Shown: piece by piece, positions 1 to 64,000 of the stretch
Layout of the letters: each line of letters starts with the position of its first letter
How positions within the stretch are numbered: the first letter of the stretch is position 1
NCBI GenBank assembly: GCA_025454405.1
Contig: JALOON010000011.1
Location: forward strand, 1-64,000
Reading direction: 5' to 3'
Source: Oscillatoriaceae cyanobacterium Prado104
Lineage (GTDB): Bacteria > Cyanobacteriota > Cyanobacteriia > Cyanobacteriales > Microcoleaceae
Length of the DNA: 64,000 nucleotides
The notes under the pieces: generated by a model
The model's input: only the letters and a program-made list of their open reading frames with translations
What the model was told of the DNA's origin: nothing
Databases searched by the model: none
Program-made: the position numbers and the translations under genes

Positions 1-2
1 AA

Positions 3-164
3 ATAATCATTGCCGACCGCTGGTTCCCATCAAGCAAAACCTGTTCAAACTGCGGGCATATTCAAGATATGCCACTGAAAGAAAGGACTTACAACTGTGG
101 AAGTTGCGGTCATTCGATGGACAGGGATTTAAACGCCTCAATTAATTTATCGCGTTTGGCTTAA
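3..164 (+). CDS. tnpB: C-terminal part of TnpB (IS200/IS605 family), cut by the window edge
   Basis: The reading frame is open from the window edge and ends at TAA 162-164. The 53 visible residues carry the end of a TnpB protein: a zinc ribbon with two CxxC pairs (TCSNCG and YNCGSCG), then DRDLNASINL, the last RuvC-like motif with its catalytic Asp. TnpB proteins are RNA-guided nucleases of IS200/IS605 elements; they help keep the element and are guided by an RNA made from the right end. Only the end is visible, so it cannot be said whether the gene is intact or whether a tnpA partner is present. Confidence 0.85.
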   Translation: MIIADRWFPSSKTCSNCGHIQDMPLKERTYNCGSCGHSMDRDLNASINLSRLA

Positions 165-245
165 GCGTGAAAGCTTACTGAGGGATAACCGCTCCCATGC
201 TCCCGATGAAGTAAGAAGCAAATGTCTAGACTTGTCTAGTATTTG
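165..245 (+). ncRNA. Probable right end / guide-RNA region of the tnpB element
   Basis: Directly after the tnpB stop lies non-coding sequence ending in a hairpin at 219-245: outer arms CAAAT/ATTTG and a perfect inner 6-bp stem CTAGAC/GTCTAG with a 2-nt loop. In IS200/IS605 elements the region after tnpB forms the right-end palindrome and encodes the guide (omega) RNA. Position and hairpin fit that; the exact element boundary and any guide segment are not defined here. Confidence 0.5.
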
Positions 246-360
246 TATAGCAGTAATCGGTTAATGAATTGCTCGCTTTAAAGCCTTTAAGTCTGAAACC
301 ATGAGCTTTCTGGTTCCCTGTTCGCTGTTAAGAGTTCTCTTTTGTACCCAGACAACTTAT

Positions 361-371
361 TCAGCAAGCCC
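361..371. repeat. Solo copy of the TCAGCAAGCCC terminal repeat
   Basis: The 11 bases TCAGCAAGCCC are identical to the right terminal inverted repeat of the MITE at 18201-18502. No matching left end GGGCTTGCTGA is visible between 164 and 360, so this is a lone end. It abuts the stop codon (371-373) of the minus-strand helicase, whose TAG overlaps the repeat, which may mean an insertion supplied the present stop. Confidence 0.5.
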
Positions 372-2779
372 TAAAATAGATGGATTGTATTTTCAGGAAA
401 TCGCTGTTTCAAAACAGGCATTACCGGACAAGGTTTGAGTTCCTGTAAATTCTCCGGCTTGTTCCAAGTAAAAGGCCCTTTTTTCTCCGCCGACATCCAC
501 AGCAAACTTTTTGCCCGCGTCATCGCCACGTACAGCAAGCGAAACTCTTCTGCTGTTTTCAAATAACCCGCTTGTTCCCACGCTTCCCCTAAATTTGGTA
601 GCGGATATTTCCCGTGCAAATTTGCCCGAATTTGAGCTCGCGCTACTTCGGCTAACGTAAAATCTCCTAAAAATTTGGCTTGCGGCAAAACTCGCAAACT
701 TCCGGGAATTGTTTGTTCGTGCAAAAATGGCATAAACACGCAGTCCCAATCCAATCCTTTAGCTTTGTGCATGGTAATGATTGTCAGTTGACCTTTTTTG
801 GTGTAGCGCTGTTCTAAGTTTTCTCCGGCTTCTACAGGTTCAAATTTTTCGGAACTGACAATTTCGGTCAATACGTTTAACATAGCACTCATCGCAGTAT
901 TGCCGGCTGTTTCGATCGCCACTCGTTCCGCTAATTTGTCGGCCGTGGCTAATTCTGTTTGGTCGTATTGCAGCGCTAGTGCTAGAAAAGAGATAATTTG
1001 ATAGGGCGGTAATTCCAACCGCGCTTGCAGCAAACCCGTGCAAAAATAACGGCATTTCCGCGCTGCTTCCGATTGCTTCGGATCGAGGGGACCGGGATAC
1101 AAAAATTGCTCGGGGGTAGCAGCTAAAGCATTATAATCTTGTTTGGGAATGAGCTGGCGATCGCTCAAAATTTTCAGGGCTGCTTTCAGGTAATCTGGTG
1201 AATGCGGGCGATCGAGAAATTGCAGCAGGGTCAGTATTTCCCAGGGTACTTGAGAATGCCGATCGCGCTCTCCTACATCATACACTTCGATGCCCAAGGC
1301 TTTGAGATTAAATTTCAATCCGTGCTTTTCGGGATTGTTCAAAACTTCGGCGATAAATTTTCCCTGTTTGTTTTCCCTGACCAACACCGCCATCGATTTT
1401 AGGTAGGGGTTTGGAGATTTTTCAGTTTCCGAATTTGCCAGATTCCCGTTACTTTCCCCGGCTGTCAAATACAGAGATTCAGCTTTTTTAAATAACTCAA
1501 CAACTCGCTCGCCGATTAATTCTATTGTCTGGTAAACATCGCGGGGAAAATACAATTCTAAACCTATTCCGATCGGTGCTGGATTGGCATTTCGTTGAGG
1601 GTCTGTACTGCTAACTGCTTTAATATTTTGGTCGCGAAACGGCTGTTCCGTTCCTGCCAATTCCGATCGATTTACCCACTGCAAAATAAAGTTAGCTGCG
1701 TCGATTATGACCTGCGTGCTCCGACCCGCGCCGTCCATTGTTGCTAATTTAGCTTCGGCTTGGCAGCGATCGCAGAATTGATTAAAATAAATCGGATCGG
1801 CGGGAGTAAAAGTAGAATTAATTGCTTGATTTGGATCGCCTACTCTGATAAAATTTGGCGGTAAGTGAGGGTTGTTGGGATCGATCGCCAGGATTTCCAA
1901 AAGCTTGGTTTGCAAAGGTGTAGAATCTTGAGCTTCATCCTCAAAAACCGCAAATACTTGATTTTGTTCTTTCGCTCGTGCCGCCGGATTTTCCAACACC
2001 CGCAAAGCCGCTAAAATCATCTCGTCGTAATCGATTAGTTGCCTGCTTTTTAACAAAGCTTGATATTTTTGATACAACCCCCCCGCTACCGCTAAAATTT
2101 CATAAGCGTCTCCCGCAAAAATAGCACCAGTTTCTAACAGTTGTTCTGGCAGCAAGCCGGAAGATTTCGCCTCGTGAATTACGGTATTAGCCAACTGCGG
2201 CAAAATCTCCGTCCGCAAAACTGACTGTCTCCGCAACCTCTCGGTTTCCTCGCCGTCAAATTGCTGCCCTTCCAATAAAACTTGATAGCGCCGGGGATTT
2301 TCTGCAATCCATAATTCTACGCAAGTGCGAATCAAGCGGTGATTTTGTGTCGGAGTAACTAAAGTTGAATTTTCTAAATTCAAGCCAGACAAATCGGGAT
2401 AGCGCATCGCTATATTCAAAGCCAAACCGTGCAAAGTATGGACGGCAAAGCCTCCTTGAGGCAAAGACAATTCTTGCAGCCTTTCCCGAATTTTACTTTT
2501 GATATTAGCAGCAGCCGATCGAGTAAATGTTACCACGATTAACTGACGGCGGCTGTGCAGTTGGTAGCGGGCGATCGCAATTGCAGAAGCCGCTGCCATC
2601 CCCGTAGATTTTCCTGCCCCTGGCACCGCTGAAACAGCCAGCGGGCCGCCTTCCCAATCGGCCATCCGCTGCTGTCCCGCACGCAATTCGCTGCGAATTT
2701 TGCGGCAAGTTTGCTCTCTCAAAACTGCTGCAACTGTTGCATCTGAAAGTGTAGAGATGACATTTCGATCGTCGGACAT
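371..2779 (-). CDS. UvrD/Rep-type superfamily 1 ATP-dependent DNA helicase
   Basis: An 802-residue SF1A helicase. Visible motifs: GQQRM near residue 35 (Q motif region), Walker A VPGAGKST at 52-59, motif Ia VTFTRSAA near 83, motif II DEAQD at 281-285, VGDPNQAI near 313, TMHKAKGLDWD near 690 and LYVAMTRAK near 757. These bind ATP and couple it to translocation on single-stranded DNA in repair. Length is slightly greater than UvrD/PcrA, and the middle is divergent, so the exact paralog (UvrD, PcrA or a cyanobacterial relative) is not assigned. It reads toward the tnpB remnant; its stop overlaps a transposon-like terminal repeat at 361-371. Confidence 0.9.
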   Translation of the reverse strand: MSDDRNVISTLSDATVAAVLREQTCRKIRSELRAGQQRMADWEGGPLAVSAVPGAGKSTGMAAASAIAIARYQLHSRRQLIVVTFTRSAAANIKSKIRERLQELSLPQGGFAVHTLHGLALNIAMRYPDLSGLNLENSTLVTPTQNHRLIRTCVELWIAENPRRYQVLLEGQQFDGEETERLRRQSVLRTEILPQLANTVIHEAKSSGLLPEQLLETGAIFAGDAYEILAVAGGLYQKYQALLKSRQLIDYDEMILAALRVLENPAARAKEQNQVFAVFEDEAQDSTPLQTKLLEILAIDPNNPHLPPNFIRVGDPNQAINSTFTPADPIYFNQFCDRCQAEAKLATMDGAGRSTQVIIDAANFILQWVNRSELAGTEQPFRDQNIKAVSSTDPQRNANPAPIGIGLELYFPRDVYQTIELIGERVVELFKKAESLYLTAGESNGNLANSETEKSPNPYLKSMAVLVRENKQGKFIAEVLNNPEKHGLKFNLKALGIEVYDVGERDRHSQVPWEILTLLQFLDRPHSPDYLKAALKILSDRQLIPKQDYNALAATPEQFLYPGPLDPKQSEAARKCRYFCTGLLQARLELPPYQIISFLALALQYDQTELATADKLAERVAIETAGNTAMSAMLNVLTEIVSSEKFEPVEAGENLEQRYTKKGQLTIITMHKAKGLDWDCVFMPFLHEQTIPGSLRVLPQAKFLGDFTLAEVARAQIRANLHGKYPLPNLGEAWEQAGYLKTAEEFRLLYVAMTRAKSLLWMSAEKKGPFTWNKPENLQELKPCPVMPVLKQRFPENTIHLF

Positions 2780-2807
2780 TCGATTTTAGATTTTAGATTT
2801 TGAATTA

Positions 2808-2855
2808 GGAATTGGGAATTGGGAATTGGGAATTGGGGATTGGGGATTGGGGATT
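2808..2855. repeat. Short tandem heptamers (AATTGGG type) in the 2780-3039 spacer
   Basis: Four to five units of GGGAATT drift into GGGGATT and then into degenerate GGATTTGAGATT text. This is the short tandemly repeated repetitive (STRR) type known from filamentous cyanobacteria. The spacer lies between two divergent genes (helicase and DUF4349 lipoprotein), so promoters for both must lie in or near it; I cannot point to definite -10/-35 boxes. Confidence 0.7.
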
Positions 2856-3039
2856 TTGGATTGAGGATGGGGATTTGAGATTGGAGATTTTCGATCGAAC
2901 CTCACTGTCAACTGTTTACAAATCTTCAAACTCTGCTGTTTCCATTTTTGTATCGGCTATGATGGCACCACCGATCGCAGATTAAATTAAAACCAGCACA
3001 AAACTCAATACCCAAAAATTTTTTATAGGAAGCACGCCA

Positions 3040-4038
3040 ATGATAGCTTACATCACAACTGATTCCCCGGCACAGGTAAAACCAAATACCAATCCAGCAA
3101 ACAAAAGCACCGGTCGTTTTGCGATCGCGCTATTCTTAACACTATCTTCTGCTGTCGCTTTGCCGAGTTGTGCGGGCGCGCCCACCAGCGGGGGATCTGG
3201 TCCGCAGATGGCCTTAAAATCGTCACCAGCGCCTTTAGCAGAAGCTGCATCGCCAGCAGGGTCAAATTCAGACGCTGCTGTTGCATCAAAAACTGCAGCA
3301 GCCGAACCTCAAGCATCTCGCCCGCAATTAATTAAAAAAGCCGAATTGAGTGTAATTGTCAAATCAATTGACGCCAGCACTAAATCTGCTACCGACATTG
3401 TGGAAAAACGGCAAGGCGATATTGTGGGTTTCCAAAACCAAAAGCCGCCAGATCCCAGCATCCGCCAAACAGCAACGATGGAAATTCGGGTGCCTCAAGA
3501 AAAATTAGATGAAACGTTAGATGCTTTGGCAAAACTCGGCACAGTACAAAATCGAGGGCTGACTGCTGAGGATGTTACCAACCAATTAGTTGACAGCGAG
3601 GCCAGGTTAAAAAACCTCCGCAAATCGGAAGAAGCTGTGTTAAAAATAATGGAGCGATCGGGTTCTGTAGGCGATGTGTTGAAAGCCTCTCAAGAGTTGA
3701 GTAAAATTAGAGAGTCGATCGAACTTATCGAAGCTCAGTTAAAAAGTTTGCGGGGTCAAGTAGCTTATTCTACCATTAATTTAACTCTAGAAGCAGCAGT
3801 ATCGGCCCAACAAGAACCGGAACCTTCTCTAGGTTTGCGAGTTCAGGAAACTTGGGGACAAGCTACTCATTCTATGGGAGAATTCACTTTAGGTTTGTTG
3901 GCTTTGGGTCTTTGGCTGTTGGCTTACAGTCCTTATTTGCTGTTAATTGCGGCTGCGATTTACGGTGTAACTCGATGGAAAAAACGGCATTCTGAACCCC
4001 CGCAAGTTCAAGAACCGAAACCGCCTGTTTCAAATTAG
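3040..4038 (+). CDS. DUF4349-domain lipoprotein
   Basis: A 332-residue protein with an N-terminal hydrophobic stretch (about 26-43) ending in a lipobox LPSC with Cys44, so probably a lipoprotein; a low-complexity Ala/Ser-rich linker to about 90; then the DUF4349 core (about 98-250) starting near IKKAELSVIVKSID and including EIRVPQEKLDETLDALAKLG and a coiled-coil stretch rich in Glu/Lys (about 180-235); one transmembrane segment near 285-310 and a basic tail. DUF4349 proteins are envelope proteins without an established role. The ATG follows an AGGAAG-type ribosome site about 8 bases upstream. The lipobox plus C-terminal membrane helix suggests anchoring at both ends. Confidence 0.85.
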   Translation: MIAYITTDSPAQVKPNTNPANKSTGRFAIALFLTLSSAVALPSCAGAPTSGGSGPQMALKSSPAPLAEAASPAGSNSDAAVASKTAAAEPQASRPQLIKKAELSVIVKSIDASTKSATDIVEKRQGDIVGFQNQKPPDPSIRQTATMEIRVPQEKLDETLDALAKLGTVQNRGLTAEDVTNQLVDSEARLKNLRKSEEAVLKIMERSGSVGDVLKASQELSKIRESIELIEAQLKSLRGQVAYSTINLTLEAAVSAQQEPEPSLGLRVQETWGQATHSMGEFTLGLLALGLWLLAYSPYLLLIAAAIYGVTRWKKRHSEPPQVQEPKPPVSN

Positions 4039-4052
4039 TCAACGGTCAGTTG

Positions 4053-4292
4053 TTAGTCAATAGCGCATCTTACTTCTACTTCAAAGTCTTCAACATCGTA
4101 GTGGACGCAGATGCCGCGACTGGTGATGAGTTGTTGGAATTCTATGAGGTGCATTCCAGCAACTTTGCTAGCGCGACCGAGGGTAATTCGTTTTTGGCAA
4201 AAAAGAGCGATCGCAATTTCTCGCATCCAGTCGGGTTCGTTGAAATTGTCGGTTTGAGCGAGGGAATCGGGAAGATCGATCGTGATTTGCAT
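4053..4292 (-). CDS. UPF0175 family small protein (antitoxin-like)
   Basis: Seventy-nine residues matching UPF0175: MQITIDLPDSLA at the N-terminus, then the family core WMREIAIALFCQKRITLGRA, a helix-turn-helix-like SKVAGMHLIEFQQLI, and a C-terminal HYDVEDFE. The family is regarded as VapB-like antitoxins, usually next to a PIN-type toxin of the DUF3368 family. No PIN gene lies beside it. It follows the unknown gene at 4329-4556 by 36 bases on the same strand, so the two are probably cotranscribed. Orphan antitoxin or a small regulator are both possible. Confidence 0.75.
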   Translation of the reverse strand: MQITIDLPDSLAQTDNFNEPDWMREIAIALFCQKRITLGRASKVAGMHLIEFQQLITSRGICVHYDVEDFEVEVRCAID

Positions 4293-4328
4293 GGTGAATA
4301 TTCGGATTAAAATGGTTAAAGTATGCAG

Positions 4329-4556
4329 TTAAAATTGGGCTGGATAGCGATTGTCGTAAACACTTTGCAGGCACTCTTCAAAATCATCGCCTTGCCAAGT
4401 TCTGGCAAATTGTAAGAGGTCTTCGGCTGTGGAACCTCGCAAAATCGGTTCGGCAGCGATCGAACAAAACATCTCTGATTTAGTTGTATTTGCAATTTGC
4501 ACCAGTGCTTCGATTATCATTTGCTTGTATTTAGGGTTCAGAATCATCAGTTTCAT
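4329..4556 (-). CDS. Small conserved-looking protein of unknown function
   Basis: About 75 residues from ATG 4554-4556 (MKLMILNPKYKQMIIEALVQ...). A TTG nine bases further out is possible but less likely. The protein is soluble, with a predicted N-terminal helix, a Cys in MFCSIAAEP, and an acidic stretch WQGDDFEECLQSVYDN. I do not recognise a family. It sits 36 bases upstream of the UPF0175 gene in the same direction, the arrangement of a two-gene toxin-antitoxin or regulatory pair, but its sequence does not resemble a PIN-domain toxin. Confidence 0.55.
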   Translation of the reverse strand: MKLMILNPKYKQMIIEALVQIANTTKSEMFCSIAAEPILRGSTAEDLLQFARTWQGDDFEECLQSVYDNRYPAQF

Positions 4557-4613
4557 CCCAGTCAATCAAGTATTGTTAGACTGCGCATAATCAAACCTAC
4601 ATAATGGATTTCA

Positions 4614-6341
4614 TTACTCCCCATCAACTAAAGAGAACAAGAACTCAAGTATATCCACTGCTGCATCAGCTAAATTAAATATTTTGTATAACCTATCTTT
4701 CCAATTTTTCAGTTGATCGGAACTATTATCTGGCTTCATAACTTCACTGTTAATATCATTTAGTACTTCCTCAGCTTGATGCCGCAATTGAGGAGGAAAG
4801 TCTTTGACAGTAAGCCGTAAATCCTCGATTACCTGCAAAAGCCGAATATCAACCAGCCTACAATGCCCTGTATCTTTGTTTTCTGCTAAAACTTTAAGAG
4901 TTCCATTTTCATCAATTTCATAGGTAACTTGAATTTTAGGAACCCCTCTAGGTGCAGGAGGAATACCGTCCAGCCTGAACTCATGCAGGAAGGTATTGTT
5001 TTCTACTCTTTCGTTTTCACCCTGATAAACACGTATTGGGGCTGAAGTTTGATTGTCTTTTGCTGTCGATATAACTCTTGTTCGTTTTGCTGGAAGCTTA
5101 GTATTTTTAGGGATAAGGACAGTCATCTTACCCCCATCCGTTGAAATACCTAGTGATAAAGCTGTTACATCTAAGATTCTAAAGTTAAGCTCACCAGATA
5201 AAATTCCAGCCTGAATAGCAGCACCAAGAGCAACCACTTCATCAGGGTTAACAGCTTGGCTGGGTTCCTGACCCAGAAGCCCACATACTAATTTTTGAAT
5301 TGCAGGAATACGGGTCGCCCCACCAGCTAGGACAACTCGATCAATTTGTTTGGCACTTAGCCCTGCATACTCTAAAGCAGCCTCAACAGGAATTCGGCAA
5401 CGTTGAATCAAATCAGCACAGAGGCTGTCAAATTTAGATCTTGTAAGAACCTTCTCCAAGCTTTTAGAAGTTGTCCCTACCTGAGCGATAAATGGAAGAC
5501 TAATTTCAACTTCTTGAGCAGTTGAGAGATCGATTTTTGCGTTTTCTGCAGCTTCGATTAAACGACGCTTTGCTTCTAAATTCCTGCTAAGGTCAACGCC
5601 TTCCTCTCGCCTAAATTCTTGTACTAACCAATTCACTATTTTTCGATCGAAATCATCACCGCCAAGATGTGTGTCACCTGTCGTGGCAAGCACATTGAAC
5701 TCTCCATCTCCTGTCCGTAAAATAGAGACATCAAATGTACCTCCTCCAAGATCAAAAACCAAAACAGTTTCCTTAGTACCCTTTTTTACGCTGTAAGCAA
5801 GGGAAGCAGCCGTTGGCTCATTAATGATTTTAAGTACGTTCAAACCAGCCAACCGTCCAGCCGCAATGGTGGATTGTCGTTGTAATTCATTAAAATATGC
5901 AGGTACAGTTATAACAGCCTGAGTTACTGGTTCACCAATATACTTACTAGCATCTTCGACTAATTTTGATAGTATTTGGGCTGATATTTCTTCAGGTGAA
6001 AATTCTTTTCTTATTACTGGACAATTTAGCTTAATTAAATTATCTCTACTATCAATCGCTTGAAAACAAACTTGGTCTCTTTCTACTTTAACTTCGGAGT
6101 ACCTGCGCCCGATGAATCGTTTAACAGAGTAGAAAGTGTTTGCCGGATTTGCAATAGCTTGCCGCTTTGCCATTCGACCAACAATACAGTCTTTAGTTTT
6201 AGTGTAAGCAACAACTGATGGGGTTGTACGATGGCCTTCGGAGTTGGCAATAACATAAGGCCGACCTCCCTCCATTATTGCTACTACTGAATTGGTAGTT
6301 CCCAAATCAATCCCAACAACTTTACCAATAACTTTTCCCAT
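4614..6341 (-). CDS. dnaK: DnaK/Hsp70 paralog with a short, divergent lid
   Basis: 575 residues. The nucleotide-binding domain is complete: phosphate-1 motif GIDLGTTNSVVA at 10-21, VPAYFNELQRQSTIAAGRLAGL near 145-170, INEPTAASLAY, phosphate-2 VFDLGGGTFDVSIL near 196, and the adenosine motif VVLAGGATRIPAIQ. The substrate-binding beta domain (LDVTALSLGIST...GIPPAPRGVPKI) is also there. The C-terminal lid is much shorter than in typical DnaK (about 630 or more residues) and ends in a divergent helical tail rather than an EEVD-like end. Cyanobacteria carry several dnaK genes; no dnaJ or grpE is adjacent, so this is probably an accessory copy. Its base composition is more AT-rich than its neighbours, which may hint at transfer. 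Confidence 0.9.
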   Translation of the reverse strand: MGKVIGKVVGIDLGTTNSVVAIMEGGRPYVIANSEGHRTTPSVVAYTKTKDCIVGRMAKRQAIANPANTFYSVKRFIGRRYSEVKVERDQVCFQAIDSRDNLIKLNCPVIRKEFSPEEISAQILSKLVEDASKYIGEPVTQAVITVPAYFNELQRQSTIAAGRLAGLNVLKIINEPTAASLAYSVKKGTKETVLVFDLGGGTFDVSILRTGDGEFNVLATTGDTHLGGDDFDRKIVNWLVQEFRREEGVDLSRNLEAKRRLIEAAENAKIDLSTAQEVEISLPFIAQVGTTSKSLEKVLTRSKFDSLCADLIQRCRIPVEAALEYAGLSAKQIDRVVLAGGATRIPAIQKLVCGLLGQEPSQAVNPDEVVALGAAIQAGILSGELNFRILDVTALSLGISTDGGKMTVLIPKNTKLPAKRTRVISTAKDNQTSAPIRVYQGENERVENNTFLHEFRLDGIPPAPRGVPKIQVTYEIDENGTLKVLAENKDTGHCRLVDIRLLQVIEDLRLTVKDFPPQLRHQAEEVLNDINSEVMKPDNSSDQLKNWKDRLYKIFNLADAAVDILEFLFSLVDGE

Positions 6342-6565
6342 GAACGTTTCGACAAATAGGTTTTGCTTAACTACTCACACCCAAACTTACATAGCCCATC
6401 CTATCAATGTTGAGAGCTTCAAAAAAATTTAATCGCTCTTTATTGGGCTATAAAACCATTCCTAGAAATCACCACTATGGCTCTAATAAAGGCTGTTACC
6501 TACCTTAGCTACAGCTTAGCTCAGAGTTTAAGACAGTAAATACTTATTATAGCTAAATTGTCCGT

Positions 6566-6874
6566 CTAGTCAACTCCTAAAGCTCGAAAAGCTGAAACTT
6601 TGCATATATTAACTTCATTATAGAATAATAGCCAGGTCTCTACCATCCAAGATAAACCAAAGTTGCTTGATAAACCCGGACTTACCGCCCTCGCACCGAC
6701 GCATTGCAGTATCCTATCGTCAATTTTGCCAAGATCGATACTTCGATCGAACTTTTTGTCACGGCAGGGCGCGCGCTGGTGTTCGGCATCGATTGGCGTA
6801 TAAATCCGATTCCATTTGTCGTATTTTTCGCAAATCGATCGCAAATAGGGTTGAAAGTCGATTGGCTCAAACAT
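6566..6874 (-). pseudogene. Probable remnant of a NACHT-type NTPase N-terminus
   Basis: The first ~33 residues of this minus-strand frame (MFEPIDFQPYLRSICEKYDKW...YTPIDAEHQ) resemble the N-terminal segment that precedes the NACHT domain in large cyanobacterial STAND proteins, as I remember that family. After that the frame loses any resemblance and stops after 102 codons, with no Walker A motif. I read it as a 5' remnant of a deleted gene. The family assignment is from memory of the pattern, and a short unrelated gene cannot be excluded. Confidence 0.35.
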
Positions 6875-6904
6875 CTGCTGCGAGCGTGGGGGTTATTCTT
6901 TAAT

Positions 6905-7193
6905 TTACCGAAATTTCCTCCCGATTTCCGGGCAAGCTGCAATGAGTTGCGTCAGGTCAAATTTGTCTCGGAAGTTGCAAAACTTAGGGTCGCCGTCTCG
7001 AATGTCTTGCAGCTAACATTGAATTATTGATTTTTACTGTCGATTGCTCGCGATCGAAACGGTTTGTAATTATGACTCGATGTCGAGATTTCCACCAGTC
7101 GATTTAAAGGCGATCGAAAAAATGAAACATTCGCTGTAAGTTGCGATCGGCTAAACCCCCGCAAACAATAACAACAGGCTCGCCATCTCCCAT
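6905..7193 (-). pseudogene. Decayed minus-strand coding fragments
   Basis: Two protein-like pieces lie upstream of the NACHT-like remnant in different frames. At 6905-7012 a 35-codon piece without a start codon reads DIRDGDPKFCNFRDKFDLTQ... and ends in TAA; at 7104-7193 another reads MGDGEPVVIVCGGLADRN... and ends in TAA. Both look like real protein text but are bounded by stops and shifted frames. No function can be given. Together with 6566-6874 they suggest a gene region in decay across roughly 6.5-7.4 kb. Confidence 0.35.
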
Positions 7194-7454
7194 AATTGCA
7201 TGCAAGATAGTGACATTATTGACAGTCAAATTGCGATTGTGATGCTGTTGCGTATTTCTGGAGTTGGATCGAACTTCTTATTGCTAACGGCGAGCTGCAT
7301 CAAAACTCAAACACCTAGCAACGTACCAATTCCGAACGCACTTACTGTATGTGTAGGGCGAGATCGCCCGCCCAATGACTTTTCATGCCCGATCGCACTT
7401 TCACCAATTCTGCAAGTTGCTGGCGATATAAATTGAATATTTTTTGAATTTTCT

Positions 7455-7496
7455 GTATTTTACGCTACAAACTTTTATTTTTTTTATGCTTACTAT
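7455..7496 (+). promoter_or_regulatory. NtcA-type promoter for glnN
   Basis: A perfect NtcA half-site pair GTA-N8-TAC lies at 7455-7468, followed after exactly 22 bases by a -10 hexamer TACTAT (TAN3T) at 7491-7496. This is the canonical class II NtcA-activated layout, predicting transcription from about 7503 and a leader of about 400 bases before the glnN ATG at 7902. NtcA is the global nitrogen regulator of cyanobacteria and is known to drive glnN in nitrogen-starved cells of other species. The match and spacing are seen; use for glnN is inferred since it is the next plus-strand gene. Confidence 0.7.
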
Positions 7497-7550
7497 AGGC
7501 AAGGACAAAATACCTAGGGCAGTTCAAAACGCTGTCAGTGTAAGAATTTT

Positions 7551-7589
7551 TTCTATTCAGGTTCTTCTATTCAGGTTCTTCTATTCAGA
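7551..7589. repeat. 14-bp tandem repeat in the glnN leader
   Basis: The unit TTCTATTCAGGTTC occurs almost three times in direct tandem. It lies inside the predicted glnN transcript leader, 65 bases before a second tandem array with the same 14-bp period but unrelated sequence. Confidence 0.85.
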
Positions 7590-7663
7590 CCTTTGCATCT
7601 ATCGATCGAACCATCAAAACTGTGATGGGTATTGTCAGTTAAAGGACGATCGAAACTTTCGCT

Positions 7664-7747
7664 GCGAAATTTTCACTGCGAAATTTTCACTGCGAAATTT
7701 TCACTGTGAAATTTTCACTGTGAAATTTTCACTGTGAAATTTTAGCT
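7664..7747. repeat. Six-copy 14-bp tandem repeat in the glnN leader
   Basis: Six contiguous 14-base units: three of GCGAAATTTTCACT, two of GTGAAATTTTCACT and a last degenerate one ending TTAGCT; a degenerate unit also precedes at about 7650-7663. The unit is nearly self-complementary (GTGAAA/TTTCAC), so the transcript could form alternative hairpins. It lies about 155 bases before the glnN start. Copy number is likely to vary between strains, as with other arrays of this kind. Confidence 0.9.
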
Positions 7748-7901
7748 GTCGATCTTTTAGTGTATTGCTGCACAACAACAGTAAGGAATTGTTCTGCTGT
7801 CGTATTTCCTGAACCCTTGTATTTTTAATCCGCACCAGCAAACCTGTTTTTGCAACTCGATCGACTGCTCTTTGTAAGATTATTAACTAGGAAACCAAAC
7901 C

Positions 7902-10076
7902 ATGAGTGGGAACAAATCGCGCTTTCAAGCAATTACTCAAATTACCGATCGCAAAAAACAGCCGCCAAAAACTCCCAGCCGCTTAGAAGAACTGTGGGCT
8001 AGTGACGTATTTACCCTCAGTAAAATGCAGGCTTGCTTGCCCAAAGATGTCTTTAAATCTATCAAAAATACAGTACAAACCGGCGGCAAATTAGATGTAT
8101 CCGTAGCAGGTATCGTTGCTGCCGCCATGAAAGATTGGGCAATTTCTAAAGGCGCGCTTTACTACGCTCACGTCTTCTACCCGATGACCAACATTACCGC
8201 AGAAAAACACGACGGTTTCGTTTCGGTACAAGGCGACGGTTCGGTCATCACCGAATTTAGCGCTAAAGTATTGGTGCAAGGCGAACCCGACGGTTCTTCT
8301 TTCCCCAACGGCGGCATCCGCAATACCTCCGCAGCCCGCGGCTACACCGCCTGGGATGTCACGAGCCCCGCCTACGTTATGGAAACAGATAACGGCGTGA
8401 CTCTGTGCATCCCCACTGTGTTCATTTCCTGGACGGGTGAAGCTTTAGACAAAAAAACGCCCCTGCTGCGTTCTAATGCTGCAATGAACAGCGCCGCCAC
8501 TCGACTGCTGAAATTGCTAGGTCATACAGATGTAGCGACAGTTAACTCTAGCTGCGGCCCGGAACAAGAGTATTTCTTGGTCGATTCTCATTTTGCTAAC
8601 AGCCGCCCCGATTTGCTGTTGACCGGTCGCACTTTGTTCGGCCGCCCCGCAGCCAAAGGCCAACAGTTTGACGATCACTATTTTGGTGCCATCCCCGAGC
8701 GCGTTCAAGTCTTCATGCAAGATGTGGAAGAAAGAATGTACCGCCTGGGAATTCCCGCAAAAACCCGCCACAACGAAGTCGCCCCCGGTCAGTTTGAGAT
8801 TGCGCCGGTCTTTGAAGCCGCCAACGTCGCCAGCGACCACCAGCAGATGACGATGACGATTCTGAAAAACATGGCCAAAAAACACGGTTTCGCGTGCTTG
8901 CTGCACGAAAAACCCTTTGCTGGCATTAACGGTTCTGGCAAGCACGTCAACTGGTCGGTAGGCAATGCTACTCAAGGTAATTTGCTCGATCCGGGCGATA
9001 CTCCCCACGCTAACTTGCAATTTTTGCTGTTCTGCGGTGCTGTAATTCGCGGCGTTCACAAGTACGGGCCGCTGCTGCGGGCTGTGGTGGCGACGGCTAG
9101 CAACGACCACCGTTTGGGCGCAAACGAGGCTCCGCCGGCGATTATTTCTGTTTATTTAGGTTCGCAGTTGGAAGATGTTTTCGAGCAGATTAAACAGGGA
9201 GATGTTAAAGATTCAACTCACGCTGGAGTGATGAGTTTGGGTGTCGCTACTTTGCCCGAATTCCAGAAAGATCCGGGCGATCGCAACCGTACTTCGCCTT
9301 TTGCTTTTACGGGCAATCGCTTTGAGTTTCGGGCGGTAGGTTCCGGTCAGTCAGTTTCCGGTCCGTTGGTGGCGATGAACACGATTTTGACTGATTCTTT
9401 GATTTGGGTTGCTGACAAGTTAGAGGCTGAATTAGCGAAAGGATTGAACCTCACTGATGCTGCTTTTACTGTGTTAAAAGAAGTGATGGAACAGCACAGC
9501 GCGGTGATTTTTGGCGGCAACGGTTATTCGCCGGAATGGCACAAGATGGCGGTTGAAGAGCGGGGTTTGTTGAACTTGCCGACGACTGCTGATGCTTTGC
9601 CGGTGTTGAAAGAGCATTACATTGAGGAGCTGTTTGAAAGAACTGGCGTGCTGACTGCTAAGGAATTGGAAAGCCGCTTTGAAGTTTATGCAGAACAGTA
9701 CATTAATGTCATCGAAATGGAGGCGAGGCTGGTAATTAGTTTGGCGAAAACTGCGATTTATCCGGCTGCTGTTCGCTATTTGTCGGAGTTGTCTGGCAGT
9801 ATTGCTAGTTTAAAGGCGATCGGCATTGAATTAGAAAAGGAAAGTGCCGAAAAGGTTGCCTCTTTAACTAAGTCGATGGTGGATTTTGTCAGCAAGTTGA
9901 GCGATGCTTTGGACAAGCACGATTTTGATTCGATCGAACAACACATGCAGCATTCTGCGAAAACTTTGCGCCCGTTGATGGACAAGGTGCGCGAGTATGC
10001 TGATGCTTTGGAAGGTGAAGTTGCAGACGATTTGTGGCCGCTGCCTAAGTATCAAGAAATGCTGTTTATCAAGTAG
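7902..10076 (+). CDS. glnN: Glutamine synthetase type III
   Basis: 724 residues, the usual size of GSIII (GlnN), which makes glutamine from glutamate, ammonia and ATP in the cytoplasm. Seen: the GSIII-specific N-terminal region ([18 protein letters not shown]), [10 protein letters not shown] metal-binding motif near 225, [12 protein letters not shown] near 290, the ATP/glutamate-binding [10 protein letters not shown] near 346, and the long C-terminal helical part. Start ATG follows AGGAAA. Filamentous cyanobacteria use GlnN as a second, starvation-induced enzyme beside GlnA; the NtcA-type promoter at 7455-7496 agrees. Transcribed alone; three strong hairpins follow the gene. Confidence 0.96.
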
Positions 10077-10163
10077 TTCGGCTGTTGCAATGAACTGGTT
10101 CCCAGGCTGCGGCGGCAGAACTGGTAGAACTGGTTAGAACTGGTTCCCAGGCTGTGCCGAACT

Positions 10164-10269
10164 GGTTCCCAGGCTGTGCCTGGGAACCCATGTCCGCGAG
10201 GCTCTGCCTCGCGAGCCTCACGCGAGGCAGAGCCTCGCGGATCTGTGTTACCAGGCAGAGCCTGGTAAC
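10164..10269. repeat. Three adjacent perfect hairpins downstream of glnN
   Basis: Three consecutive perfect inverted repeats: 11-bp arms at 10164-10174/10178-10188 (3-nt loop), 20-bp arms at 10194-10213/10221-10240 (7-nt loop) and 10-bp arms at 10247-10256/10260-10269 (3-nt loop). All share the core GGC-AGA-GCC or its complement. Partial copies of the GGTTCCCAGGCTG unit precede (10096-10160) and CGAGTAAC repeats follow to 10326. They are an interspersed palindromic family, and could also end glnN transcription although no T-run follows. The rest of the spacer to 10580 holds no gene I can support. Confidence 0.85.
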
Positions 10270-10580
10270 GAGTAACACAAACGAGTAACGAGTAACAACG
10301 AGTAAGGCTGGTAACGAGTAATAACGAGCTTTGTGTTTTCGACTCATCAAATCGAATGCCGATTTGACACTGTTGATAGTTCTGATTTTAACTCCAGGGT
10401 TACGAGCCTGGTAGAGGTCACTTCAGCCGTCACGAGCGATCGTTACACAATCGTGCAATGCGATCGCACGCAACATTCCTTAAGTTGACACCAATGAGCA
10501 GTGATGTGTCCCTAAAATTTTGGTATAAATAATGCCTATTGGTATCAACTTCAGGCTAAAACCTTTGAAAAATCTCTTTT

Positions 10581-11291
10581 TTAGCCGATAATTTCCACCA
10601 ATGTTTTCAGATCGGGCACTTCTAAATCGGGCTGCGCGCTTGCAGGCATTGTCGCCCCAAATCCTGTTTTATCGTGCCTCCGATTTACCCAAACTGTGGA
10701 TATTCCCATCGATCGAGCCGGTACGATATCGTGATACAAACTCTGGGCAACATGCAGGAGTTTTTCCCGTTCTATTCCCATAGTTTCGATCGCCAGTTCA
10801 AAATTGTGAGTTGACGGTTTGTACGATCGCGCTTTTTCCGCCGTAATTACCCAGTCGAATTCCACTTTTAAGTGTTTGGCAGTAGCTGCAAACAAATCGT
10901 TGTCGATATTGGAAATTACCGCTAGTTTGTATTTCCGCTTCAGCGCCGACAACGCTTTTACTGTATCGGGGAAGGGATGCCAATGTTCGATCGACTCCAC
11001 CAAACAATTTATTTCCGTTCCTGATTCTGTTTCTGTCGGTTCAAAACTAAACTTATGACCGATTTTTTGCACTACTTGTTGCAATATCTCTCGATATTTG
11101 ATATACTCATTGTGTTCTTTTTCTAGTTCCGATTCAAACTCAGCAAACATTTCTAAAGTCCTCTCATCGCTGAAGTCGATTTCGCGGTTGGAAAGCAATT
11201 TTTTCAAAACTGGCAAAATGCTGCTTTCCCAATCTACGAGCGTGCCGTAGCAGTCAAAACTTACAACTTCAAATTGATTAAAATTTAGCAC
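10581..11291 (-). CDS. HAD-superfamily hydrolase, haloacid dehalogenase type II-like
   Basis: 236 residues. Motif I FDCYGTLVDW with nucleophile Asp13, motif II VISNID near 122, motif III Lys in ARSYKPS near 150 and motif IV HVAQSLYHDIVPA near 172 are all visible, with the type II subfamily spacing and a helical cap between motifs I and II. Members are 2-haloacid dehalogenases or small phosphatases; with Tyr and Gly after Cys14 it is close to the dehalogenase type, but the natural substrate is unknown. The start is GTG 11289-11291, preceded by an AGGAG site 10 bases upstream; no ATG is near the conserved N-terminus. Transcribed alone. Confidence 0.85.
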   Translation of the reverse strand: MLNFNQFEVVSFDCYGTLVDWESSILPVLKKLLSNREIDFSDERTLEMFAEFESELEKEHNEYIKYREILQQVVQKIGHKFSFEPTETESGTEINCLVESIEHWHPFPDTVKALSALKRKYKLAVISNIDNDLFAATAKHLKVEFDWVITAEKARSYKPSTHNFELAIETMGIEREKLLHVAQSLYHDIVPARSMGISTVWVNRRHDKTGFGATMPASAQPDLEVPDLKTLVEIIG

Positions 11292-11538
11292 CTGCGATCG
11301 CTCCTATTTTATAGCAGAAGGAAGAAGGAAAAAGAAAGAGATAATAACCGCAATAGCTTGGGCGTTCGAGAATGTCAAAGGCAGTCATGGCGGTTGCTAT
11401 ATCTATAAGTTTAACAAAAATAGAGGGTCTAGCATTCGCCGCCCTCAAAATAGCACGATCGAGAGCGAGATTGCCTCAAGAGAATCATCAGCCACCATTC
11501 AAAACTCAGAAAGCGCTCGACTATCGACTGTCAACTGT

Positions 11539-12495
11539 TTAAGGTTGATATTCAGCAAAAATGTCAATTTTTCCAACAATATTTTGATTAAATTCGTTTA
11601 ACTCTTCTGCCGGAATCCAATATTCTTGGTGCAGCGAACTGCCGACGGTTTGCACGGGATATTTTCTGATAAATTCGGCAGCAACTCGAAAGCGAGTTAC
11701 GTAACCGAAATATCCCGATGCGGCATCTTTTGTATTCCAATCTCTCGCGATTTGTATGGCATATTCTTCGTGAAGTACGGGATAAAAAATAGGTTGAAAA
11801 GACAGGCGCGGCGGAAATTCAAGAAAATCGCTTTCTTTAATCAGCTCCATTTCTTTTTTTCCGACAGCTCGATACAGCGTTACTGTCTCTTGATCCGATA
11901 CATTAATATTTTTAAACCAAGCTTTCCAAGCATCCCAATTGTGTACCAATCTCGCCAATTCAGCATAACCGGCGGCGCGGGGATGGGAACCATCATTTTC
12001 GGCAAGTTCTTTTTGCCAAATTTCCGACTCTTGCAGCGGAGTGCAAACATCTAAATAAGGTACTTCTAATTCGCTGCAAATTTTAGCAAATTCGGTGGAC
12101 AAGTTGTCAATCCTGATAGTTCGATCGGCCTCACTCACTGGCGGCGGTCCTACCATTAAAACCGGAAATAGTTTTTGAGCTGAGTTCAGGATGTATCGGG
12201 TATTTTCAATCGAATTATCAAATTCAACGCGAGCTTTACCGCGATCGACTGCTGTATCATTTACTCCAAAAGAAAATATTACTCTGCCATCGCAATAATG
12301 AGGCAAGCGAGCAGAAATATCGGAGAACCAGCGAGTTTCTATATCCGTACTGGTTTCTCCCCTGATTCCTAAATTGTAGTAGGTAATATCGTGTCCTTGC
12401 CCGCAAGCAGCAGCGCAAATTCTCCCCGCCCAACCGAGACATTTCGGGTCGCAAGCACCGCATACAAAAGAATCGCCGATAAAACAAATACGCAT
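11539..12495 (-). CDS. SGNH/GDSL-type esterase fused to an extra C-terminal domain
   Basis: 318 residues from ATG 12493-12495. A frame extension of 14 residues upstream is just a GGAAGAA simple repeat, so the start is placed at MRICFIGDS. The N-terminal ~195 residues form an SGNH hydrolase: block I FIGDSF with Ser9, Gly in NLGIRGETS, block III Asn in FGVND, and DGSHPRAAGY with catalytic Asp and His. SGNH enzymes hydrolyse esters of lipids or sugars. Residues ~205-318 (starting VTLYRAVGKKE) form a second domain with YWIPAEELNEFN near the end that I do not recognise; see findings. No export signal is visible. It runs alone between two HAD/TldE-type genes. Confidence 0.8.
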   Translation of the reverse strand: MRICFIGDSFVCGACDPKCLGWAGRICAAACGQGHDITYYNLGIRGETSTDIETRWFSDISARLPHYCDGRVIFSFGVNDTAVDRGKARVEFDNSIENTRYILNSAQKLFPVLMVGPPPVSEADRTIRIDNLSTEFAKICSELEVPYLDVCTPLQESEIWQKELAENDGSHPRAAGYAELARLVHNWDAWKAWFKNINVSDQETVTLYRAVGKKEMELIKESDFLEFPPRLSFQPIFYPVLHEEYAIQIARDWNTKDAASGYFGYVTRFRVAAEFIRKYPVQTVGSSLHQEYWIPAEELNEFNQNIVGKIDIFAEYQP

Positions 12496-12670
12496 AAGAG
12501 GAAGAAGGAAGAAGGAAGCAAGAAGGAAGGTTGTCAACTGTCAACTGTCAACTGTTTAATAAGGGTTATTAAAGCCGATTTAAACTCGAATTAATTTTTG
12601 CGTAAGTTATATTTGAGTTTCGCCTCCTATTAGCAATTCTTGATTACTAATTCCCCATGAATAATTTTCG

Positions 12671-12791
12671 ATTTGTAGGGTGCGCACTGCCACCGCAACC
12701 CATAATTAATCGGAATTTGTAGGGTGCGCACTGCCACCGCAACCCATAATTAATCGGAATTTGTAGGGTGCGCACCGCGCACCGCAACCCA
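12671..12791. repeat. Three direct copies of the GTAGGGTGCGCAC repeat
   Basis: A roughly 50-bp unit beginning TTTGTAGGGTGCGCAC and ending AATTAATCGGAA occurs 2.5 times in tandem, the last copy carrying the palindrome GGTGCGCACCGCGCACC. Copies of the same core lie at 19253-19318 and 27298-27425. It is a spacer repeat family frequent in cyanobacteria. The remaining spacer (12496-12670) holds GGAAGAA and CAGTTGA simple repeats and no gene. Confidence 0.85.
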
Positions 12792-12805
12792 TGACAGATT
12801 CGCAC

Positions 12806-14101
12806 TTAGTTTTTCCCAGTGACAGACAATCCCTCTACAATTACAGACGGCGTATAACAAGAACCGTTCCATTCGGAGTCTCCTCCCAATTCTACCAATT
12901 GTTTGAGGACTGTATAAACGTTGCCAGCAACCATTGTATCTTTAACTCGACCAACAATTTGTCCTTGTTTGATGCGGTAGCCGAGATCGACGTTGATCGA
13001 AAAATCTCCGGAAATTCCAGCATGACCTCCGAGCATTTGATCGACTACAATTCCATCATCTAATTGAGCGATTAAATCTCCAAGCGATCGCTCTCCAGAT
13101 GCGATCGAAATATTAAATAGACTTGGCGTCGGATAGCTGCCCAAACCGGGTCGAAATCCGTTGCCCGTAGTACCGCTGCCCAAGGCGCGACCGATCGTTC
13201 GATCGGTATAAAATAACTGCAAAACTCCTTTTTTAATAAAGACAATCGATCGAGTTGGAGTACCTTCATCGTCAAACGGACAGCTATAAGGTCCCGCCTC
13301 TGGGTTCTGGGAAATTGTCACTAACGGCGAGGTAACTTGTTCCCCCAAACGATCGCTCCAAGGCGAAGCGCCTTCGAGGACTTGTTTGCCATTTAAGGCT
13401 GCAGAAACTGTCCCCCAAAGCAAATCAGCAGCTTTTGCTGTAAACAACACTGGCACGCGGCCAGTTGCGGGATTTACATTATCTTTTGCCCAATCCAAAC
13501 GCTGCAAAACCCTCTGCGCGATCGAATTTGGATCGAGCGTACTGCGTTCGGTTTCGCCTTCCCAAATATTGAGAAAATCCTCGCCGCGCACTAATTCTGC
13601 TGATAAATAACCGCTGAGGGTAGTGTCGGTGTGGCTGCAATCCAAACCTCGGGTATTCACCAAGCGAGTGCTTTCTACTTCGCAGTCGAATTCGGCAGTG
13701 CAGATGCTTTCGGGATAGGCTTCGCGAATCGCTGCGATCCCTTGTTTGCCCCATTCTACTAACTGTTCGGAGGCGATCGAAGTTCCGCGATCGGGATAAA
13801 CTACTGTTTCGTTTTCTGCAAGTTCGATAATTTCCGGTGCGTTGAGTTGCGAAAGGGCGAGTGCTTTTTCCACCAAAATTTGCGGTTCCACGGGCCCGAA
13901 AGCCACCGCCAAACCGGGCTGCCCGTCCCGCCACAGCCGCAGGGCTATGCCTTCTGATTGAGCTGTTTCTAATTGTTTGAGGCGGTTTGCTTCAAAAAAG
14001 ACGGGCCGCGAGAACGATCGCGATTCCAATACTTCAGCCGCTTCAGCGCCTGCTTTGGTAGCTAGTTCTAGCAGTTGTTCTGCTGTTCGATCGGTAGTCA
14101 T
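12806..14101 (-). CDS. TldE/PmbA-type member of the TldD/PmbA protease family
   Basis: 431 residues. The N-terminal domain (AEQLLELATKAGAEAAEVLESR) and the C-terminal domain with the family blocks GRVPVLFTAKAADLLWGTVSAALNG near 225 and the Gly-rich LGSGTTGNGFRPGLGSYPTP near 315 are seen, as are VDQMLGGHAGISGDFSINVDLGYRI and the terminal NGSCYTPSVIVEGLSVTG. There is no HExxxH zinc motif, which marks this as the TldE/PmbA half rather than TldD. TldD and TldE work as a heterodimeric peptidase on peptides such as antibiotic precursors. No tldD is in the window. Start ATG at 14099-14101. Confidence 0.88.
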   Translation of the reverse strand: MTTDRTAEQLLELATKAGAEAAEVLESRSFSRPVFFEANRLKQLETAQSEGIALRLWRDGQPGLAVAFGPVEPQILVEKALALSQLNAPEIIELAENETVVYPDRGTSIASEQLVEWGKQGIAAIREAYPESICTAEFDCEVESTRLVNTRGLDCSHTDTTLSGYLSAELVRGEDFLNIWEGETERSTLDPNSIAQRVLQRLDWAKDNVNPATGRVPVLFTAKAADLLWGTVSAALNGKQVLEGASPWSDRLGEQVTSPLVTISQNPEAGPYSCPFDDEGTPTRSIVFIKKGVLQLFYTDRTIGRALGSGTTGNGFRPGLGSYPTPSLFNISIASGERSLGDLIAQLDDGIVVDQMLGGHAGISGDFSINVDLGYRIKQGQIVGRVKDTMVAGNVYTVLKQLVELGGDSEWNGSCYTPSVIVEGLSVTGKN

Positions 14102-14162
14102 CGGTAGTTAGTAAACAGTTGACAGTTGACAGTTAAGAAAAGTTTTGAGTTTTAAATTTTGA

Positions 14163-14195
14163 GTTTTGAGTTAAAGACATTTCTTAATTTAAAAT
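14163..14195. repeat. Copy 1 of a 33-bp imperfect palindrome
   Basis: Begins GTTTTGAGTTAAAGACA and ends TTCTTAATTTAAAAT. The same 33-base element occurs at 53582-53614 (inverted), 63552-63584 and 63621-63653. Arms GTTTTGA.TTAA and TTAA.TCAAAAC pair around a conserved AGACA.TTC loop. Flanking text is simple GTTTTGA and CAGTTGA repeats filling the 14102-14349 spacer. Confidence 0.75.
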
Positions 14196-14349
14196 TCACA
14201 ACTCACAACTCAAAACTCCCGATAGTTGACAGTTGGCAGTTGATTGTAGGGGGCGAAGTTTTTCTGATGGGGATTTAAACAGTTGACAATTGATGGTCTA
14301 CACTTGACAACGAACGCTGTCAACTGTCAACTGTCCGCTGTCAACTCCC

Positions 14350-15210
14350 TTAAATATTTAACTCGCGCATCAGCCAAAATCCGGCAAAAGCTTCAGATTC
14401 AGGATTCGATTGAATTGCCAAGAAATGTACTTGTTTGGCTTGCTGTTTGGCAGCCTCAAAATTTTTAGCTTCTGCTTGAGTTGCTGCGTCTCTAAGATTA
14501 GCTAAAATCCAGCGATCGTTCCCTCCCGTATCCAATACCAGCATCGGAGAACGGTTGCTTTCATATCTGAGAAAAGCCAACTCCAAACCCGACATCCAAC
14601 CTGCCAAAGCGTTTGCCCGCGACGAAAAAATAATCACCCCCGGAATTTGAGCGTCTGGTGCCAGCCCAGTCATCTCAATTCCGAAAGCTTCGCCAAATCC
14701 GATATCCCACTCGGACATTTCATCAAAAGCTGCAGCCGGCAAACTCACAAAAGCCCATTTTTCTCCGATCAAAGCATCCGGCAGCGGAACGGGCGTTTCG
14801 GGTACAAATTGAACGCTCTGGTTTGCTGTAGCTTGATAGCCCTCTTCGGCGGGATAAACGTTTTGCATCCGTTCGTCCAGCCACAGACTGAGGGCGAGGG
14901 TGCGCCGGCTGGCTGCTGCGGGAATATCCAAATCCTGGCAGGCTTTGGTAATCATGTTAGCCATTTGGCGGCGAAAAAAGCGAATTTTTTGGGGTGGTTT
15001 GGGTGCAGAAGCGATCGCATCTTTAATTGCACCAGCCAGCCAGAGAGAATTTACGGTTGAGCTCGGGCAATACTGCGAGTAGCGAAACAGAGAATCAGCT
15101 TGTTCGCCGACGTTTAGCGGTGTTTCGCAAATCAACACTTCCCATTTTTTTTTGCCTTGCTCGTCTACGATCGGACGGCTGTAAAAGTCAAGTTCCCAAA
15201 TAGTTGCCAT
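14350..15210 (-). CDS. Tab2/Atab2-family RNA-binding protein
   Basis: 286 residues, full length for the Tab2/Atab2 family. Diagnostic stretches: WELDFYSRPIVDEQGKKKWE at 5-24, RYSQYCPSSTVNSLWL, KIRFFRRQMANMI near 77, then ASRRTLALSLWLDER, and a C-terminal LRDAATQAEAKNFEAAKQQA...VHFLAIQSNPESEAFAGFWL. In algae and plants the relatives bind psaB mRNA and activate its translation for photosystem I; cyanobacterial proteins have the same fold and are probably thylakoid-related translation factors, but the role here is inferred. It supports a cyanobacterial source. Transcribed alone. Confidence 0.9.
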   Translation of the reverse strand: MATIWELDFYSRPIVDEQGKKKWEVLICETPLNVGEQADSLFRYSQYCPSSTVNSLWLAGAIKDAIASAPKPPQKIRFFRRQMANMITKACQDLDIPAAASRRTLALSLWLDERMQNVYPAEEGYQATANQSVQFVPETPVPLPDALIGEKWAFVSLPAAAFDEMSEWDIGFGEAFGIEMTGLAPDAQIPGVIIFSSRANALAGWMSGLELAFLRYESNRSPMLVLDTGGNDRWILANLRDAATQAEAKNFEAAKQQAKQVHFLAIQSNPESEAFAGFWLMRELNI

Positions 15211-15310
15211 GCCGCGTTTTCAGAATTAATCTGTACTCATCTTACCGGAGATGGAGCAATTTTCTCCTTCTGGATTTGCGCCTGGGGTTTAAACACCGGA
15301 TTTTTGATGA

Positions 15311-15517
15311 GTATTCAAGGCTCAAATCGACTATTTTCGCACAAAAAAGCGAGAGCTGTTTTCACCGGAACAATTAACCGAGCTAACCGAGCTAATTAAG
15401 CCTTTACCCGACGAGATAGATGTTCTGTCTGGAGCGATTGAAAATTGGTGCGAAAATCACCCGGCAATTCGGAAAGCTCGATCGAAATTGCTCGAACCTT
15501 TAGCGATGGCAGGTTAA
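15311..15517 (+). pseudogene. Truncated 3' end of a small gene
   Basis: An open stretch of 68 codons between TGA 15308-15310 and TAA 15515-15517, reading KKRELFSPEQLTELTELIKP...DVLSGAIENWCENHPA... . It has a strongly protein-like, helical composition but no ATG, GTG or TTG start in frame, so the 5' part seems lost. Function unknown. The remaining spacer to 15760 holds only scattered HIP1 octamers. Confidence 0.4.
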
Positions 15518-15760
15518 ATGAAAACCCGATCGCACCCTGCAACACTTGTCAACTGCATCAGGTAAGATCGGTAAAGTGCCAAGCGTATTTTGAGCAATAT
15601 TGCACCAATTAAATTACTGTTGGAAAAAAGCACGATCGCCAGCAAGCACCCCAATCTAGTTGCCGTTTTATTTAAGCGCGATCGCCCCCTTTTACCAATA
15701 CTTAATAATACTTCTCTCTCCTGCTATTGCGATCGCTTTTAAAGCTTTTGAGTGTATTTA

Positions 15761-16681
15761 TTAATTGCGATCGCCATTTTCTTCCTGAAAAAAACGGCGC
15801 TGTACCAGTGTTGCTACCAAAATTACCGCAGCCAGCACCAAGGCCAAGGCAGATGCATAACCCAAGTCTAAACTTTTAAAAGCATACTGATAAATTAACA
15901 GTACCAGAGTTAGCGTCGCATTGTTCGGACCTCCCGAACCGCCCGAGAAAATATAAGATTGGTCGAATAGTTGAAAAGTGCCAACTATTCCGATAATTAC
16001 TACAAAAAATGTCACCGGTTTGAGCTGCGGCAGAGTAATGTTGAAAAATCGATCGACCTCGTTAGCTCCGTCGAGTTTAGCTGCCTCGTAAAGATCCGCC
16101 GGGATATCCTGCAAAGCTGCGAGATAAATTACCATAAAAAACGGTGCTGTAGACCAAATATTCATAATCATAATTGCTTTGAGTGCAACTTCGGGATTGC
16201 CCAGCCAGTTGTAGCCCGGGAAACCGAAAACAGCTAGCAAGCTGTTCAGCAAGCCGTTCGAGTTGTAAATCCACATAAAAATTAAGGTTAAAACTGCCGA
16301 AGACGTGACTGTCGGCAAAAAGAAAATAACTCGAAACCAGTTTTTGCCCCGCAGGTTGGCGTTGAGAATTAAAGCCAATCCGAGGGCGAGCACAGTTTGA
16401 GTGGGAACCACTACGGCTACGTATTCGGCAGTATTTTGCAAGGCGATCCAAACTCGGCTGTCATCGAACAGTCTGATAAAATTTCTGAGTCCGACTAATC
16501 GGTAACTGAATTCTCCTAAAATTCTGACGCGGTGAAAAGATAGAAAAACAGCATAGAAAATCGGCAGGATGAGAAATATTCCTAAAATGGAAGCTGCAGG
16601 AGCGACAAACAAGTATCCCGATAAACTTTCTCGAAATTTTTCCTGCTGCCACAGTTGTCTGAGTCGCGTGTTGAAAGCCAT
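15761..16681 (-). CDS. ABC sugar transporter permease, MalF/UgpA family
   Basis: 306 residues with six hydrophobic segments and the EAA loop EAAKLDGANEVDRFFNITLP near 212 that contacts the ATPase. N-terminal LSGYLFVAPAASILGIFLILP is typical of the MalF/UgpA partner of carbohydrate uptake type 1 systems. It lies alone: no second permease (MalG/UgpE type), binding protein or ATPase is adjacent. A solute-binding protein of the matching family is at 30002-31270 on the same strand, and could belong to the same transporter, but this is only inference. Divergent from the BMP-type lipoprotein gene, sharing the 16682-16926 spacer. Confidence 0.9.
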   Translation of the reverse strand: MAFNTRLRQLWQQEKFRESLSGYLFVAPAASILGIFLILPIFYAVFLSFHRVRILGEFSYRLVGLRNFIRLFDDSRVWIALQNTAEYVAVVVPTQTVLALGLALILNANLRGKNWFRVIFFLPTVTSSAVLTLIFMWIYNSNGLLNSLLAVFGFPGYNWLGNPEVALKAIMIMNIWSTAPFFMVIYLAALQDIPADLYEAAKLDGANEVDRFFNITLPQLKPVTFFVVIIGIVGTFQLFDQSYIFSGGSGGPNNATLTLVLLIYQYAFKSLDLGYASALALVLAAVILVATLVQRRFFQEENGDRN

Positions 16682-16926
16682 GTAATTTTAGATTTTAGAT
16701 CTTAGATTTTAGATTGCTCCCGCACTTTCGGAGCTGCGTTCCAATAGTTTTAGGCTATTTAGTTGCCAACTCATGGCGATCGCCCTGCATATGTTCTTTG
16801 TAAAATTAGTATAGCAAATAACAGTTTAATTTAAGAAAAAGTATATTTTTTGTAAAAATCGGTCAACATACTTAACATAACAGTTCATTTCTGATATATA
16901 TTGATAGCAATAAGTTAAAGAAGATA

Positions 16927-18192
16927 ATGCTAACAGTGAAAGTAACTCGATTTCCCGGTATGACATTGTTAGGCGCGATCGCGATCGCCCTTAGCAGTTG
17001 CGCCAGTCCCGCGCCGAACAATTCGCCGGTAACTCAACAGTCTCCCGCCCAACAGCAAGCCGGGAATCAAAGTCAGTCAGCAGCAAAATTCACCGTCGGT
17101 TTGGTGATGGTAGGGCCGAAAAATGACGGAGGTTGGAGTCAGTCGCACTACGAAGGATTGGAGTACGTAACGCAGAAATTGCCTGATGTTGGCATAGAAT
17201 ATGTAGATAAAGTTAATCCGGGCGATCGACCGAACGTTAAAGGCTCGCAAATCGGCGATGATTTGATTGCCAAAGGCGCAAAAATGGTAATTTTTAACTC
17301 AGATGACTTGAAAGATGACGCCTTAGAAACTGCTAAAAAACATCCCAATGTCACCGTAATTCACGCATCGGGAGATTACGCCTGGAAAGAAGGGAAAAAC
17401 TTCAAAAATCAACCCAACTTAGGCAACATTATGCCGCAGATGGAATACGGCAGGGCGATCGCCGGTTGCACCGCAGCCCTGGCCAGCGAAACTGGAAAAA
17501 TTGGCTTTCTCGGTCCGCTAATTAATGACGAAACCCGCCGCTTAGTTTCTGCAGCATATTTAGGGAGCAAATATTGCTGGGAAAACTACCGCAAAAAGAA
17601 CCCTCAAGAATTGAATTTTAAAGTAACTTGGATCGGCTTTTGGTTCAACATTCCGGGACAAACTTTAGATCCGACAAAAGTAGCGGACGATTTCTACAAC
17701 GGCGGTTTTGATGTAGTGATGTCGGGACTCGATACGCCGGAAGCGGCAGTGCAGGGCAAAAAAGCTGCGGAGGCGGGAAAGAAGGTAAAATTCCTGCACT
17801 ATACTTTGAAATCTGGCTGCGATTTTGCGCCAGAGATTTGCCTGGGCGTGCCAGTTTACAATTGGGGACCTGCTTATTTGGAAGCTGTCAAGCAAACGCA
17901 AGCAGGCAATTTTAAGAGCGAGTTTGTGTGGGGAAAACCCGATTGGAAAGATTTAAACAATCCCGATACTTCAGCGGTGGGATTTGTCAAAGGAAAGGCT
18001 TTAAGTGAGGAGAATCAAAAGTTTTTGGAGCAATTTATCAACGGATTGGGCGATGGTAGTATCAATCTGTACAAAGGGCCGTTGAATTTTCAAGACGGTA
18101 CTGCATTTTTGAAGGAGGGGGAAACAGCAACGCCGCAGCAAATTTGGTACATGCCCCAGTTATTGCAAGGAATTGAAGGGCCGAGCAAATAA
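16927..18192 (+). CDS. BMP-family (PnrA-like) ABC transporter lipoprotein
   Basis: 421 residues. Signal peptide with lipobox ALSSC (Cys25), Gln/Ser/Pro-rich linker to about 54, then a BMP domain: VGLVMVGPKNDGGWSQSHYEG, a substrate-loop region NSDDLKDDALETAKKHPNVTVIHASGDY, IMPQMEYGRAIAGCTAA and GLDTPEAAVQGKKAAEAGKKV. BMP proteins bind nucleosides, or in some cases other small ligands, outside the membrane and deliver them to a YufP/YufQ-type permease pair with an ATPase. A permease of that type is at 42533-43498, far away. Upstream spacer is AT-rich with no clear regulator site. Confidence 0.9.
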   Translation: MLTVKVTRFPGMTLLGAIAIALSSCASPAPNNSPVTQQSPAQQQAGNQSQSAAKFTVGLVMVGPKNDGGWSQSHYEGLEYVTQKLPDVGIEYVDKVNPGDRPNVKGSQIGDDLIAKGAKMVIFNSDDLKDDALETAKKHPNVTVIHASGDYAWKEGKNFKNQPNLGNIMPQMEYGRAIAGCTAALASETGKIGFLGPLINDETRRLVSAAYLGSKYCWENYRKKNPQELNFKVTWIGFWFNIPGQTLDPTKVADDFYNGGFDVVMSGLDTPEAAVQGKKAAEAGKKVKFLHYTLKSGCDFAPEICLGVPVYNWGPAYLEAVKQTQAGNFKSEFVWGKPDWKDLNNPDTSAVGFVKGKALSEENQKFLEQFINGLGDGSINLYKGPLNFQDGTAFLKEGETATPQQIWYMPQLLQGIEGPSK

Positions 18193-18200
18193 ACTAACTA

Positions 18201-18502
18201 GGGCTTGCTGACGGGAGTCTTGGAGTGAGGGGAGGCAAGAGGGAACAGGGAATAGGGAACAGGAAATAGGGAACAGGAAATAGGGAATAGAGAATAGGAA
18301 AGTGCATGAGTTTTCAACGATCTCGTATTCCAACGCGATCGAGTTGTTCGCGAAAGAAACTCATTCATACCAATTCTGTAGGTCGGTGCATAGAATGGGA
18401 AAGCTGAAACCTTTTCTGTCAAAGGATCTATTCTATGCAGCTTCACATAAAAATGGTATCACTTCTCTACCGACAATGATTTCAGGCTTTTTCAGCAAGC
18501 CC
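18201..18502. mobile_element. 302-bp MITE with 11-bp terminal repeats and 6-bp target duplication
   Basis: Terminal inverted repeats GGGCTTGCTGA (18201-18211) and TCAGCAAGCCC (18492-18502) are perfect, and the hexamer TAACTA flanks the element directly at 18195-18200 and 18503-18508. No transposase frame is inside. The interior holds AGGGAACAGG-type simple repeats and a stem GCATAGAAT/ATTCTATGC at about 18388-18440. It follows the BMP gene by 8 bases. A lone copy of the end is at 361-371 and a similar end (GGGTTTGCTGA) at about 29752. Confidence 0.8.
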
Positions 18503-18508
18503 TAACTA

Positions 18509-19252
18509 CAATGAGGATTCGATCGCTCTTGTACCATTTCTCGTGAAGGATGCACTATGCAAATTTTATCTAGTCGGGCGATCGAGCCTCATTTTCAACA
18601 ATGCGATCGTAACTCGATCGAGAGTTTGTCACAGACGTAAGTGCGCGCCTGGGTGTTGTCGGGCGCTCGCCTTCACAATACTTTAGATTTGTTCGTAAAA
18701 CTTATTAATCGGGGGTTTTTGGCGGTTTCTCTGAAAAAAGATTAGAAATTATTCTCAATTATTCGACGATTTTTGTGCGTTTGGGGACTTGACTAAAAAA
18801 GGGACCTGTGATATCTTAAAATTATTTTGTAGGATTGAGGCATGGTTTAAATTAAAGACCTTTCCTGACAAGGAGAAGGTCACATCACTCCTCAAACAAG
18901 ATTGGCATCAAAATACTGAGAGTCAAAGCCGTAAATTTCAGTTCCTTCGAGCCGATCGCAAGAAGAGACAACAGAAATCTATAAGAATTCCTCAAGAGAT
19001 CGAGCTATTGGGCGATCGACACAGCTTGCCGGACACTGCGATGCAAGTAACGATCGTACAAATAGTTCCGCACCTTTATTTAAGTGCAACTTCATCGAGA
19101 ATTGGCATAACATTCCGATCGTCTGATATCTCGCACCAATGTCAGGAACCGAGTTCGCGAGCGAAAAATATCGGTTGAGCCGAGATATTTATGCCAGCAA
19201 TCTGGTTGTTTTTGGCTTAGGGAAAATCCTGGAAATGCGCACTCTATTGGAT
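18509..19252. other. Spacer without a supported gene
   Basis: A 740-base stretch after the MITE. Frames on both strands are short and have no family resemblance; the longest (18789-19178, plus) has a composition unlike the neighbouring genes. A 27-codon piece from 18557 (MQILSSRAIEPHF...) may be a remnant. Otherwise I see nothing in it. Confidence 0.4.
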
Positions 19253-19318
19253 TTGTAGGGTGCGCATTGCGCACCTTACTATTACTCTATTTGTAGGGTG
19301 CGCAGCGCGCACCTTACT
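19253..19318. repeat. Two copies of the GTAGGGTGCGCA palindromic repeat
   Basis: Two tandem copies of TTTGTAGGGTGCGCA..GCGCACCTTACTA, each a self-complementary GGTGCGCA/TGCGCACC core. They lie just after the rplL stop on the minus strand and belong to the same family as 12671-12791 and 27298-27425. Confidence 0.8.
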
Positions 19319-19336
19319 ACTACTCTAGAGATGTAT

Positions 19337-19729
19337 CTATTTAACAGATACTTTCGCGCCCACAGCTTCAAGCTGTTTCTTCATCTCTTCAGCAGCTTCC
19401 TTAGCAATAGCTTCCTTAACAGGTTTCGGAGCAGCTTCTACCAAGTCTTTCGCTTCTTTCAAGCCCAAACCGGTAATCGCGCGAACTTCCTTGAGGATCG
19501 CGATTTTCTTATCGGCAGGAACTTCTTCCAGAATCACGTTAAACTCAGTTTGCTCTTCTACTTCTTCAGCAGCAGCGGCAGCACCTGGACCTGCCATCAT
19601 CATCATGCCACCTACAGGAGCAGCAGCGCTGACACCAAAAGCGTCTTCAATTTGCTTCACCAATTCAGAAGCTTCGAGCAAAGTCAGAGACTTAAGTTTT
19701 TCCAAGATTTCATCAGTTGCAGCAGACAT
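19337..19729 (-). CDS. rplL: 50S ribosomal protein L7/L12
   Basis: 130 residues. N-terminal dimerisation helix ([27 protein letters not shown]), Ala/Gly/Met hinge ([19 protein letters not shown]) and the C-terminal factor-binding domain with [20 protein letters not shown]. It recruits elongation factors to the ribosome stalk. Last gene of the minus-strand block, 140 bases after rplJ; that gap carries only simple repeats (GATTTTAGATTTTGG, ATGACTAATGACT). Confidence 0.98.
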
Positions 19730-19869
19730 TTTTTGAACTCCTAATTCGATTTTAGATTTTGGATTTTGGATTTTAGATTTCTCACGATTAGTTATCAGTT
19801 TTTAGCCAGCCATCCTCAGTTTTTCTCTAAAAACTAATGACTTATGACTGATGACTAATGACTCAAAAA

Positions 19870-20421
19870 CTAAGCAGCTTCGCTTTCAGAACCGCCTGTT
19901 TCGTCCTTTTCTGCGTAAGCTTTGAGGCCGCGGGCGATCGAAGTCGGAACTTGATTGATACCAACAGCCAGCTTGGTTGCCACGCCGTTGATAGCGCCGG
20001 CAATTTGAGCCATGAGTTGCTCTTTCGACGGCAAGTCAGCTAGTGCTTTGACATCAGCTTCTTTCAGTACCCGCCCTTCCATAACTGCGCCGCGAAGTTC
20101 TGTTTTCTTCGAGGCTTTTTGGAATTCTTGGTAAGCTTTAATCGTGCCACCGATATCTTCTTGCACGAACAGAAACGCCGACGAACCTGTTAGCAATTCT
20201 TGCATCGGTTGCCAGGTTTCGTTACCGTCAACAGCAATGCGCATCAGCGTATTTTTTGCCACTTGGCAACTGCTGCCTTTCGGGCGCAAACGCCGCCGCA
20301 AATCGCTGATTTCAGCAACTGTTAAGCCCGTGTAGTCAATGACAATTGCTAGTTGAGATTCGCTTAAGGTTTGCTTGAGGCCTTCAATAATCTCAGTTTT
20401 TGCTGCCAAACTTTTGCCCAT
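19870..20421 (-). CDS. rplJ: 50S ribosomal protein L10
   Basis: 183 residues; MGKSLAAKTEIIEGLKQTLSES, VIDYTGLTVAEISDLRRRLR and VAKNTLMRIAVDGN are standard L10 motifs, and the C-terminal helix that carries L12 dimers is present. An AGGAGGTGAAAT site lies directly upstream of the ATG. The 666-base gap from rplA holds a terminator-like hairpin (20466-20489) and a 146-bp tandem array, so rplJ-rplL may have their own promoter or be attenuated. Confidence 0.98.
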   Translation of the reverse strand: MGKSLAAKTEIIEGLKQTLSESQLAIVIDYTGLTVAEISDLRRRLRPKGSSCQVAKNTLMRIAVDGNETWQPMQELLTGSSAFLFVQEDIGGTIKAYQEFQKASKKTELRGAVMEGRVLKEADVKALADLPSKEQLMAQIAGAINGVATKLAVGINQVPTSIARGLKAYAEKDETGGSESEAA

Positions 20422-20463
20422 ACTTATTTCACCTCCTTGATATGGATTGAAAGCTGAAGATCG

Positions 20464-20490
20464 AAAAACCCCGACCTCAGGGCCGGGGCA
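20464..20490 (-). terminator. Hairpin plus T-run in the rplJ leader (terminator or attenuator)
   Basis: On the minus strand GCCCCGGCC-CTGA-GGTCGGGG is followed by TTTTT: an 8-bp stem with one G-U pair, a 4-nt loop and a U-run. It lies about 45 bases before the rplJ start. It may end rplA transcription or act as an attenuator in the L10 leader, where bacteria often control rplJL by L10-L12 binding. Confidence 0.6.
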
Positions 20491-20680
20491 GAGAATTAAA
20501 AATTAAGCATTAAGAATTAAAAGCTTGCAAATTTTGTGTAAATTTGGCAATTTTCAATCTTTAGTCTTGAGTTTTTAGTTCTTCAGCCTCGGCAGGAAAT
20601 TAAGCACTCGGCACCTGCGGTCTTCAGCTTATAGATTTGTATTGAGCCAGTGGCTACTTGCTCGATCGATTATAGCACTT

Positions 20681-21087
20681 GTAGGTTGGGTTGCGCTGCG
20701 CTTAACCCAACGCTTTTTTATTGGGTTGCTGAGCAAAAATCTCCGTAAAGCGTTGGGCCTTGCGTTGGGTTTCGTTCCTCAACCCAACCTACAGGTTAGG
20801 TGCCGTCCCTTTTCATCAAGCTTGCTGTAGATTGGGTTAAGCGCAGCGCAACCCAACGCTTTTTTGCTGGGTTGTTGAGCAAAAATCTCCGCAAAGCGTT
20901 GGACCTTGCGTTGGGTTTCGTTCCTCAACCCAACCTACAGGTTAGGTGCCGTCCCTTTTTATCAAGCTTGCTGTAGGTTGGGTTAAGCGCAGCGCAACCC
21001 AACGCTTTTTTGCTGGGTTGCTGAGCAAAAATCTCCGTAAAGCGTTGGGCCTTGCGTTGGGTTTCGTTCCTCAACCCAACCTACGGG
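20681..21087. repeat. 146-bp tandem repeat, 2.8 copies, between rplA and rplJ
   Basis: Units start at the AACCCAACGC core at 20704, 20850 and 20996, exactly 146 bases apart. Each carries TAGGTTGGGTT..AACCCAACGC palindromes, the stretch CTGAGCAAAAATCTCCG and CGTTCCTCAACCCAACC. The first two units end in GGTTAGGTGCCGTCCCTTTT(T/C)AT, close to the true rplA 3' end GGTTAGGCGGCGTCCATTTTCAT at 21080-21106, so the array seems to have copied the last codons and stop of rplA. Confidence 0.9.
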
Positions 21088-21801
21088 TTAGGCGGCGTCC
21101 ATTTTCATATCGCGCAGGGCGTTGATATCGACTTGAATCGAGGGGCCCATTGTTGCGGATACATACATCGTGCGCCAGTAGCGACCTTTCGCACCAGAAG
21201 GACGGTTGCGATCGACTGTTTCTTGCAGCGCGCGCAGGTTGATCAGCAAATCTTCGGCTGAAAAAGCTGCCTTGCCGAACATCACGTGAACGATACCAGT
21301 TCGATCGGCCCGAAATTCCAGTTTACCGCCTTTAAACTCGTCGATCGCCTGAGCGATATCTGTTGTCACCGTGCCGCCTTTGGGAGAAGGCATCAAACCG
21401 CGAGGACCTAACAACCGTCCCAATTTTGCCACCAGCGGCATCACGTCTGGAGTTGCAATCAGGCGATCGAAATCCATCATACCTTTCTGAATTTCATCGA
21501 TCAATTCTTCTGAACCGGCAATATCTGCGCCAGCGTTGAGGGCTTCTTTCACTTTTTCGCCCTTAGCAATTACCGCAATTCTGATGATTTGCCCGGTGCC
21601 TTTTGGCAGCGAAACAGTTGTCCGCAACTGTTGGTCTGTATATTTCGGGTCAATTCCCAAGCGGATGTGAGCTTCTGCTGCTTCGGGAAATTTTGCTGTT
21701 GCTGTTTCTTTCAAAAGTTGCAATGCTTCCAGAGGAAGGTAAGCTCTATCTTCTACCTTCTTGTGCAGTTCTTGCAATCTTTTCGATAATTTTTTTGCCA
21801 T
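21088..21801 (-). CDS. rplA: 50S ribosomal protein L1
   Basis: 237 residues; [63 protein letters not shown]-type block (near 110-150) and [11 protein letters not shown] are L1 hallmarks. L1 binds 23S rRNA at the E site and in many bacteria also its own mRNA. An AGGAGATAAGC site precedes the ATG. The last codons (MKMDAA, stop) overlap the edge of the downstream tandem array. Confidence 0.98.
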
Positions 21802-22024
21802 GCTTATCTCCTGGGGTCAGTTGATTTTAGATTTTAGATTTTAGATTTTAGATTGTGCGAGCGCGCAATCTTCAACCTACATTCTTTCGGTTGCTAGCGA
21901 AGCTTTGCTTCTCCCCCCGAACCGATGCAATGCTCTGGAATTTTGGTCAAAAAATCGGGAATTTTAGATTTGAAATTTAGAAGCTGAACTCAAAGGCAAG
22001 AATTGCCAAGCAGAAAGTTTGTTG

Positions 22025-22074
22025 CTTCCTTCTTCCCTCTTCCTTCTTCCTTCTTCCTTCTTCCTTCTTCCTTC
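22025..22074. repeat. GGAAGAA simple repeat between rplK and rplA
   Basis: About seven units of CTTCTTC-type sequence (GAAGGAA on the minus strand) end one base before the rplK stop codon. The rest of the 21802-22075 spacer is GATTTTAGATTTTA repeats and a TTGCTAGCGAAGC stem. Same repeat type as 12498-12530, 44848-44901, 49965-50010 and, inside a gene, 61147-61222. Confidence 0.8.
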
Positions 22075-22075
22075 G

Positions 22076-22501
22076 TTAACCTGCGATGGTCACGCCCATA
22101 TTCTTTGCCGTTCCTTCCACAATTTTCATTGCAGCTTCAATATCGTTAGCATTGAGGTCGGGCATTTTTGTTTGAGCTATTTCGCGCAATTGATCGCGAG
22201 TAATCGAACCGACTTTTTTCCGATTAGCTTCCCCGGAACCTTTAGGAATGCCGGCTGCTTTTTGAATCAGCACCGACGCCGGAGGAGTTTTGAGAATAAA
22301 CGTAAAACTCCGGTCTTCAAACACCGAGATTTCTACTGGAACCACCAAACCTGCTTGGTCTGCGGTTCTAGCATTGTACTCCTTGCAAAACATCATGATA
22401 TTGACGCCGTGCTGACCCAAAGCCGGGCCGATCGGAGGAGCTGGGTTGGCTTTTCCTGCTGTAATCGCCAACTTAATTATTGCAACAACTTTCTTTGCCA
22501 T
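22076..22501 (-). CDS. rplK: 50S ribosomal protein L11
   Basis: 141 residues, complete: [43 protein letters not shown] region, [14 protein letters not shown], and the C-terminal RNA-binding domain ending [13 protein letters not shown]11 forms the GTPase-associated centre with 23S rRNA. Starts 3 bases after the nusG stop, so translated from the same message. Confidence 0.98.
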
Positions 22502-22504
22502 TAG

Positions 22505-23143
22505 TTAGTTCTGTTTCTCAACCTGATTGAACTCTAATTCTACAGGCGTATCGCGCCCGAAAATCGACAGTAAAACTTTAAGTTTGTTCCGTTCCGGACT
22601 GACTTCAATCACGTCGCCTTCAAAATCTTTAAACGGCCCGGAAAGCACGACAACGTGGTCGCCCACAGCCATCGATACTTTGACAACCGGTTCGGCTTCC
22701 TGAGCGTGCCTGAAGATTCTTTCTACTTCTGAATGACTCAGGGGCAGCGGTTTGACGTGACCCCTACCCCGCCCGTAACGGCGTTTTTGTTCTGCCCCCA
22801 CAAAGTTAATCACATTTGGGGTATTTTTGATCACCTGCCACGTTTCTTCGTCCATGAACATCCGCACGAGGACGTAGCCGGGGAAGATTTTCTCGTCTGA
22901 CTGGCGTCGGGAGCCGTCTTTGCCGACTTTGAGGGCAGGAGTTTGGGGGATTTCTACTTGGATGATTCGATCGGCCACATCTAAAGTTTGAATCCGCTGC
23001 TGCAAGTTGGCTTTCACCCGTTTCTCGCAGCCTGAGGCCACCTGAACGGCGTACCAGCGGGATTGTTCGGCCGCTGCTTCTTGTGAAGATTCTCCTTCTG
23101 TCAGTTGTGCTGAATACTCAGGTTCATCTGATGCAAAAGTCAT
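22505..23143 (-). CDS. nusG: Transcription termination/antitermination factor NusG
   Basis: 212 residues. After a ~25-residue acidic extension comes the NGN domain (RWYAVQVASGCEKRVKANLQQRI ... IFPGYVLVRMFMDEETWQVIKNTPNVINFVG) and a C-terminal KOW domain (VGDHVVVLSGPFKDFEGDVIEVS). NusG binds RNA polymerase and sets processivity and Rho-dependent ending. Its ATG overlaps the secE stop by 4 bases (ATGA at 23140-23143), showing translational coupling. Confidence 0.97.
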   Translation of the reverse strand: MTFASDEPEYSAQLTEGESSQEAAAEQSRWYAVQVASGCEKRVKANLQQRIQTLDVADRIIQVEIPQTPALKVGKDGSRRQSDEKIFPGYVLVRMFMDEETWQVIKNTPNVINFVGAEQKRRYGRGRGHVKPLPLSHSEVERIFRHAQEAEPVVKVSMAVGDHVVVLSGPFKDFEGDVIEVSPERNKLKVLLSIFGRDTPVELEFNQVEKQN

Positions 23144-23385
23144 GAGCCAAACACCTTTCCCGCGCCCCAGTTAAAGAAGTTATCCACCAAATAGATCAGG
23201 CTTGCTGAGAGGATGACCATCAAAAGCACTGCCAAAGACTCGCTGATTAGCTGCTGGCGGCTCGGCCAAACTACCTTGTCGAGTTCTTCTCTGGTTTCTT
23301 TAAAAAAACCTACTGGATCGAATCCCGACGCCGTTACTTCTTGAGCTTCGTCTTTTTTCGCTACAATTTCGTCTTTTTTCGCCAC
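23140..23385 (-). CDS. secE: Preprotein translocase subunit SecE
   Basis: 81 residues, a short SecE with one C-terminal transmembrane segment (LAVLLMVILSASLIYLVDNFF). The preceding amphipathic helix FFKETREELDKVVWPSRQQLISES is the family signature. A small N-terminal extension contains a duplicated AKKDE(I/A) motif. SecE clamps SecY in the membrane. First protein gene after the tRNA-Trp, before nusG. Confidence 0.95.
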   Translation of the reverse strand: MAKKDEIVAKKDEAQEVTASGFDPVGFFKETREELDKVVWPSRQQLISESLAVLLMVILSASLIYLVDNFFNWGAGKVFGS

Positions 23386-23751
23386 AATTGATTCCCCCTT
23401 GCGATTTTAGATTAGAGATTTTAGATTTTAGATTGTGTGAGTGGCCGATCGCTTGCCGAGCTATTTTTTGACACTAACCACTGACGCTCTTGTCTCAATC
23501 TGAAATCTAAAGCCACTATTTTTTTACAAGCCCAACCCATCAACGTAACTGGCGATCGCCCAAATTGATTGTGGAGATTATCCAGCAGCCACATTAATAA
23601 ATGTTCAGTGCATTTATTACTGCATTTGTCGATGGCATTTTTTGCGAACCGCCCACACAAATTAATTCTACCCGAAAGTCTAAGGACTCGGCTGATACCA
23701 GCCAAATATCCGGGCGCTTTCGGGCAGAGCTTAAAAAGTTTGGTGATTCAG
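23386..23751. other. Spacer between tRNA-Trp and secE
   Basis: About 365 bases. Next to secE there is GATTTTAGATTAGAG simple sequence; the remainder has short frames on both strands that overlap each other and lack family features. The promoter for secE-nusG is probably here but I cannot point to it. Confidence 0.4.
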
Positions 23752-23824
23752 CGCGCCCTGGAGGACTTGAACCCCCGACATCAGGTTTTGGAGACCTGCG
23801 TTCTACCAACTGAACTAAGAGCGC
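23752..23824 (-). tRNA. trnW: tRNA-Trp (anticodon CCA)
   Basis: The minus strand gives a 73-nt cloverleaf: acceptor arms GCGCTCT/AGGGCGC (one G-U pair), D-loop AGTTCAGTTGGTAGAAC, anticodon loop CTCCAAA with anticodon CCA, T arm GGGGGTTCAAGTCC, discriminator G. The 3' CCA is not encoded. Its position just before secE-nusG is the classical bacterial arrangement. Confidence 0.97.
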
Positions 23825-23929
23825 ACAGGTGAGGTAGCGGATTACTGCTTGACCTCTAGATTTCTATCTTAGCACAGTGCGCTCGCAAATTGAAAGTTTT
23901 TTTTCCAATTTGATGGGGTTGGTGCATGG

Positions 23930-24313
23930 TTACAGGGAGCGATCGAACCGCTGCTTGAGCCTGGTGGATTTGCCGACGCGATCGCGCAGGTAGTAGAGTT
24001 TTGCCCTGCGGACTTTGGCGCGGCGGGTGACTTGAATGCTGGCAATCCGGGGCGAGTGAATCAAAAACACCCGTTCTACGCCCACGCCCTGAAACACGCG
24101 GCGGACGGTGATGGTTTCGTTAATTCCGCCGTTGCGCATGGCAATGACTGTCCCTTCGTAGGGCTGAACCCGTTCTTTGTTGCCCTCTTTAATTTTCACC
24201 CCAACTTTCACCGTGTCGCCCACGTAAATTTCGGGGAGCTTTTTATTGAGTTCCTTCTTGACTCTTTCTATTTCTTCCGTCTCGATCGAGCGGATGATTT
24301 CTGCGCCTTTCAT
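23930..24313 (-). CDS. rplS: 50S ribosomal protein L19
   Basis: 127 residues: [39 protein letters not shown] and [25 protein letters not shown] are L19 signatures. L19 sits at the 30S/50S interface. It heads the minus-strand block, about 105 bases ahead of the tRNA-Trp, and is divergent from the Pit permease gene, with only 67 bases between the starts. Confidence 0.97.
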
Positions 24314-24380
24314 AAGATTTCTTAAAACTCACAATCTCCTATCATATATCAAACTGTCCGTTTTATGTCAAAAAAATTCT

Positions 24381-25841
24381 ATGTTAACTGCTTCTGGAGT
24401 CGCATTTGGGCAACTGGTGGCGATGGCCGTGCTGGCTTTGTACGTTGCCAGCCAATTAGGGGCGAACGATGTCGCTAACTCGATGGGAACGTCGGTAGGA
24501 TCGAAGGCGCTGACGCTGCGGCAGGCGCTAGTTGTGGCGGGAATTCTGGAATTTGCGGGCGCAGTGTTTTTCGGGCGGGGAGTTTCTGAAACTTTAGCAA
24601 CAGGAGTAGTGAATCCAGCAGCTTTTGCAGCGCAGCCGGAGGTATTTTTAATCGGGATGGTGTCGGTGCTTGTTTCCTGCGGGCTGTGGCTGCAAATCGC
24701 GACGCATTGGGGATTGCCGGTTTCTTCGTCTCATGCGGTGGTGGGCGCGATCGCGGGTTTTAGCTCGATCGCGGCGGGAATTGGCGCTGTAAACTGGGGG
24801 ACGATCGGGATTATTTCCTTAACTTGGGTAGCGACGCCGATCGCCAGCGGTGCTGTAGCTGGAGTATTTTACAGTTTGGTCAAGCGTTATATTCTCGATC
24901 GACCCGATCCATTATTTCAGATGCGCGAGTGGATTCCTTGGCTGAGTGCGGCTTTGCTGGGCGTATTCGGGATAATTGTACTCCCGTCAGTGGTGGATGT
25001 AGTTTTCGTGCAGACAGGCGCGATCGGGCTGGTGCGGGATAGATTGGGTTGGAATATTCCTGTACGGGATATCGTTATTGGAATTGGGGCGATCGGGGCT
25101 GTAGCGATTTCGCTCAATAGCTGGAATGTATTGGAGAAAGAAAGTGCGACGGATTTTGTAGCGGATGTAGCGGATGGATGGAAGGTGAAATCAGGAGATT
25201 TGGCAACAGGCAATGTACTGGATGTAACGGATCGAAGGGCGATCGAAATTGGAAAAAGCACAAACTCCCCCCCTCTCCCTCTCTCCCCCTCTCTCCCTCT
25301 CCCCCCCTCTCCCCCTCCCCCCCTCTCCCCCTCCCCAATTGAGAGACAAATGGCGCGATTTCAAGTCTTGAGTGCGTGTTTTGTGGCCTTTGCGCACGGT
25401 TCCAACGATGTGGGCAATGCTGTTGCGCCCCTGGCTGCGATCGCGTACATCCGGCGCACGGGTGCCTTTCCCTCAGAAGATTTCAGCGTTCCCCTGTGGA
25501 TTTTAGTTGTCGGAGGTGCGGGAATTGTCATCGGTTTGGCAATCTGGGGGAAAAAGGTGATTGCAACTGTCGGTGAAAACATCATTCAACTGCAACCCAG
25601 CGGCGGATTTTGCGCTGAATTGGCTACAGCTACTACGGTATTGTTGGCTTCTAGATTGGGTTTGCCGGTTTCTACATCTCACGCTTTAGTCGGTGCAGTT
25701 GTGGGAGTCGGAATTGCAAGAAATTGGAAATCGGTACAGTTTCAAACTTTGCTATCAATTGGTTCGGCTTGGTTGGTAACAATTCCGATCGCGGCTGGTT
25801 TGAGTGCTGTCATTTTCAGCATCGCTCGATGGATTTTGTGA
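24381..25841 (+). CDS. Pit-family inorganic phosphate permease
   Basis: 486 residues from ATG 24381. The frame is open further upstream but would run into the divergent rplS gene, so the first Met of MLTASGVAFGQL is chosen. Two inverted Pit repeats are seen: GANDVANSMGTSVGSKAL near 28 with WGLPVSSSHAVVGAIAGF near 112, and HGSNDVGNAVAPLAAI near 338 with LGLPVSTSHALVGAVVGVG near 435; about ten membrane helices. It takes up phosphate (probably metal-phosphate with a proton) at the inner membrane. The cytoplasmic loop between the halves holds an in-frame run of Pro/Ser/Leu made by a simple DNA repeat (25265-25337). Confidence 0.92.
   Translation: MLTASGVAFGQLVAMAVLALYVASQLGANDVANSMGTSVGSKALTLRQALVVAGILEFAGAVFFGRGVSETLATGVVNPAAFAAQPEVFLIGMVSVLVSCGLWLQIATHWGLPVSSSHAVVGAIAGFSSIAAGIGAVNWGTIGIISLTWVATPIASGAVAGVFYSLVKRYILDRPDPLFQMREWIPWLSAALLGVFGIIVLPSVVDVVFVQTGAIGLVRDRLGWNIPVRDIVIGIGAIGAVAISLNSWNVLEKESATDFVADVADGWKVKSGDLATGNVLDVTDRRAIEIGKSTNSPPLPLSPSLPLPPSPPPPLSPSPIERQMARFQVLSACFVAFAHGSNDVGNAVAPLAAIAYIRRTGAFPSEDFSVPLWILVVGGAGIVIGLAIWGKKVIATVGENIIQLQPSGGFCAELATATTVLLASRLGLPVSTSHALVGAVVGVGIARNWKSVQFQTLLSIGSAWLVTIPIAAGLSAVIFSIARWIL
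25265..25337. repeat. CTCCCCCT simple repeat inside the phosphate permease gene
   Basis: A pure pyrimidine tract of about 70 bases (CTCCCCC/CTCTCCC units) that adds about 25 Pro, Ser and Leu residues between the two halves of the permease. The same sequence type occurs in a spacer at 42391-42421. It keeps the frame and lies in a non-conserved loop. Confidence 0.9.
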
Positions 25842-25951
25842 TATGTTGTCCGCATCGATTTGAGGAAAGATACGGGCGATCGAATGCGATTTAACTGCAA
25901 ACGCAGTCAGATTGTGTTCGATCTATTCCCATAACAAAAGCTGCTCGTACT

Positions 25952-25990
25952 GCGGACTTAAGTCCGCATTTTTTAAGGACTGAAGTTTTG
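25952..25990. repeat. GCGGACTTAAGTCCGC palindrome with a half partner
   Basis: A perfect 16-base palindrome at 25952-25967 followed by AAGGACTGAAG. The same family is at 47803-47818, 48765-48780, 48817-48832, 52416-52455, 56751-56765 and 56961-57008. The surrounding 25842-26160 spacer shows no gene. Confidence 0.8.
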
Positions 25991-26160
25991 ACTGCAAACC
26001 TTATACCAATTCTCCAAAATAATGCAACAGTAGTTTGTACCGCTAAAGTCTAATTGTATTGGGTACTCACTCGGCATTGTAGCAACCTTTTAGAGAAATG
26101 GAACCTTACTTATCGCGATCGAACCATCGGATACGATCTTACAGAATGCTGATTTGACTT

Positions 26161-27243
26161 TTAGCGGTAGAGTTCTAATTCCGGCAAATGGTGGAGATGA
26201 CCGTTTTGAGAAAAGCGTTCTTTGACAATTCGGCGATAAACAGATTCATAACCATCAACCATTGTTTTCACGCTGAATCGATCGATCGCGTGCTGGCGGC
26301 AATCGTGACGGTTTAATGCTCGCGCGGGTTCGATCGCGGCAACGCATTCTGCAACACTTTCGCACAGAAAACCTGTTTTTCCGTGAGCGATTACTTCTTC
26401 AGTTGAACCCAATTTCATCGCAATTACCGGAGTTCCCGCAGCCATCGACTCAACCATTACCAACCCGAAAGGTTCGCGCCAGGTAATCGGAAATAAAGTA
26501 GCTACCGCACCGCCCATCAGAACGCTTTTTTGAGCGTGGTTGGCTTCCCCCAAAAATTCGATTTGTGTGCCGTCAATGTGGGGTTTGACTTGCGACTCAA
26601 AATATTCGCGATCGACAACATCAACTTTGCCCGCCATCTTTAAATGCCAGCCAGATTTCTTAGCAATTTCTATTGCTAAATGCGCCCCTTTTTCCGGCGA
26701 AATCCTGCCGAGAAAAGCTAAATAAGGAGGCTCATCCGGCTGCGGGTGAAATTTGTAAGTTTCCGGATCGATACCGTTGTAAACTGTGGCAACGCAGTTC
26801 AGATTCAATCTAGCTTCCCGCTGGGAATTAGAAATACTTACATAGGGCTGATTGCGGGCATAGGAATACATTTTTTCGTTATCGCGGGTAAAAACACCGT
26901 GGAGGGTGTGAACAGTCGGCGTTTTTACTAAGTGCGAGTAAGACAAGGCCGCGCAACCGACGTGGGAATGAATGATGTCAAATTCTCCCGCTTTTTCATA
27001 AACTTTACTCAGTTGCAGCATCTCGTAAATCCCGTATTCTTTCACAGTAGAATCGAGACGCAGCGCTCGGGGGTGAACGGATTCTAAAGATGCTAAAGTA
27101 AGAGAATCGCCCGAGGCAAATAAAGTTACTTCATGTCCTCTCCTCACCAATTCGTCAGTTAACAAACTGACAACCAATTCAATTCCTCCGTAAGCTGGGG
27201 GCGGAACTCGTTCTGCTAGTGGGGCAATTTGAGCAATTTTCAT
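26161..27243 (-). CDS. Glycosyltransferase family 4 (GT-B fold)
   Basis: 360 residues. N-terminal MKIAQIAPLAERVPPPAYGGIE with the donor-side glycine loop, FDIIHSHVGCAAL, HTLHGVFTRDNEKM, then the GT4 C-half FLGRISPEKGAHLAIEIAKK near 175 and the E-x7-E motif EPFGLVMVESMAAGTPVIAM near 260. It moves a sugar from a nucleotide donor with retention. The acceptor is unknown; relatives near sucrose, trehalose or surface-glycan genes exist but no such partner is adjacent. Transcribed alone. Confidence 0.9.
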   Translation of the reverse strand: MKIAQIAPLAERVPPPAYGGIELVVSLLTDELVRRGHEVTLFASGDSLTLASLESVHPRALRLDSTVKEYGIYEMLQLSKVYEKAGEFDIIHSHVGCAALSYSHLVKTPTVHTLHGVFTRDNEKMYSYARNQPYVSISNSQREARLNLNCVATVYNGIDPETYKFHPQPDEPPYLAFLGRISPEKGAHLAIEIAKKSGWHLKMAGKVDVVDREYFESQVKPHIDGTQIEFLGEANHAQKSVLMGGAVATLFPITWREPFGLVMVESMAAGTPVIAMKLGSTEEVIAHGKTGFLCESVAECVAAIEPARALNRHDCRQHAIDRFSVKTMVDGYESVYRRIVKERFSQNGHLHHLPELELYR

Positions 27244-27297
27244 TACACACCTTCTATGTTTTTGGAATCCTAAATTTCAACTTTCAACTGCCGCATT

Positions 27298-27425
27298 TGT
27301 AGGGTGCGCGCGCACTGCGCACCTTACTCCCGATTCTTAGGGCTTGTAGGCTTGTAGGGCGCGCACTGCGCGCATTACTAACTTTTCCTACCGGGTTTGT
27401 AAGGTGCGCGCTGCGCGCCCTACTC
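27298..27425. repeat. Three GTAGGGTGCGC palindromic repeats
   Basis: Three diverged copies of TTGTAGGGTGCGCGC..GCGCACCTTACT, the middle one with GCGCGCACTGCGCGC. Same family as 12671-12791. The rest of the 27244-27976 spacer has AGTTGAGAGTTGGTAG-type repeats and no supported gene. Confidence 0.8.
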
Positions 27426-27976
27426 CCGATAGTTAGCATACAAACCCTGTTCGTACAAACAGTGAAATAGCTATCGCACCTTCTGTTTGCGTCTCAGCAA
27501 TTTTGAGGTTAATCGAATTAAATAACATTTTTATAACTAAGTCTATGATACCTTAGAAGGAGATTGAACTTTAACAGTTAGTAATTTTTTCATTCGGTTT
27601 TTAGTTGACAAGACCAATCGCTCGCCTTCCATCGCGCTTGACTTCTGCCAAAAGAGAGACTGAAGGGAGATCGAGCTATTTTTTGCTTTGCACCTTCCCT
27701 AAAAATCTCAATTTGTGTAAAATCATACAGCAGGAATCTAAAAAGTTGAGAGTTGAGAGTTGGTAGGGGCAAAGCGGAGCAACGGGGGGTGCCAAGAGTG
27801 CCCGCTCGAAAGTTCGTAGTTGATAGTTAATAGTCGCTCCTCGATAGTTAGCCGGAGACAGCGATAATTGTCAACTATCTAGGGATTTTAATTTAGCGAT
27901 CGAGACCGCTCGACTACTGGAAGCGAGGGCGAACAGCCATTAATTTTTAGTAATTTTAAGTTGGAAAATATCAAAA

Positions 27977-29419
27977 ATGAGCGTTTATTTTCGCGAAATT
28001 AAACTGCCGCCAGAACCCAGCTATCAACAGCCAGCACAACTAAAAAAAGCTAGCAATTTTCAACTGGCAAGCAAACCAAAAGTACCGGAAGTCAAAGGAC
28101 GATCGCTCCGAACTTTAGCAGAAATTATTGCCGACATCGAGAACGATCGAGCCGATAGTATCGATCGTTTGGAATGGACTTATTGCTTGCGGGCTAAAAC
28201 CGAATGGGATATCAAAAATCCCGACAAAGCAGCCGAAACATCTCAAGCTATTTGGCAAATAGCCCGAAACAATTTACCCCTAAAACAGCAATTGCTGTGG
28301 CGAGTTGCGCTCGATCGCATTCAAAAAGTAGAAAATCCCGCTAGTAACAATTCTGCCCTGCCTCCCGCCCTTGCAGAAGGTTTCGACGAGTTTGCCCGCA
28401 CCGCAACCGCGAGCGATGCTGTACCCATCCAAATTATTAAAATACTGCCCCAAGAGCGATCGGATTACGAGCTAGCAAAACTGAGTTGGCAGTATCTAAA
28501 AACGCCAGCGGAATTGTTAAAAAAAGCTCTATTGCCCGCGAAAGTTTCTATTGTCACTCGCGCTTTACAACACGTTGCCGGAATTTTTGCTAAAAATCAG
28601 GTTTCCGATAAATCAGGCGTAGAATGGCTGCTGCGGTGTTTGCAGGAAATGCCATCACAACAGCAGTTAGCAGCAGTTACAGAATTATTAGTGACAATTT
28701 CAGACGATCCGATTAAAAACTATCGATCGAAATTAGTTGAGTGGCTGCGGGACGAATATTCTCCAAAATTGCAGTTGCTTGAAGGCGCTGCAAAAACATC
28801 TCTAAATCGGTGGATTGGAGCGCTAAACTCCAGTTATTTCCAAAAAACGATCGATTTAGTAGCGAGGATGTTAAAGCTGCCAGATGCAGAAATTAAGGTG
28901 TTAGAAGAAAGGAGAGATTTTTGGGCGAATTACAGCGATCGCATTCAAAAAGTTCGCTTGTTATTGCCCCAGTCGTCTGCAAGTGCGATCGGCTACCAAC
29001 TTCAGTTTGATTTCAGTATTTTACCAGAAGATGGCAGCGAATTAACTGAAGTTTGCATTTTTCAATTTAGTAACTATTGCGCGATCGAATTTTTCCGGGG
29101 AACGAAAGGCGAAGTTAGGTTAATTGCGCGCAGTAAAGAGAACGATCGGCTGCTGTTTGTCAAAAAAGATTTGTCGGTCGATCGCATTAGAAAATTAGGA
29201 GGAGAAGTGCACGATCGGCTGTTTATGTGGCAGAGTTCCTGCGAAAAGTGGCTGAAGCAAAAAGGGATAATTCCCAATGATGGCACGGAATATTTTCAAG
29301 GAATGTCGAAGTATTACGGTAAATACGATGTTACAAATGGCTTGCGCAATCCCGAGCCTCAAGAACAAAAAGAGCGAGATATTTTGGTGAAAAAATGGCT
29401 GAAGGATATGGGAAGTTAG
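27977..29419 (+). CDS. Candidate EH-signature (ZorC-like) protein
   Basis: 480 residues, soluble. Residues ~40-300 are helical and rich in Leu/Ala/Lys repeats; the C-terminal ~170 residues show the features I associate with the EH signature domain: RRDFWANYSDRIQKVRLLLP at 312-331, a beta stretch TEVCIFQFSNYCAIEFF with Glu371, and GGEVHDRLFMWQSS with His412, then LKQKGII. The domain is named for a conserved Glu and His and occurs in ZorC of the Zorya anti-phage system. No zorA, zorB or zorD lies nearby, so this is an orphan. Assignment rests on pattern memory, hence moderate confidence. Confidence 0.5.
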   Translation: MSVYFREIKLPPEPSYQQPAQLKKASNFQLASKPKVPEVKGRSLRTLAEIIADIENDRADSIDRLEWTYCLRAKTEWDIKNPDKAAETSQAIWQIARNNLPLKQQLLWRVALDRIQKVENPASNNSALPPALAEGFDEFARTATASDAVPIQIIKILPQERSDYELAKLSWQYLKTPAELLKKALLPAKVSIVTRALQHVAGIFAKNQVSDKSGVEWLLRCLQEMPSQQQLAAVTELLVTISDDPIKNYRSKLVEWLRDEYSPKLQLLEGAAKTSLNRWIGALNSSYFQKTIDLVARMLKLPDAEIKVLEERRDFWANYSDRIQKVRLLLPQSSASAIGYQLQFDFSILPEDGSELTEVCIFQFSNYCAIEFFRGTKGEVRLIARSKENDRLLFVKKDLSVDRIRKLGGEVHDRLFMWQSSCEKWLKQKGIIPNDGTEYFQGMSKYYGKYDVTNGLRNPEPQEQKERDILVKKWLKDMGS

Positions 29420-29486
29420 GGAGCGGTCGATCGACAATTTACAGCAATCGATAGCTCAATAATCTCCACGCTAACCCACAATTCCG

Positions 29487-29537
29487 CCGGGGCTTGAGCC
29501 TCCCCGTTTCATAGCAAAAGTCCTCTAAAAGAGGACT
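29487..29537. repeat. Double-hairpin repeat, diverged copy
   Basis: Hairpin 1 CGGGGC-TTGA-GC..CCCCG, linker TTTCATAGCAAA, then hairpin 2 AGTCCTCT-AAA-AGAGGACT (29519-29537, perfect 8-bp stem). The order and linker match the copies at 42170-42234 and 50085-50149, but both stems have different bases with pairing kept. Confidence 0.7.
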
Positions 29538-29634
29538 GAAGAGCGCATTTTCTATCAATTTTTTAATGCTGTTTTCAGTCGTTTTAAACTGAGATATTAC
29601 ATCGCGATCGACCAATCCCGATAAACCTGTAGGG

Positions 29635-29900
29635 GTGAAGCATTCGGGCGACAGTTTTTGATTCCCAACCTACCATCTCCTACCCGAATGCTTCACTTCA
29701 CCCAACCCCCACAGATAAGTCACAATTACCAAAGATTTTGCAATTATTTAGGGTTTGCTGAATAAAACTCTCAGCCCCCGAGAGCAAGGGTTTTGAGCCT
29801 TTTGCGATCGAGATCCTTTCGTGGGGCCAGGGCGAAGCATTTGGACATGAAATTGTTGGTTTTGCCTCCGATATTGTCGCCCAAATGCTTCTGACCTACA
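29635..29900. repeat. GAAGCATT palindromes and a transposon-like end
   Basis: Perfect 14-bp arms GTGAAGCATTCGGG (29635-29648) and CCCGAATGCTTCAC (29683-29696). A second related pair, GCGAAGCATTTGG at about 29833 and CCAAATGCTTC at about 29881, follows. Between them AGGGTTTGCTGAATAAA near 29751 resembles the end of the 18201-18502 MITE. No gene is supported in 29420-30001. Confidence 0.7.
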
Positions 29901-30001
29901 AGTAATTCGATACCCAGCCCCCAGGCAAAAGTTACAATTACCCAATATTTGAAAATTATTTACGCGCGATCGTCAATGAATATTTCGCCGTACAATCTCG
30001 A

Positions 30002-31270
30002 TTAATAACTCATTGCTTCAATCTCTTTATTAGCAGCATTTTGAGCCTGCAACATCGCCGATTCCAAGCTTTGCTCGCCCAACAAAGCACTAATAAACTG
30101 ATTGTTAAAATGAGTAAGAATTAACGGCAAATTCTCGTGAGACTGCCAAATTGTCGCGTAAGCTGCCCCGGCAACAAAAGGAGCGTATAAAGAATCGCGA
30201 TCGTACCCCAATTCTAACAAAATAGATTGGCGGCTAGGCAACACCACGCCTTGTTGCGCCCAAGCTTTCATCCCCTCTTTTCCAGTTAAATAAGCAATCA
30301 ATTCCCAAGCCACCGCTTTTTGTTTCGCTTGCTTGTTCATCACGTAGGCAACAGTGTAAGCCATCGTTCCCTTTTTGCCTGCGATTGCCGGCACTTCGGC
30401 TGTACCGAACTCCAGATTGGGAAAGGTTTCTTTTAAGTAAGGAATTGCCCACGGCCCCTCAATTACCATCGCAGCTTTGCCTTGCCCGAACATTTCGCTA
30501 CCCGAGGCTGCGCCCGCGTCGGAAGGTTGACCGGCCGATCGATCTTTTTGGTACAAATCTACAATTAATTGCAATCCTTTTAAACTCTCGGGACTGGCAA
30601 AAGCAGCATAACCGCGATCGTCAATTAATCTACCGCCAAACAGCCCGATCGTAAAATATTGACGCGCCAATTCCGGAGCAATTCCCAAACCGTAGCGTTC
30701 GATTCTGCCATCTCCATTTCGATCTGCACTCAACTTTTTAGCAAATTCCTGCAACTCTTCCCAAGTTTGCGGCGGTTCGATTAATCCGGCTTCCCGAAAC
30801 AACTGTTTGTTGTAGAATAGGGAAAGCGTAGAAAAGTCTTTCGGCAAACCGCAGATTTTCCCACCGTACTTGAAAGCCTCCAGCAATGTTGGTTCAAAAT
30901 CGGTTAGATCGAAATCGCTGCTGATATAATTGTCTAAAGGTTCTAAAACATTGCTCGCCATCATTAAAGGTGCTTCCACCGCATCTAAAAAAAATACATC
31001 AGCAGCAGCATCGCCGATCGACCGAGTTTTCAGAACATCCATGTATCGATCGGCGATCGCTTCGTATTTTACCTTAATATTGGGATGTGTTGCCTCAAAT
31101 TTTTGCAAGACCGCTTCTAGCAGTTTGCCCTCCGCAGGATTGCTCTGCCAACCGCTGAGAGTTACCGTATCAGTTCGCCCAACACTATTGTTAGTGTAAG
31201 TGTTCGTGCAGGCAGCGATTGCAATAATTACCAGCAGCAAAATTAGCCACTTTCCCGCAGATTTTCTCAT
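30002..31270 (-). CDS. ABC sugar transporter solute-binding lipoprotein
   Basis: 422 residues. Signal peptide with lipobox IAAC (Cys21), then a family 1 solute-binding fold (MalE/UgpB): VTLSGWQSNPAEGKLLEAVLQKFEATHPNIKV, DVFFLDAVEAPLMMASNVLEPLD, GLPKDFSTLSLFYNKQLFREAGL, MFGQGKAAMVIEGPWAIPYL and AWELIAYLTGKEGMKAWAQQ. It catches a sugar or polyol outside the membrane for a MalF/MalG-type permease. No permease or ATPase is adjacent; the MalF-like gene at 15761-16681 is the only candidate partner seen. Divergent from the chemotaxis operon. Confidence 0.92.
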   Translation of the reverse strand: MRKSAGKWLILLLVIIAIAACTNTYTNNSVGRTDTVTLSGWQSNPAEGKLLEAVLQKFEATHPNIKVKYEAIADRYMDVLKTRSIGDAAADVFFLDAVEAPLMMASNVLEPLDNYISSDFDLTDFEPTLLEAFKYGGKICGLPKDFSTLSLFYNKQLFREAGLIEPPQTWEELQEFAKKLSADRNGDGRIERYGLGIAPELARQYFTIGLFGGRLIDDRGYAAFASPESLKGLQLIVDLYQKDRSAGQPSDAGAASGSEMFGQGKAAMVIEGPWAIPYLKETFPNLEFGTAEVPAIAGKKGTMAYTVAYVMNKQAKQKAVAWELIAYLTGKEGMKAWAQQGVVLPSRQSILLELGYDRDSLYAPFVAGAAYATIWQSHENLPLILTHFNNQFISALLGEQSLESAMLQAQNAANKEIEAMSY

Positions 31271-31387
31271 AATAAAATATAATTTCTAGTAAAATTTCCT
31301 AACTTACCCAAGACATCCGACCATCCAATACAGTATATTGTACTCAGAATAGCAGTAAATTAGACCTTTACGAACCAGCAAACCGCC

Positions 31388-31753
31388 ATGTCAAAAGTAT
31401 TGGTAGTAGACGACGTACCCAGCGAATTAGAAATCATCTGCCGCATCCTGCAAGATGCGGGAATAGAAGTAATCCGGGCCGGTGACGGCGAAGAAGCGAT
31501 CGCCCGCATCCGAGAAATCCCCCCGGATCTGGTAGTTTTAGACGTAGTAATGCCGCGAATGAACGGATTTGAAGTCATCCGAGAATTGCGGGGCGATCGC
31601 AAAACCGCCCACTTGCCAGTAGTATTTTGCACGCACAAAAACACCGAGATCGATCGAGCTTGGGGAACGGATTTAGGAGCCGATGCTTATATTAGCAAAC
31701 CTTTTGAACCGCACCAATTAGTCAACATCGTGCAGCGCTTGCTTTCAGCATAA
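31388..31753 (+). CDS. CheY/PilH-type single-domain response regulator
   Basis: 121 residues forming only a receiver domain: acidic pocket VVDD (Asp8/Asp9), phospho-acceptor Asp52 in VVLDVVMPRMNGF, Thr/Ser switch in FCTHK and Lys in YISKPF. It takes phosphate from a CheA-type kinase; none is in the window. First gene of a likely operon with the CheW gene (47-base gap) and the giant receptor, which resembles pil-type chemosensory clusters that steer type IV pilus motility in cyanobacteria. Confidence 0.92.
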   Translation: MSKVLVVDDVPSELEIICRILQDAGIEVIRAGDGEEAIARIREIPPDLVVLDVVMPRMNGFEVIRELRGDRKTAHLPVVFCTHKNTEIDRAWGTDLGADAYISKPFEPHQLVNIVQRLLSA

Positions 31754-31800
31754 ATCCTCAATTCCCAATCTAAAATCTCAAATATAAAATCTCAAACCGA

Positions 31801-32301
31801 ATGACATCAATTGCAGGTAGCAGCACGGCAGAGAGAGCGACTACAACCAAACAATTTCTCCTTTTCGGTCAAGGAAACAGTCTTTTTGCGGTAGAATTAG
31901 AAGCAGTACGGGAAGTGCTTTCTTTAAAAGAACAACCCATTTCGCCAGTTCCCAATACCCTGCCATTTTTGCTGGGATTAACCAACTTGCGCGGTGAAAT
32001 CCTAGCAGTAGCCGACTTCGGTAACTTTACAGGCATCAGCCCCGTTGACATCTACCACCATCAGAGTCGCATCTTAGTTGTAGAAGCCCCCGATCCGCGA
32101 GACGTGAGATTGTCGAGAATGCGCATGGGATTAGCCGTTTCCGGCGTCGAAGGAGTTTTACCTCTCAATCCCGATCGCATAGTTTCTGCCATCGATGCCA
32201 GTCCCGAACTCGTCCCTTTTCTCAAAGGTTTGTACAATTGCGAAGGACGCTTGCTCATGATAGTTGATGTAGAAGCGATCGCTCATTCCGAACGCTGGTA
32301 A
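31801..32301 (+). CDS. CheW-like adaptor protein
   Basis: 166 residues with a complete CheW domain: FLLFGQGNSLFAVELEAVREVL, LLGLTNLRGEILAVADFGNF (the NLRG motif), a middle ILVVEAPD...MGLAVSGVEGVLPL and FLKGLYNCEGRLLMIVDVEAI. CheW links chemoreceptors to the CheA kinase. It lies between the receiver gene and the receptor gene; the 187-base gap to the latter is filled with GTTTTGA and AATCTAAA simple repeats. Confidence 0.92.
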   Translation: MTSIAGSSTAERATTTKQFLLFGQGNSLFAVELEAVREVLSLKEQPISPVPNTLPFLLGLTNLRGEILAVADFGNFTGISPVDIYHHQSRILVVEAPDPRDVRLSRMRMGLAVSGVEGVLPLNPDRIVSAIDASPELVPFLKGLYNCEGRLLMIVDVEAIAHSERW

Positions 32302-32488
32302 GTTGATAGTTGTTCGGGAGTTTTGAGTTTTGAGTTTTGAGTTTTGAGTTTTGAGTTGACAGTTAACTAATTACCGATTCGCAATTCTCAATTCTCCATT
32401 ACCAATTACCAATTACCGATCGCTCAATCTAAAATCTAAAATCCCAAATCTAAAATCTAAAATCGATCGCCAAATTATCAATTTTATC

Positions 32489-35400
32489 ATGAAACTTCTG
32501 TATTGTTTGCTTGCGACTACATACACCCTCACTTTACCTGACTTCTCGCAACCGCTAGTTGCGGGGTTAGCTAACAGCATCATTTGTATATGTTACTTTG
32601 GCATAGCCTTGCTGATTAGTTTGGGTTTGTGGCGCAACCGCCAAGCCGGATTCGACACCTTCGCCACAGTTACAGCACTGATATTTTGGAGTTGCGCTTT
32701 CGGCCACAGCGGCCACGCTGCCGAATACTTGGGGCTGCCGCACTCTCCAATTTGGCAAACAGCAGCCGATTGCATCACCGTATTTCCAGCGATCGCCTTT
32801 TTAAGGCTCTCAAACCGCTACGAATTATTAGTAGGTTCCACCCAAATTCTTAACTCTAAAAAAGCAACAGAACAAGCACTCAGCCAAACCACCCAACGAT
32901 TTCAAGCAATCTTCGATCGAGCCTTTCAATTCATCACCCTATTGCAGCCAGACGGCACTTTAATCGAAGCAAATCAAACAGCTCTAGAATTAGGAGATTT
33001 ACAAGCATCTGAAGTGCTGGGGCTGAAATTTTGGCAAGCACCTTGGTGGGCATCATCGACCACCCAGCAGCAGCGAATCAAAGCCAACATCAAACAAGCC
33101 ACAGCAGGCAAATTTGTCCGGGAAGAATACGAAATCACCGGAGCCAACAACCAAATAAGAGTAATTGACTTGTCATTTAAGCCACTGTTCGACGCAGCCG
33201 GAGAAGTATTTCAAATCCTCGCGGAAGGTCGCGACATCACATCGCGCAAACAAACAGAAGCAGCCTATCACCAACTAACCGCAGAACTAGAACAGCGAGT
33301 TAATGAAAGAACCGAGCAGATTTCGCAAGCTAACGCACAATTGCAACAGGAAATTCGCGATCGCACCGCAGCCGAACAAAAATTCAAAGCCTCAGAACAA
33401 TTCCTAAACAACATCCTCAACGCCATCCCCGACCCGATTTACGTCAAAGACGAACAGCACCGATGGTTAACATTAAACGACGCTTTTTGTCAATACATAG
33501 GGCGCAGCAGAGAAGAACTAATCGGCAAATCCTACCGCGACTTTTTGCCCCGACAAGAAGCAGATGCATATCGAGAAAAAGACGAATTAATTTTCTCAAC
33601 AAACAGCAGCAGCGAAACCCAGGAAAGCATTACAGATGCATCGGGAAATACCCGATTTTTCGCAGCTAAAAAATCAACATTTATCAGTGCCAGTGGCAGC
33701 AAAATTCTCGTCTCCGCCATCCGAGAAATCACCCAGCGAGTGCGCGTAGAAGAACAACTGCGACATACCCTCACACAAGTCGAAGACTCCCAAAACCTGC
33801 TGCGCGCGGTAATTGACGCCACCCCAGACCTGATCTTCGTCAAAGACCAAAACTTTCGGTACACCCTAGTCAACACAGGCTTCACCACTGCCTTTGGCAA
33901 AACCGCAGCAGAAATCATCGGCAAAGACGACGTAGAAATCGGCATACCCCCAGAACAGATTTTTGGCACCCTCCACACACAGTCCGGCCGCCCGCGACCG
34001 GGATTCCGAGCCGACGACGCAGCCGCCCTGGGCGGTCAAGTCATCCACAACCCCAACGATACCGCCAACTTAGCAGACGGCAAAGAACACACTTTTGACA
34101 CCCAGAAATCGCCCCTCAAAGACGCAACAGGAAACATTATCGGACTCCTCGGTTTCTGTCGCGACATTACAGAACGCCGCGCATCCGAACAGCAGCTACT
34201 GCGGCTCAAAGCCATCCTCGAAGCTACAACCGATTGGGTAGGCATGGCCGACTCCCAACAGCGCAGCATCTATCTCAACCGCGCGGCCAGACAAATGTTG
34301 AGAGTTGGCGAAAACTCCGATTTAGCTGGAATCAGCATTTCCGACGTGACATCTCCCAAAAGTATCGACACTATAACCAATGTCGGCATCCCGGCAGCTT
34401 GTCGCGATGGAGTGTGGAGCGGCGAGACAATTTGGCAGACTTTAGATGGCGAAGAAATACCAGTTTCTCAAGTAATTATTGCCCACAAATCCGACAACGG
34501 AGAAGTTGAATTCCTATCAACGATCGCCCGCAATATTACCAGCCGCAAGCGCACGGAACAAGCCTTGCGCCAAAACTTGCAAATGCTCGACCTCGCCAGC
34601 GATGCTTTAATTATTCGATCGGTAGATGGCACGATCGATTTCTGGAACCAAGGCGCTGAAAAAATGTACGGTTGGACGAAGCAAGAAGCTGTGGGCAAAT
34701 GCACTCACACTCTATTTACCACCACTTTTCCCCAACCTTTAGAAACAATAATGGCATTGTTAGAAGAGCGGGATTATTGGGAAGGAGAACTGATTCACAC
34801 CACCAATTACAACACCACAATTACTGTATTCAGCCGCTGGACGTTGCAGCGTGACGAACGGGGCAACCCCAAGGCAATTTTAGAAACCAACAATGACATT
34901 ACAGCGCGCAAGCAAGCAGAAATCGAAAACCAAAGATTGATCTCGATCGTCGAAAGCACCTCGGATTTTATCGGGATGTCAACGATGGAAGGTGAGGCAT
35001 TTTACGTGAACTCTGCCGGCATGAAGCTAGTGGGAATTCAAAGTATCCAAGACGCCAAATCCCTGAGCGTGCTGGAATATTTAATGCCAGAAGACATCGA
35101 GCAATTTACAGAAGAAATTATCCCCGCAGTTCGGGAAAGCGGCTCTTGGCAGGGCGAGTTTCGGTTCAAGCATTTTGTCACCGGTGAGTCCATTCCTGTT
35201 GACTACAGCGTATTTACAGTCAAACACCCAGAAACCAACGAGCCGATAGGTTTGGCAGCAGTTAGCCGCGACATCAGAGAGCGCAAACGAGGAGAACAGT
35301 TACTGCGCGATCGCGAACGACTGTTCCGAGCGATTTTCGACCAATCTTTCCAATTCATCGGCCTGTTAAAACCCGACGGCACCGTTTTGCAAGCCAACCA

Positions 35401-38400
35401 AACAGCCCTCGCAGCCGCCGGCGTCACCCTTGAAGAAGTAGCGGGCAAGCCGTTTCCAGAAACCCCGTGGTGGCAGATTTCCGCAGCAGCCAAGCAACAG
35501 GTACAAGAAGCGATCGTCAGGGCCGCCAACGGCGAATTAATCCGCTATGAAGTAGACGTGCTTGTTAGCAACGGTGGCGTGGCTACCATCGACTTTTCTC
35601 TCAAACCCATCACCGACGACAGCGGCAAAGTCATCCTGCTAATTCCCGAAGGGCGAGATATCAGCGATCGCAAAGCCTTAGAACGAGAACTCTCTTTGCG
35701 TCAAGCCCGCTTTGACGCCTTTTTTGCTGCCACATCGGCGGGAATGTTCATCACTGACGACCAGCTTCGCTTCATGCAGTTCAACGACAAACTTGCCGAA
35801 CTCGGAGGGCAGCCGGTTTCGGCATACATCGGCAAAACAGTATGGGAAGCCGAACCGGAAATGGCACCGATCGTCGGCCCGATGTACCAACAGGTGTTCG
35901 CTGACAACCAGCCGGTGTTAAATATCGAAACCCGCCATCCCACCAAGGCACAGCCGGATGTTTTGCGGGATTGGCTGGCTTCTTACTTTCCCCTGCCTGG
36001 AGAGGACGGCAAACCGATCGGCATCGGCGGTTTCATTTTGGAAGTGACCGATCGCAGAAATTTAGAACGAGAACTCGCTTTGCGTCAAGCCCGCTTTGAT
36101 GCCTTTTTCGCAGCAGCCCCGGCCTTAATGTGCATCTTGGACGATCGGTTGCAATTCGTGCAAGTCAACGAAAATTTAGCTGAAACTAACGGACCCTCGG
36201 CGGCAGAACACCTCGGCAAAACAGTTGTCGAAATAGCACCGGAAATAGCACCGACTTTAGAGCCCTTATTGCAACAAGTTCTTGCCCAAAACCAACCGAT
36301 TTTGAACGTAGAAATATCCGGTTCAACTTCCCAACAACCTGGCATCATGCGGGATTGGCTGGCGTCTTATTTTCCTTTACCGGGAACTGACGGCAAACCA
36401 ATGGGCGTCGGGGGAGTAGCAGTAGAGATTACCGATCGCAAAAAAGCAGAAGCAGAGCGCGATCGATTTTTCACACTCTCTCTCGACTTGCTGTGCATCG
36501 CCGATTTTGAAGGCAAATTCAAGCGCGTCAATCCCGCTTGGGCAACAACCCTCGGCTACACAGTAGAGGAAATGGAAAACCAAGCTTTTCTCGATTTCGT
36601 GCATCCCGAAGACCGCGAAAAAACCGTAGCTGAAGCGGCAATAATAGCTGAGGGCGTTGAAACAATGGCTTTTGAAAATCGCTACCGGTGCAAAGATGGT
36701 TCCTACAAATGGCTGTCATGGAAATCGCGACCGCTGCTAGAAGAAAAACTCATGTATGCAGTTGCTCGCGACATTACCGACAGCAAACATACAATTAGTC
36801 AATTGCAAGAAACAAGTTCGCAATTAGCCAGATCCGAAGACGAACTGCGCCAGCAAAGCACTCTCTTACAATTGCTGATTAACAACATGACCGACGGCGT
36901 AATTGCTGCTGACGAAAATGGCAATATTTTCTTGTTCAATCCCGCTGCTGAAACTATGTTTAACTTGGGTTTGACAGATGGTCCTCCCGATGAATGGTCA
37001 GCAAAATACGGATTGTTTTTGCCAGATACCGTCACTACTTATCCCGCAAACGACTTGCCTTTAGCGCGCGCGATTCGAGGAGAATCAGCAGACGGTGTAG
37101 AGATGTTTGTCCGGCACGCAGCCAAACCGGATGGCTTGTGGGCGAAAATTAGTGGCAGGCCCCTCAAAGACGAAACGGGGGCGCTCAAAGGTGGTGTAAT
37201 TGTTTGTCGCAACGTCACTGAAGAGAGAGCTTCGCAACAGCGGATGCAGCAGTTAGCTGAGGCACAGGAACGCTTGCTGCAAGAACTCAAAACCCGGCAA
37301 AATGCCCTCGATGAATCTGCGATCGTCAGCGAAACAGACCTCAAAGGCACGATTACCTACGTCAATGAAAGATTCAGTCAAATATCCGGTTACACAATGG
37401 GAGAACTGCTGCATCGCGACCACGGCATCGTCAATTCCGGCTACCATTCCAAACCATTTTTTCAAGAAATGTGGCTGACAATTTCTCGCGGTTTGGTGTG
37501 GAAAGGGGAAATCAGAAACAGGCGCAAAGATGGCTCTTTTTACTGGGTGGATTCGACGATCGCGCCGATTTTTGACACCAGCGGTACGATCGTTAAATAC
37601 ATCGCCATCCGCTTTGACATTACCGAACGCAAAGAGGCAGAAGAACGGCTGGAAAAATTGGCAGCAGAACGCAAAGCTGAAGCTGATTCGCTGACGCAGC
37701 AAGTTCTCAAATTGTTGGGAGAAATTAAAGGTGCGGCTCAAGGCGATTTAACTGTTAGGGCGGAAGTTACTAACGATGTTTTAGGTGCGGTTGCCGATTC
37801 TTTTAACTTCTTGGTCGGCTCGTTGCGGAAGGTAGTAACTGGCATTCAAAATTTGGCAGAACAGGTAACATCTGCCACGGGCGAATCGATTAACAATACC
37901 AGCGAACTTACCCAACAAGCAGAAGTTCAAGCAACAAAAATATCTTCGATCGTGCGCGAAATCGAGCGAATTGTGAATTCGATCCGCGACGTGCGAGATG
38001 TGTCGGTGCGGGCTGAAGCTGTTGCCCAGCAGTCTTCTCACACGGCAGAAGCAGGCGGGGTGGCGGTCGATCGAGCTGTCGAAGGCATCAACGAATTGCG
38101 GCAGACGATCGCTTCTACTTCTAAAATGATGAAGCGTTTGGGCGAGTCTTCGCAACAAATTGGCAAGATTGTAACTTCGATTTCTCAACTTGCTTCCCAA
38201 ACCAATTTGTTAGCTCTCAATGCTACTATTGAAGCAGCGCGGGCCGGCGAACAAGGTTTGGGTTTTGCAGTGGTTGCTGAAGAAGTGCGGAAACTGGCAG
38301 AAAGATCCGCAGGCGCTACTGAAGAAATCTCAGAAATTGTCGGTACAATTCAAGAAGAAATTAGCCGGGTGATGAAGGCAATGGAAGCGGGAACCCAGGA

Positions 38401-38674
38401 AGTTGTCGAAGGTACGAAGCTCGCTAACGAAGCTAAAACTCACTTGAATGCGATTATCGAAGTGAGCCGAGAAATGAATTCTTTGGTGCAGAACATTACG
38501 AGGGCGGCTGCCAAACAAACTGTTTCTGCTGAGGAAATTTCTAGCAATATGCAACAAGTAAATGAGATTGCCACTACGACCTCACAAAAAGGTTCCGATG
38601 TCAAGGCTTCTTTGGAGGATTTGTCCGGTTCTGTTGACAAGTTGCAAAAGTCAGTTGCTAATTTTCGATCGTAA
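32489..38674 (+). CDS. Giant chemoreceptor: ETR1-like membrane module, ~12 PAS, HAMP-like, MCP domain
   Basis: 2061 residues. Residues 20-110: three hydrophobic helices resembling the ethylene-receptor membrane domain, with Tyr36 and a CxxxH (Cys69, His73) at ETR1-like spacing but Asn29 where ETR1 has Asp. From ~135 to ~1710 about 12 PAS units follow, many with PAC ends of the RDIT type; PAS at ~1070-1190 and ~1195-1320 are a recent tandem duplication (RQARFDAFFAA, RDWLASYFPLPG in both). A coiled coil lies at ~265-305. At ~1735-1790 a HAMP-like segment, then the MCP signalling hairpin with SQTNLLALNATIEAARAGEQG. It should signal through CheW/CheA to taxis. Confidence 0.9.
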   Translation: MKLLYCLLATTYTLTLPDFSQPLVAGLANSIICICYFGIALLISLGLWRNRQAGFDTFATVTALIFWSCAFGHSGHAAEYLGLPHSPIWQTAADCITVFPAIAFLRLSNRYELLVGSTQILNSKKATEQALSQTTQRFQAIFDRAFQFITLLQPDGTLIEANQTALELGDLQASEVLGLKFWQAPWWASSTTQQQRIKANIKQATAGKFVREEYEITGANNQIRVIDLSFKPLFDAAGEVFQILAEGRDITSRKQTEAAYHQLTAELEQRVNERTEQISQANAQLQQEIRDRTAAEQKFKASEQFLNNILNAIPDPIYVKDEQHRWLTLNDAFCQYIGRSREELIGKSYRDFLPRQEADAYREKDELIFSTNSSSETQESITDASGNTRFFAAKKSTFISASGSKILVSAIREITQRVRVEEQLRHTLTQVEDSQNLLRAVIDATPDLIFVKDQNFRYTLVNTGFTTAFGKTAAEIIGKDDVEIGIPPEQIFGTLHTQSGRPRPGFRADDAAALGGQVIHNPNDTANLADGKEHTFDTQKSPLKDATGNIIGLLGFCRDITERRASEQQLLRLKAILEATTDWVGMADSQQRSIYLNRAARQMLRVGENSDLAGISISDVTSPKSIDTITNVGIPAACRDGVWSGETIWQTLDGEEIPVSQVIIAHKSDNGEVEFLSTIARNITSRKRTEQALRQNLQMLDLASDALIIRSVDGTIDFWNQGAEKMYGWTKQEAVGKCTHTLFTTTFPQPLETIMALLEERDYWEGELIHTTNYNTTITVFSRWTLQRDERGNPKAILETNNDITARKQAEIENQRLISIVESTSDFIGMSTMEGEAFYVNSAGMKLVGIQSIQDAKSLSVLEYLMPEDIEQFTEEIIPAVRESGSWQGEFRFKHFVTGESIPVDYSVFTVKHPETNEPIGLAAVSRDIRERKRGEQLLRDRERLFRAIFDQSFQFIGLLKPDGTVLQANQTALAAAGVTLEEVAGKPFPETPWWQISAAAKQQVQEAIVRAANGELIRYEVDVLVSNGGVATIDFSLKPITDDSGKVILLIPEGRDISDRKALERELSLRQARFDAFFAATSAGMFITDDQLRFMQFNDKLAELGGQPVSAYIGKTVWEAEPEMAPIVGPMYQQVFADNQPVLNIETRHPTKAQPDVLRDWLASYFPLPGEDGKPIGIGGFILEVTDRRNLERELALRQARFDAFFAAAPALMCILDDRLQFVQVNENLAETNGPSAAEHLGKTVVEIAPEIAPTLEPLLQQVLAQNQPILNVEISGSTSQQPGIMRDWLASYFPLPGTDGKPMGVGGVAVEITDRKKAEAERDRFFTLSLDLLCIADFEGKFKRVNPAWATTLGYTVEEMENQAFLDFVHPEDREKTVAEAAIIAEGVETMAFENRYRCKDGSYKWLSWKSRPLLEEKLMYAVARDITDSKHTISQLQETSSQLARSEDELRQQSTLLQLLINNMTDGVIAADENGNIFLFNPAAETMFNLGLTDGPPDEWSAKYGLFLPDTVTTYPANDLPLARAIRGESADGVEMFVRHAAKPDGLWAKISGRPLKDETGALKGGVIVCRNVTEERASQQRMQQLAEAQERLLQELKTRQNALDESAIVSETDLKGTITYVNERFSQISGYTMGELLHRDHGIVNSGYHSKPFFQEMWLTISRGLVWKGEIRNRRKDGSFYWVDSTIAPIFDTSGTIVKYIAIRFDITERKEAEERLEKLAAERKAEADSLTQQVLKLLGEIKGAAQGDLTVRAEVTNDVLGAVADSFNFLVGSLRKVVTGIQNLAEQVTSATGESINNTSELTQQAEVQATKISSIVREIERIVNSIRDVRDVSVRAEAVAQQSSHTAEAGGVAVDRAVEGINELRQTIASTSKMMKRLGESSQQIGKIVTSISQLASQTNLLALNATIEAARAGEQGLGFAVVAEEVRKLAERSAGATEEISEIVGTIQEEISRVMKAMEAGTQEVVEGTKLANEAKTHLNAIIEVSREMNSLVQNITRAAAKQTVSAEEISSNMQQVNEIATTTSQKGSDVKASLEDLSGSVDKLQKSVANFRS

Positions 38675-38810
38675 ATGAAGGAAGAAGGAAGAGTTGATAG
38701 TTGATAGTTGAAAATTAGGTAACTGGGAATTGGGGATTGGGAATTGGGCTCTCGCGTGGCTCTAGGATTGGGAATTCTCCCACTCTCCTTCTCTCTCCAT
38801 TTCCCCTCTA

Positions 38811-39206
38811 TTATTTGCCAAAACGTGCTAGGATAATTCCCAATTGAACGGCGATTACTCCGAGTACGGCACTGCCCGACCAGTACAAAAAAGCTAAAGT
38901 ATAAGAGCGATCGCGCAGCAAAATGCTTGTCTCTAAACCGTAAGTTGAAAAAGTAGTATAAGCTCCTAAAAAGCCTGTTGTTACCATCAGTCGCAGTTCC
39001 AGTGGAACGGGCACGCGCTCCAGGGCGAGGGTGATAAAAAATCCCATAGCCAAACAGCCGGTAACGTTAATAAAAAAAGTTCCGTAGGGAAAAGCCGTAC
39101 TAAAGCGATTCGCAAACCATAACGTGATATAATATCGGCTCAAAGCTCCCGCGATCGCGCCTAAACTAATCGCGATCGGCAACCGGAGATTCGGATCTTG
39201 CAGCAT
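38811..39206 (-). CDS. crcB: Fluoride channel CrcB/Fluc
   Basis: 131 residues from ATG 39204-39206; a 10-residue upstream extension comes from a CAGTTGA repeat and is left out. Four membrane helices with the family motifs [26 protein letters not shown] and [15 protein letters not shown] (the polar track of the Fluc pore). Dimers let fluoride leave the cell. Single-gene unit; no fluoride riboswitch was recognised upstream. Confidence 0.93.
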
Positions 39207-39369
39207 AAATTTTAGTGGATAGTTGACAGTTGACAAAAGTGCCTGCGTCAGAGCTCGCGAATTGCATCATTAGTGCGATCGGACCGATAGTATTGTAGGA
39301 TGAAATGGACGATCGATCGGGCCGATCGTACTGAAAACTTGCACTTAAAACTTATAAAGGGTGTTTGTA

Positions 39370-39999
39370 ATGAAACTGATACTGGCAGGAGTAGACGGCG
39401 ACTTAGTTCGAGCTTGGGAAAATACCTGCGGCAATATGGAAAATGTAACAGTACATGCCGGCTCGATTTTCGAGGTCAAATGCGATGCGATCGTCAGTCC
39501 GGCAAACAGTTACGGCTTTATGGACGGCGGCCTCGATTTGGCAATTTCAGAATTTTTTGGCTGGCACGTTCAAGAACGCTTGCAAAAACTGATTCAGACT
39601 CGCCATCACGGCGAATTGCTAGTTGGAAATGCAGAAGTTGTAGACACCGACCATGCAGAAATTCCCTACTTAATATCTGCCCCGACGATGCGCGTTCCAG
39701 CAATTTTAAAAGAAACAGTAAATGTCTATCTAGCAACGCGGGCAGTTTTAATTTTAGTAAAATTTGGCACTCTCCCGGACGGAACTCCCGTAAAACACAT
39801 CATCGAAACTGTAGCTATTCCGGGAATGGGTACAGGAGTAGGCAAAGTGCCTCCCGATATCTGCGCCCATCAAATGAAAGTGGCGATCGAAGATATCCTG
39901 CTGTCTCAGTATGAATTTCCTCAATCTTGGCTGCACGCTCAAAGGTGCCACCAGCTTTTATATTCGAGTGATGTTCGAGACTTGCAACAGGAAAATTGA
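39370..39999 (+). CDS. Macro-domain protein
   Basis: 209 residues from ATG 39370 (a GTG nine bases upstream is less likely; a GGG-type site fits the ATG). The macro fold is shown by VHAGSIFEVKCDAIVSPANS near 29-48, GFMDGGLDLAIS with the ligand-binding loop, LVGNAEVVDTDHAEIPYLISAPTM, and AIPGMGTGVGKVPPDICAHQM near 155. Macro domains bind ADP-ribose or related nucleotides and some remove ADP-ribose from targets. This subgroup is often annotated as phage tail-like or Appr-1''-p processing; the substrate is unknown. Stands alone. Confidence 0.85.
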   Translation: MKLILAGVDGDLVRAWENTCGNMENVTVHAGSIFEVKCDAIVSPANSYGFMDGGLDLAISEFFGWHVQERLQKLIQTRHHGELLVGNAEVVDTDHAEIPYLISAPTMRVPAILKETVNVYLATRAVLILVKFGTLPDGTPVKHIIETVAIPGMGTGVGKVPPDICAHQMKVAIEDILLSQYEFPQSWLHAQRCHQLLYSSDVRDLQQEN

Positions 40000-40475
40000 C
40001 AGCTTCGATCCCCCCTAGCCCCCCTTAAGAAGGGGGGGACAAGAGTGTTTTCAAAGTCTCCCTTTTTAAGAAAGATTTAGGGAGATCTAAACAGAGTGAT
40101 TCTTCAAGTCCCCCTTTTTAAGGGGGATTTAAACATCGATACCAAACTATTAGGTGCGTTAAACCTGAGATCTTGCACCATTACCAATAAGACTGTAGGG
40201 TCCGGCGTGGTAATCGAATAACGAGTGAAGCATATTCGATTACCACCTTGAAAGGGTTCGCCAACAGCTTTAAACGAAGCAGATAGGTTAAATAAACCCG
40301 CCCCAATCCCACGAAAAATGCCTAATTGACTGCAGGAGCAAGATGTACGCTAAACCGTACCTGCAAATAGGCGGTCTCCTACACACGAGCTAGGATTCAA
40401 GAGATACAATGTAAATAACTATAGAATGCAGGTAGAGATTGTTAGTTAAGCTGCGAATTTTCAGGAGAAATTCCC
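40000..40475. repeat. Spacer with C/G hairpins and a perfect 14-bp inverted repeat
   Basis: CCCCCCTTAAGAAGGGGGG at about 40013-40038 and CCCCCTTTTTAAGGGGGATTTA at about 40111-40132 are the common cyanobacterial C-rich repeat; GTGGTAATCGAATA (40207-40220) pairs with TATTCGATTACCAC (40233-40246); 40254-40320 looks like part of the element at 62521-62695. No gene is supported. Confidence 0.7.
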
Positions 40476-41333
40476 ATGAATCAAATTAAAACTGCTGCTT
40501 TGTTAGGCTTATTAAGCGCGCTGTTAATTACTGTTAGTTATTGGGTAATTGGCGGTACTGGCGGCGCAATTATCGGTATTGGTTTGGCCGCCGCGATGAA
40601 TTTGGGTTCTTGGTATTATTCCGATAAAATTGCGCTGGCGGCTTACGGGGCTAGAGCAGTAACTGCCAACCAAGTTCCCGGACTTTATAGAATGGTAGAA
40701 AGACTCTCGCAGCGCGCTAATTTACCGATGCCGGGAGTTTACATTATTCCTACTAATGCTGCTAACGCTTTTGCTACGGGGCGCGATCCGGAACACGCTG
40801 CAGTTGCCGTTACTGAAGGCATTATGAATATCCTCTCGGAGGAAGAACTCGAAGGTGTCATCGCCCACGAGCTCAGCCACATCAACAACCGCGACACGCT
40901 GACGCAAGCGGTGGCTGCGACGGTAGCGGGGGCGATTTCCTGGTTGGCGCAAATGGCGAGTTACAGTATGTGGTTTAGTGGAGGTAGGGACGATCGCGGA
41001 TCGAATCCCGTGGGTTTGTTGTTGACGATTATCCTCGCACCGGTGGCTGCTTCGGTGATTCAGCTAGCGATTTCGCGCACGCGGGAGTTTTCGGCGGATG
41101 CGGGCGCTGCTAGGCTGACTGGCAACCCGCGGGCGTTGGCGAGTGCCCTGCAACGCTTGGAAAGCAGCGCGCGACAAATGCCTCTAGATGGCAATCCGGC
41201 TTTTGCACCGTTGCTAATCGTGAATTCGTCTGCTGGAGATTGGTTTAGAAGCTTGTTTTCTACTCACCCGAGTACCGCAGCGCGGATTCAAAATTTGATG
41301 AAACTGGAACAAGAATTGCCCAGTTCTTATTAA
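40476..41333 (+). CDS. htpX: HtpX-type M48 zinc metalloprotease
   Basis: 285 residues: two N-terminal membrane helices (about 6-45), the HExxH motif HELSH at 131-135 within GVIAHELSHINNRDTL, two more hydrophobic segments at ~142-160 and ~176-196, and the third zinc ligand in SRTREFSADAGAARL near 206. HtpX cuts damaged membrane proteins at the cytoplasmic side. An AGGAG site precedes the ATG. Followed by the helical repeat gene at 41472 after a CAGTTGA array, on the same strand. Confidence 0.93.
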   Translation: MNQIKTAALLGLLSALLITVSYWVIGGTGGAIIGIGLAAAMNLGSWYYSDKIALAAYGARAVTANQVPGLYRMVERLSQRANLPMPGVYIIPTNAANAFATGRDPEHAAVAVTEGIMNILSEEELEGVIAHELSHINNRDTLTQAVAATVAGAISWLAQMASYSMWFSGGRDDRGSNPVGLLLTIILAPVAASVIQLAISRTREFSADAGAARLTGNPRALASALQRLESSARQMPLDGNPAFAPLLIVNSSAGDWFRSLFSTHPSTAARIQNLMKLEQELPSSY

Positions 41334-41334
41334 A

Positions 41335-41385
41335 CAGTTGACAGTTGATAGTTGACAGTTGACAGTTGACAGTTGATAGTTGGCA
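41335..41385. repeat. CAGTTGA heptamer array
   Basis: About seven units of ACAGTTG/ATAGTTG in tandem immediately after the htpX stop. STRR-type spacer sequence. Confidence 0.8.
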
Positions 41386-41471
41386 GCAAAAAGATTTTCC
41401 TAAAAACTGGGTTGTTGGCGCAAGTCTTAATCAGACAAGAAAATGATGTTTGTAATTCAGGAGACATCGAT

Positions 41472-42077
41472 ATGACGACAGATCCAAATTTGACTCCGGA
41501 ACCGATCGCAGAAGCAACTCCCGAAACGACAGCGATTGTTAAAAAAGAGATGCCCAATGCTTCGGAAGAGACAGTTAAAGAAACGGCGGCGCTGTTTGAC
41601 GCAATTAAAAAACGCGCGACTGCAGAGATGCAAGCAGCGGGGGAAATTACCCGAGAAGCTTATTTGAATGCTGTAAAGAAAGCGCAAGCAGCGTTCGCCC
41701 AAAATAAATCGATCGCCCAAGATAAAATGCACTCTGCGGTTGATTTGCTGCAAAAGGAAAGTGAGAAGAATTGGCTGGTAGTTGACGCGATTAAAACGCG
41801 GGCGCAAGCGCAAATCCAAGAGGCGGGGGAAGTCAGCCGCGAAGCTTATTTGAAAGCAGTGCGCCAAGCGCGAGAAGCTGTAGAAAAAAATAAGTTAGTC
41901 GAGCGAGATCGCGTGGAACAAGCTGTCGATCAAATTCACAAGCAAGCTGATAAGAATTGGCACGTTATTGTGGGAGAAATTGAATCGATCGGCACTCGCT
42001 TGAAAGAGACTGCTACCTCTGCTTGGAGCAAGCTGACGGCGTTTGTTGAAAAAGCGCGCGATCGGGATAATTCTTAA
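41472..42077 (+). CDS. Helical protein with an internal duplication, unknown function
   Basis: 201 residues from ATG 41472, which has an AGGAG site 8 bases upstream; a longer frame from 41373 would start inside a repeat array. After an acidic, Thr/Pro-rich N-terminus (~35 residues), two ~62-residue copies follow: DAIKKRATAEMQAAGEITRE...SEKNWLVV and DAIKTRAQAQIQEAGEVSRE...ADKNWHVI, both with REAYL and KNW at equal positions. The copies look like amphipathic helices; no membrane segment or signal. I do not recognise the family; structural or membrane-surface roles are conceivable. Confidence 0.75.
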   Translation: MTTDPNLTPEPIAEATPETTAIVKKEMPNASEETVKETAALFDAIKKRATAEMQAAGEITREAYLNAVKKAQAAFAQNKSIAQDKMHSAVDLLQKESEKNWLVVDAIKTRAQAQIQEAGEVSREAYLKAVRQAREAVEKNKLVERDRVEQAVDQIHKQADKNWHVIVGEIESIGTRLKETATSAWSKLTAFVEKARDRDNS

Positions 42078-42100
42078 ACAGTTGACAGTTGGAAATAGGG

Positions 42101-42139
42101 AATTGGGAATTGGGAATTGGGAATTGGGAATTGGGAATT
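42101..42139. repeat. AATTGGG heptamer array
   Basis: Five and a half units of GGGAATT, same type as 2808-2855. The 42078-42532 spacer further holds the double-hairpin repeat and a CCCCCCTCTCCCC tract at 42391-42421; no gene is supported. Confidence 0.85.
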
Positions 42140-42169
42140 CTTCCCCTTTCCTGCCGCGAGATTCAACCC

Positions 42170-42234
42170 GCATTCCAGCAGTCCGGCAGGGGTTTAAACC
42201 CCTGCCTCATAGCGAAAGTCGGTTAAAACCGACT
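42170..42234. repeat. Double-hairpin repeat, copy A
   Basis: Hairpin 1 GGCAGGGG-TTTAAA-CCCCTGCC, linker TCATAGCGAA, hairpin 2 AGTCGGTT-AA-AACCGACT, preceded by CATTCCAGCAGTCC. Inverted copy at 50085-50149 differs at about two of 65 positions; a diverged copy is at 29487-29537. Confidence 0.9.
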
Positions 42235-42532
42235 GGGGATTTGAGATTTGAGATTTATTGATTTGAGATGGGAAATTTGAGATTTTAAATTGGGTATTAA
42301 GTAAAGTGGTTTATTTAATTAGCTATTCAGTCCTCTTTGAGAGCATCCCACGGGCGCGGAACACCCGTTATGAATCACAGAAACCCTTTCTCCCCCTCCC
42401 CCCCTCTTCCCCTCTCCCCCTCGGTGTCGGACTGTGGAACTGTCGAACAATCGATCGACCGCCTCTCAAAAATACCTATAAAACATCAACCAATTTCCAG
42501 CATCAACTATCAACTATCAACTATCAACTATC

Positions 42533-43498
42533 ATGGAAATTATCGCAATTTTAGCAACGGCGATCGCCACTTCAACGCCTTTAATTTTTGCCTGCATCGG
42601 CGAAACAATTACCGAACGCGCCGGCATTATCAACCTGTCCGCCGAAGGTACAATGCTAATGGGGGCAATGGCAGGATTTGCTGTAGCCAAATACACCAAC
42701 AATCTATTATTGGGATTTTTAGCAGCGGCAATTGTCGGCGCATTAATTGCTTTAATTGTTGCTTTTGGCAGCATTACTCTCAAACAATCTCAAGTCGCGA
42801 TCGGCTTTGTGTTAGCTTTATTGTTCTCCGATTTGTCGTCATTTTTGGGCAACCCAGTCGTGCGAGTTCCCGGCCCGACAGTTCCAAGTTTTAAGCTGCC
42901 ACTGTTGCAGGATATTCCAATTTTAGGACAACTATTTTTTCAAAGCGATTTGTTAGTTTATACGAGTTATGTTTTAATTGCCTTTACTTGGTTTTATTTT
43001 TACCGCACCAAACAAGGTTTGTTGTTGAGAGCGATCGGCGAACAACCTGCTGCTGCTTTTGCTAGGGGTACAAATGTTGTCTGGCTGCGCTATTTTTACA
43101 CGCTATTGGGCGGCGCTTTAATTGGAATTGGCGGTGCAGCTTTTTCCCTCGATTTTAAAGCGGGTTGGAGTCACAGACACACCGCAGGTTACGGTTGGAT
43201 AGCTTTAGCAATTGTAATTTTTGGCGGCTGGAATCCTTTGCGGGTAGCGTTGGGAGCTTATTTATTTGGCATATTGCAATCTCTGGCAAGCGTCGCGCAA
43301 AGTGCAATTCCTGACGTGCCGACACAGGTATTTGCAGTTGCTCCTTTTGCGTTGATGATCTTAGTATTGGTTTTAACTTCCAGCGATTTATTAGAACGAA
43401 TTTTGATGCCGCTGCCGCCTGTATGGAAACGGGCGATCGGGCAAACAATTAACATTTCGCCGCCCGCAGCTTTAGGGAAAACATTTGAACAAGATTAG
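42533..43498 (+). CDS. BMP/nucleoside-type ABC transporter permease
   Basis: 321 residues with about eight membrane helices and the BPD_transp_2 pattern: FACIGETITERAGIINLSAEGTMLMGA near the N-terminus, GITL-like GSITLKQSQVAIGFVLALL, RTKQGLLLRAIGEQPAAAFARG (the cytoplasmic coupling loop) and GGALIGIGGAAFSLDF. It matches the YufQ-like half of nucleoside importers. The other permease and the ATPase are not adjacent; the BMP binding protein at 16927-18192 is the likely partner family. Transcribed alone after a repeat-rich spacer. Confidence 0.88.
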   Translation: MEIIAILATAIATSTPLIFACIGETITERAGIINLSAEGTMLMGAMAGFAVAKYTNNLLLGFLAAAIVGALIALIVAFGSITLKQSQVAIGFVLALLFSDLSSFLGNPVVRVPGPTVPSFKLPLLQDIPILGQLFFQSDLLVYTSYVLIAFTWFYFYRTKQGLLLRAIGEQPAAAFARGTNVVWLRYFYTLLGGALIGIGGAAFSLDFKAGWSHRHTAGYGWIALAIVIFGGWNPLRVALGAYLFGILQSLASVAQSAIPDVPTQVFAVAPFALMILVLVLTSSDLLERILMPLPPVWKRAIGQTINISPPAALGKTFEQD

Positions 43499-43614
43499 CG
43501 TTGCGAATGATAAGCTATATTAGACCCTATAAGGCTTCTCAAAGCTATACCTTACCAAGTGCGACAATTTCTTAGCTGAATTGAAGAATACTCACTGACT
43601 TTTGAGGATGCAGA

Positions 43615-43833
43615 ATGAAAGACTATCATATCAATATTTTCTACAGCGAAGAAGAGGAGGGCTATATTGCCGATATTCCAGATCTGAAGTATTGTTCGGC
43701 AGTGGGTGCTACGGTTGAAGAAGCTGTTCGCGAAGTGCTGAATGCAAAGGTAGCTTGGCTGGAAGCTGCTAAATCGGAAGGCAAACCTATTCCCCAACCC
43801 ACGTACCGCCCTGCAATTTATCAAATTAATTAA
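43615..43833 (+). CDS. HicB-type antitoxin-like protein without a toxin partner
   Basis: 72 residues forming only the HicB partial RNase H-like fold: YHINIFYSEEEEGYIADIPDL, then CSAVGATVEEAVREVLNAKVAWLEAAKSEGKPIPQP. HicB proteins bind and silence the HicA mRNA interferase. No HicA (about 60-80 residues with a conserved His) is seen on either side, and the usual C-terminal DNA-binding domain is missing, as in many stand-alone cyanobacterial copies. ATG follows GAGGATGCAGA. Confidence 0.85.
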   Translation: MKDYHINIFYSEEEEGYIADIPDLKYCSAVGATVEEAVREVLNAKVAWLEAAKSEGKPIPQPTYRPAIYQIN

Positions 43834-43963
43834 TACTGCTTTTCAGGTAACCCAGGCGGCTATCGTTAGTGGATGAGCGATCGAACTGTCAAGATTTAGC
43901 CGTATGATTGAAATAACTTTTACGGCAAATCTTTGTTCTATCTAGATTTTACTGAGGATAATT

Positions 43964-44845
43964 ATGCTCACTTCCACCAGCGAATTGTTGCACACCGCCC
44001 GCCGCAATGCCTACGCGATCGGCGCTTTTAACGTTTACAATCTTGAAGGGGTAAAAGCCGTCATCGACGCAGCCGAAGCGCTGCAAAGTCCCGCCATGCT
44101 GCAACTTCACCCCAGCGCCCTCAAATACGGAAAATCCCCTTTAGTAGCGATGTGTATGGAAGCCGCCCGCAAATCAAAAGTACCGATTTCCGTTCATTTA
44201 GACCACAGTACCTCAGAAAAAGACATCAACTTAGCCCTCGCCGCCGGCATCAAATCAATTATGGCCGACGGTTCGCCGATGCCCTACGAAGCAAACTTAA
44301 AATTCACCCGCGAAATGACTGCATTATCTCACGCTAACGGCGCAGTTGTCGAAGCTGAAATCGGCAGAATTAGCGGCACGGAAGACGGTTTGACAATTGC
44401 CGAAAAAGAAGCAAAAATGACCGATCCAATACAAGCAGTCGAGTTTGTTCGAGAAACAAAAGTCGATACCCTAGCAGTAACAATTGGTAACGTTCACGGC
44501 AAATATCTCAGCGAACCGAGACTCGATTTCCCGCGTTTGGCAAAAATCCGCTCTTTAATATCCATACCATTAGTGCTGCACGGCGCTAGCGGTTTGCCCG
44601 AAACAATGATTAACGAATCTATTAGATTGGGCGTGTCAAAATTCAACGTCAATACCGAAGTTCGCGAAGCTTATATGGACGTGTTGAAAACTAGCAATTC
44701 GCTGTCAGATCCAGATTTGCTCGAAGTCATGGAAAAAGCGATCGATGCCATGCGATCGGTCATTGCAGACAAACTGCTACTCTTCGGTTCCGCAGGCAAA
44801 GCTTACTTGCATCAATCTCCTTACGCAGAAATTTTGAGCGCGTAA
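43964..44845 (+). CDS. Class II ketose-bisphosphate aldolase family protein
   Basis: 293 residues. Zinc-binding HLDH at 78-81 in PISVHLDHSTSEKDINLALAAG, GxxSxMxDGS in SIMADGSPMPYEAN, the Glu in VVEAEIGRISGTED, HGKY near 180, HGASGLP near 203 and KFNVNTEVREAY. These are class II aldolases that split or form fructose- or tagatose-bisphosphate type sugars in a Zn-dependent way. The cell's Calvin-cycle Fba is usually ~360 residues, so this shorter protein is closer to the GatY/KbaY type; the true substrate is open. Single gene. Confidence 0.88.
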   Translation: MLTSTSELLHTARRNAYAIGAFNVYNLEGVKAVIDAAEALQSPAMLQLHPSALKYGKSPLVAMCMEAARKSKVPISVHLDHSTSEKDINLALAAGIKSIMADGSPMPYEANLKFTREMTALSHANGAVVEAEIGRISGTEDGLTIAEKEAKMTDPIQAVEFVRETKVDTLAVTIGNVHGKYLSEPRLDFPRLAKIRSLISIPLVLHGASGLPETMINESIRLGVSKFNVNTEVREAYMDVLKTSNSLSDPDLLEVMEKAIDAMRSVIADKLLLFGSAGKAYLHQSPYAEILSA

Positions 44846-44847
44846 AT

Positions 44848-44901
44848 GAAAGAAGAAGGAAGAAGGAAGAAGGAAGAAGGAAGAGGGAAGAAGGAAGAAG
44901 T
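44848..44901. repeat. GGAAGAA simple repeat
   Basis: About seven units of GAAGGAA. The rest of the 44846-45135 spacer is pyrimidine-rich (CTCTCCCTCTGTGTCCTCTGCG) and AACTGCCAA text; no gene seen. Confidence 0.8.
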
Positions 44902-45135
44902 AAAAAGATGACAAGAGGTAACGTTGAAAAAAATTGCAAGTTATGCTAAAATTAGTGTATTGCTTAATTAATTTAGCCTAAAATCCCTTTTTTCTCTACT
45001 TCTTTTTCTCTCCCTCTGTGTCCTCTGCGCCCTCTGCGGTTCAATATCCTTTAATTACTGCAACCCACAAACAATCTATAACTGCCAATATAACAGCCAA
45101 GATAACTGCCAACAACAGATCGCAACAGCTCTACC

Positions 45136-47331
45136 ATGCTCGACATTCCTCAACTCATTGCCCGAGAACTCTCCATCAAACTTTCTCAAGTCAACAACGC
45201 TCTCGCACTTTTTGCTGAAGGAGCAACAATTCCTTTTATCGCCCGCTACCGCAAAGAACTTACCGATTCTCTCAACGAAATTCAGTTGCGCGATATCTCC
45301 GATCGCTTCACCTATCTCACCGAACTCGAAGACCGCAAAAAAACAATTTTAGAGTCCATTTCCTCCCAAGGAAAACTCACCGAAGAACTGCAAGCAAAAA
45401 TTGAAGCCTGCTTGCAAAAAAACGAACTAGAAGATTTATATCTCCCTTACAAACCGAAACGCCGAACGCGAGCAACGATCGCCAGAGAAAAAGGTTTGGA
45501 ACTGCTGGCAGAATTCATCAAATCCCTGAACCAACCGCAAGCTAAACCGACAGATATCGACGCCGAAGCAGCAAAATACATTTCCGAAGAAAAGGGAGTA
45601 AAAACAGCAGAAGAAGCTCTCAAAGGCGCATCCGATATTTTAGCAGAAGCCGTAGCCGAAACAGCAGAACGGCGAGCTTACCTGCGAGAATTTTTGCTGG
45701 AAACCGGAGTATTTGCCTCGAAAATTAAAGATGACTTTCCCGAAGGCAGCACCAAATATGAAATGTACCGCAGTTACCGAGTTCCCGTGAAAAGCGTGAA
45801 CTCGCACAATATGCTGGCTCTGTTTCGGGGCGAAACAGAAGGTATTTTAGACTTGGAAATTGATTTTGACGAGTCAGCCGTCATGGCTTATTTAGAGGCG
45901 GAAGAAATTAGAACTAAAATACCGGAAGTTAAAGAATTTTATCGATCGATGCTGAAGGATGCGTTCGCCAGATTGATGAAAACTTCCTTAATTACCGAAG
46001 TGCGATCGGACAGAAAAACCTTCGCGGATACCGAATCAATTAAAACCTTTGAAACCAACCTCCGCGAATTGCTGCTGTCGGCCCCGGCAGGAATGAAACC
46101 AACACTCGCGATCGATCCGGGATTTCGGACTGGGTGCAAAGTTTCCGCCCTCGACGAAACCGGGCAATTTTTAGAATACCAAGCAATTTTTCCCCACCAA
46201 GCTGCCGCCCAACGCCAACAAGCAGCCAAAATTGTTAAGGATTTAATTGCCAAATACAAAATCGAATTAATCGCGATCGGTAACGGTACGGCTTCCCGCG
46301 AAACAGAGGATTTTGTATCGGAAGTTTTGGGCGAATTAGAACGCAAACCGATTAAAGTTATGGTCAACGAATCCGGTGCATCGGTTTATTCAGCATCCGA
46401 AGTTGCGATCGCAGAATTTCCCGATTTAGACATCACAGTCCGCGGCGCGATCAGCATCGGGCGGCGCTTGCAAGACCCCCTCGCCGAACTCGTTAAAATC
46501 GATCCTAAATCGATCGGCGTCGGACAGTACCAACACGACGTTGACCAAAAACTGCTCAAAAAGAAACTCCACGAAACAGTAGAAAGCTGCGTTAACTATG
46601 TAGGAGTAGATTTAAACACGGCTTCCAAAGAACTGCTAACATTCGTATCGGGAATGACCGCCACAGTTGCCAAAAATATTGTTGCCTACCGCAACGAAAA
46701 CGGCGCATTTAAAAACCGCCGCCAACTCCTGAAAGTCCCCAAACTCGGCCCTAAAGCCTTTGAACAAGCCGCCGGTTTCCTGCGCATCCGCAACGGCGAA
46801 AATCCTTTAGACAATACAGCAGTACACCCCGAAAGCTATCCTGTAGTGCAGGCGATCGCCCAAGATTTAAACTTGGCACTCACAGAAGTAACACAAATTG
46901 CTGCCCAAATCAAGACGGTAAATATTAAGAAATATGTTACGGATAAAGTCGGCGAACCAACGCTCAGAGACATTTTTTCTGAATTAGAAAAACCGGGAAG
47001 AGACCCCCGAGCCGAATTCAAATATGCTACCTTTAAAGAAGGAATCAAAGAGATTTCCGACCTCAAAGTAGGCATGGAATTAGAAGGAATAGTCACGAAC
47101 GTTGCTAACTTTGGAGCCTTTGTTGATGTGGGAGTGCACCAAGACGGTTTAGTGCATATTTCTCAGTTGGCCGATCGATTTGTCGAAGACCCCAAACAAA
47201 TAGTTAAAGTCGGACAAGTAGTGAAAGTCCGAGTCATGGATGTCAACGAAAAATTGAGGCGCGTCAGCCTGACAATGAGGCTAACAGAAAAAGAACAAAA
47301 GTTCGATCGGTCTAAACCCCGGAGATTGTAA
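45136..47331 (+). CDS. tex: Tex-family S1 RNA-binding protein
   Basis: 731 residues, usual length. Order: N-terminal helical part (FAEGATIPFIARYRKELT at 26-43), YLPYKPKRRTRATIAREKGLE, a YqgF-like RNase H fold (PTLAIDPGFRTGCKVSALDE near 327), helix-hairpin-helix pairs (LNTASKELLTFVSGMTATVAKNIVAYR) and a C-terminal S1 domain (GMELEGIVTNVANFGAFVDVGVHQDGLVHISQL near 640). Tex resembles eukaryotic Spt6 and binds nucleic acid during transcription. Single gene; the ATG is followed by a typical MLDIPQLIARELSI start. Confidence 0.95.
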   Translation: MLDIPQLIARELSIKLSQVNNALALFAEGATIPFIARYRKELTDSLNEIQLRDISDRFTYLTELEDRKKTILESISSQGKLTEELQAKIEACLQKNELEDLYLPYKPKRRTRATIAREKGLELLAEFIKSLNQPQAKPTDIDAEAAKYISEEKGVKTAEEALKGASDILAEAVAETAERRAYLREFLLETGVFASKIKDDFPEGSTKYEMYRSYRVPVKSVNSHNMLALFRGETEGILDLEIDFDESAVMAYLEAEEIRTKIPEVKEFYRSMLKDAFARLMKTSLITEVRSDRKTFADTESIKTFETNLRELLLSAPAGMKPTLAIDPGFRTGCKVSALDETGQFLEYQAIFPHQAAAQRQQAAKIVKDLIAKYKIELIAIGNGTASRETEDFVSEVLGELERKPIKVMVNESGASVYSASEVAIAEFPDLDITVRGAISIGRRLQDPLAELVKIDPKSIGVGQYQHDVDQKLLKKKLHETVESCVNYVGVDLNTASKELLTFVSGMTATVAKNIVAYRNENGAFKNRRQLLKVPKLGPKAFEQAAGFLRIRNGENPLDNTAVHPESYPVVQAIAQDLNLALTEVTQIAAQIKTVNIKKYVTDKVGEPTLRDIFSELEKPGRDPRAEFKYATFKEGIKEISDLKVGMELEGIVTNVANFGAFVDVGVHQDGLVHISQLADRFVEDPKQIVKVGQVVKVRVMDVNEKLRRVSLTMRLTEKEQKFDRSKPRRL

Positions 47332-47413
47332 AGGAACCGGGCTAAGGCTGTCTACTGTGTTGGGAATAGGGAATAGGGAATAGCAATCAACAAACAGTTG
47401 TATAGTAGGGATT

Positions 47414-47638
47414 GTGTCGGCGATCCTGACTCCGGTTTCGATGATGGAGAATTTGTCTCGGAGGATGTCGATCCGGAATTTACCTCCGCGATCGCCGAAA
47501 AAGTCCGCGATCGTTGCTTCGGCGAACTATTTGCCATCCATTGCTGGCGCTACTGCATTTTTGTTGAAGCCTTACACGATCGAGGATTTATTAAACTCTT
47601 TGCGCGATCTGATGTCTACAACTGATGTCCGGGCTTAG
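47414..47638 (+). pseudogene. Remnant of a response-regulator receiver domain
   Basis: The last ~30 codons read GATAFLLKPYTIEDLLNSLRD, the end of a receiver domain with its conserved Lys and Pro. The preceding part (MSAILTPVSMMENLSRR...) does not carry the acidic pocket or phospho-acceptor Asp in this frame, while the overlapping +1 frame has an acidic stretch. I infer a frameshifted, shortened receiver gene. The region up to 47640 holds no intact gene. Confidence 0.45.
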
Positions 47639-47648
47639 CAAAGTAAAA

Positions 47649-47700
47649 TCGCAAACACAGTCCGATCGAGTATAATATCTCGATCTGACCGTGTTTGCGA
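47649..47700. repeat. Long imperfect hairpin between convergent genes
   Basis: 22-base arms (47649-47670 and 47679-47700) match at 20 of 22 positions around the 8-base loop TATAATAT. Could serve as a bidirectional terminator for the tex side and the minus-strand pentapeptide gene, though neither side has a long T-run. A composite repeat (CCGGTCGATCGACCGCAATA plus GCGGACTTCAGTCCGC) follows at 47768-47818. Confidence 0.75.
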
Positions 47701-47856
47701 GAGCGATATTTCTATTTTAGATATTAGGGAATCCACCCTACAATATCGATATCTATTATATTATTTCCGGTCGATCGACCGCAATAAAAAATCGTTGGTA
47801 GTGCGGACTTCAGTCCGCAGGTTCCAAGGACTCCCATCCCCACTACCCACTGCAAA

Positions 47857-48582
47857 CTAATCGTGAATGCTGCCATCCGGCATAATCGCACCTTGCAGCT
47901 TAGCATCTTGTAAAATAGTGCGAGTCAAGTCAGCACCGCGTAAATTAGCTCGAGCTAAATTGGCTCCTTGTAAGTTAGCGTAGCTCAAATCAGCACCCTC
48001 TAAATTCGCGTCAGTTAGATTAGTTTCATAGGACAAATCGCTGCGAAATTCTAAAGTTGCCCGACAGAGTTTGGCACCTTCTAAATTAGCGCCGCACAAC
48101 AGGGCTCCGCTGAGGTGCGCGTAACTCAAATCGGCACCGCTAAAGTCGGCAAGTTGCAAATCAGTTTGTTGTTCGGAACTCGGGCGAAAATCAGCTTCAA
48201 ATAAGAGCGATCGCGAGAGATTTGCCTCGGTCAAATTAGCTCCTGAAAAACAGGCTTTTATGAGTTTCGCATCGGTGATTTGAGCGTGAATTAATTTAGC
48301 GCCCATTAAATCGGCTTCGCGCAGTTGAGCTTGAGATAAATTTGCATAACTCAAATCGGAACCCCACAGAATTGTTTCGCTTAAATTCGTCCCGATCAGC
48401 GTCGCACCAGCTAATTTAGCTTGTCCGAGTCGAGCTTCCCGCAAATCGCTATAACTGAGATTCGCCTCTGAGAGATTAATATTAAGTAAATTAGCTTCCC
48501 GCAGACTTGCTCTAGAGAGATTGAGCTGGGAAAAATCTCGTTCTCCGGCAGCATACTGTCTTATAAGTTCATCACTTTCCAT
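47857..48582 (-). CDS. Pentapeptide-repeat protein
   Basis: 241 residues. From residue ~17 to ~235 the sequence is almost all A(D/N)LxX units (LSRASLREANLLNINLSEANLSY...), forming a right-handed four-sided beta helix of about ten coils, broken once at ~128-140 by FRPSSEQQTDLQ. The first 16 residues MESDELIRQYAAGERD form a small helical cap typical of cyanobacterial members. No signal peptide or other domain. The function of this class is mostly unknown; some bind DNA gyrase. Single gene. Confidence 0.93.
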   Translation of the reverse strand: MESDELIRQYAAGERDFSQLNLSRASLREANLLNINLSEANLSYSDLREARLGQAKLAGATLIGTNLSETILWGSDLSYANLSQAQLREADLMGAKLIHAQITDAKLIKACFSGANLTEANLSRSLLFEADFRPSSEQQTDLQLADFSGADLSYAHLSGALLCGANLEGAKLCRATLEFRSDLSYETNLTDANLEGADLSYANLQGANLARANLRGADLTRTILQDAKLQGAIMPDGSIHD

Positions 48583-48855
48583 ATTTTATCGGTGTTTGAC
48601 TATAGTTATTCTTTACCATAATTTATTTCTGAAGTCAATTATGAAGTTTAGGTGTTAGGTTTTAGGTGTTAGGTGTTAGGTTTTAGGTGTTAGGTTTTAG
48701 GTATAAGATGAGCGCGCTTAAGCAATAAAGGGGATATTTAAAGCGGATTTGCAGGATACCTAAAGCGGACTGAAGTCCGCACTACAAACATTTTGTAGTG
48801 CAGCTCTAACTCATCTGCGGACTGAAGTCCGCACTACAAACTGCATTGAAAAATT
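48583..48855. repeat. GTTAGGTTTTAG array and two GCGGACTGAAGTCCGC palindromes
   Basis: TTAGGTGTTAGGTTTTAGGTG repeats at 48645-48710, then palindromes at 48765-48780 and 48817-48832, with GTAGTGC/GCACTACAAA partners between and after. No gene. Confidence 0.8.
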
Positions 48856-49959
48856 TTAGGGCTGTTTGGAGTCGGTGAAACCCAGGTGTTTCCAAGCGGC
48901 AGCGGTGGCTACTCTACCGCGACTTGTTCTTTGCAAAAATCCAAGCTGCATTAAATACGGTTCGTAGACATCTTCAATTGTTTGAGCGTCTTCTCCTGTG
49001 GAAGCGGCTAGGGTTTCTAAACCGACTGGGCCGCCGTTAAAGTTTTCAATCATTGCTGTCAACAAACGCCTGTCCGTCCAATCCAATCCTAGCGGATCGA
49101 CGTTGAATAATTCGAGGGCGATCGAAGCAACTTCGCCATCAATTGGTTTTAATTTTTTGACTTCGCTGTAGTCTCTAACTCGGCGCAACAAACGGTTGGC
49201 AATGCGGGGTGTGCCGCGCGCTCGGCGGGCTATTTCTGTTGCTCCTTCGGGGGTAATTTGCGTGTCGAGAACTTGGGCGCTTCTTTGAACGATGAGGCTG
49301 AGTTCGTCGATTTCGTAAAAGCGCAATCTTTGAATCAAACCGAAGCGATCGCGCAAGGGTGATGTTAGAGAACCGACTTTAGTTGTCGCTCCTACTAAGG
49401 TAAATGGTTTGAGGGGAATGCTGCGGGTTTTGGCACTTTTTCCTTGTCCGATCGTGATATCCAAACGGCAATCTTCCATCGCCGGATAGAGGATTTCTTC
49501 TGTTACTTTTGACAGGCGGTGAATTTCGTCAATAAACAGCACGTCTCCGGCTTTGAGACTGACTAGCAAGCCGACGATATCGCGGGGTTTTTCGAGGGCG
49601 GGGGCGGTGGTAATTTTGCACTCAACTTCCATTTCTGCTGCTAAGATTAGCGACATTGTGGTTTTGCCCAATCCCGGCGGGCCGTAGAGTAACAGGTGAT
49701 CGAGGGGTTCGCTGCGGGATTTTGCTGCCTCGATCGCGATCGCTAAAACTTCTCTCAAGTCTTTTTGTCCGATGTATTCAGCTAATCGCTGGGGTCGGAT
49801 TTTATCTTCTTGTTTGTTGTTAGTTTCCTCTGGCAGTTCTTGCGGTTCTAGCAGTGATTCGTCCTGAGGTTTGCTCGCTTTTTTTCGCGATTTTCGCGCT
49901 GGTTTATTGTCTTCGGGAAAATCTGGATCTGGTGATTGTTTGGAGGAGATAATTGCCAT
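48856..49959 (-). CDS. ruvB: Holliday junction branch migration helicase RuvB
   Basis: 367 residues. After a ~52-residue basic/acidic N-terminal extension come [18 protein letters not shown], Walker [10 protein letters not shown] near 115, Walker B FIDEIHRL near 165, [18 protein letters not shown] (sensor 1 and arginine finger region) and the C-terminal winged helix ending [19 protein letters not shown]. With RuvA it drives branch migration of Holliday junctions. ruvA and ruvC are not adjacent, as is common in cyanobacteria. Confidence 0.97.
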
Positions 49960-49964
49960 AAGTC

Positions 49965-50010
49965 GAAGGAAGAAGGAAGAAGGAAGAAGGAAGAAGGAAG
50001 AAGGAAGAGG
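49965..50010. repeat. GGAAGAA simple repeat upstream of ruvB
   Basis: Six units of GAAGGAA directly ahead of the ruvB start codon, where the promoter or leader would lie. The remaining 50011-50471 spacer has the double-hairpin copy at 50085-50149 and CAACTGT repeats. Confidence 0.8.
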
Positions 50011-50084
50011 GGCAATTGGTTAATGCGGTAATATATTGGAATTTCTCTTTTAACTAACACATAATAATGTCTCTTGTAACCAAC

Positions 50085-50149
50085 AGTCGGTTTCAACCGA
50101 CTTTCGCTATGAGGCAGGGGTTTAAACCCCTGCCGGACTGCTGGAGTGC
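50085..50149. repeat. Double-hairpin repeat, copy B (inverted)
   Basis: Reverse complement of 42170-42234 with two mismatches, one in the outer flank and one in the loop of hairpin 2 (TC for AA/TT), leaving both 8-bp stems perfect. Confidence 0.9.
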
Positions 50150-50471
50150 GGTTTAATTTCGTTGTCGGTAGGGATTCTTTTGCGTCGGACAACACAGTTA
50201 ACAGTTTACCAAAAAATCAGGTTATTAGTCCCAAATCCAACGGCTAACTTTTTTGAGTGCAATGTTTAAATCCACACCATAAAAACTGTCCGATCGACTG
50301 ACAACAGTCAATTGTCAACTCTTAACTGTCAATTGTCAACTCAAAACTCGAAACATACTTGTCCTAATCCACTCTCAAAACTCATACTTCTCCCAACCCG
50401 ATCGACTGTCAACTGTCAAAAAAAATGTTTACAATAAAAGAAGACAGTTTAAAATAATTATTGAGGTCGTT

Positions 50472-51014
50472 ATGAGTGTGCCATCATCTTTGTTAGCTTC
50501 GGAAAGTATAACTTTTGAACGGGCGATCGAGTTGACTCAATCTTTGCTATCGGAAATGGAGGCCGATCGACTTTCTGAAGCCGAAATCGAGCAATCTGTT
50601 GCTTCTTTGGTGAAAACCTCAAACGGTGCTAGAGGGTTTTTTGTTACTTATTTGACGGACGATCGAGCTTTGGCAGACAAACCGTCCTCTGGCGTGCTGG
50701 ATGCACTGCAACAGGCTCCTGAGATCGTAGCAGAATTGCTGGTGAAAAATCTGGCGATGTCGGCGGCAATGGTGGTCTACCACTCGCGAGAACAAAATGA
50801 GGAAATGGCTGCGAGCTCTGCTAGAGTGAACGGACGATCGCGCCTTTTAATTCAAACCCTGCAACTGCCTGCTTGTCAAACTCTGGCACGGCAAATGCTG
50901 GCAAGTGTGGAGAATGGAGACGGCGAATACGCATCGTTTTTGGATCGGTGGGGCTACGATGGGGAGCAAAAAATAGCCATTTCTTGGGCAGTGAAAGAGG
51001 CGATGGGTTCCTAA
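50472..51014 (+). CDS. Conserved-looking cyanobacterial protein of unknown function
   Basis: 180 residues, soluble, helical. Seen: ESITFERAIELTQSLLSEME near 11, SLVKTSNGARGFFVTYLTDDRALADKP near 46, PEIVAELLVKNLAMSAAMVVYH near 83, and an N-terminal to C-terminal flow ending FLDRWGYDGEQKIAISWAVKEAMG. No motif I recognise, no signal or membrane helix. GAGGTCG precedes the ATG. Coding quality (HIP1-like GATCGA pattern, codon use) is like its neighbours, so it is a real gene. Single unit, followed by a strong hairpin at 51072-51105. Confidence 0.75.
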   Translation: MSVPSSLLASESITFERAIELTQSLLSEMEADRLSEAEIEQSVASLVKTSNGARGFFVTYLTDDRALADKPSSGVLDALQQAPEIVAELLVKNLAMSAAMVVYHSREQNEEMAASSARVNGRSRLLIQTLQLPACQTLARQMLASVENGDGEYASFLDRWGYDGEQKIAISWAVKEAMGS

Positions 51015-51071
51015 GGATAGTTAATATTAGCAGGTAAATACAGCAGATTGCAGGTTTATGAGGTACGCATC

Positions 51072-51105
51072 AGAAACCCGGTTTTTTTTAAGAAACCGGG
51101 TTTCT
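51072..51105. terminator. AGAAACCCGGTTT hairpin after 50472-51014
   Basis: AGAAACCCGGTTT and its complement AAACCGGGTTTCT are separated by TTTTTAAG-type sequence, a perfect 13-bp stem. The same AAACCGGGTTT core occurs at 52137-52340. It may stop transcription of the preceding gene, but as a member of an interspersed family it can also be a passive repeat. Confidence 0.55.
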
Positions 51106-51172
51106 CTGTACCTCACATACATGAAAATCGTAGTAGGGTCGATCGCGCTTCATGCCTCTCCTCGATCCAAAA

Positions 51173-51529
51173 CTAGATCCGCTGAAGATACTGATATTTT
51201 TCATCTTTCATGCAATCCAGCAATTCTATCAGTTTTTTGATCCGATAAATCCGTTCTTCTTTTACCGATGAATTTGCCAGCATCTCCAGAATCACTTTTG
51301 TTTCGCTAACAATAGCTTCGTTGAAAAAATCAATAAAATTTTGACGGTTTATCTTGCCTAGCTTCACCAGAGGCAAAGTTGCTTTTTCTCCATCAATCCA
51401 AATGTTTGCATGCTTGTCTTCGCCAATTTTTGAAAAGTTCGATCTGGCCAACCATTCGAGAAAGTTTTCTGCCACTTCTACATGATGGGATGGTCGATCG
51501 TTGGCTGTGTAAAAGCTAATATCTAACAT
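51173..51529 (-). CDS. Unknown protein, last gene of a three-gene operon
   Basis: 118 residues: MLDISFYTANDRPSHHVEVAENFLEWL..., then a beta-rich IGEDKHANIWIDGEKATLPLVKLGKI and a C-terminal helical part RQNFIDFFNEAIVSETKVILEMLANSSVKEERIYRIKKLIELLD. No signal or membrane segment. I do not recognise the family. Starts 5 bases after the 51535-51738 stop, so it is cotranscribed with the two small upstream genes. Confidence 0.7.
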   Translation of the reverse strand: MLDISFYTANDRPSHHVEVAENFLEWLARSNFSKIGEDKHANIWIDGEKATLPLVKLGKINRQNFIDFFNEAIVSETKVILEMLANSSVKEERIYRIKKLIELLDCMKDEKYQYLQRI

Positions 51530-51534
51530 TATTT

Positions 51535-51738
51535 TTACTCCCCAGTCTGAGATTTGATAAAATCTTCTCTGGAAACATTTTCAGCCCAGGCTATATTGGC
51601 TTCATCCAGAAGTTTTTTAGCAGGTTTAGAAATTTTACCTGTGGTGACTATTCCTATGATAGTTCCTTTTTCAATAATTTGTTTCGCATCGCCCGAATCA
51701 AGGTAGCGAGTTTTAATTTCAACATATTTCTCTTCCAT
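51535..51738 (-). CDS. Small protein resembling the end of an Mrr-like nuclease fold
   Basis: 67 residues. EKYVEIKTRYLDSGDA has an E-x-K (Glu7, Lys9) like motif III of PD-(D/E)xK nucleases, and IGIVTTGKISKPAKKLLDEANIAW resembles the strand-helix that follows it in Mrr-type enzymes (an I-x-T-T-G stretch). The first catalytic half of such a domain is missing here. It sits 8 bases after the 51747-51953 gene and 5 before 51173-51529. It may be an inactive or split nuclease domain, or an unrelated small protein. Confidence 0.6.
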   Translation of the reverse strand: MEEKYVEIKTRYLDSGDAKQIIEKGTIIGIVTTGKISKPAKKLLDEANIAWAENVSREDFIKSQTGE

Positions 51739-51746
51739 GCGATCCT

Positions 51747-51953
51747 TTAACTGTTAGCTCTTTTTTGCAACGATTGGATAACCTGTTTAACTTTAGCAGC
51801 GTCGTTAGCGCTGATAATTAATATATCGCCTCTGGGATCGGTAAATTCTGTTTCTTGACAGGGTATATTTGCCGCACGTAGCTCTTGGATAACCAGTTCT
51901 TTAATATCTCTGTGCAAAATTATCTTTTCGATAATTTTATCTTCAGCGCTCAT
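51747..51953 (-). CDS. Small protein, first gene of a three-gene operon
   Basis: 68 residues: MSAEDKIIEKIILHRDIKEL then VIQELRAANIPCQETEFTDPRGDILIISANDAAKVKQVIQ. A charged helix followed by a beta-alpha unit with an acidic DPRGD. No known family recognised. Tightly packed with the two downstream genes (8- and 5-base gaps), so the three products probably act together. Confidence 0.6.
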   Translation of the reverse strand: MSAEDKIIEKIILHRDIKELVIQELRAANIPCQETEFTDPRGDILIISANDAAKVKQVIQSLQKRANS

Positions 51954-52124
51954 TGTCGATCGCTCCCATGTTTAAAGTATACATATTGGAAGTTGACTTT
52001 AATCTTAACATACATTAGATTATTTCATCATCTCGTTAATTCACGCCACAATCTCTGCAATTAAGTTCGGTTGATTGAGTGAAAAAGTTGGCAGCCCAAT
52101 ATCTTCTGTTGCGCATACTATTCC

Positions 52125-52360
52125 GAATATCCAAAGAAACCAGGTTTTTTTGAGATTTAAGGTGTCGATCGCAGATTCCCCGACAACAACCGGGTTGCAG
52201 CAGCAGTTCAAATATCCAAAGAAAACGGTTTTTTTTGAGATTTAAGGTGTCGATCGAGCTATTTTCGGCAAAAAACCCCAGTTTCTGCACCAGTCCAAAG
52301 AAACCGGGTTTTTTAGGGATTTAAGGTGTCGATCGAGTATTTTCGGCAAAAACCCGGTTG
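52125..52360. repeat. ~86-bp tandem repeat, three copies
   Basis: Units start at CCAAAGAAA(C/A)C and carry GATTTAAGGTGTCGATCG about 30 bases later; starts at about 52131, 52216 and 52294. Each has a AAACCGGGTTT-type arm and, in two copies, TATTTTCGGCAAAAA. No gene is supported in 51954-52641. Confidence 0.8.
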
Positions 52361-52371
52361 CTACGCCAGTC

Positions 52372-52497
52372 ATATCGTGTCCGCTCGATTGACGGCAATA
52401 AGATTCGTTCGTAGTGCGGACTTTAGTCCGCAAAATGGAGCGGACTAAAGTCCGCACTACGAACCGTTTTGTTATGATAATCCACCGGACATGATAT
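52372..52497. mobile_element. 126-bp MITE-like element with ATATC.TGTCCG ends
   Basis: Ends ATATCGTGTCCG (52372-52383) and CGGACATGATAT (52486-52497) pair at 11 of 12 positions. Inside: CTCGATTGACGGCAATA and GTAGTGCGGACTTTAGTCCGC followed by its inverted partner GCGGACTAAAGTCCGCACTAC. A related element is at 56707-56790 and a partial one at 47765-47818. No transposase; no clear target duplication. Confidence 0.65.
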
Positions 52498-52641
52498 CAA
52501 ATATCCCGATCGCGCACGCCCGCCTGCGGGCTACCCTTGAAAAAAGTGGCGGGTCTGTGGAATAATTGCGATTTAACAAAAGCTGTCTGGCCGCAGCTCG
52601 AGTTAATGGTGGTGTGAAGGTAGCAAACGAGGGCGAAAAAA

Positions 52642-53444
52642 TTGCTGAGATCGGTGAAAGGAGTTGCCCAAAAGGCCCGCACTGTTGGCGTCAGGCTGCC
52701 CGCAAGCAGTCAGTGGGAGGCAAAGGTAAATCTGCTAGCAACGTTGGTGCGTCGGGACTTGGAAGCCCAATATAAAGGCTCGATTTTGGGCAACTTGTGG
52801 CCTTTGCTGAATCAGCTATCGCAGTTGCTGATTTATACTTATGTATTTTCGATCGTCCTGAAAGTCAAGCTCAACCTGCAAGGTTTCCCGGAAAACAGCG
52901 ACGTTACATTTGGAGTCTGGCTGTTTGCAGGTTTGCTGCCTTGGAATGCTTTTACTAGCGGTTTGATTAAGGCTTGCTGCCGCTAGTTCCAATTTTTACA
53001 GCTTTGATTGAAAGTTCCCTCGGTTTGATTGCTTTAATTGCGATCGTAGCAGTTTCGTCGCAAAAGCTCAACGCTACTTTGCTCTTGCTGCCGCTGGTTT
53101 GGTTGCCTCAGTTGCTGATAACTGCTGGCTTGGGATATTTGACGGCGGGCTTGACGGTGTTTTTGCGAGACATTCCTCAGACTTTAGGTGTAATTCTAAA
53201 TTTTTGGTTTTATTTGACGCCGATTGTCTATCCAGCATCGATAATTCCCGAACAGTGGCGAGTGTGGATATTTTGGCTGAATCCGATGGCTGCAATCTCA
53301 GAAGTTTATCGCGATTTGATATTGATCGGACAAGTCGAACACTGGGGCGAATGGGGGGTGGCTTTTCTGATTTCTGCTGCTATATTCTATGGAGGTTTGT
53401 CGGTTTACCGCCGCTTGCGCCCTGCTTTTGCTGATGTTCTTTAA
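52642..53444 (+). pseudogene. Wzm-type polysaccharide ABC exporter permease, broken by an internal deletion/frameshift
   Basis: The first part (52642-52986) has RRDLEAQYKGSILGNLWPLLNQLSQLLIYT and membrane helices 1-2, ending ...AFTSGLIKA then out of frame CCR-stop. The second part (from TTG 52974, another frame) resumes LLPLVPIFTALIESSLGL and continues through helices 3-6 to 53444. In intact family members some 20-25 residues (a cytoplasmic loop with a VV..PNLVKK-type pattern) separate these two blocks, so a short deletion has removed them and shifted the frame near 52974. The product would export an undecaprenyl- or lipid-linked glycan with the ATPase at 53678-55090. A sequencing or assembly error is an alternative. 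Confidence 0.8.
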
Positions 53445-53581
53445 AGAGTTTTGAGTTTTGAGTTTTGAGTTTTTAGGGAGTTTTGAGGGAGTTTTGAGTT
53501 TTGAGTTTTGAGTTTTGAGGAAGTTGAGAGTTAACAATTAACAGTTGAGAGTTTTCGGGAGTTCTCTGTTTTGAGTTTTCA

Positions 53582-53614
53582 GTTTTGAATTAAGAACTGT
53601 CTTTAACTCAAAAC
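53582..53614. repeat. Copy 2 of the 33-bp imperfect palindrome (inverted)
   Basis: GTTTTGAATTAAGAACTGT then CTTTAACTCAAAAC: the reverse complement of the 63552-63584 copy without mismatch. Embedded in GTTTTGA simple repeats that fill 53445-53677 between the permease remnant and the ATPase gene. Confidence 0.85.
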
Positions 53615-53677
53615 TCAAAATTTAAAACTCAAAATTCCCGCTCGATTACAAATCTAAAATCTAAAATCTAAAATCGC

Positions 53678-55090
53678 ATGGCTGAAACTGTTATATCATT
53701 AAAGAATGTTTCCAAGTGTTTTAAGCGCTACCAACATCCGGGCGATCGCTTAAAGGAAATGATTTGTCCTGACAGAAAACTCGCCGATGAATTTTGGGCT
53801 TTGCAAGATATCAATCTCGAAATTCCGAAAGGGGAAACTTTGGGAATTGTCGGGCGCAACGGTTCGGGAAAAAGCACTCTGTTGCAGATAATTGTCGGGA
53901 CGCTGACTCCTACTTCGGGTAGCGTGAACGTGAAAGGAAGAGTTTCGGCTTTGTTGGAACTGGGCAGCGGTTTTAACCCGGAATTTACTGGCAGGCAAAA
54001 TGTATTTTTTAACGCTCAATTGCTGGGTTTAACGAAAAAAGAAACAGAAGAAAAGTTTGATGCGATCGCGGCTTTTGCTGATATTGGAGATTTCATCGAA
54101 CAGCCTGTCAAAACTTATTCTAGCGGGATGTTTGTCCGGCTGGCTTTTGCGGTGGCGACTAGCGTAGAACCGGATATTTTAGTAGTTGATGAAGCGCTTT
54201 CTGTAGGGGACGAAGCTTTTCAGCGGAAGTGTTTCGCCCGCTTGCAAAGCATTCAGGAAAATGGGGGAACTGTTTTATTTGTTTCTCATGCTGCTACTTC
54301 GGTGGTGACGCTTTGTACCTCGGCAATTTTAATGGATGGCGGGGAATTGCTGCTCGCTCACACGCCGAAGGTGGTAATTTCTAAATATCAAAAACTGATT
54401 TATGCCGACCAAGATAAAGTTCCCGAATTGAAGGAAGATATTAGATCGTTAAATAAGCTGACAAAGCAGGAATGCGAAACCTCTCTCGATGATAATGGTT
54501 TAGCCGGCAAAAATGGGGAAGTTAAACCGGAACAATGCCTGCCAACTGCCAAGGAATATTACGATGAGTTTTACGATCCGGGGATGGTACCGTCGAATAC
54601 GGTGAGGTATCCGTCTCGGGGGGCAGAAATTATTAACCCGCGCATCACTACGCTGCAGGGAATTGCGGTAAATCACTTGATCGGTCGCCAAGATTATATT
54701 TATACTTACTCTGTCAAGTTTTCTAAGTCTACGTCTAAAGTTAGGTTTGGAATGTTGATTAAAACTATTAGCGGTTTTGAGTTGGCAGGTGCTTCTTTAA
54801 ACGGTTACACTCAGTCGGTTAAGTATGTCGAAGCGGGAACGATTATTGTTGTAAAATTTCAGTTTAAGTGTTTGCTGAATCCGGGGGTTTATTTTTTGAA
54901 TGCCGGGGTTGTGGGTACGGTGGATGGAGATTTGACTTATTTGGATCGCTGCGTTGATGTGGCGATGTTTCGAGTTCAGCCTTGTACGGAATCCTGCGGT
55001 AACGGCATTGTTGACTTGCTGATCGAACCGTGTTTAACTGTTGTAAATTCCGATTGTCTGGTAACAGAAGCGTCAACCGAGGTTGTCTAA
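53678..55090 (+). CDS. Wzt-type ABC exporter ATPase with C-terminal glycan-binding domain
   Basis: 470 residues. N-terminal nucleotide-binding domain: Walker A GRNGSGKST at 59-67, Q-loop region SALLELGSGFNPEFTGRQN, signature YSSGMFVRLAFAV near 146, Walker B DILVVDEALSVGDEAF near 168 and the switch His in FVSHAATS. Residues ~285-460 (from PSRGAEIINPRITTLQGIAVN) form a Wzt_C-like beta-sandwich that in O-antigen exporters recognises the glycan end. It powers export with the Wzm partner encoded just upstream, which is broken here. The ATPase itself has no visible defect. Next gene starts after 10 bases. Confidence 0.92.
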   Translation: MAETVISLKNVSKCFKRYQHPGDRLKEMICPDRKLADEFWALQDINLEIPKGETLGIVGRNGSGKSTLLQIIVGTLTPTSGSVNVKGRVSALLELGSGFNPEFTGRQNVFFNAQLLGLTKKETEEKFDAIAAFADIGDFIEQPVKTYSSGMFVRLAFAVATSVEPDILVVDEALSVGDEAFQRKCFARLQSIQENGGTVLFVSHAATSVVTLCTSAILMDGGELLLAHTPKVVISKYQKLIYADQDKVPELKEDIRSLNKLTKQECETSLDDNGLAGKNGEVKPEQCLPTAKEYYDEFYDPGMVPSNTVRYPSRGAEIINPRITTLQGIAVNHLIGRQDYIYTYSVKFSKSTSKVRFGMLIKTISGFELAGASLNGYTQSVKYVEAGTIIVVKFQFKCLLNPGVYFLNAGVVGTVDGDLTYLDRCVDVAMFRVQPCTESCGNGIVDLLIEPCLTVVNSDCLVTEASTEVV

Positions 55091-55100
55091 ATAAATTTCC

Positions 55101-56609
55101 GTGAAAAAAATGAGCAACATCAATGTGGATCTGACTGAAAATTTAGCTGTCAAGGCATTAATTCGCGATCGCGCTAAGTTTCCGGCAGATTTTAAACTGG
55201 ACATCTGCGAAGATGATGAAATGTATTTGTTCAGTTTGAGCAATGTCAAAGATGACACCGATCGCGCTTTGGTACGCTATTATGCGATCGGCCGCCGCAT
55301 TCTCGATGCTGTTCGACAGGTGGTAGAGTGGCATTTTGATAGTTTCGATCGCGTAAATTCTTTTCTTGATTTTGCCTGCGGTTACGGCAGGTTTACGCGA
55401 TTTTTGATTCAGGAAATGCCGCCACAGAAAATCTGGGTTTCCGATATTTATGCTAACGCTGTGAAGTTTCAAAGCGAATATTTGGGCGTTAACGGAATTG
55501 TTTCGACGGGACAACCGGAAAATTATTTAATAGACAGCAAGTTTGACTGCATTTTGGCCAATTCTTTTTTCAGCCACATGCCGGAAAGAACTTTTGCTAG
55601 TTGGCTGCAAAATCTCTACAATTTATTGACGGACAGGGGCATTTTGATGTTCAGCGTGCACGGCGAAAGCCTGATGCTACCTCACGTCACAATGCCTGCT
55701 AAAGGAATTGTGTTCAGCGCCGACAGTGAAAGTCAGTCCTTGGATAAAGAAGAATACGGTACAACTTATGTAACTGAGGAATTTGTGAGGGGAATAGTCG
55801 ATCGCATCAGCGGCGGCAAAGCATTCGTACACCGGATTGAAAAAGGCATTTGCAGGTTTCAGGATTTGTATGTTGTCACAAATCAACTCAACAAAGATTT
55901 TTCTAGTTTGAAATTCCACCACCATCCTGAAGGCTATGTTGATGTTGCTGCTTTAACTACTAAGGATAATTTGTATTTGGAAGGGTGGGCGGCCGACGCG
56001 AACGAGGGGGGATGCATTGAGGCGGTACAAGTGCTGGTAAATGGCGAAATAGTGCAGGTTTGCGAGCCTTTTTACAACCGCCCGGATGTGGCCGGATATT
56101 TGCAAACAAAAACAGCTTTGCAATCGGGTTGGCGCTGTTATTTACCGAAAGATGTTGTTGCGCCGACTGATGTAATTTTGATTAAAGCAATTAATAATTG
56201 CGGTTTAGAATGGATAATTGAAAGTAGCAGCGTCAAATCGCTTTTGAATAGCAGGGAATCGCAGTGTTTGTTTAGTTCAACTCAGACAAAACTCAATTTA
56301 GCCGAAACTCAATTAGCGGCAGCTAAAACAGAACTGGAACAATTTCAAAGCAAGTTAATGTTTACTCAAACTCAGTTGCAGGACACGCAAAACGAATTGA
56401 TTGCTACTCAAAACCAGTTGCAGAACACTCAAAATGAGTTAATATCGGCTCAAACGCAGGTGGAAACAATGGAAAATCAGCTAGTTTCTGTCAGCGGCGA
56501 ATTAGCACGATCGCGCGATCGAATTTTGGCAATGGAAAGCAGCAAGTTTTGGAAACTGAGAACGCTGTGGTTTAAAATCAGGCAGTCCTTTGGTTTGGAG
56601 GGGGAATAG
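55101..56609 (+). CDS. SAM-dependent methyltransferase with a C-terminal coiled coil
   Basis: 502 residues from GTG 55101; ATG 55110 is an equally good start. Class I methyltransferase domain: FLDFACGYGRFTRFL near 87 (SAM loop), KIWVSDIYANAV, FDCILANSFFSHMP near 154 and LLTDRGILMFSVHG. A small beta-type domain follows (~285-375, DNLYLEGWAADANEGGCIEAVQVLVNGE), like the one in the next gene's product, then a coiled coil of repeated TQxQLQxTQNEL units (~390-475) ending in SSKFWKLRTLWFKIRQ. It sits 10 bases after the ATPase gene and probably modifies the exported glycan. Confidence 0.85.
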   Translation: MKKMSNINVDLTENLAVKALIRDRAKFPADFKLDICEDDEMYLFSLSNVKDDTDRALVRYYAIGRRILDAVRQVVEWHFDSFDRVNSFLDFACGYGRFTRFLIQEMPPQKIWVSDIYANAVKFQSEYLGVNGIVSTGQPENYLIDSKFDCILANSFFSHMPERTFASWLQNLYNLLTDRGILMFSVHGESLMLPHVTMPAKGIVFSADSESQSLDKEEYGTTYVTEEFVRGIVDRISGGKAFVHRIEKGICRFQDLYVVTNQLNKDFSSLKFHHHPEGYVDVAALTTKDNLYLEGWAADANEGGCIEAVQVLVNGEIVQVCEPFYNRPDVAGYLQTKTALQSGWRCYLPKDVVAPTDVILIKAINNCGLEWIIESSSVKSLLNSRESQCLFSSTQTKLNLAETQLAAAKTELEQFQSKLMFTQTQLQDTQNELIATQNQLQNTQNELISAQTQVETMENQLVSVSGELARSRDRILAMESSKFWKLRTLWFKIRQSFGLEGE

Positions 56610-56706
56610 TTCGATTTTAGATTTTAGATTTTAGATTTTAGATTGAGGGATTGGGGGATTTTCGATTGGGGATTTTTGATTGGGGAGTGGGGATTGAGAA
56701 TGAATG

Positions 56707-56790
56707 ATATCGCATCCGGTCGATCGACCGCAATCGGTTAGGCTTGTAGTGCGGACTTCAGTCCGTTCTATATTGCGCGCAACATGATAT
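56707..56790. mobile_element. MITE-like element related to 52372-52497
   Basis: Starts ATATCGCATCCGGTCGATCGAC and carries GCAATCGGTTAGGCTTGTAGT then GCGGACTTCAGTCCG; ends AACATGATAT. The remaining spacer 56610-57051 holds GATTTTAGATTT repeats upstream and the pair GCGGACTTAAGTCCGC / GAGGACTCAAGTCCTC at 56961-57008, which stands just before the next gene. Confidence 0.6.
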
Positions 56791-57066
56791 GACAAGCTGA
56801 GGATTGATGGACTGTTTCAATTTTGGTAAATAGTATTCAGCAGCCAGGAGTCAGGAGTCATAATTCAGATAATTGCACAATCTTTTGTTGCAGGCGATCG
56901 TCAATGTCCTAACTGCCCTAGCAGTTGCTATAATATCTTTTCCAGTTAAAAGGTTTGTAGTGCGGACTTAAGTCCGCAAATTCAAATTAATCAGAGGACT
57001 CAAGTCCTCCCTACAAACTAATTAAACGAGTAAAGTTGGTGTGGGAATTAGGTGAGGAGAAAAATT

Positions 57067-60000
57067 GTGAGTACGAGTGACAGCAAATCGTCTATTTTTA
57101 TTATTACAGGAATGCACCGTTCCGGTACATCTCTAACAGCGTCTTTGTTTCAGAAAATCGGAGTAGATATTGGCAAAAAATTAGTCGGTCCTGCCGACGG
57201 AAATATTAGAGGTCATTTTGAGAATGTTGATTTTGTAGAATTCCATAAAAGTGTTTTGCGATCGCGCGGAATCGACGAACTCGGCTGTACGTTTGAGAAA
57301 ACAATTCCAGTGGCGCGCGAATTTGTAGAAACTGCCAAAAACGCGATCGCCCAAAATCAGCAAACTCACAAACATTGGGGCTGGAAAGACCCGCGAACTG
57401 CTTTATTTTGGGATTTTTGGCTGACTTTATTGCCCGAAGCTAATTTTATTTGCGTTTACCGTTCTCCCTGGGAAGTAGTTGATTCTCTTTACCGTCGCGG
57501 TACGGATCTCAGTTTGCTGAACCATCCCGAAATGGCAGTGAAAATGTGGATTCACTACAACCAACAAATTTTAGAACTTTATGAAAGCTTTCCCGAACGC
57601 TGTTTGCTGGCTAATGTTTACGCGATCGGCAATACTCCCGAACTTTTTATCGATCGAGTTAACGAAAAATTTAATGTTAATTTAACTGCTGCGATCGGCG
57701 ACAATTTTGAACGGTCTTTATTAGTAAACGATATTCTCAAAAGTCACCGACCTGGTTTGATAGAACAATATTTCCCCGAAGCTTTAGAACTGCATGCAAA
57801 GCTAGAAGAAATCAGCGGAATGGCGCAGGCAGAAGTTAGTTTATCGGAGTATCCAGCTTGCGATCGATCTGAATACCCCGTCTGGCCTTTTGAAGATTGG
57901 CTGAAAATTCGCCTCCTCGAAAAACAGCAAAAAAATACCGATCGCGAGCTCAAACAGTGGCAAGAACAATTTCAACAAGCCCAGACAAAAGTGTTGAGAT
58001 TGGAAGCAGAATTGGGGGAAACTCAAGTACAGCTTGACGGCAAAGAATCCCAATTTCAAGAAGCTTTGACAAAGCTGCTGGGATTGGAATCAGAATTGGG
58101 AGAAACGCAGGTACAGCTTGCTGGCAAAGAATCGCAATTTCAAGAAGCTTTGGCAAAAGTGTTGAGATTGGAAGCAGAATTGGGGGAAACTCAAGTACAG
58201 CTTGCTGGCAAAGAATCCCAATTTCAAGAAGCGCTGGCAAAACTGCTTGAATTAGAAGCAAAATTGGGCGAAACTCAGGCACAGCTTGATGGCAAAGAAT
58301 CGCAATTTCAAATTGCTTTGAAGAAAGTGCTGGATTTGGAAGTTGAATTAGGAGAAAATCAGATAAAGATAGAAGAGAAAGAATTTAGATTGCAAGAAAA
58401 GGCAGCGCTGTTACAGCGACAGAAAGACGAGACAGATCTGATTCAAGAAAAACTGAGAGAAACTGTCATCAATTTAGAGCGATCGCGCCAAGAAACAGAA
58501 ATTGCTCGCGCGGAAATAGCAATAATTAAATCTACGGTTTTTTGGAAAGTTCGGGAAAAATTGTTAAGTTTAAAATGCTGGTGGCGCGAACTATTTCCGA
58601 GATTTGTTTTTTCATTAGATGCGCCTACTAACTGGCAAATTTACGAACCTAACTTAATAATTGCAGGCTGGGCTTTTCACAGTCGATTGAGCATTACAGC
58701 AGTACGCGCTACAATTGATGGCAAGAGTTTTGCAGGGATTTGCGGCATCGAAAGAACCGATGTTGCCCGAGCTCACTCTAATATTGTTGGCGCTAGAAAA
58801 TCAGGTTTTCAAATCGAATTTGAAGCCCCTCCCGGCAGGCATGAAGTCCTGCTAGAAGTGCAAGATAGTAAAGGTAAATGGCATCTTTTGGCTGCTTATC
58901 CGCTGTCAGTTTCGACAATTCAAGCATCTTTTGATGCCCCAGCAATTTGGCAACAAAAGCAAGGTCAAATTTTGTTTGCAGGTTGGTGCTGCCACCACGA
59001 TCGCAGAATTGCTAAACTAACATTTGTCTGCGGGGAAACTTCTGTAGAATGCGCTTACGGTTTGCGCCGCAAAGATGTCGGCGAAGTATTTCCCAACTGG
59101 GTTAACAGTTCCGAAAGCGGGTTTGAAGTCCTCGTCGATTTGCCTGCGGGAGAATGGCCGGTTTCTCTGGAAGCCGAGTTAGAAAATGGGGAGATTTTGT
59201 CGTTTCAAGCACCGAAAAAATTGACGTTGCGCCCTTACGATATCTGGCAAATAAGCGCGGATAAATTTGGGGAATTGTCGAAGTTTATCGCGGCATTGCG
59301 CCAGCGGGCAAAGGAAAGAAAACAGCGTCTGGGCAGAATTGTGCCGATGCCTTGGGAAATCGCTGCGGTACTCCGCCAGTTTGTCAAAATTTACCAGCAG
59401 CAAAAACAGTTGGTATCGCCGGATGAATTGCTGCCACCTCGCGGTTTTTCTGTACCCAAACCTATTGATAGATACGAGGCTTGGTTGCGAGTGAATCAGT
59501 GGAACGATCGCGCGCGCGATTATTTAATTTCTCGGTTAAAATCTTGTCGGGAACCGCTGCCTAAAATTTCGGTAGTAATGCCAGTTTACAACCCGCAGGT
59601 AGAGTTTTTGTCAAGCGCGATCGGCAGCGTTATCGCTCAAGTTTATCAGAATTGGGAACTCTGCATTGCGGACGATCGCAGCACCGATCCGCAGGTTGCT
59701 GAAACTTTGCAAAAATGGGCGGCAAAAGACAGTCGCATCCTCTTAAAATTTCGCGAAGCAAACGGAAATATCAGCGCTGCTACCAACAGCGCCGCCGAAC
59801 TTGCAACGGGCGATATTATCCTATTTTTGGACAACGATGATGAATTAACTCCCGACGCATTAGGGGAAGTGGCGCTGCATTTTGCCCTGCATCCAGACAC
59901 CGATTTTCTCTACTCGGATGACGACAAAATCGACACGGAAGGGCGCAGATTTGCCCCGCAATTCAAACCGCAATGGTCCCCCGAATTGCTGCTTTCCTAT

Positions 60001-62478
60001 ATGTATCTCGGTCATTTGTGCGCTGCCAGACGGGAGATTTTTGAACGCATTGGCGGCTTGCGAATCGGGTTTGAAGGTTCACAAGATTACGATTTTGCTT
60101 TGAGGGCAACCGAAATTTCTCGCCGCGTCGCGCACTTGCCGTTAGTGCTATATCATTGGCGGACGGCACCCGGTTCTACGGCTGTATCTGGTGCCGCTAA
60201 ACCCGCTAGTTTTGCGGCGGGACAAAAAGCAATTCAAGAAGCATTAAACCGCCGCCAAATTAACGGGAACGTCGCCCAGCATCAATGGGCAATTAAAGAA
60301 AACTTGGGAATATTTGCTCAAGATTTCCCCGACAGCGGGCCGTCGGTGACAATTATTATTCCTACTAAGAATCAAGTCAAGTTACTGAAAGCTTGTTTGG
60401 ATTCTTTAGAAAATACCACTTACAAAAATTTTCAAGTTACTGTTATCGACAACGAAAGCGACGATCCAAAAACTTTGGAGTATTTGCAGCAATTGAATTG
60501 CCGAGTTTTGCGAATTGAAAACAAAAGGGGCAGGTTTAGTTTTGCTGGAATTAACAACCGTGCAGTTGAAAAGAGTGACAGCGAATATGTTTTGTTTTTG
60601 AACAACGATACAGAGGTAATTAACCCGCGCTGGCTGAGTCAAATGATGGGATACGCTCAAATTTCTAGTGTGGGCGCAGTCGGCGCGAGGCTGCTGTATC
60701 CTGATGGCAGAATTCAGCACGCGGGAGTGATTCACGGGCTGCATCACGGTTTGGCAGGCCACGCTTTTAAGTTGATGGATCGGGAAAATCGCGGCTATCT
60801 TTCGCAGGCGATGGTAACTCGAAATTACTCGGCTGTGACTGCTGCTTGCCTGCTGACTCCGCGCCAATTGTTTTTAGAATTGGGCGGTTTTGACGAGCAA
60901 AATTTTGCTGTTGCTTACAATGATGCGGATTACGGTTATCGGTTGTTAGAAAGAGGTTATCGCTGCGTTTACTGTCCCGATGCGGAACTGCTTCACAAAG
61001 AGGGAACTTCGAGAGGTTTTGGCGACAATCCGAGGGAAGTTGCAGCGTTTCGCCGGATGTATGCTGGGAAAAATGATGGTTTTTACAGCCCTCATTTGTC
61101 TTTGGAAGATGAGTATTTTCGCATTCAGCCGAGACGGTTCTTTTTGAAGGAAGAAGGAAGAGGGAAGAAGGAAGAAGGAAGAGGGAAGAAGGAAGAAGGA
61201 AGAGGGAAGAAGGAAGAAGGAAGTTTGGCAGCGAATGTTGTAGCGGATGTATTTGCAGTTGGTAAAAAAGAAGGGTTGGGGTTTGCCGATCCTGGTTTGG
61301 TGGAAGTGGGAAATAGTTCTATTTATCCGGTGAGGGTTTTGATGTGCAGCAATTCGCTGGATTTTACGGGCGCGCCGCTGCATCAGTATGAAATAGCTGT
61401 GAAATTGGCGGCTGAAGGTGTTGTAAAACCGATCGTACTTTGTGTTTCTGACGGGCCGCTGCGTCAAATTTACGAACAGCAGGGCATTGAGGTTATTATT
61501 TGCAATAATCCTCTCGAACATATCTACCAGCGCGATGCTTATGATGCTGCCATAGATGGTTTTAGCCAGGAAATTAACCAGCTAAAAGTAGATGTCATTT
61601 ATGCCAATACTTTAGAAAACTTTTTTGTAGTTGATGCGGCGCAGCGCATTGACATTCCTACTGTTTGGAACGTCCACGAAAGCGAACCTTGGCAAACTTA
61701 TTTTAACAGGTTTGGATCGGAAATTGCGGCGCGGGCTTTGGAGTGTTTTCGCTTTCCTTATCAGGTGATTTTCGTTGCTGATGCGACGCGCGATCGATAT
61801 TTGCCTCTCAACAGCCATCACAATTTTACAGCGATCCATAACGGTTTGGATTTGAGCAAACTTGACTGTTCGGAAAATCGCGAATCGGCTAGGAAAAGTT
61901 TGGATGTTGCTGGGGAAGATGTGGCAATTTTGCTGTTGGGGACTGTTTGCGAAAGAAAAGGACAGCACGATTTAGTGAAAGCGCTTTCGCTGTTGCCGGA
62001 AAAATGGCACAATAGAATTAAGTGTTTTATTGTGGGCGATCGACCGAGCATTTACAGCAATCAATTAGCCGATTTGGTGAATGGATTGCCTGCCGAATTG
62101 CAGGATAGAATAACAGTAGTTTCGGAAACGCCGGAAACTGCGAAGTATTATAAAGCTGCGGATATTTTTGTTTGCACTTCCCGCGTTGAAAGTTTTCCGA
62201 GGGTGATTTTGGAGGCGATGGCTTCGGATTTGCCAATTATTACGACTCCTGTTTTTGGAATTAAAGAACAAGTGAGGCCGGGGATTAATGGTTTATTTTA
62301 CACGCCCGATCGCCCGGATGAGTTAGCTAGCGCATTGAATAGTTTATTGGAGGATGAATCTTTGCGCCAGCAGTTAGCAGAAAATGCTAAATTCGTTCTG
62401 AATTCGCTCAATACTTTTGAGGAGATGACTCAAGCTTATGCAGGTATTTTTTGTGAAGCTTATTTTAGCAGTCATTAG
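57067..62478 (+). CDS. Giant sulfotransferase - coiled coil - GT2 - GT2 - GT4 protein
   Basis: 1803 residues from GTG 57067, chosen because GAGGAG (57054-57059) lies 7 bases upstream; a GTG at 57052 would overlap that site. Order: sulfotransferase-like domain (~10-220) with PAPS loop FIITGMHRSGTSLTASLF; coiled coil with five 28-residue repeats (57970-58389); two beta-type domains (~520-735, YEPNLIIAGWAFHSR and GQILFAGWCCHHDR); GT2 (from ~839, PKISVVMPVYNP, with LFLDNDDE); second GT2 (from ~1098, VTIIIPTKNQ, with LFLNNDTE); low-complexity KEEGRGK linker; GT4 (~1425-1800) with VESFPRVILEAMASDLPI (E-x7-E). It should build and decorate a surface glycan. Confidence 0.9.
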   Translation: MSTSDSKSSIFIITGMHRSGTSLTASLFQKIGVDIGKKLVGPADGNIRGHFENVDFVEFHKSVLRSRGIDELGCTFEKTIPVAREFVETAKNAIAQNQQTHKHWGWKDPRTALFWDFWLTLLPEANFICVYRSPWEVVDSLYRRGTDLSLLNHPEMAVKMWIHYNQQILELYESFPERCLLANVYAIGNTPELFIDRVNEKFNVNLTAAIGDNFERSLLVNDILKSHRPGLIEQYFPEALELHAKLEEISGMAQAEVSLSEYPACDRSEYPVWPFEDWLKIRLLEKQQKNTDRELKQWQEQFQQAQTKVLRLEAELGETQVQLDGKESQFQEALTKLLGLESELGETQVQLAGKESQFQEALAKVLRLEAELGETQVQLAGKESQFQEALAKLLELEAKLGETQAQLDGKESQFQIALKKVLDLEVELGENQIKIEEKEFRLQEKAALLQRQKDETDLIQEKLRETVINLERSRQETEIARAEIAIIKSTVFWKVREKLLSLKCWWRELFPRFVFSLDAPTNWQIYEPNLIIAGWAFHSRLSITAVRATIDGKSFAGICGIERTDVARAHSNIVGARKSGFQIEFEAPPGRHEVLLEVQDSKGKWHLLAAYPLSVSTIQASFDAPAIWQQKQGQILFAGWCCHHDRRIAKLTFVCGETSVECAYGLRRKDVGEVFPNWVNSSESGFEVLVDLPAGEWPVSLEAELENGEILSFQAPKKLTLRPYDIWQISADKFGELSKFIAALRQRAKERKQRLGRIVPMPWEIAAVLRQFVKIYQQQKQLVSPDELLPPRGFSVPKPIDRYEAWLRVNQWNDRARDYLISRLKSCREPLPKISVVMPVYNPQVEFLSSAIGSVIAQVYQNWELCIADDRSTDPQVAETLQKWAAKDSRILLKFREANGNISAATNSAAELATGDIILFLDNDDELTPDALGEVALHFALHPDTDFLYSDDDKIDTEGRRFAPQFKPQWSPELLLSYMYLGHLCAARREIFERIGGLRIGFEGSQDYDFALRATEISRRVAHLPLVLYHWRTAPGSTAVSGAAKPASFAAGQKAIQEALNRRQINGNVAQHQWAIKENLGIFAQDFPDSGPSVTIIIPTKNQVKLLKACLDSLENTTYKNFQVTVIDNESDDPKTLEYLQQLNCRVLRIENKRGRFSFAGINNRAVEKSDSEYVLFLNNDTEVINPRWLSQMMGYAQISSVGAVGARLLYPDGRIQHAGVIHGLHHGLAGHAFKLMDRENRGYLSQAMVTRNYSAVTAACLLTPRQLFLELGGFDEQNFAVAYNDADYGYRLLERGYRCVYCPDAELLHKEGTSRGFGDNPREVAAFRRMYAGKNDGFYSPHLSLEDEYFRIQPRRFFLKEEGRGKKEEGRGKKEEGRGKKEEGSLAANVVADVFAVGKKEGLGFADPGLVEVGNSSIYPVRVLMCSNSLDFTGAPLHQYEIAVKLAAEGVVKPIVLCVSDGPLRQIYEQQGIEVIICNNPLEHIYQRDAYDAAIDGFSQEINQLKVDVIYANTLENFFVVDAAQRIDIPTVWNVHESEPWQTYFNRFGSEIAARALECFRFPYQVIFVADATRDRYLPLNSHHNFTAIHNGLDLSKLDCSENRESARKSLDVAGEDVAILLLGTVCERKGQHDLVKALSLLPEKWHNRIKCFIVGDRPSIYSNQLADLVNGLPAELQDRITVVSETPETAKYYKAADIFVCTSRVESFPRVILEAMASDLPIITTPVFGIKEQVRPGINGLFYTPDRPDELASALNSLLEDESLRQQLAENAKFVLNSLNTFEEMTQAYAGIFCEAYFSSH
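57970..58389. repeat. Five 84-bp coding repeats (28-residue coiled-coil unit)
   Basis: Five in-frame copies of an 84-base unit coding FQEALxKLLxLExELGETQ-type text, four heptads each; the third and first units share long identical DNA stretches, so the array expanded recently. It links the sulfotransferase domain to the rest of the giant protein. Confidence 0.9.
61147..61222. repeat. GGAAGAA simple repeat inside the giant glycosyltransferase gene
   Basis: About 76 bases of GAAGGAAGA/GGGAAGA units, read in frame as four KEEGRGK-type repeats between the second GT2 and the GT4 domain. The same sequence type is found only in spacers elsewhere in the window (12498-12530, 22025-22074, 44848-44901, 49965-50010). 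Confidence 0.92.
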
Positions 62479-62520
62479 TCGTTAGTTATATAATGTTCGG
62501 TAAATACCTATAATTTCTGT

Positions 62521-62695
62521 AGGGGCGGGTTCGCCAACCATTGATAATAAAAACCGACAATCTCAAAAACCCGCCCCCACCCCACGACAAATCACTGAAA
62601 TTTTGTACCATTCTCAATCGGGGGATTTTTCATAGGAGATGGCGGGTGTATCTAACTTGTTTGCAAGCTTTAAGGTTGTTGGCGAACTCGCCCCT
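62521..62695. mobile_element. 175-bp element with 18-bp inverted ends
   Basis: AGGGGCGGGTTCGCCAAC (62521-62538) and GTTGGCGAACTCGCCCCT (62678-62695) pair at 17 of 18 positions. Inside lies AAAACCCGCCCCCACCCCACGAC, and a related piece occurs at 40254-40320. No transposase frame; a short 89-codon frame across it is not believed to be a gene. MITE-like. Confidence 0.6.
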
Positions 62696-62799
62696 AAAAG
62701 TTATTGAAAATGATGCAAGATATCGGAGCTACCTCATAACCCATATTAATTGGGGAAGATATTCAACATCGTACCATCAATATTATAAAATGAACAAAA

Positions 62800-63537
62800 A
62801 TGAAAGATGAAAAAATGACAGCCGATCGCCCGAAAGTAGATTATGAAACAGCCTGGGACAGTTACGCCCAACAGTGGCAGCAAATCAATCCTCAACTCGC
62901 CCATCTTGGCGATGAATGGATCGGAAAAGCTGCAGGCGCTGCTAACTCCCTAACCGAATACGAAGCGCTAATCGAACAGCAATTCATCGCACCTTACATC
63001 AAAAAAGAACATACTGTTTTAGAAATTGGCATCGGCGGCGGAAAAACAGGCGCTTTGCTGCTAAAATACTGCGATCGACTCATTTGTGCCGACATTTCCA
63101 GTCAAATGCTGCAAGCCACCCGAGATCGCTTGGGGACCGATCGAGTTGCCTATGTCAAACTCGACGGTTTAACATTAGATAGCATCGCTCCAAATTCGGC
63201 CGATGTTTGCTTTTGTTACGATACAATGGTACATGTAGAGCCAGTAGATATATTCAACTATCTAACTCGAATTCCCAAACTGTTGCGGGGCGATCGAATT
63301 TGCGTTTTTCATCACTCCAATATCCTCAGCGAATTGGGCTGGCAAAAGTTCGCCAGCGAATGGGATAAAAACTTGCTGGCAGGCAGGGACGGCACCGCAT
63401 TTTCAGTTATGACTGACTCGATTATGGAAAAATTTCTCACTCATTTAAACTATGAAATACTCCTGAAAAACACGACCTCAGTCCCGCGAGATTGCGTCTG
63501 GATCTGCAAAGCACCATTAATTGGTAAGGAGTTTTGA
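62800..63537 (+). CDS. SAM-dependent class I methyltransferase
   Basis: 245 residues from ATG 62800; ATG 62815 (MTADRPKVDYE) is a good alternative and neither has a clear ribosome site. Motif I VLEIGIGGGKTGALLLKY near 72, motif II ICADISSQMLQATRDRL near 94, VAYVKLDGLTLDSIAPNSADVCFCYDTMVHV (motifs post-I and III) and LRGDRICVFHHSN. The target is unknown; location between a glycosyltransferase fusion and a GT4 gene suggests a sugar or glycan. Confidence 0.88.
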   Translation: MKDEKMTADRPKVDYETAWDSYAQQWQQINPQLAHLGDEWIGKAAGAANSLTEYEALIEQQFIAPYIKKEHTVLEIGIGGGKTGALLLKYCDRLICADISSQMLQATRDRLGTDRVAYVKLDGLTLDSIAPNSADVCFCYDTMVHVEPVDIFNYLTRIPKLLRGDRICVFHHSNILSELGWQKFASEWDKNLLAGRDGTAFSVMTDSIMEKFLTHLNYEILLKNTTSVPRDCVWICKAPLIGKEF

Positions 63538-63551
63538 GTTGTGAATTTTGA

Positions 63552-63653
63552 GTTTTGAGTTAAAGACAGTTCTTAATTCAAAACTCAAAACTTAAAACTT
63601 AGAAATTCCCCTGGTAAGGAGTTTTGAGTTAAAGACAATTCTTAATTCAAAAC
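63552..63653. repeat. Copies 3 and 4 of the 33-bp imperfect palindrome
   Basis: Copies at 63552-63584 and 63621-63653, differing at one loop base, inside GTTTTGA repeats between the methyltransferase and the last gene. A CTTCCTTATTCCTTC tract precedes the next start codon. Confidence 0.85.
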
Positions 63654-63699
63654 TCAAAACTTAAAACTCAGAACTTTCCCTCTTCCTTATTCCTTCACA

Positions 63700-64000
63700 A
63701 TGAAAGCATTATTTCTCCATCCAAACTTTCCCGCACAGTACCGCCACATTATCACAGCTTTAGGTCAAAATCCCAAAAATCAAATAGTTTTTGGCACTAA
63801 AAACGAACGGCCGGAATGGAACATTCCCGGAGTTCGCAAAGCAGTTTTTACCCCCAGCCGGGAACCCCACCCCAGCACGCACCAATACGTTCGCCCTTTA
63901 GAAAGTGCCGTCATCTACGGGCAAGCCGTATTTAGAATGGCAGAACAACTCAAATCCGAAGGTTTTGTACCGGATATTATTTGCGGGCATTCCGGCTGGG
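63700..64000 (+). CDS. N-terminal part of a GT4-type glycosyltransferase, cut by the window edge
   Basis: Open from ATG 63700 to the window end (100 codons). The start MKALFLHPNFPAQYRHIITALGQ followed by IVFGTKNERPEW, then PHPSTHQYVRPLESAVIYGQAV and VPDIICGHSGW matches the acceptor-side N-terminal domain of GT4 enzymes in cyanobacterial surface-glycan clusters. The donor-binding half lies outside. Confidence 0.88.
   Translation, partial: MKALFLHPNFPAQYRHIITALGQNPKNQIVFGTKNERPEWNIPGVRKAVFTPSREPHPSTHQYVRPLESAVIYGQAVFRMAEQLKSEGFVPDIICGHSGW

Follow-up and report, generated by a model that had tools for sequence, protein, structure and literature searches.

A derived ethylene-receptor-like membrane module at the head of a multi-PAS cyanobacterial chemoreceptor

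The seven residues that the ethylene receptor ETR1 uses for binding include Tyr32, the etr1-4 allele is Ile62Phe, and Asp25 is central in current models of ETR1 ethylene binding and Lys91 coupling. In a 64,000-nucleotide stretch of DNA from Oscillatoriaceae cyanobacterium Prado104 (GCA_025454405.1, contig JALOON010000011.1; hereafter the window) a chemoreceptor gene begins with a membrane module resembling that of ETR1, and the locus raises the question of what such a module senses when joined to a chemotaxis output. We consider it rather likely that the product is a receptor for redox or energy taxis whose membrane input is derived and may involve copper binding.

A chemoreceptor beside CheY and CheW

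The reading frame has the extent and strand given in the preliminary description of this DNA, and its product runs from a three-helix membrane module through 12 PAS units to an MCP domain (Table 1). The proposed joining of an ETR1-like module to an MCP domain holds. An MCP C-terminus is present in 12/12 complete intact orthologues of the window's genus. The window protein has the hairpin-tip motif of MCPs, as do 12 of the 13 orthologues whose frames extend to a stop codon; L006, the one without it, has an interrupted frame. Of 29 genomes of this genus, 27 gave a match to the membrane module, one of them as a fragment only. An Rfam scan of positions 30000-41000 gave no match, nor did the plasmid collection searched.

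CheW lies immediately upstream of the MCP gene in 15 of 16 orthologous loci, the remaining one (L006) beginning at a contig edge, and a CheY-like gene lies upstream in 13 of the 16, contig edges included. In L012 a CheA with Hpt and receiver domains follows the MCP gene, and an 84% orthologue of this CheA is found on another contig of the window's genome. The receptor belongs to a cyanobacterial chemosensory cluster (CheY, CheW and MCP, with a CheA orthologue elsewhere in the genome). Gene order and domain type suggest a motility output, probably through gliding or type IV pili, and several inputs would be integrated by this one receptor.

Table 1. Positions in the window of the receptor gene, its parts and its chemotaxis neighbours
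Feature	Residues	Coordinates	Strand	Basis or attributes
CheY-like single-domain response regulator		31388..31753	+	Pfam Response_reg E 1e-27
CheW-like adaptor		31801..32301	+	Pfam CheW E 1.2e-25
Methyl-accepting chemotaxis protein (MCP), multi-PAS, ETR1_N-like membrane module at its N-terminus	2061 aa	32489..38674	+	ORF, Pfam
Derived ETR1_N-superfamily membrane module	1-115	32489..32833	+	Profile matches, model helices, dN/dS
TM1, with Asn29 (ETR1 Asp25) and Tyr36 (ETR1 Tyr32)	21-49	32549..32635	+	Model block pLDDT 85-92
TM2, with Phe66 (ETR1 Ile62), Cys69 (Cys65), His73 (His69) and His76	57-81	32657..32731	+	Model, alignment
TM3, model break at 97, invariant Gln90 and Asp94	87-110	32747..32818	+	Model, alignment
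Array of 12 PAS units	131-1712	32879..37624	+	Pfam, unit boundaries
PAS1, paralogue of PAS7		32879-33241	+	49/114 identical
PAS7, nearest solved relative TodS PAS1 (5hwt)		35279..35665	+	E 2e-25
PAS8 and PAS9, duplicated pair		35666..36433	+	76/128 residues identical (59%), 66% DNA identity
PAS12, Aer/MmoS-type, predicted FAD-pocket residues His1645, Trp1662, Asn1677, Arg1708		37220..37624	+	Structure-profile matches, alignment
MCP signalling domain	1845-2027	38021..38569	+	Pfam MCPsignal E 3.3e-41

A variant clade related to ETR1_N

The module had been likened to the membrane domain of ETR1 from its residue layout, and profile comparisons lend this kinship good support, pointing to a distant ETR1_N relative. 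When the N-terminus is scanned alone, residues 26-81 do match the ethylene-receptor profile (ETR1_N, Pfam PF25487) at E 0.0046, but the 17.6 bits obtained lie below the 27-bit curated cut-off, and the match weakens to E 0.4 when the whole window protein is scanned. Scored singly, 16 of 20 clade members match ETR1_N at E ≤0.01 and two exceed the cut-off (L055, 30.8 bits; L059, 27.5 bits). The likeness is beyond chance because 22 of 24 members match ETR1_N at E ≤1 and any other family matches at most 3 of the 24. An NCBIfam scan of 24 members matched no family in more than two of them. Profile matches between the variant clade and canonical ethylene domains are reciprocal, and profile-profile comparison of the two gave E 2.9e-7 and 1.6e-11 in two runs. 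Sequence searches of the PDB with the canonical and variant profiles yielded a single match, at E 0.37, in one search and none in the other.

A placement of the N-terminus in an unrelated membrane family was considered and is rejected on the ETR1_N matches, their reciprocity and the profile-profile E-values. Convergence of an unrelated three-helix family upon the ETR1 pattern is likewise very improbable: the sub-threshold scores of the window protein and of 18 of the 20 other members scored singly would suit it, as would the long branch of the clade, but the ETR1_N matches just described, two of them above the cut-off, argue against it together with an equal number of helices and a Tyr, Cys and His spacing as in ETR1.

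Our sample of the clade comprises 49 distinct cyanobacterial sequences, 27 from the window's genus and 22 others. These variants form a single branch in a tree of 70 rows (support 100/99) and again in one of 62 rows from which eight long or intermediate rows were left out (SH-aLRT 100), the tree tool in both cases warning of long branches meeting. The membrane module is under purifying selection (dN/dS 0.13-0.19, window versus 13 orthologues). Outside the window's genus 17 of the 22 members carry histidine-kinase motifs and 0/22 an MCP motif, which is also absent from the 61 canonical ETR1_N proteins sampled. Among the openly accessible papers listed for ethylene-binding domains in combination with MCPs, chemotaxis or chemoreceptors, no title or opening of an abstract names an ETR1_N-MCP fusion, and none is named in the available portions of PMC6944256, PMC11819568, PMC6682694 and PMC7700396.

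Residues of the membrane module and its probable input

Asn29, Tyr36, Cys69 and His73 sit where the preliminary description put them, as does the RYELLV junction (110-115). The alignment of relatives that it called for finds Asn29 fixed in 27/27 genus sequences and in 20 of 21 readable others, giving Asn at the ETR1 Asp25 position in 47/48 readable variants, with His in the lone exception outside the genus. Tyr36 is kept in 48/48 readable variants and His73 in all 49 (27/27 in the genus, 22/22 elsewhere). Cys69 occurs in 45 of 48 readable variants (genus 27/27, readable others 18/21), being Ser or Gly in the remaining three, and a fourth variant, L051, has no counterpart. Ile39 (ETR1 Ile35), Tyr36, Cys69 and His73 are retained in 27/27 genus sequences. 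The residue at ETR1 Ile62 is Phe66 in 49/49 variants, and the Pro36 position (residue 40) is Ala or Gly in 27/27 genus sequences and A, G, S or T in 21/21 readable others. A second histidine, His76, is present in 48/49 variants, Gln90 and Asp94 each in 49/49, and Asn29, Phe66, His73, Gln90 and Asp94 occur jointly in 47/49. For comparison, the 36 proteins of our canonical set carry Asp (32), Pro (35), Ile (34), Cys (34), His (35) and Lys (32) at the respective ETR1 positions, and in four of them Asn replaces Asp25.

The counterpart of ETR1 Lys91 is Gln90 according to MAFFT and one hhalign run, and Asp94 according to another. Because the register of TM3 is ambiguous, we limit our claim to there being no Lys at either candidate position across the clade (49/49 Gln, 49/49 Asp). 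An Arg or Lys does occur within residues 87-101, two positions ahead of Gln90, in 7 of 24 variants.

Of the features of an ethylene receptor the window protein thus has the counterparts of the copper ligands Cys65 and His69, and lacks Asp at position 25, Pro36, Ile62 and the helix 3 Lys91 that partners Asp25. It could still work as an ethylene chemoreceptor, with Cu(I) held by Cys69 and His73, Asn29 replacing Asp25 at lower affinity, and ethylene steering gliding. The four residues retained throughout the genus and the canonical proteins with Asn would fit, as would the available text of a review in which the Asp-to-Asn change in Arabidopsis ETR1 lowers affinity ~100-fold and leaves a functional receptor (PMC13012798), and the reported effect of SynEtr1 on phototaxis (excerpts of PMC6682694). 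Nevertheless we regard this as quite unlikely: Ile62 and Pro36 are among the residues given as essential for binding in the part of PMC6586836 available, and they are Phe in 49/49 and never Pro in the clade; mutation of Asp25 has also been reported to eliminate binding (PMC11819568, in part); the Lys91 partner is gone from both candidate positions; and the newly invariant residues differ from those of ethylene receptors.

The module probably senses something other than ethylene, because several ethylene-binding residues are missing and others are newly fixed, and ethylene binding would then have been lost. The preliminary description had offered an ethylene, copper or derived ligand sensor. 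Its plain ethylene reading is not supported, with Asn29 fixed, the counterparts of Ile62, Pro36 and Lys91 changed clade-wide and other residues newly invariant; its copper or derived ligand half is the better one and may hold. For the clade as a whole copper is uncertain because Cys69, the counterpart of the ETR1 copper thiolate, is not universal. In the most likely working, an ethylene site that has lost its Asp25-Lys91 pair and had Ile62 and Pro36 replaced would have gained a new polar set on the conserved helix faces (Asn29, Tyr36, His73, His76, Gln90, Asp94 and usually Cys69), which may bind Cu(I) or a different metal, or else a small ligand that is polar or metal-bound, inside the bilayer. 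Binding would shift the helices, a movement that TM3 and then the PAS units would relay to the tip of the MCP domain, so as to bias CheA.

The PAS array, and comparison with known systems

About a dozen PAS domains had been counted beforehand, and two counts agree on 12: Pfam gives 12 stretches for PAS_4 and as many for PAS, and the unit boundaries also yield 12. Each of 12 complete orthologues has 4 to 11 unit-boundary matches, PAS1, PAS11 and PAS12 occurring in 12/12 at ≥67% identity while middle units come and go. The view that two units were freshly duplicated was mistaken: PAS8 and PAS9 have diverged to the identities given in Table 1, and both copies occupy distinct positions in 7 of the 12 complete orthologues, so that the duplication is old rather than fresh. 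PAS12 matches the solved structures 3ewk (E 3.5e-45), Aer 8dik (E 6.2e-23) and NifL 2gj3 (E 1e-16), and carries the Aer flavin-pocket residues as taken from the available part of PMC9668731. Its His1645, Asn1677 and Arg1708 recur in 9/9 further aligned sequences, a sample made up of motif-bearing sequences. FAD binding by PAS12 is a reasonable prediction from these residues, and with the TodS PAS1 likeness of PAS7 they bear out the suggestion that the array offers redox or ligand inputs; a flavin switch in PAS12 would place a redox (energy-taxis) input directly ahead of the signalling domain. C-terminal of PAS12 there is a weak HAMP-like match (E 0.061).

The constancy of PAS1, PAS11 and PAS12 amid variable middle units, and the flavin-pocket residues, would also suit a receptor whose membrane module does no more than anchor, dimerise and relay the signal, the sensing being left to the PAS array and chiefly to PAS12 and the TodS-like PAS1 and PAS7. 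We think this unlikely, since a mere anchor has no need of polar His, Gln, Asp and Asn residues that are near-invariant within the bilayer and kept across histidine kinases and an MCP, and since conservation is one-sided on each of the three helices (permutation p 0.0004 for TM1, 0.019 for TM2 and 0.0001 for TM3), the polar residues sitting on the conserved face. The predicted structure is no better than middling (mean pLDDT 76.7, pTM 0.62; five models span 51.0 to 76.7), and Foldseek of the model against the PDB gave 125 matches at E ≤10, none reaching E 0.001.

A sensing membrane module could be taken further. Although speculative, the clade might constitute a second, unrecognised sensory class on the ethylene-receptor fold, its intramembrane Cu(I) site reshaped by HxxH, Gln and Asp so as to read copper itself or some other ligand that binds copper (e.g. 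CO, O2 or an alkene other than ethylene). Cyanobacterial kinases would use this class, and in the window's genus it would be wired directly to motility along with an MmoS/Aer-type flavin switch. If true, this would reveal the role of the ethylene-receptor fold when it is not sensing ethylene.

Among the closest known systems are probably the PilJ/PixJ/HmpD-type cyanobacterial MCPs, which share an MCP beside CheY and CheW (followed in L012 by CheA with a receiver), whereas the window protein has an ETR1_N-like module and a PAS chain, without GAF in the Pfam scan. With the FAD-PAS redox sensors Aer, MmoS and NifL, of which the first two have a redox potential of -290 mV, it shares the Aer-pocket His, Asn, Arg and Trp of PAS12, shortly ahead of the MCP domain. 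It differs in having eleven more PAS units and a membrane module that looks sensory, its FAD binding being a prediction. TodS is a toluene sensor, and its PAS1 binds toluene; PAS7 resembles that domain in overall match, and the array around it differs. Finally, the window protein shares with ETR1, SynEtr1, GeiEtr1/2 and AzoEtr1 (ETR1_N/EBD, PF25487) a three-helix N-terminal membrane module that is coupled to two-component-type outputs and in which ETR1 positions 32, 35, 65 and 69 hold Tyr, Ile, Cys and His. Its clade differs by Asp25 to Asn, Pro36 to Ala, Gly, Ser or Thr, Ile62 to Phe and no Lys at the candidate Lys91 positions, and adds the invariant or near-invariant His76, Gln90 and Asp94 and, in the window's genus, an MCP output. 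A natural clade that lacks Asp25, Lys91, Ile62 and Pro36 all at once, yet retains Tyr32, His69 and, in most members, Cys65, offers a natural test of what those residues do and of whether the ethylene-receptor fold can respond to metals or other ligands as well; in its chemoreceptor form, the function of the module would be readable as movement.

Distant homology of the module to ETR1_N

Pfam families of the PAS type were found all along the window protein, and counting by unit boundaries gave 12 PAS units, matching the approximate number in the preliminary description; the MCP domain to which that description joined the membrane module is likewise present. The N-terminal module (residues 1-115) is a weak ETR1_N match in Pfam. 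Scanned alone, this N-terminus did hit the proposed family (E 0.0046), with a score of 17.6 bits that lies under the Pfam cut-off of 27.

Features of the window protein and its surroundings
Feature	Coordinates	Strand	Remarks
Window protein ORF	32489-38674	+	2061 aa
Module helices	residues 21-49, 57-81, 87-96, 98-110		AlphaFold2 model
PAS7	35276-35665		
MCPsignal domain	residues 1845-2027		Pfam
cheW-MCP gap	32302-32488		short degenerate repeats
Stretch with CrcB gene	38674-39236		after MCP
Second very long ORF	57052-62478		1808 aa, GTG start, near window end
CheA orthologue	contig C31, 29486-32317		84%

The relatives of the module (hereafter variants) gave a clearer picture. Among 24 of them, ETR1_N was matched at E ≤1 in 22 (best 3.5e-7), and no rival Pfam family appeared in more than 3. 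When sequences were scored singly, 16 of 20 variants matched at E ≤0.01 (L050, L053, L054 and L071 had no match at 0.01) and two, L055 with 30.8 bits and L059 with 27.5 bits, exceeded the cut-off. Profiles of the canonical ethylene-receptor domains and of the variants each recover some members of the other set, and profile-to-profile comparison of the two yielded E values of 2.9e-7 and 1.6e-11. On these comparisons the ETR1-like module proposed earlier is upheld as a distant homologue of the ETR1 membrane domain. That an unrelated module came to resemble ETR1 by convergence is highly improbable, and the two clade members over the cut-off, by strengthening the case for homology, make it slightly less likely still.

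The module was found in 27 of 29 genomes of the same genus (no match in G002 and G006, a fragment only in G003). The window genome appears to be Microcoleus-like, since the 17 relatives bearing names came from records of Microcoleus, Tychonema, Lyngbya, Oscillatoriales and further cyanobacteria, one under the title Richelia. A genome from another family of the order held a relative at 56%. A module profile built from eight genus rows and three from outside it matched in 20 of 291 and 26 of 388 genomes of the class, counts that are rough because the two sets overlap, the matches include some canonical or intermediate proteins, and at most 11-14 candidates were scored per genome.

In a tree of 70 rows the variants formed a branch of their own (support 100/99), apart from the canonical domains and from a small group of GGDEF-linked intermediates, and did so again with an SH-aLRT of 100 in 62 rows once eight long or intermediate rows were removed, both runs being flagged for long branches meeting. 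The canonical set without the intermediates grouped at only 75/42, and the tree, being unrooted, does not order the appearance of canonical and variant forms. All four intermediates (L066, L068, L117 and L118) have Asn at position 25 and keep Pro36, Cys65 and His69 (ETR1 numbering), with the second His and the Lys at the Lys91 column absent.

Departure from the ethylene site

Residue states were read from 49 distinct variants, 27 from the genus and 22 others. The residues named in the preliminary description (Asn29, Tyr36, Cys69 and His73) are correctly placed in the window protein, and Asn29 (ETR1 Asp25), for which fixation among relatives had been queried, is Asn in 47 of 48 readable variants. 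Phe66 (Ile62), His73, Gln90 and Asp94 each occur in 49/49, Tyr36 in 48/48, His76 in 48/49 and Cys69 in 45/48 (Ser in L050, Gly in L053 and L054; L051 is gapped), and none of the 49 distinct sequences has Pro at residue 40 (Pro36). The only invariant columns of a 24-row variant alignment were Tyr36, Phe66, His73, Gln90 and Asp94. Among 36 canonical proteins, position 25 is Asp in 32 and Asn in 4, the further ethylene-site columns hold Tyr (36), Pro (35), Ile (34), Cys (34) and His (35), and the columns of His76, Gln90 and Asp94 hold Glu or Asp (30), Lys (32) and Ala (36).

According to published work, ETR1 mutated at Cys65 or at Asp25 no longer binds ethylene, and an Asp25-Lys91 contact is modelled (PMC11819568). 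A receptor with Asn in place of this Asp functions at an affinity about 100-fold lower, and the same source proposes that a conserved Lys forms a salt bridge here (PMC13012798). The residues that binding requires include Ile35, Pro36 and Ile62 (PMC6586836). Read against these reports, the residue states indicate that the clade departs from the ethylene site at four elements and fixes another polar set. Judged by its residues at the places of Asp25, Pro36, Ile62 and Lys91, the window protein would not be an ethylene receptor, contrary to the earlier ethylene-sensor reading. As a first guess, the putative ligand is copper or a copper-bound ligand, given that the module retains His73 and, in most variants, Cys69, and has an additional His.

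The AlphaFold2 model of the module had a mean pLDDT of 76.7 (five models spanned 51.0 to 76.7). On three ideal helices with boundaries set by hand, conservation was one-sided (permutation p 0.0004, 0.019 and 0.0001), and Asn29, Tyr36, Cys69, His73, His76, Gln90, Asp94 and Thr97 lay at most 57 degrees from the conserved direction, which is compatible with a predicted inward-facing polar site but short of proof. The module is under purifying selection: when the window protein was compared with 13 orthologues, dN/dS for the module was 0.13-0.19 (0.09-0.64 in six closer pairs).

Four further ETR1_N proteins, all over the cut-off, are encoded in the same genome. A canonical-type receptor is not missing from it, as at least one of these (L002) retains the canonical residues. 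Two others of the four, L004 and L005 (contigs C141 and C30), have Asn at position 25; in the alignment the copper cysteine is replaced by Ile in L004 and the copper histidine by Gln in L005.

Outputs and gene neighbourhood

A motif scan of the 22 variants from outside the genus (including L112, a short sequence, and L115, truncated where its stretch ends) found no MCP motif; 17 carry a histidine-kinase phosphorylation-site motif, one an ATPase motif only, and four no simple motif. MCP motifs were equally absent from 61 canonical ETR1_N proteins taken from 60 hand-picked stretches, 44 of which have the histidine-kinase motif and 17 no simple motif (one incomplete). Within the genus, 12 of 13 orthologues reaching a stop possess an MCP tip. 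In the exception, L006, the frame is interrupted and the MCP region lies farther along the locus.

Among 16 orthologous loci, contig edges included, 15 have CheW immediately upstream of the MCP and 13 have CheY upstream. The distance from cheW to the MCP appears to vary among orthologues, and in the window the gap contains runs of gagtttt and ccaatta. Downstream of the MCP, L012 encodes a CheA whose domains are Hpt, ATPase, CheW and receiver. The window strain has CrcB there instead and its CheA orthologue on another contig, so the chemosensory cluster is split in this strain. A second very long ORF is listed in the table.

The PAS array and its likeness to known sensors

Orthologues vary in their number of PAS units: boundary matches ranged from 4 to 11 among the 12 complete ones, all of which possess PAS1, PAS11 and PAS12 at an identity of at least 67%. 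The PAS8/PAS9 pair, described initially as freshly duplicated, is 59% identical and old. PAS1, which adjoins the membrane module, is a paralogue of PAS7, and PAS7 resembles the PAS1 of TodS (E 2e-25). Shortly before the MCP domain, PAS12 matches MmoS (3ewk, E 3.5e-45), Aer (8dik, E 6.2e-23) and NifL (2gj3, E 1e-16). The flavin contacts of Aer, His53, Asn85, Arg115 and Trp70 (PMC9668731), align with His1645, Asn1677, Arg1708 and Trp1662 of PAS12, and these four were present in all 10 sequences aligned, namely those with the literal search motif.

By profile and residue comparison, the window protein would be classed as a distant ETR1_N relative and an MCP, with a PAS of Aer/MmoS type by its residues. 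Our working likeness is that of a redox/energy-taxis MCP to which the ethylene-receptor superfamily has contributed an extra, derived sensor within the membrane.
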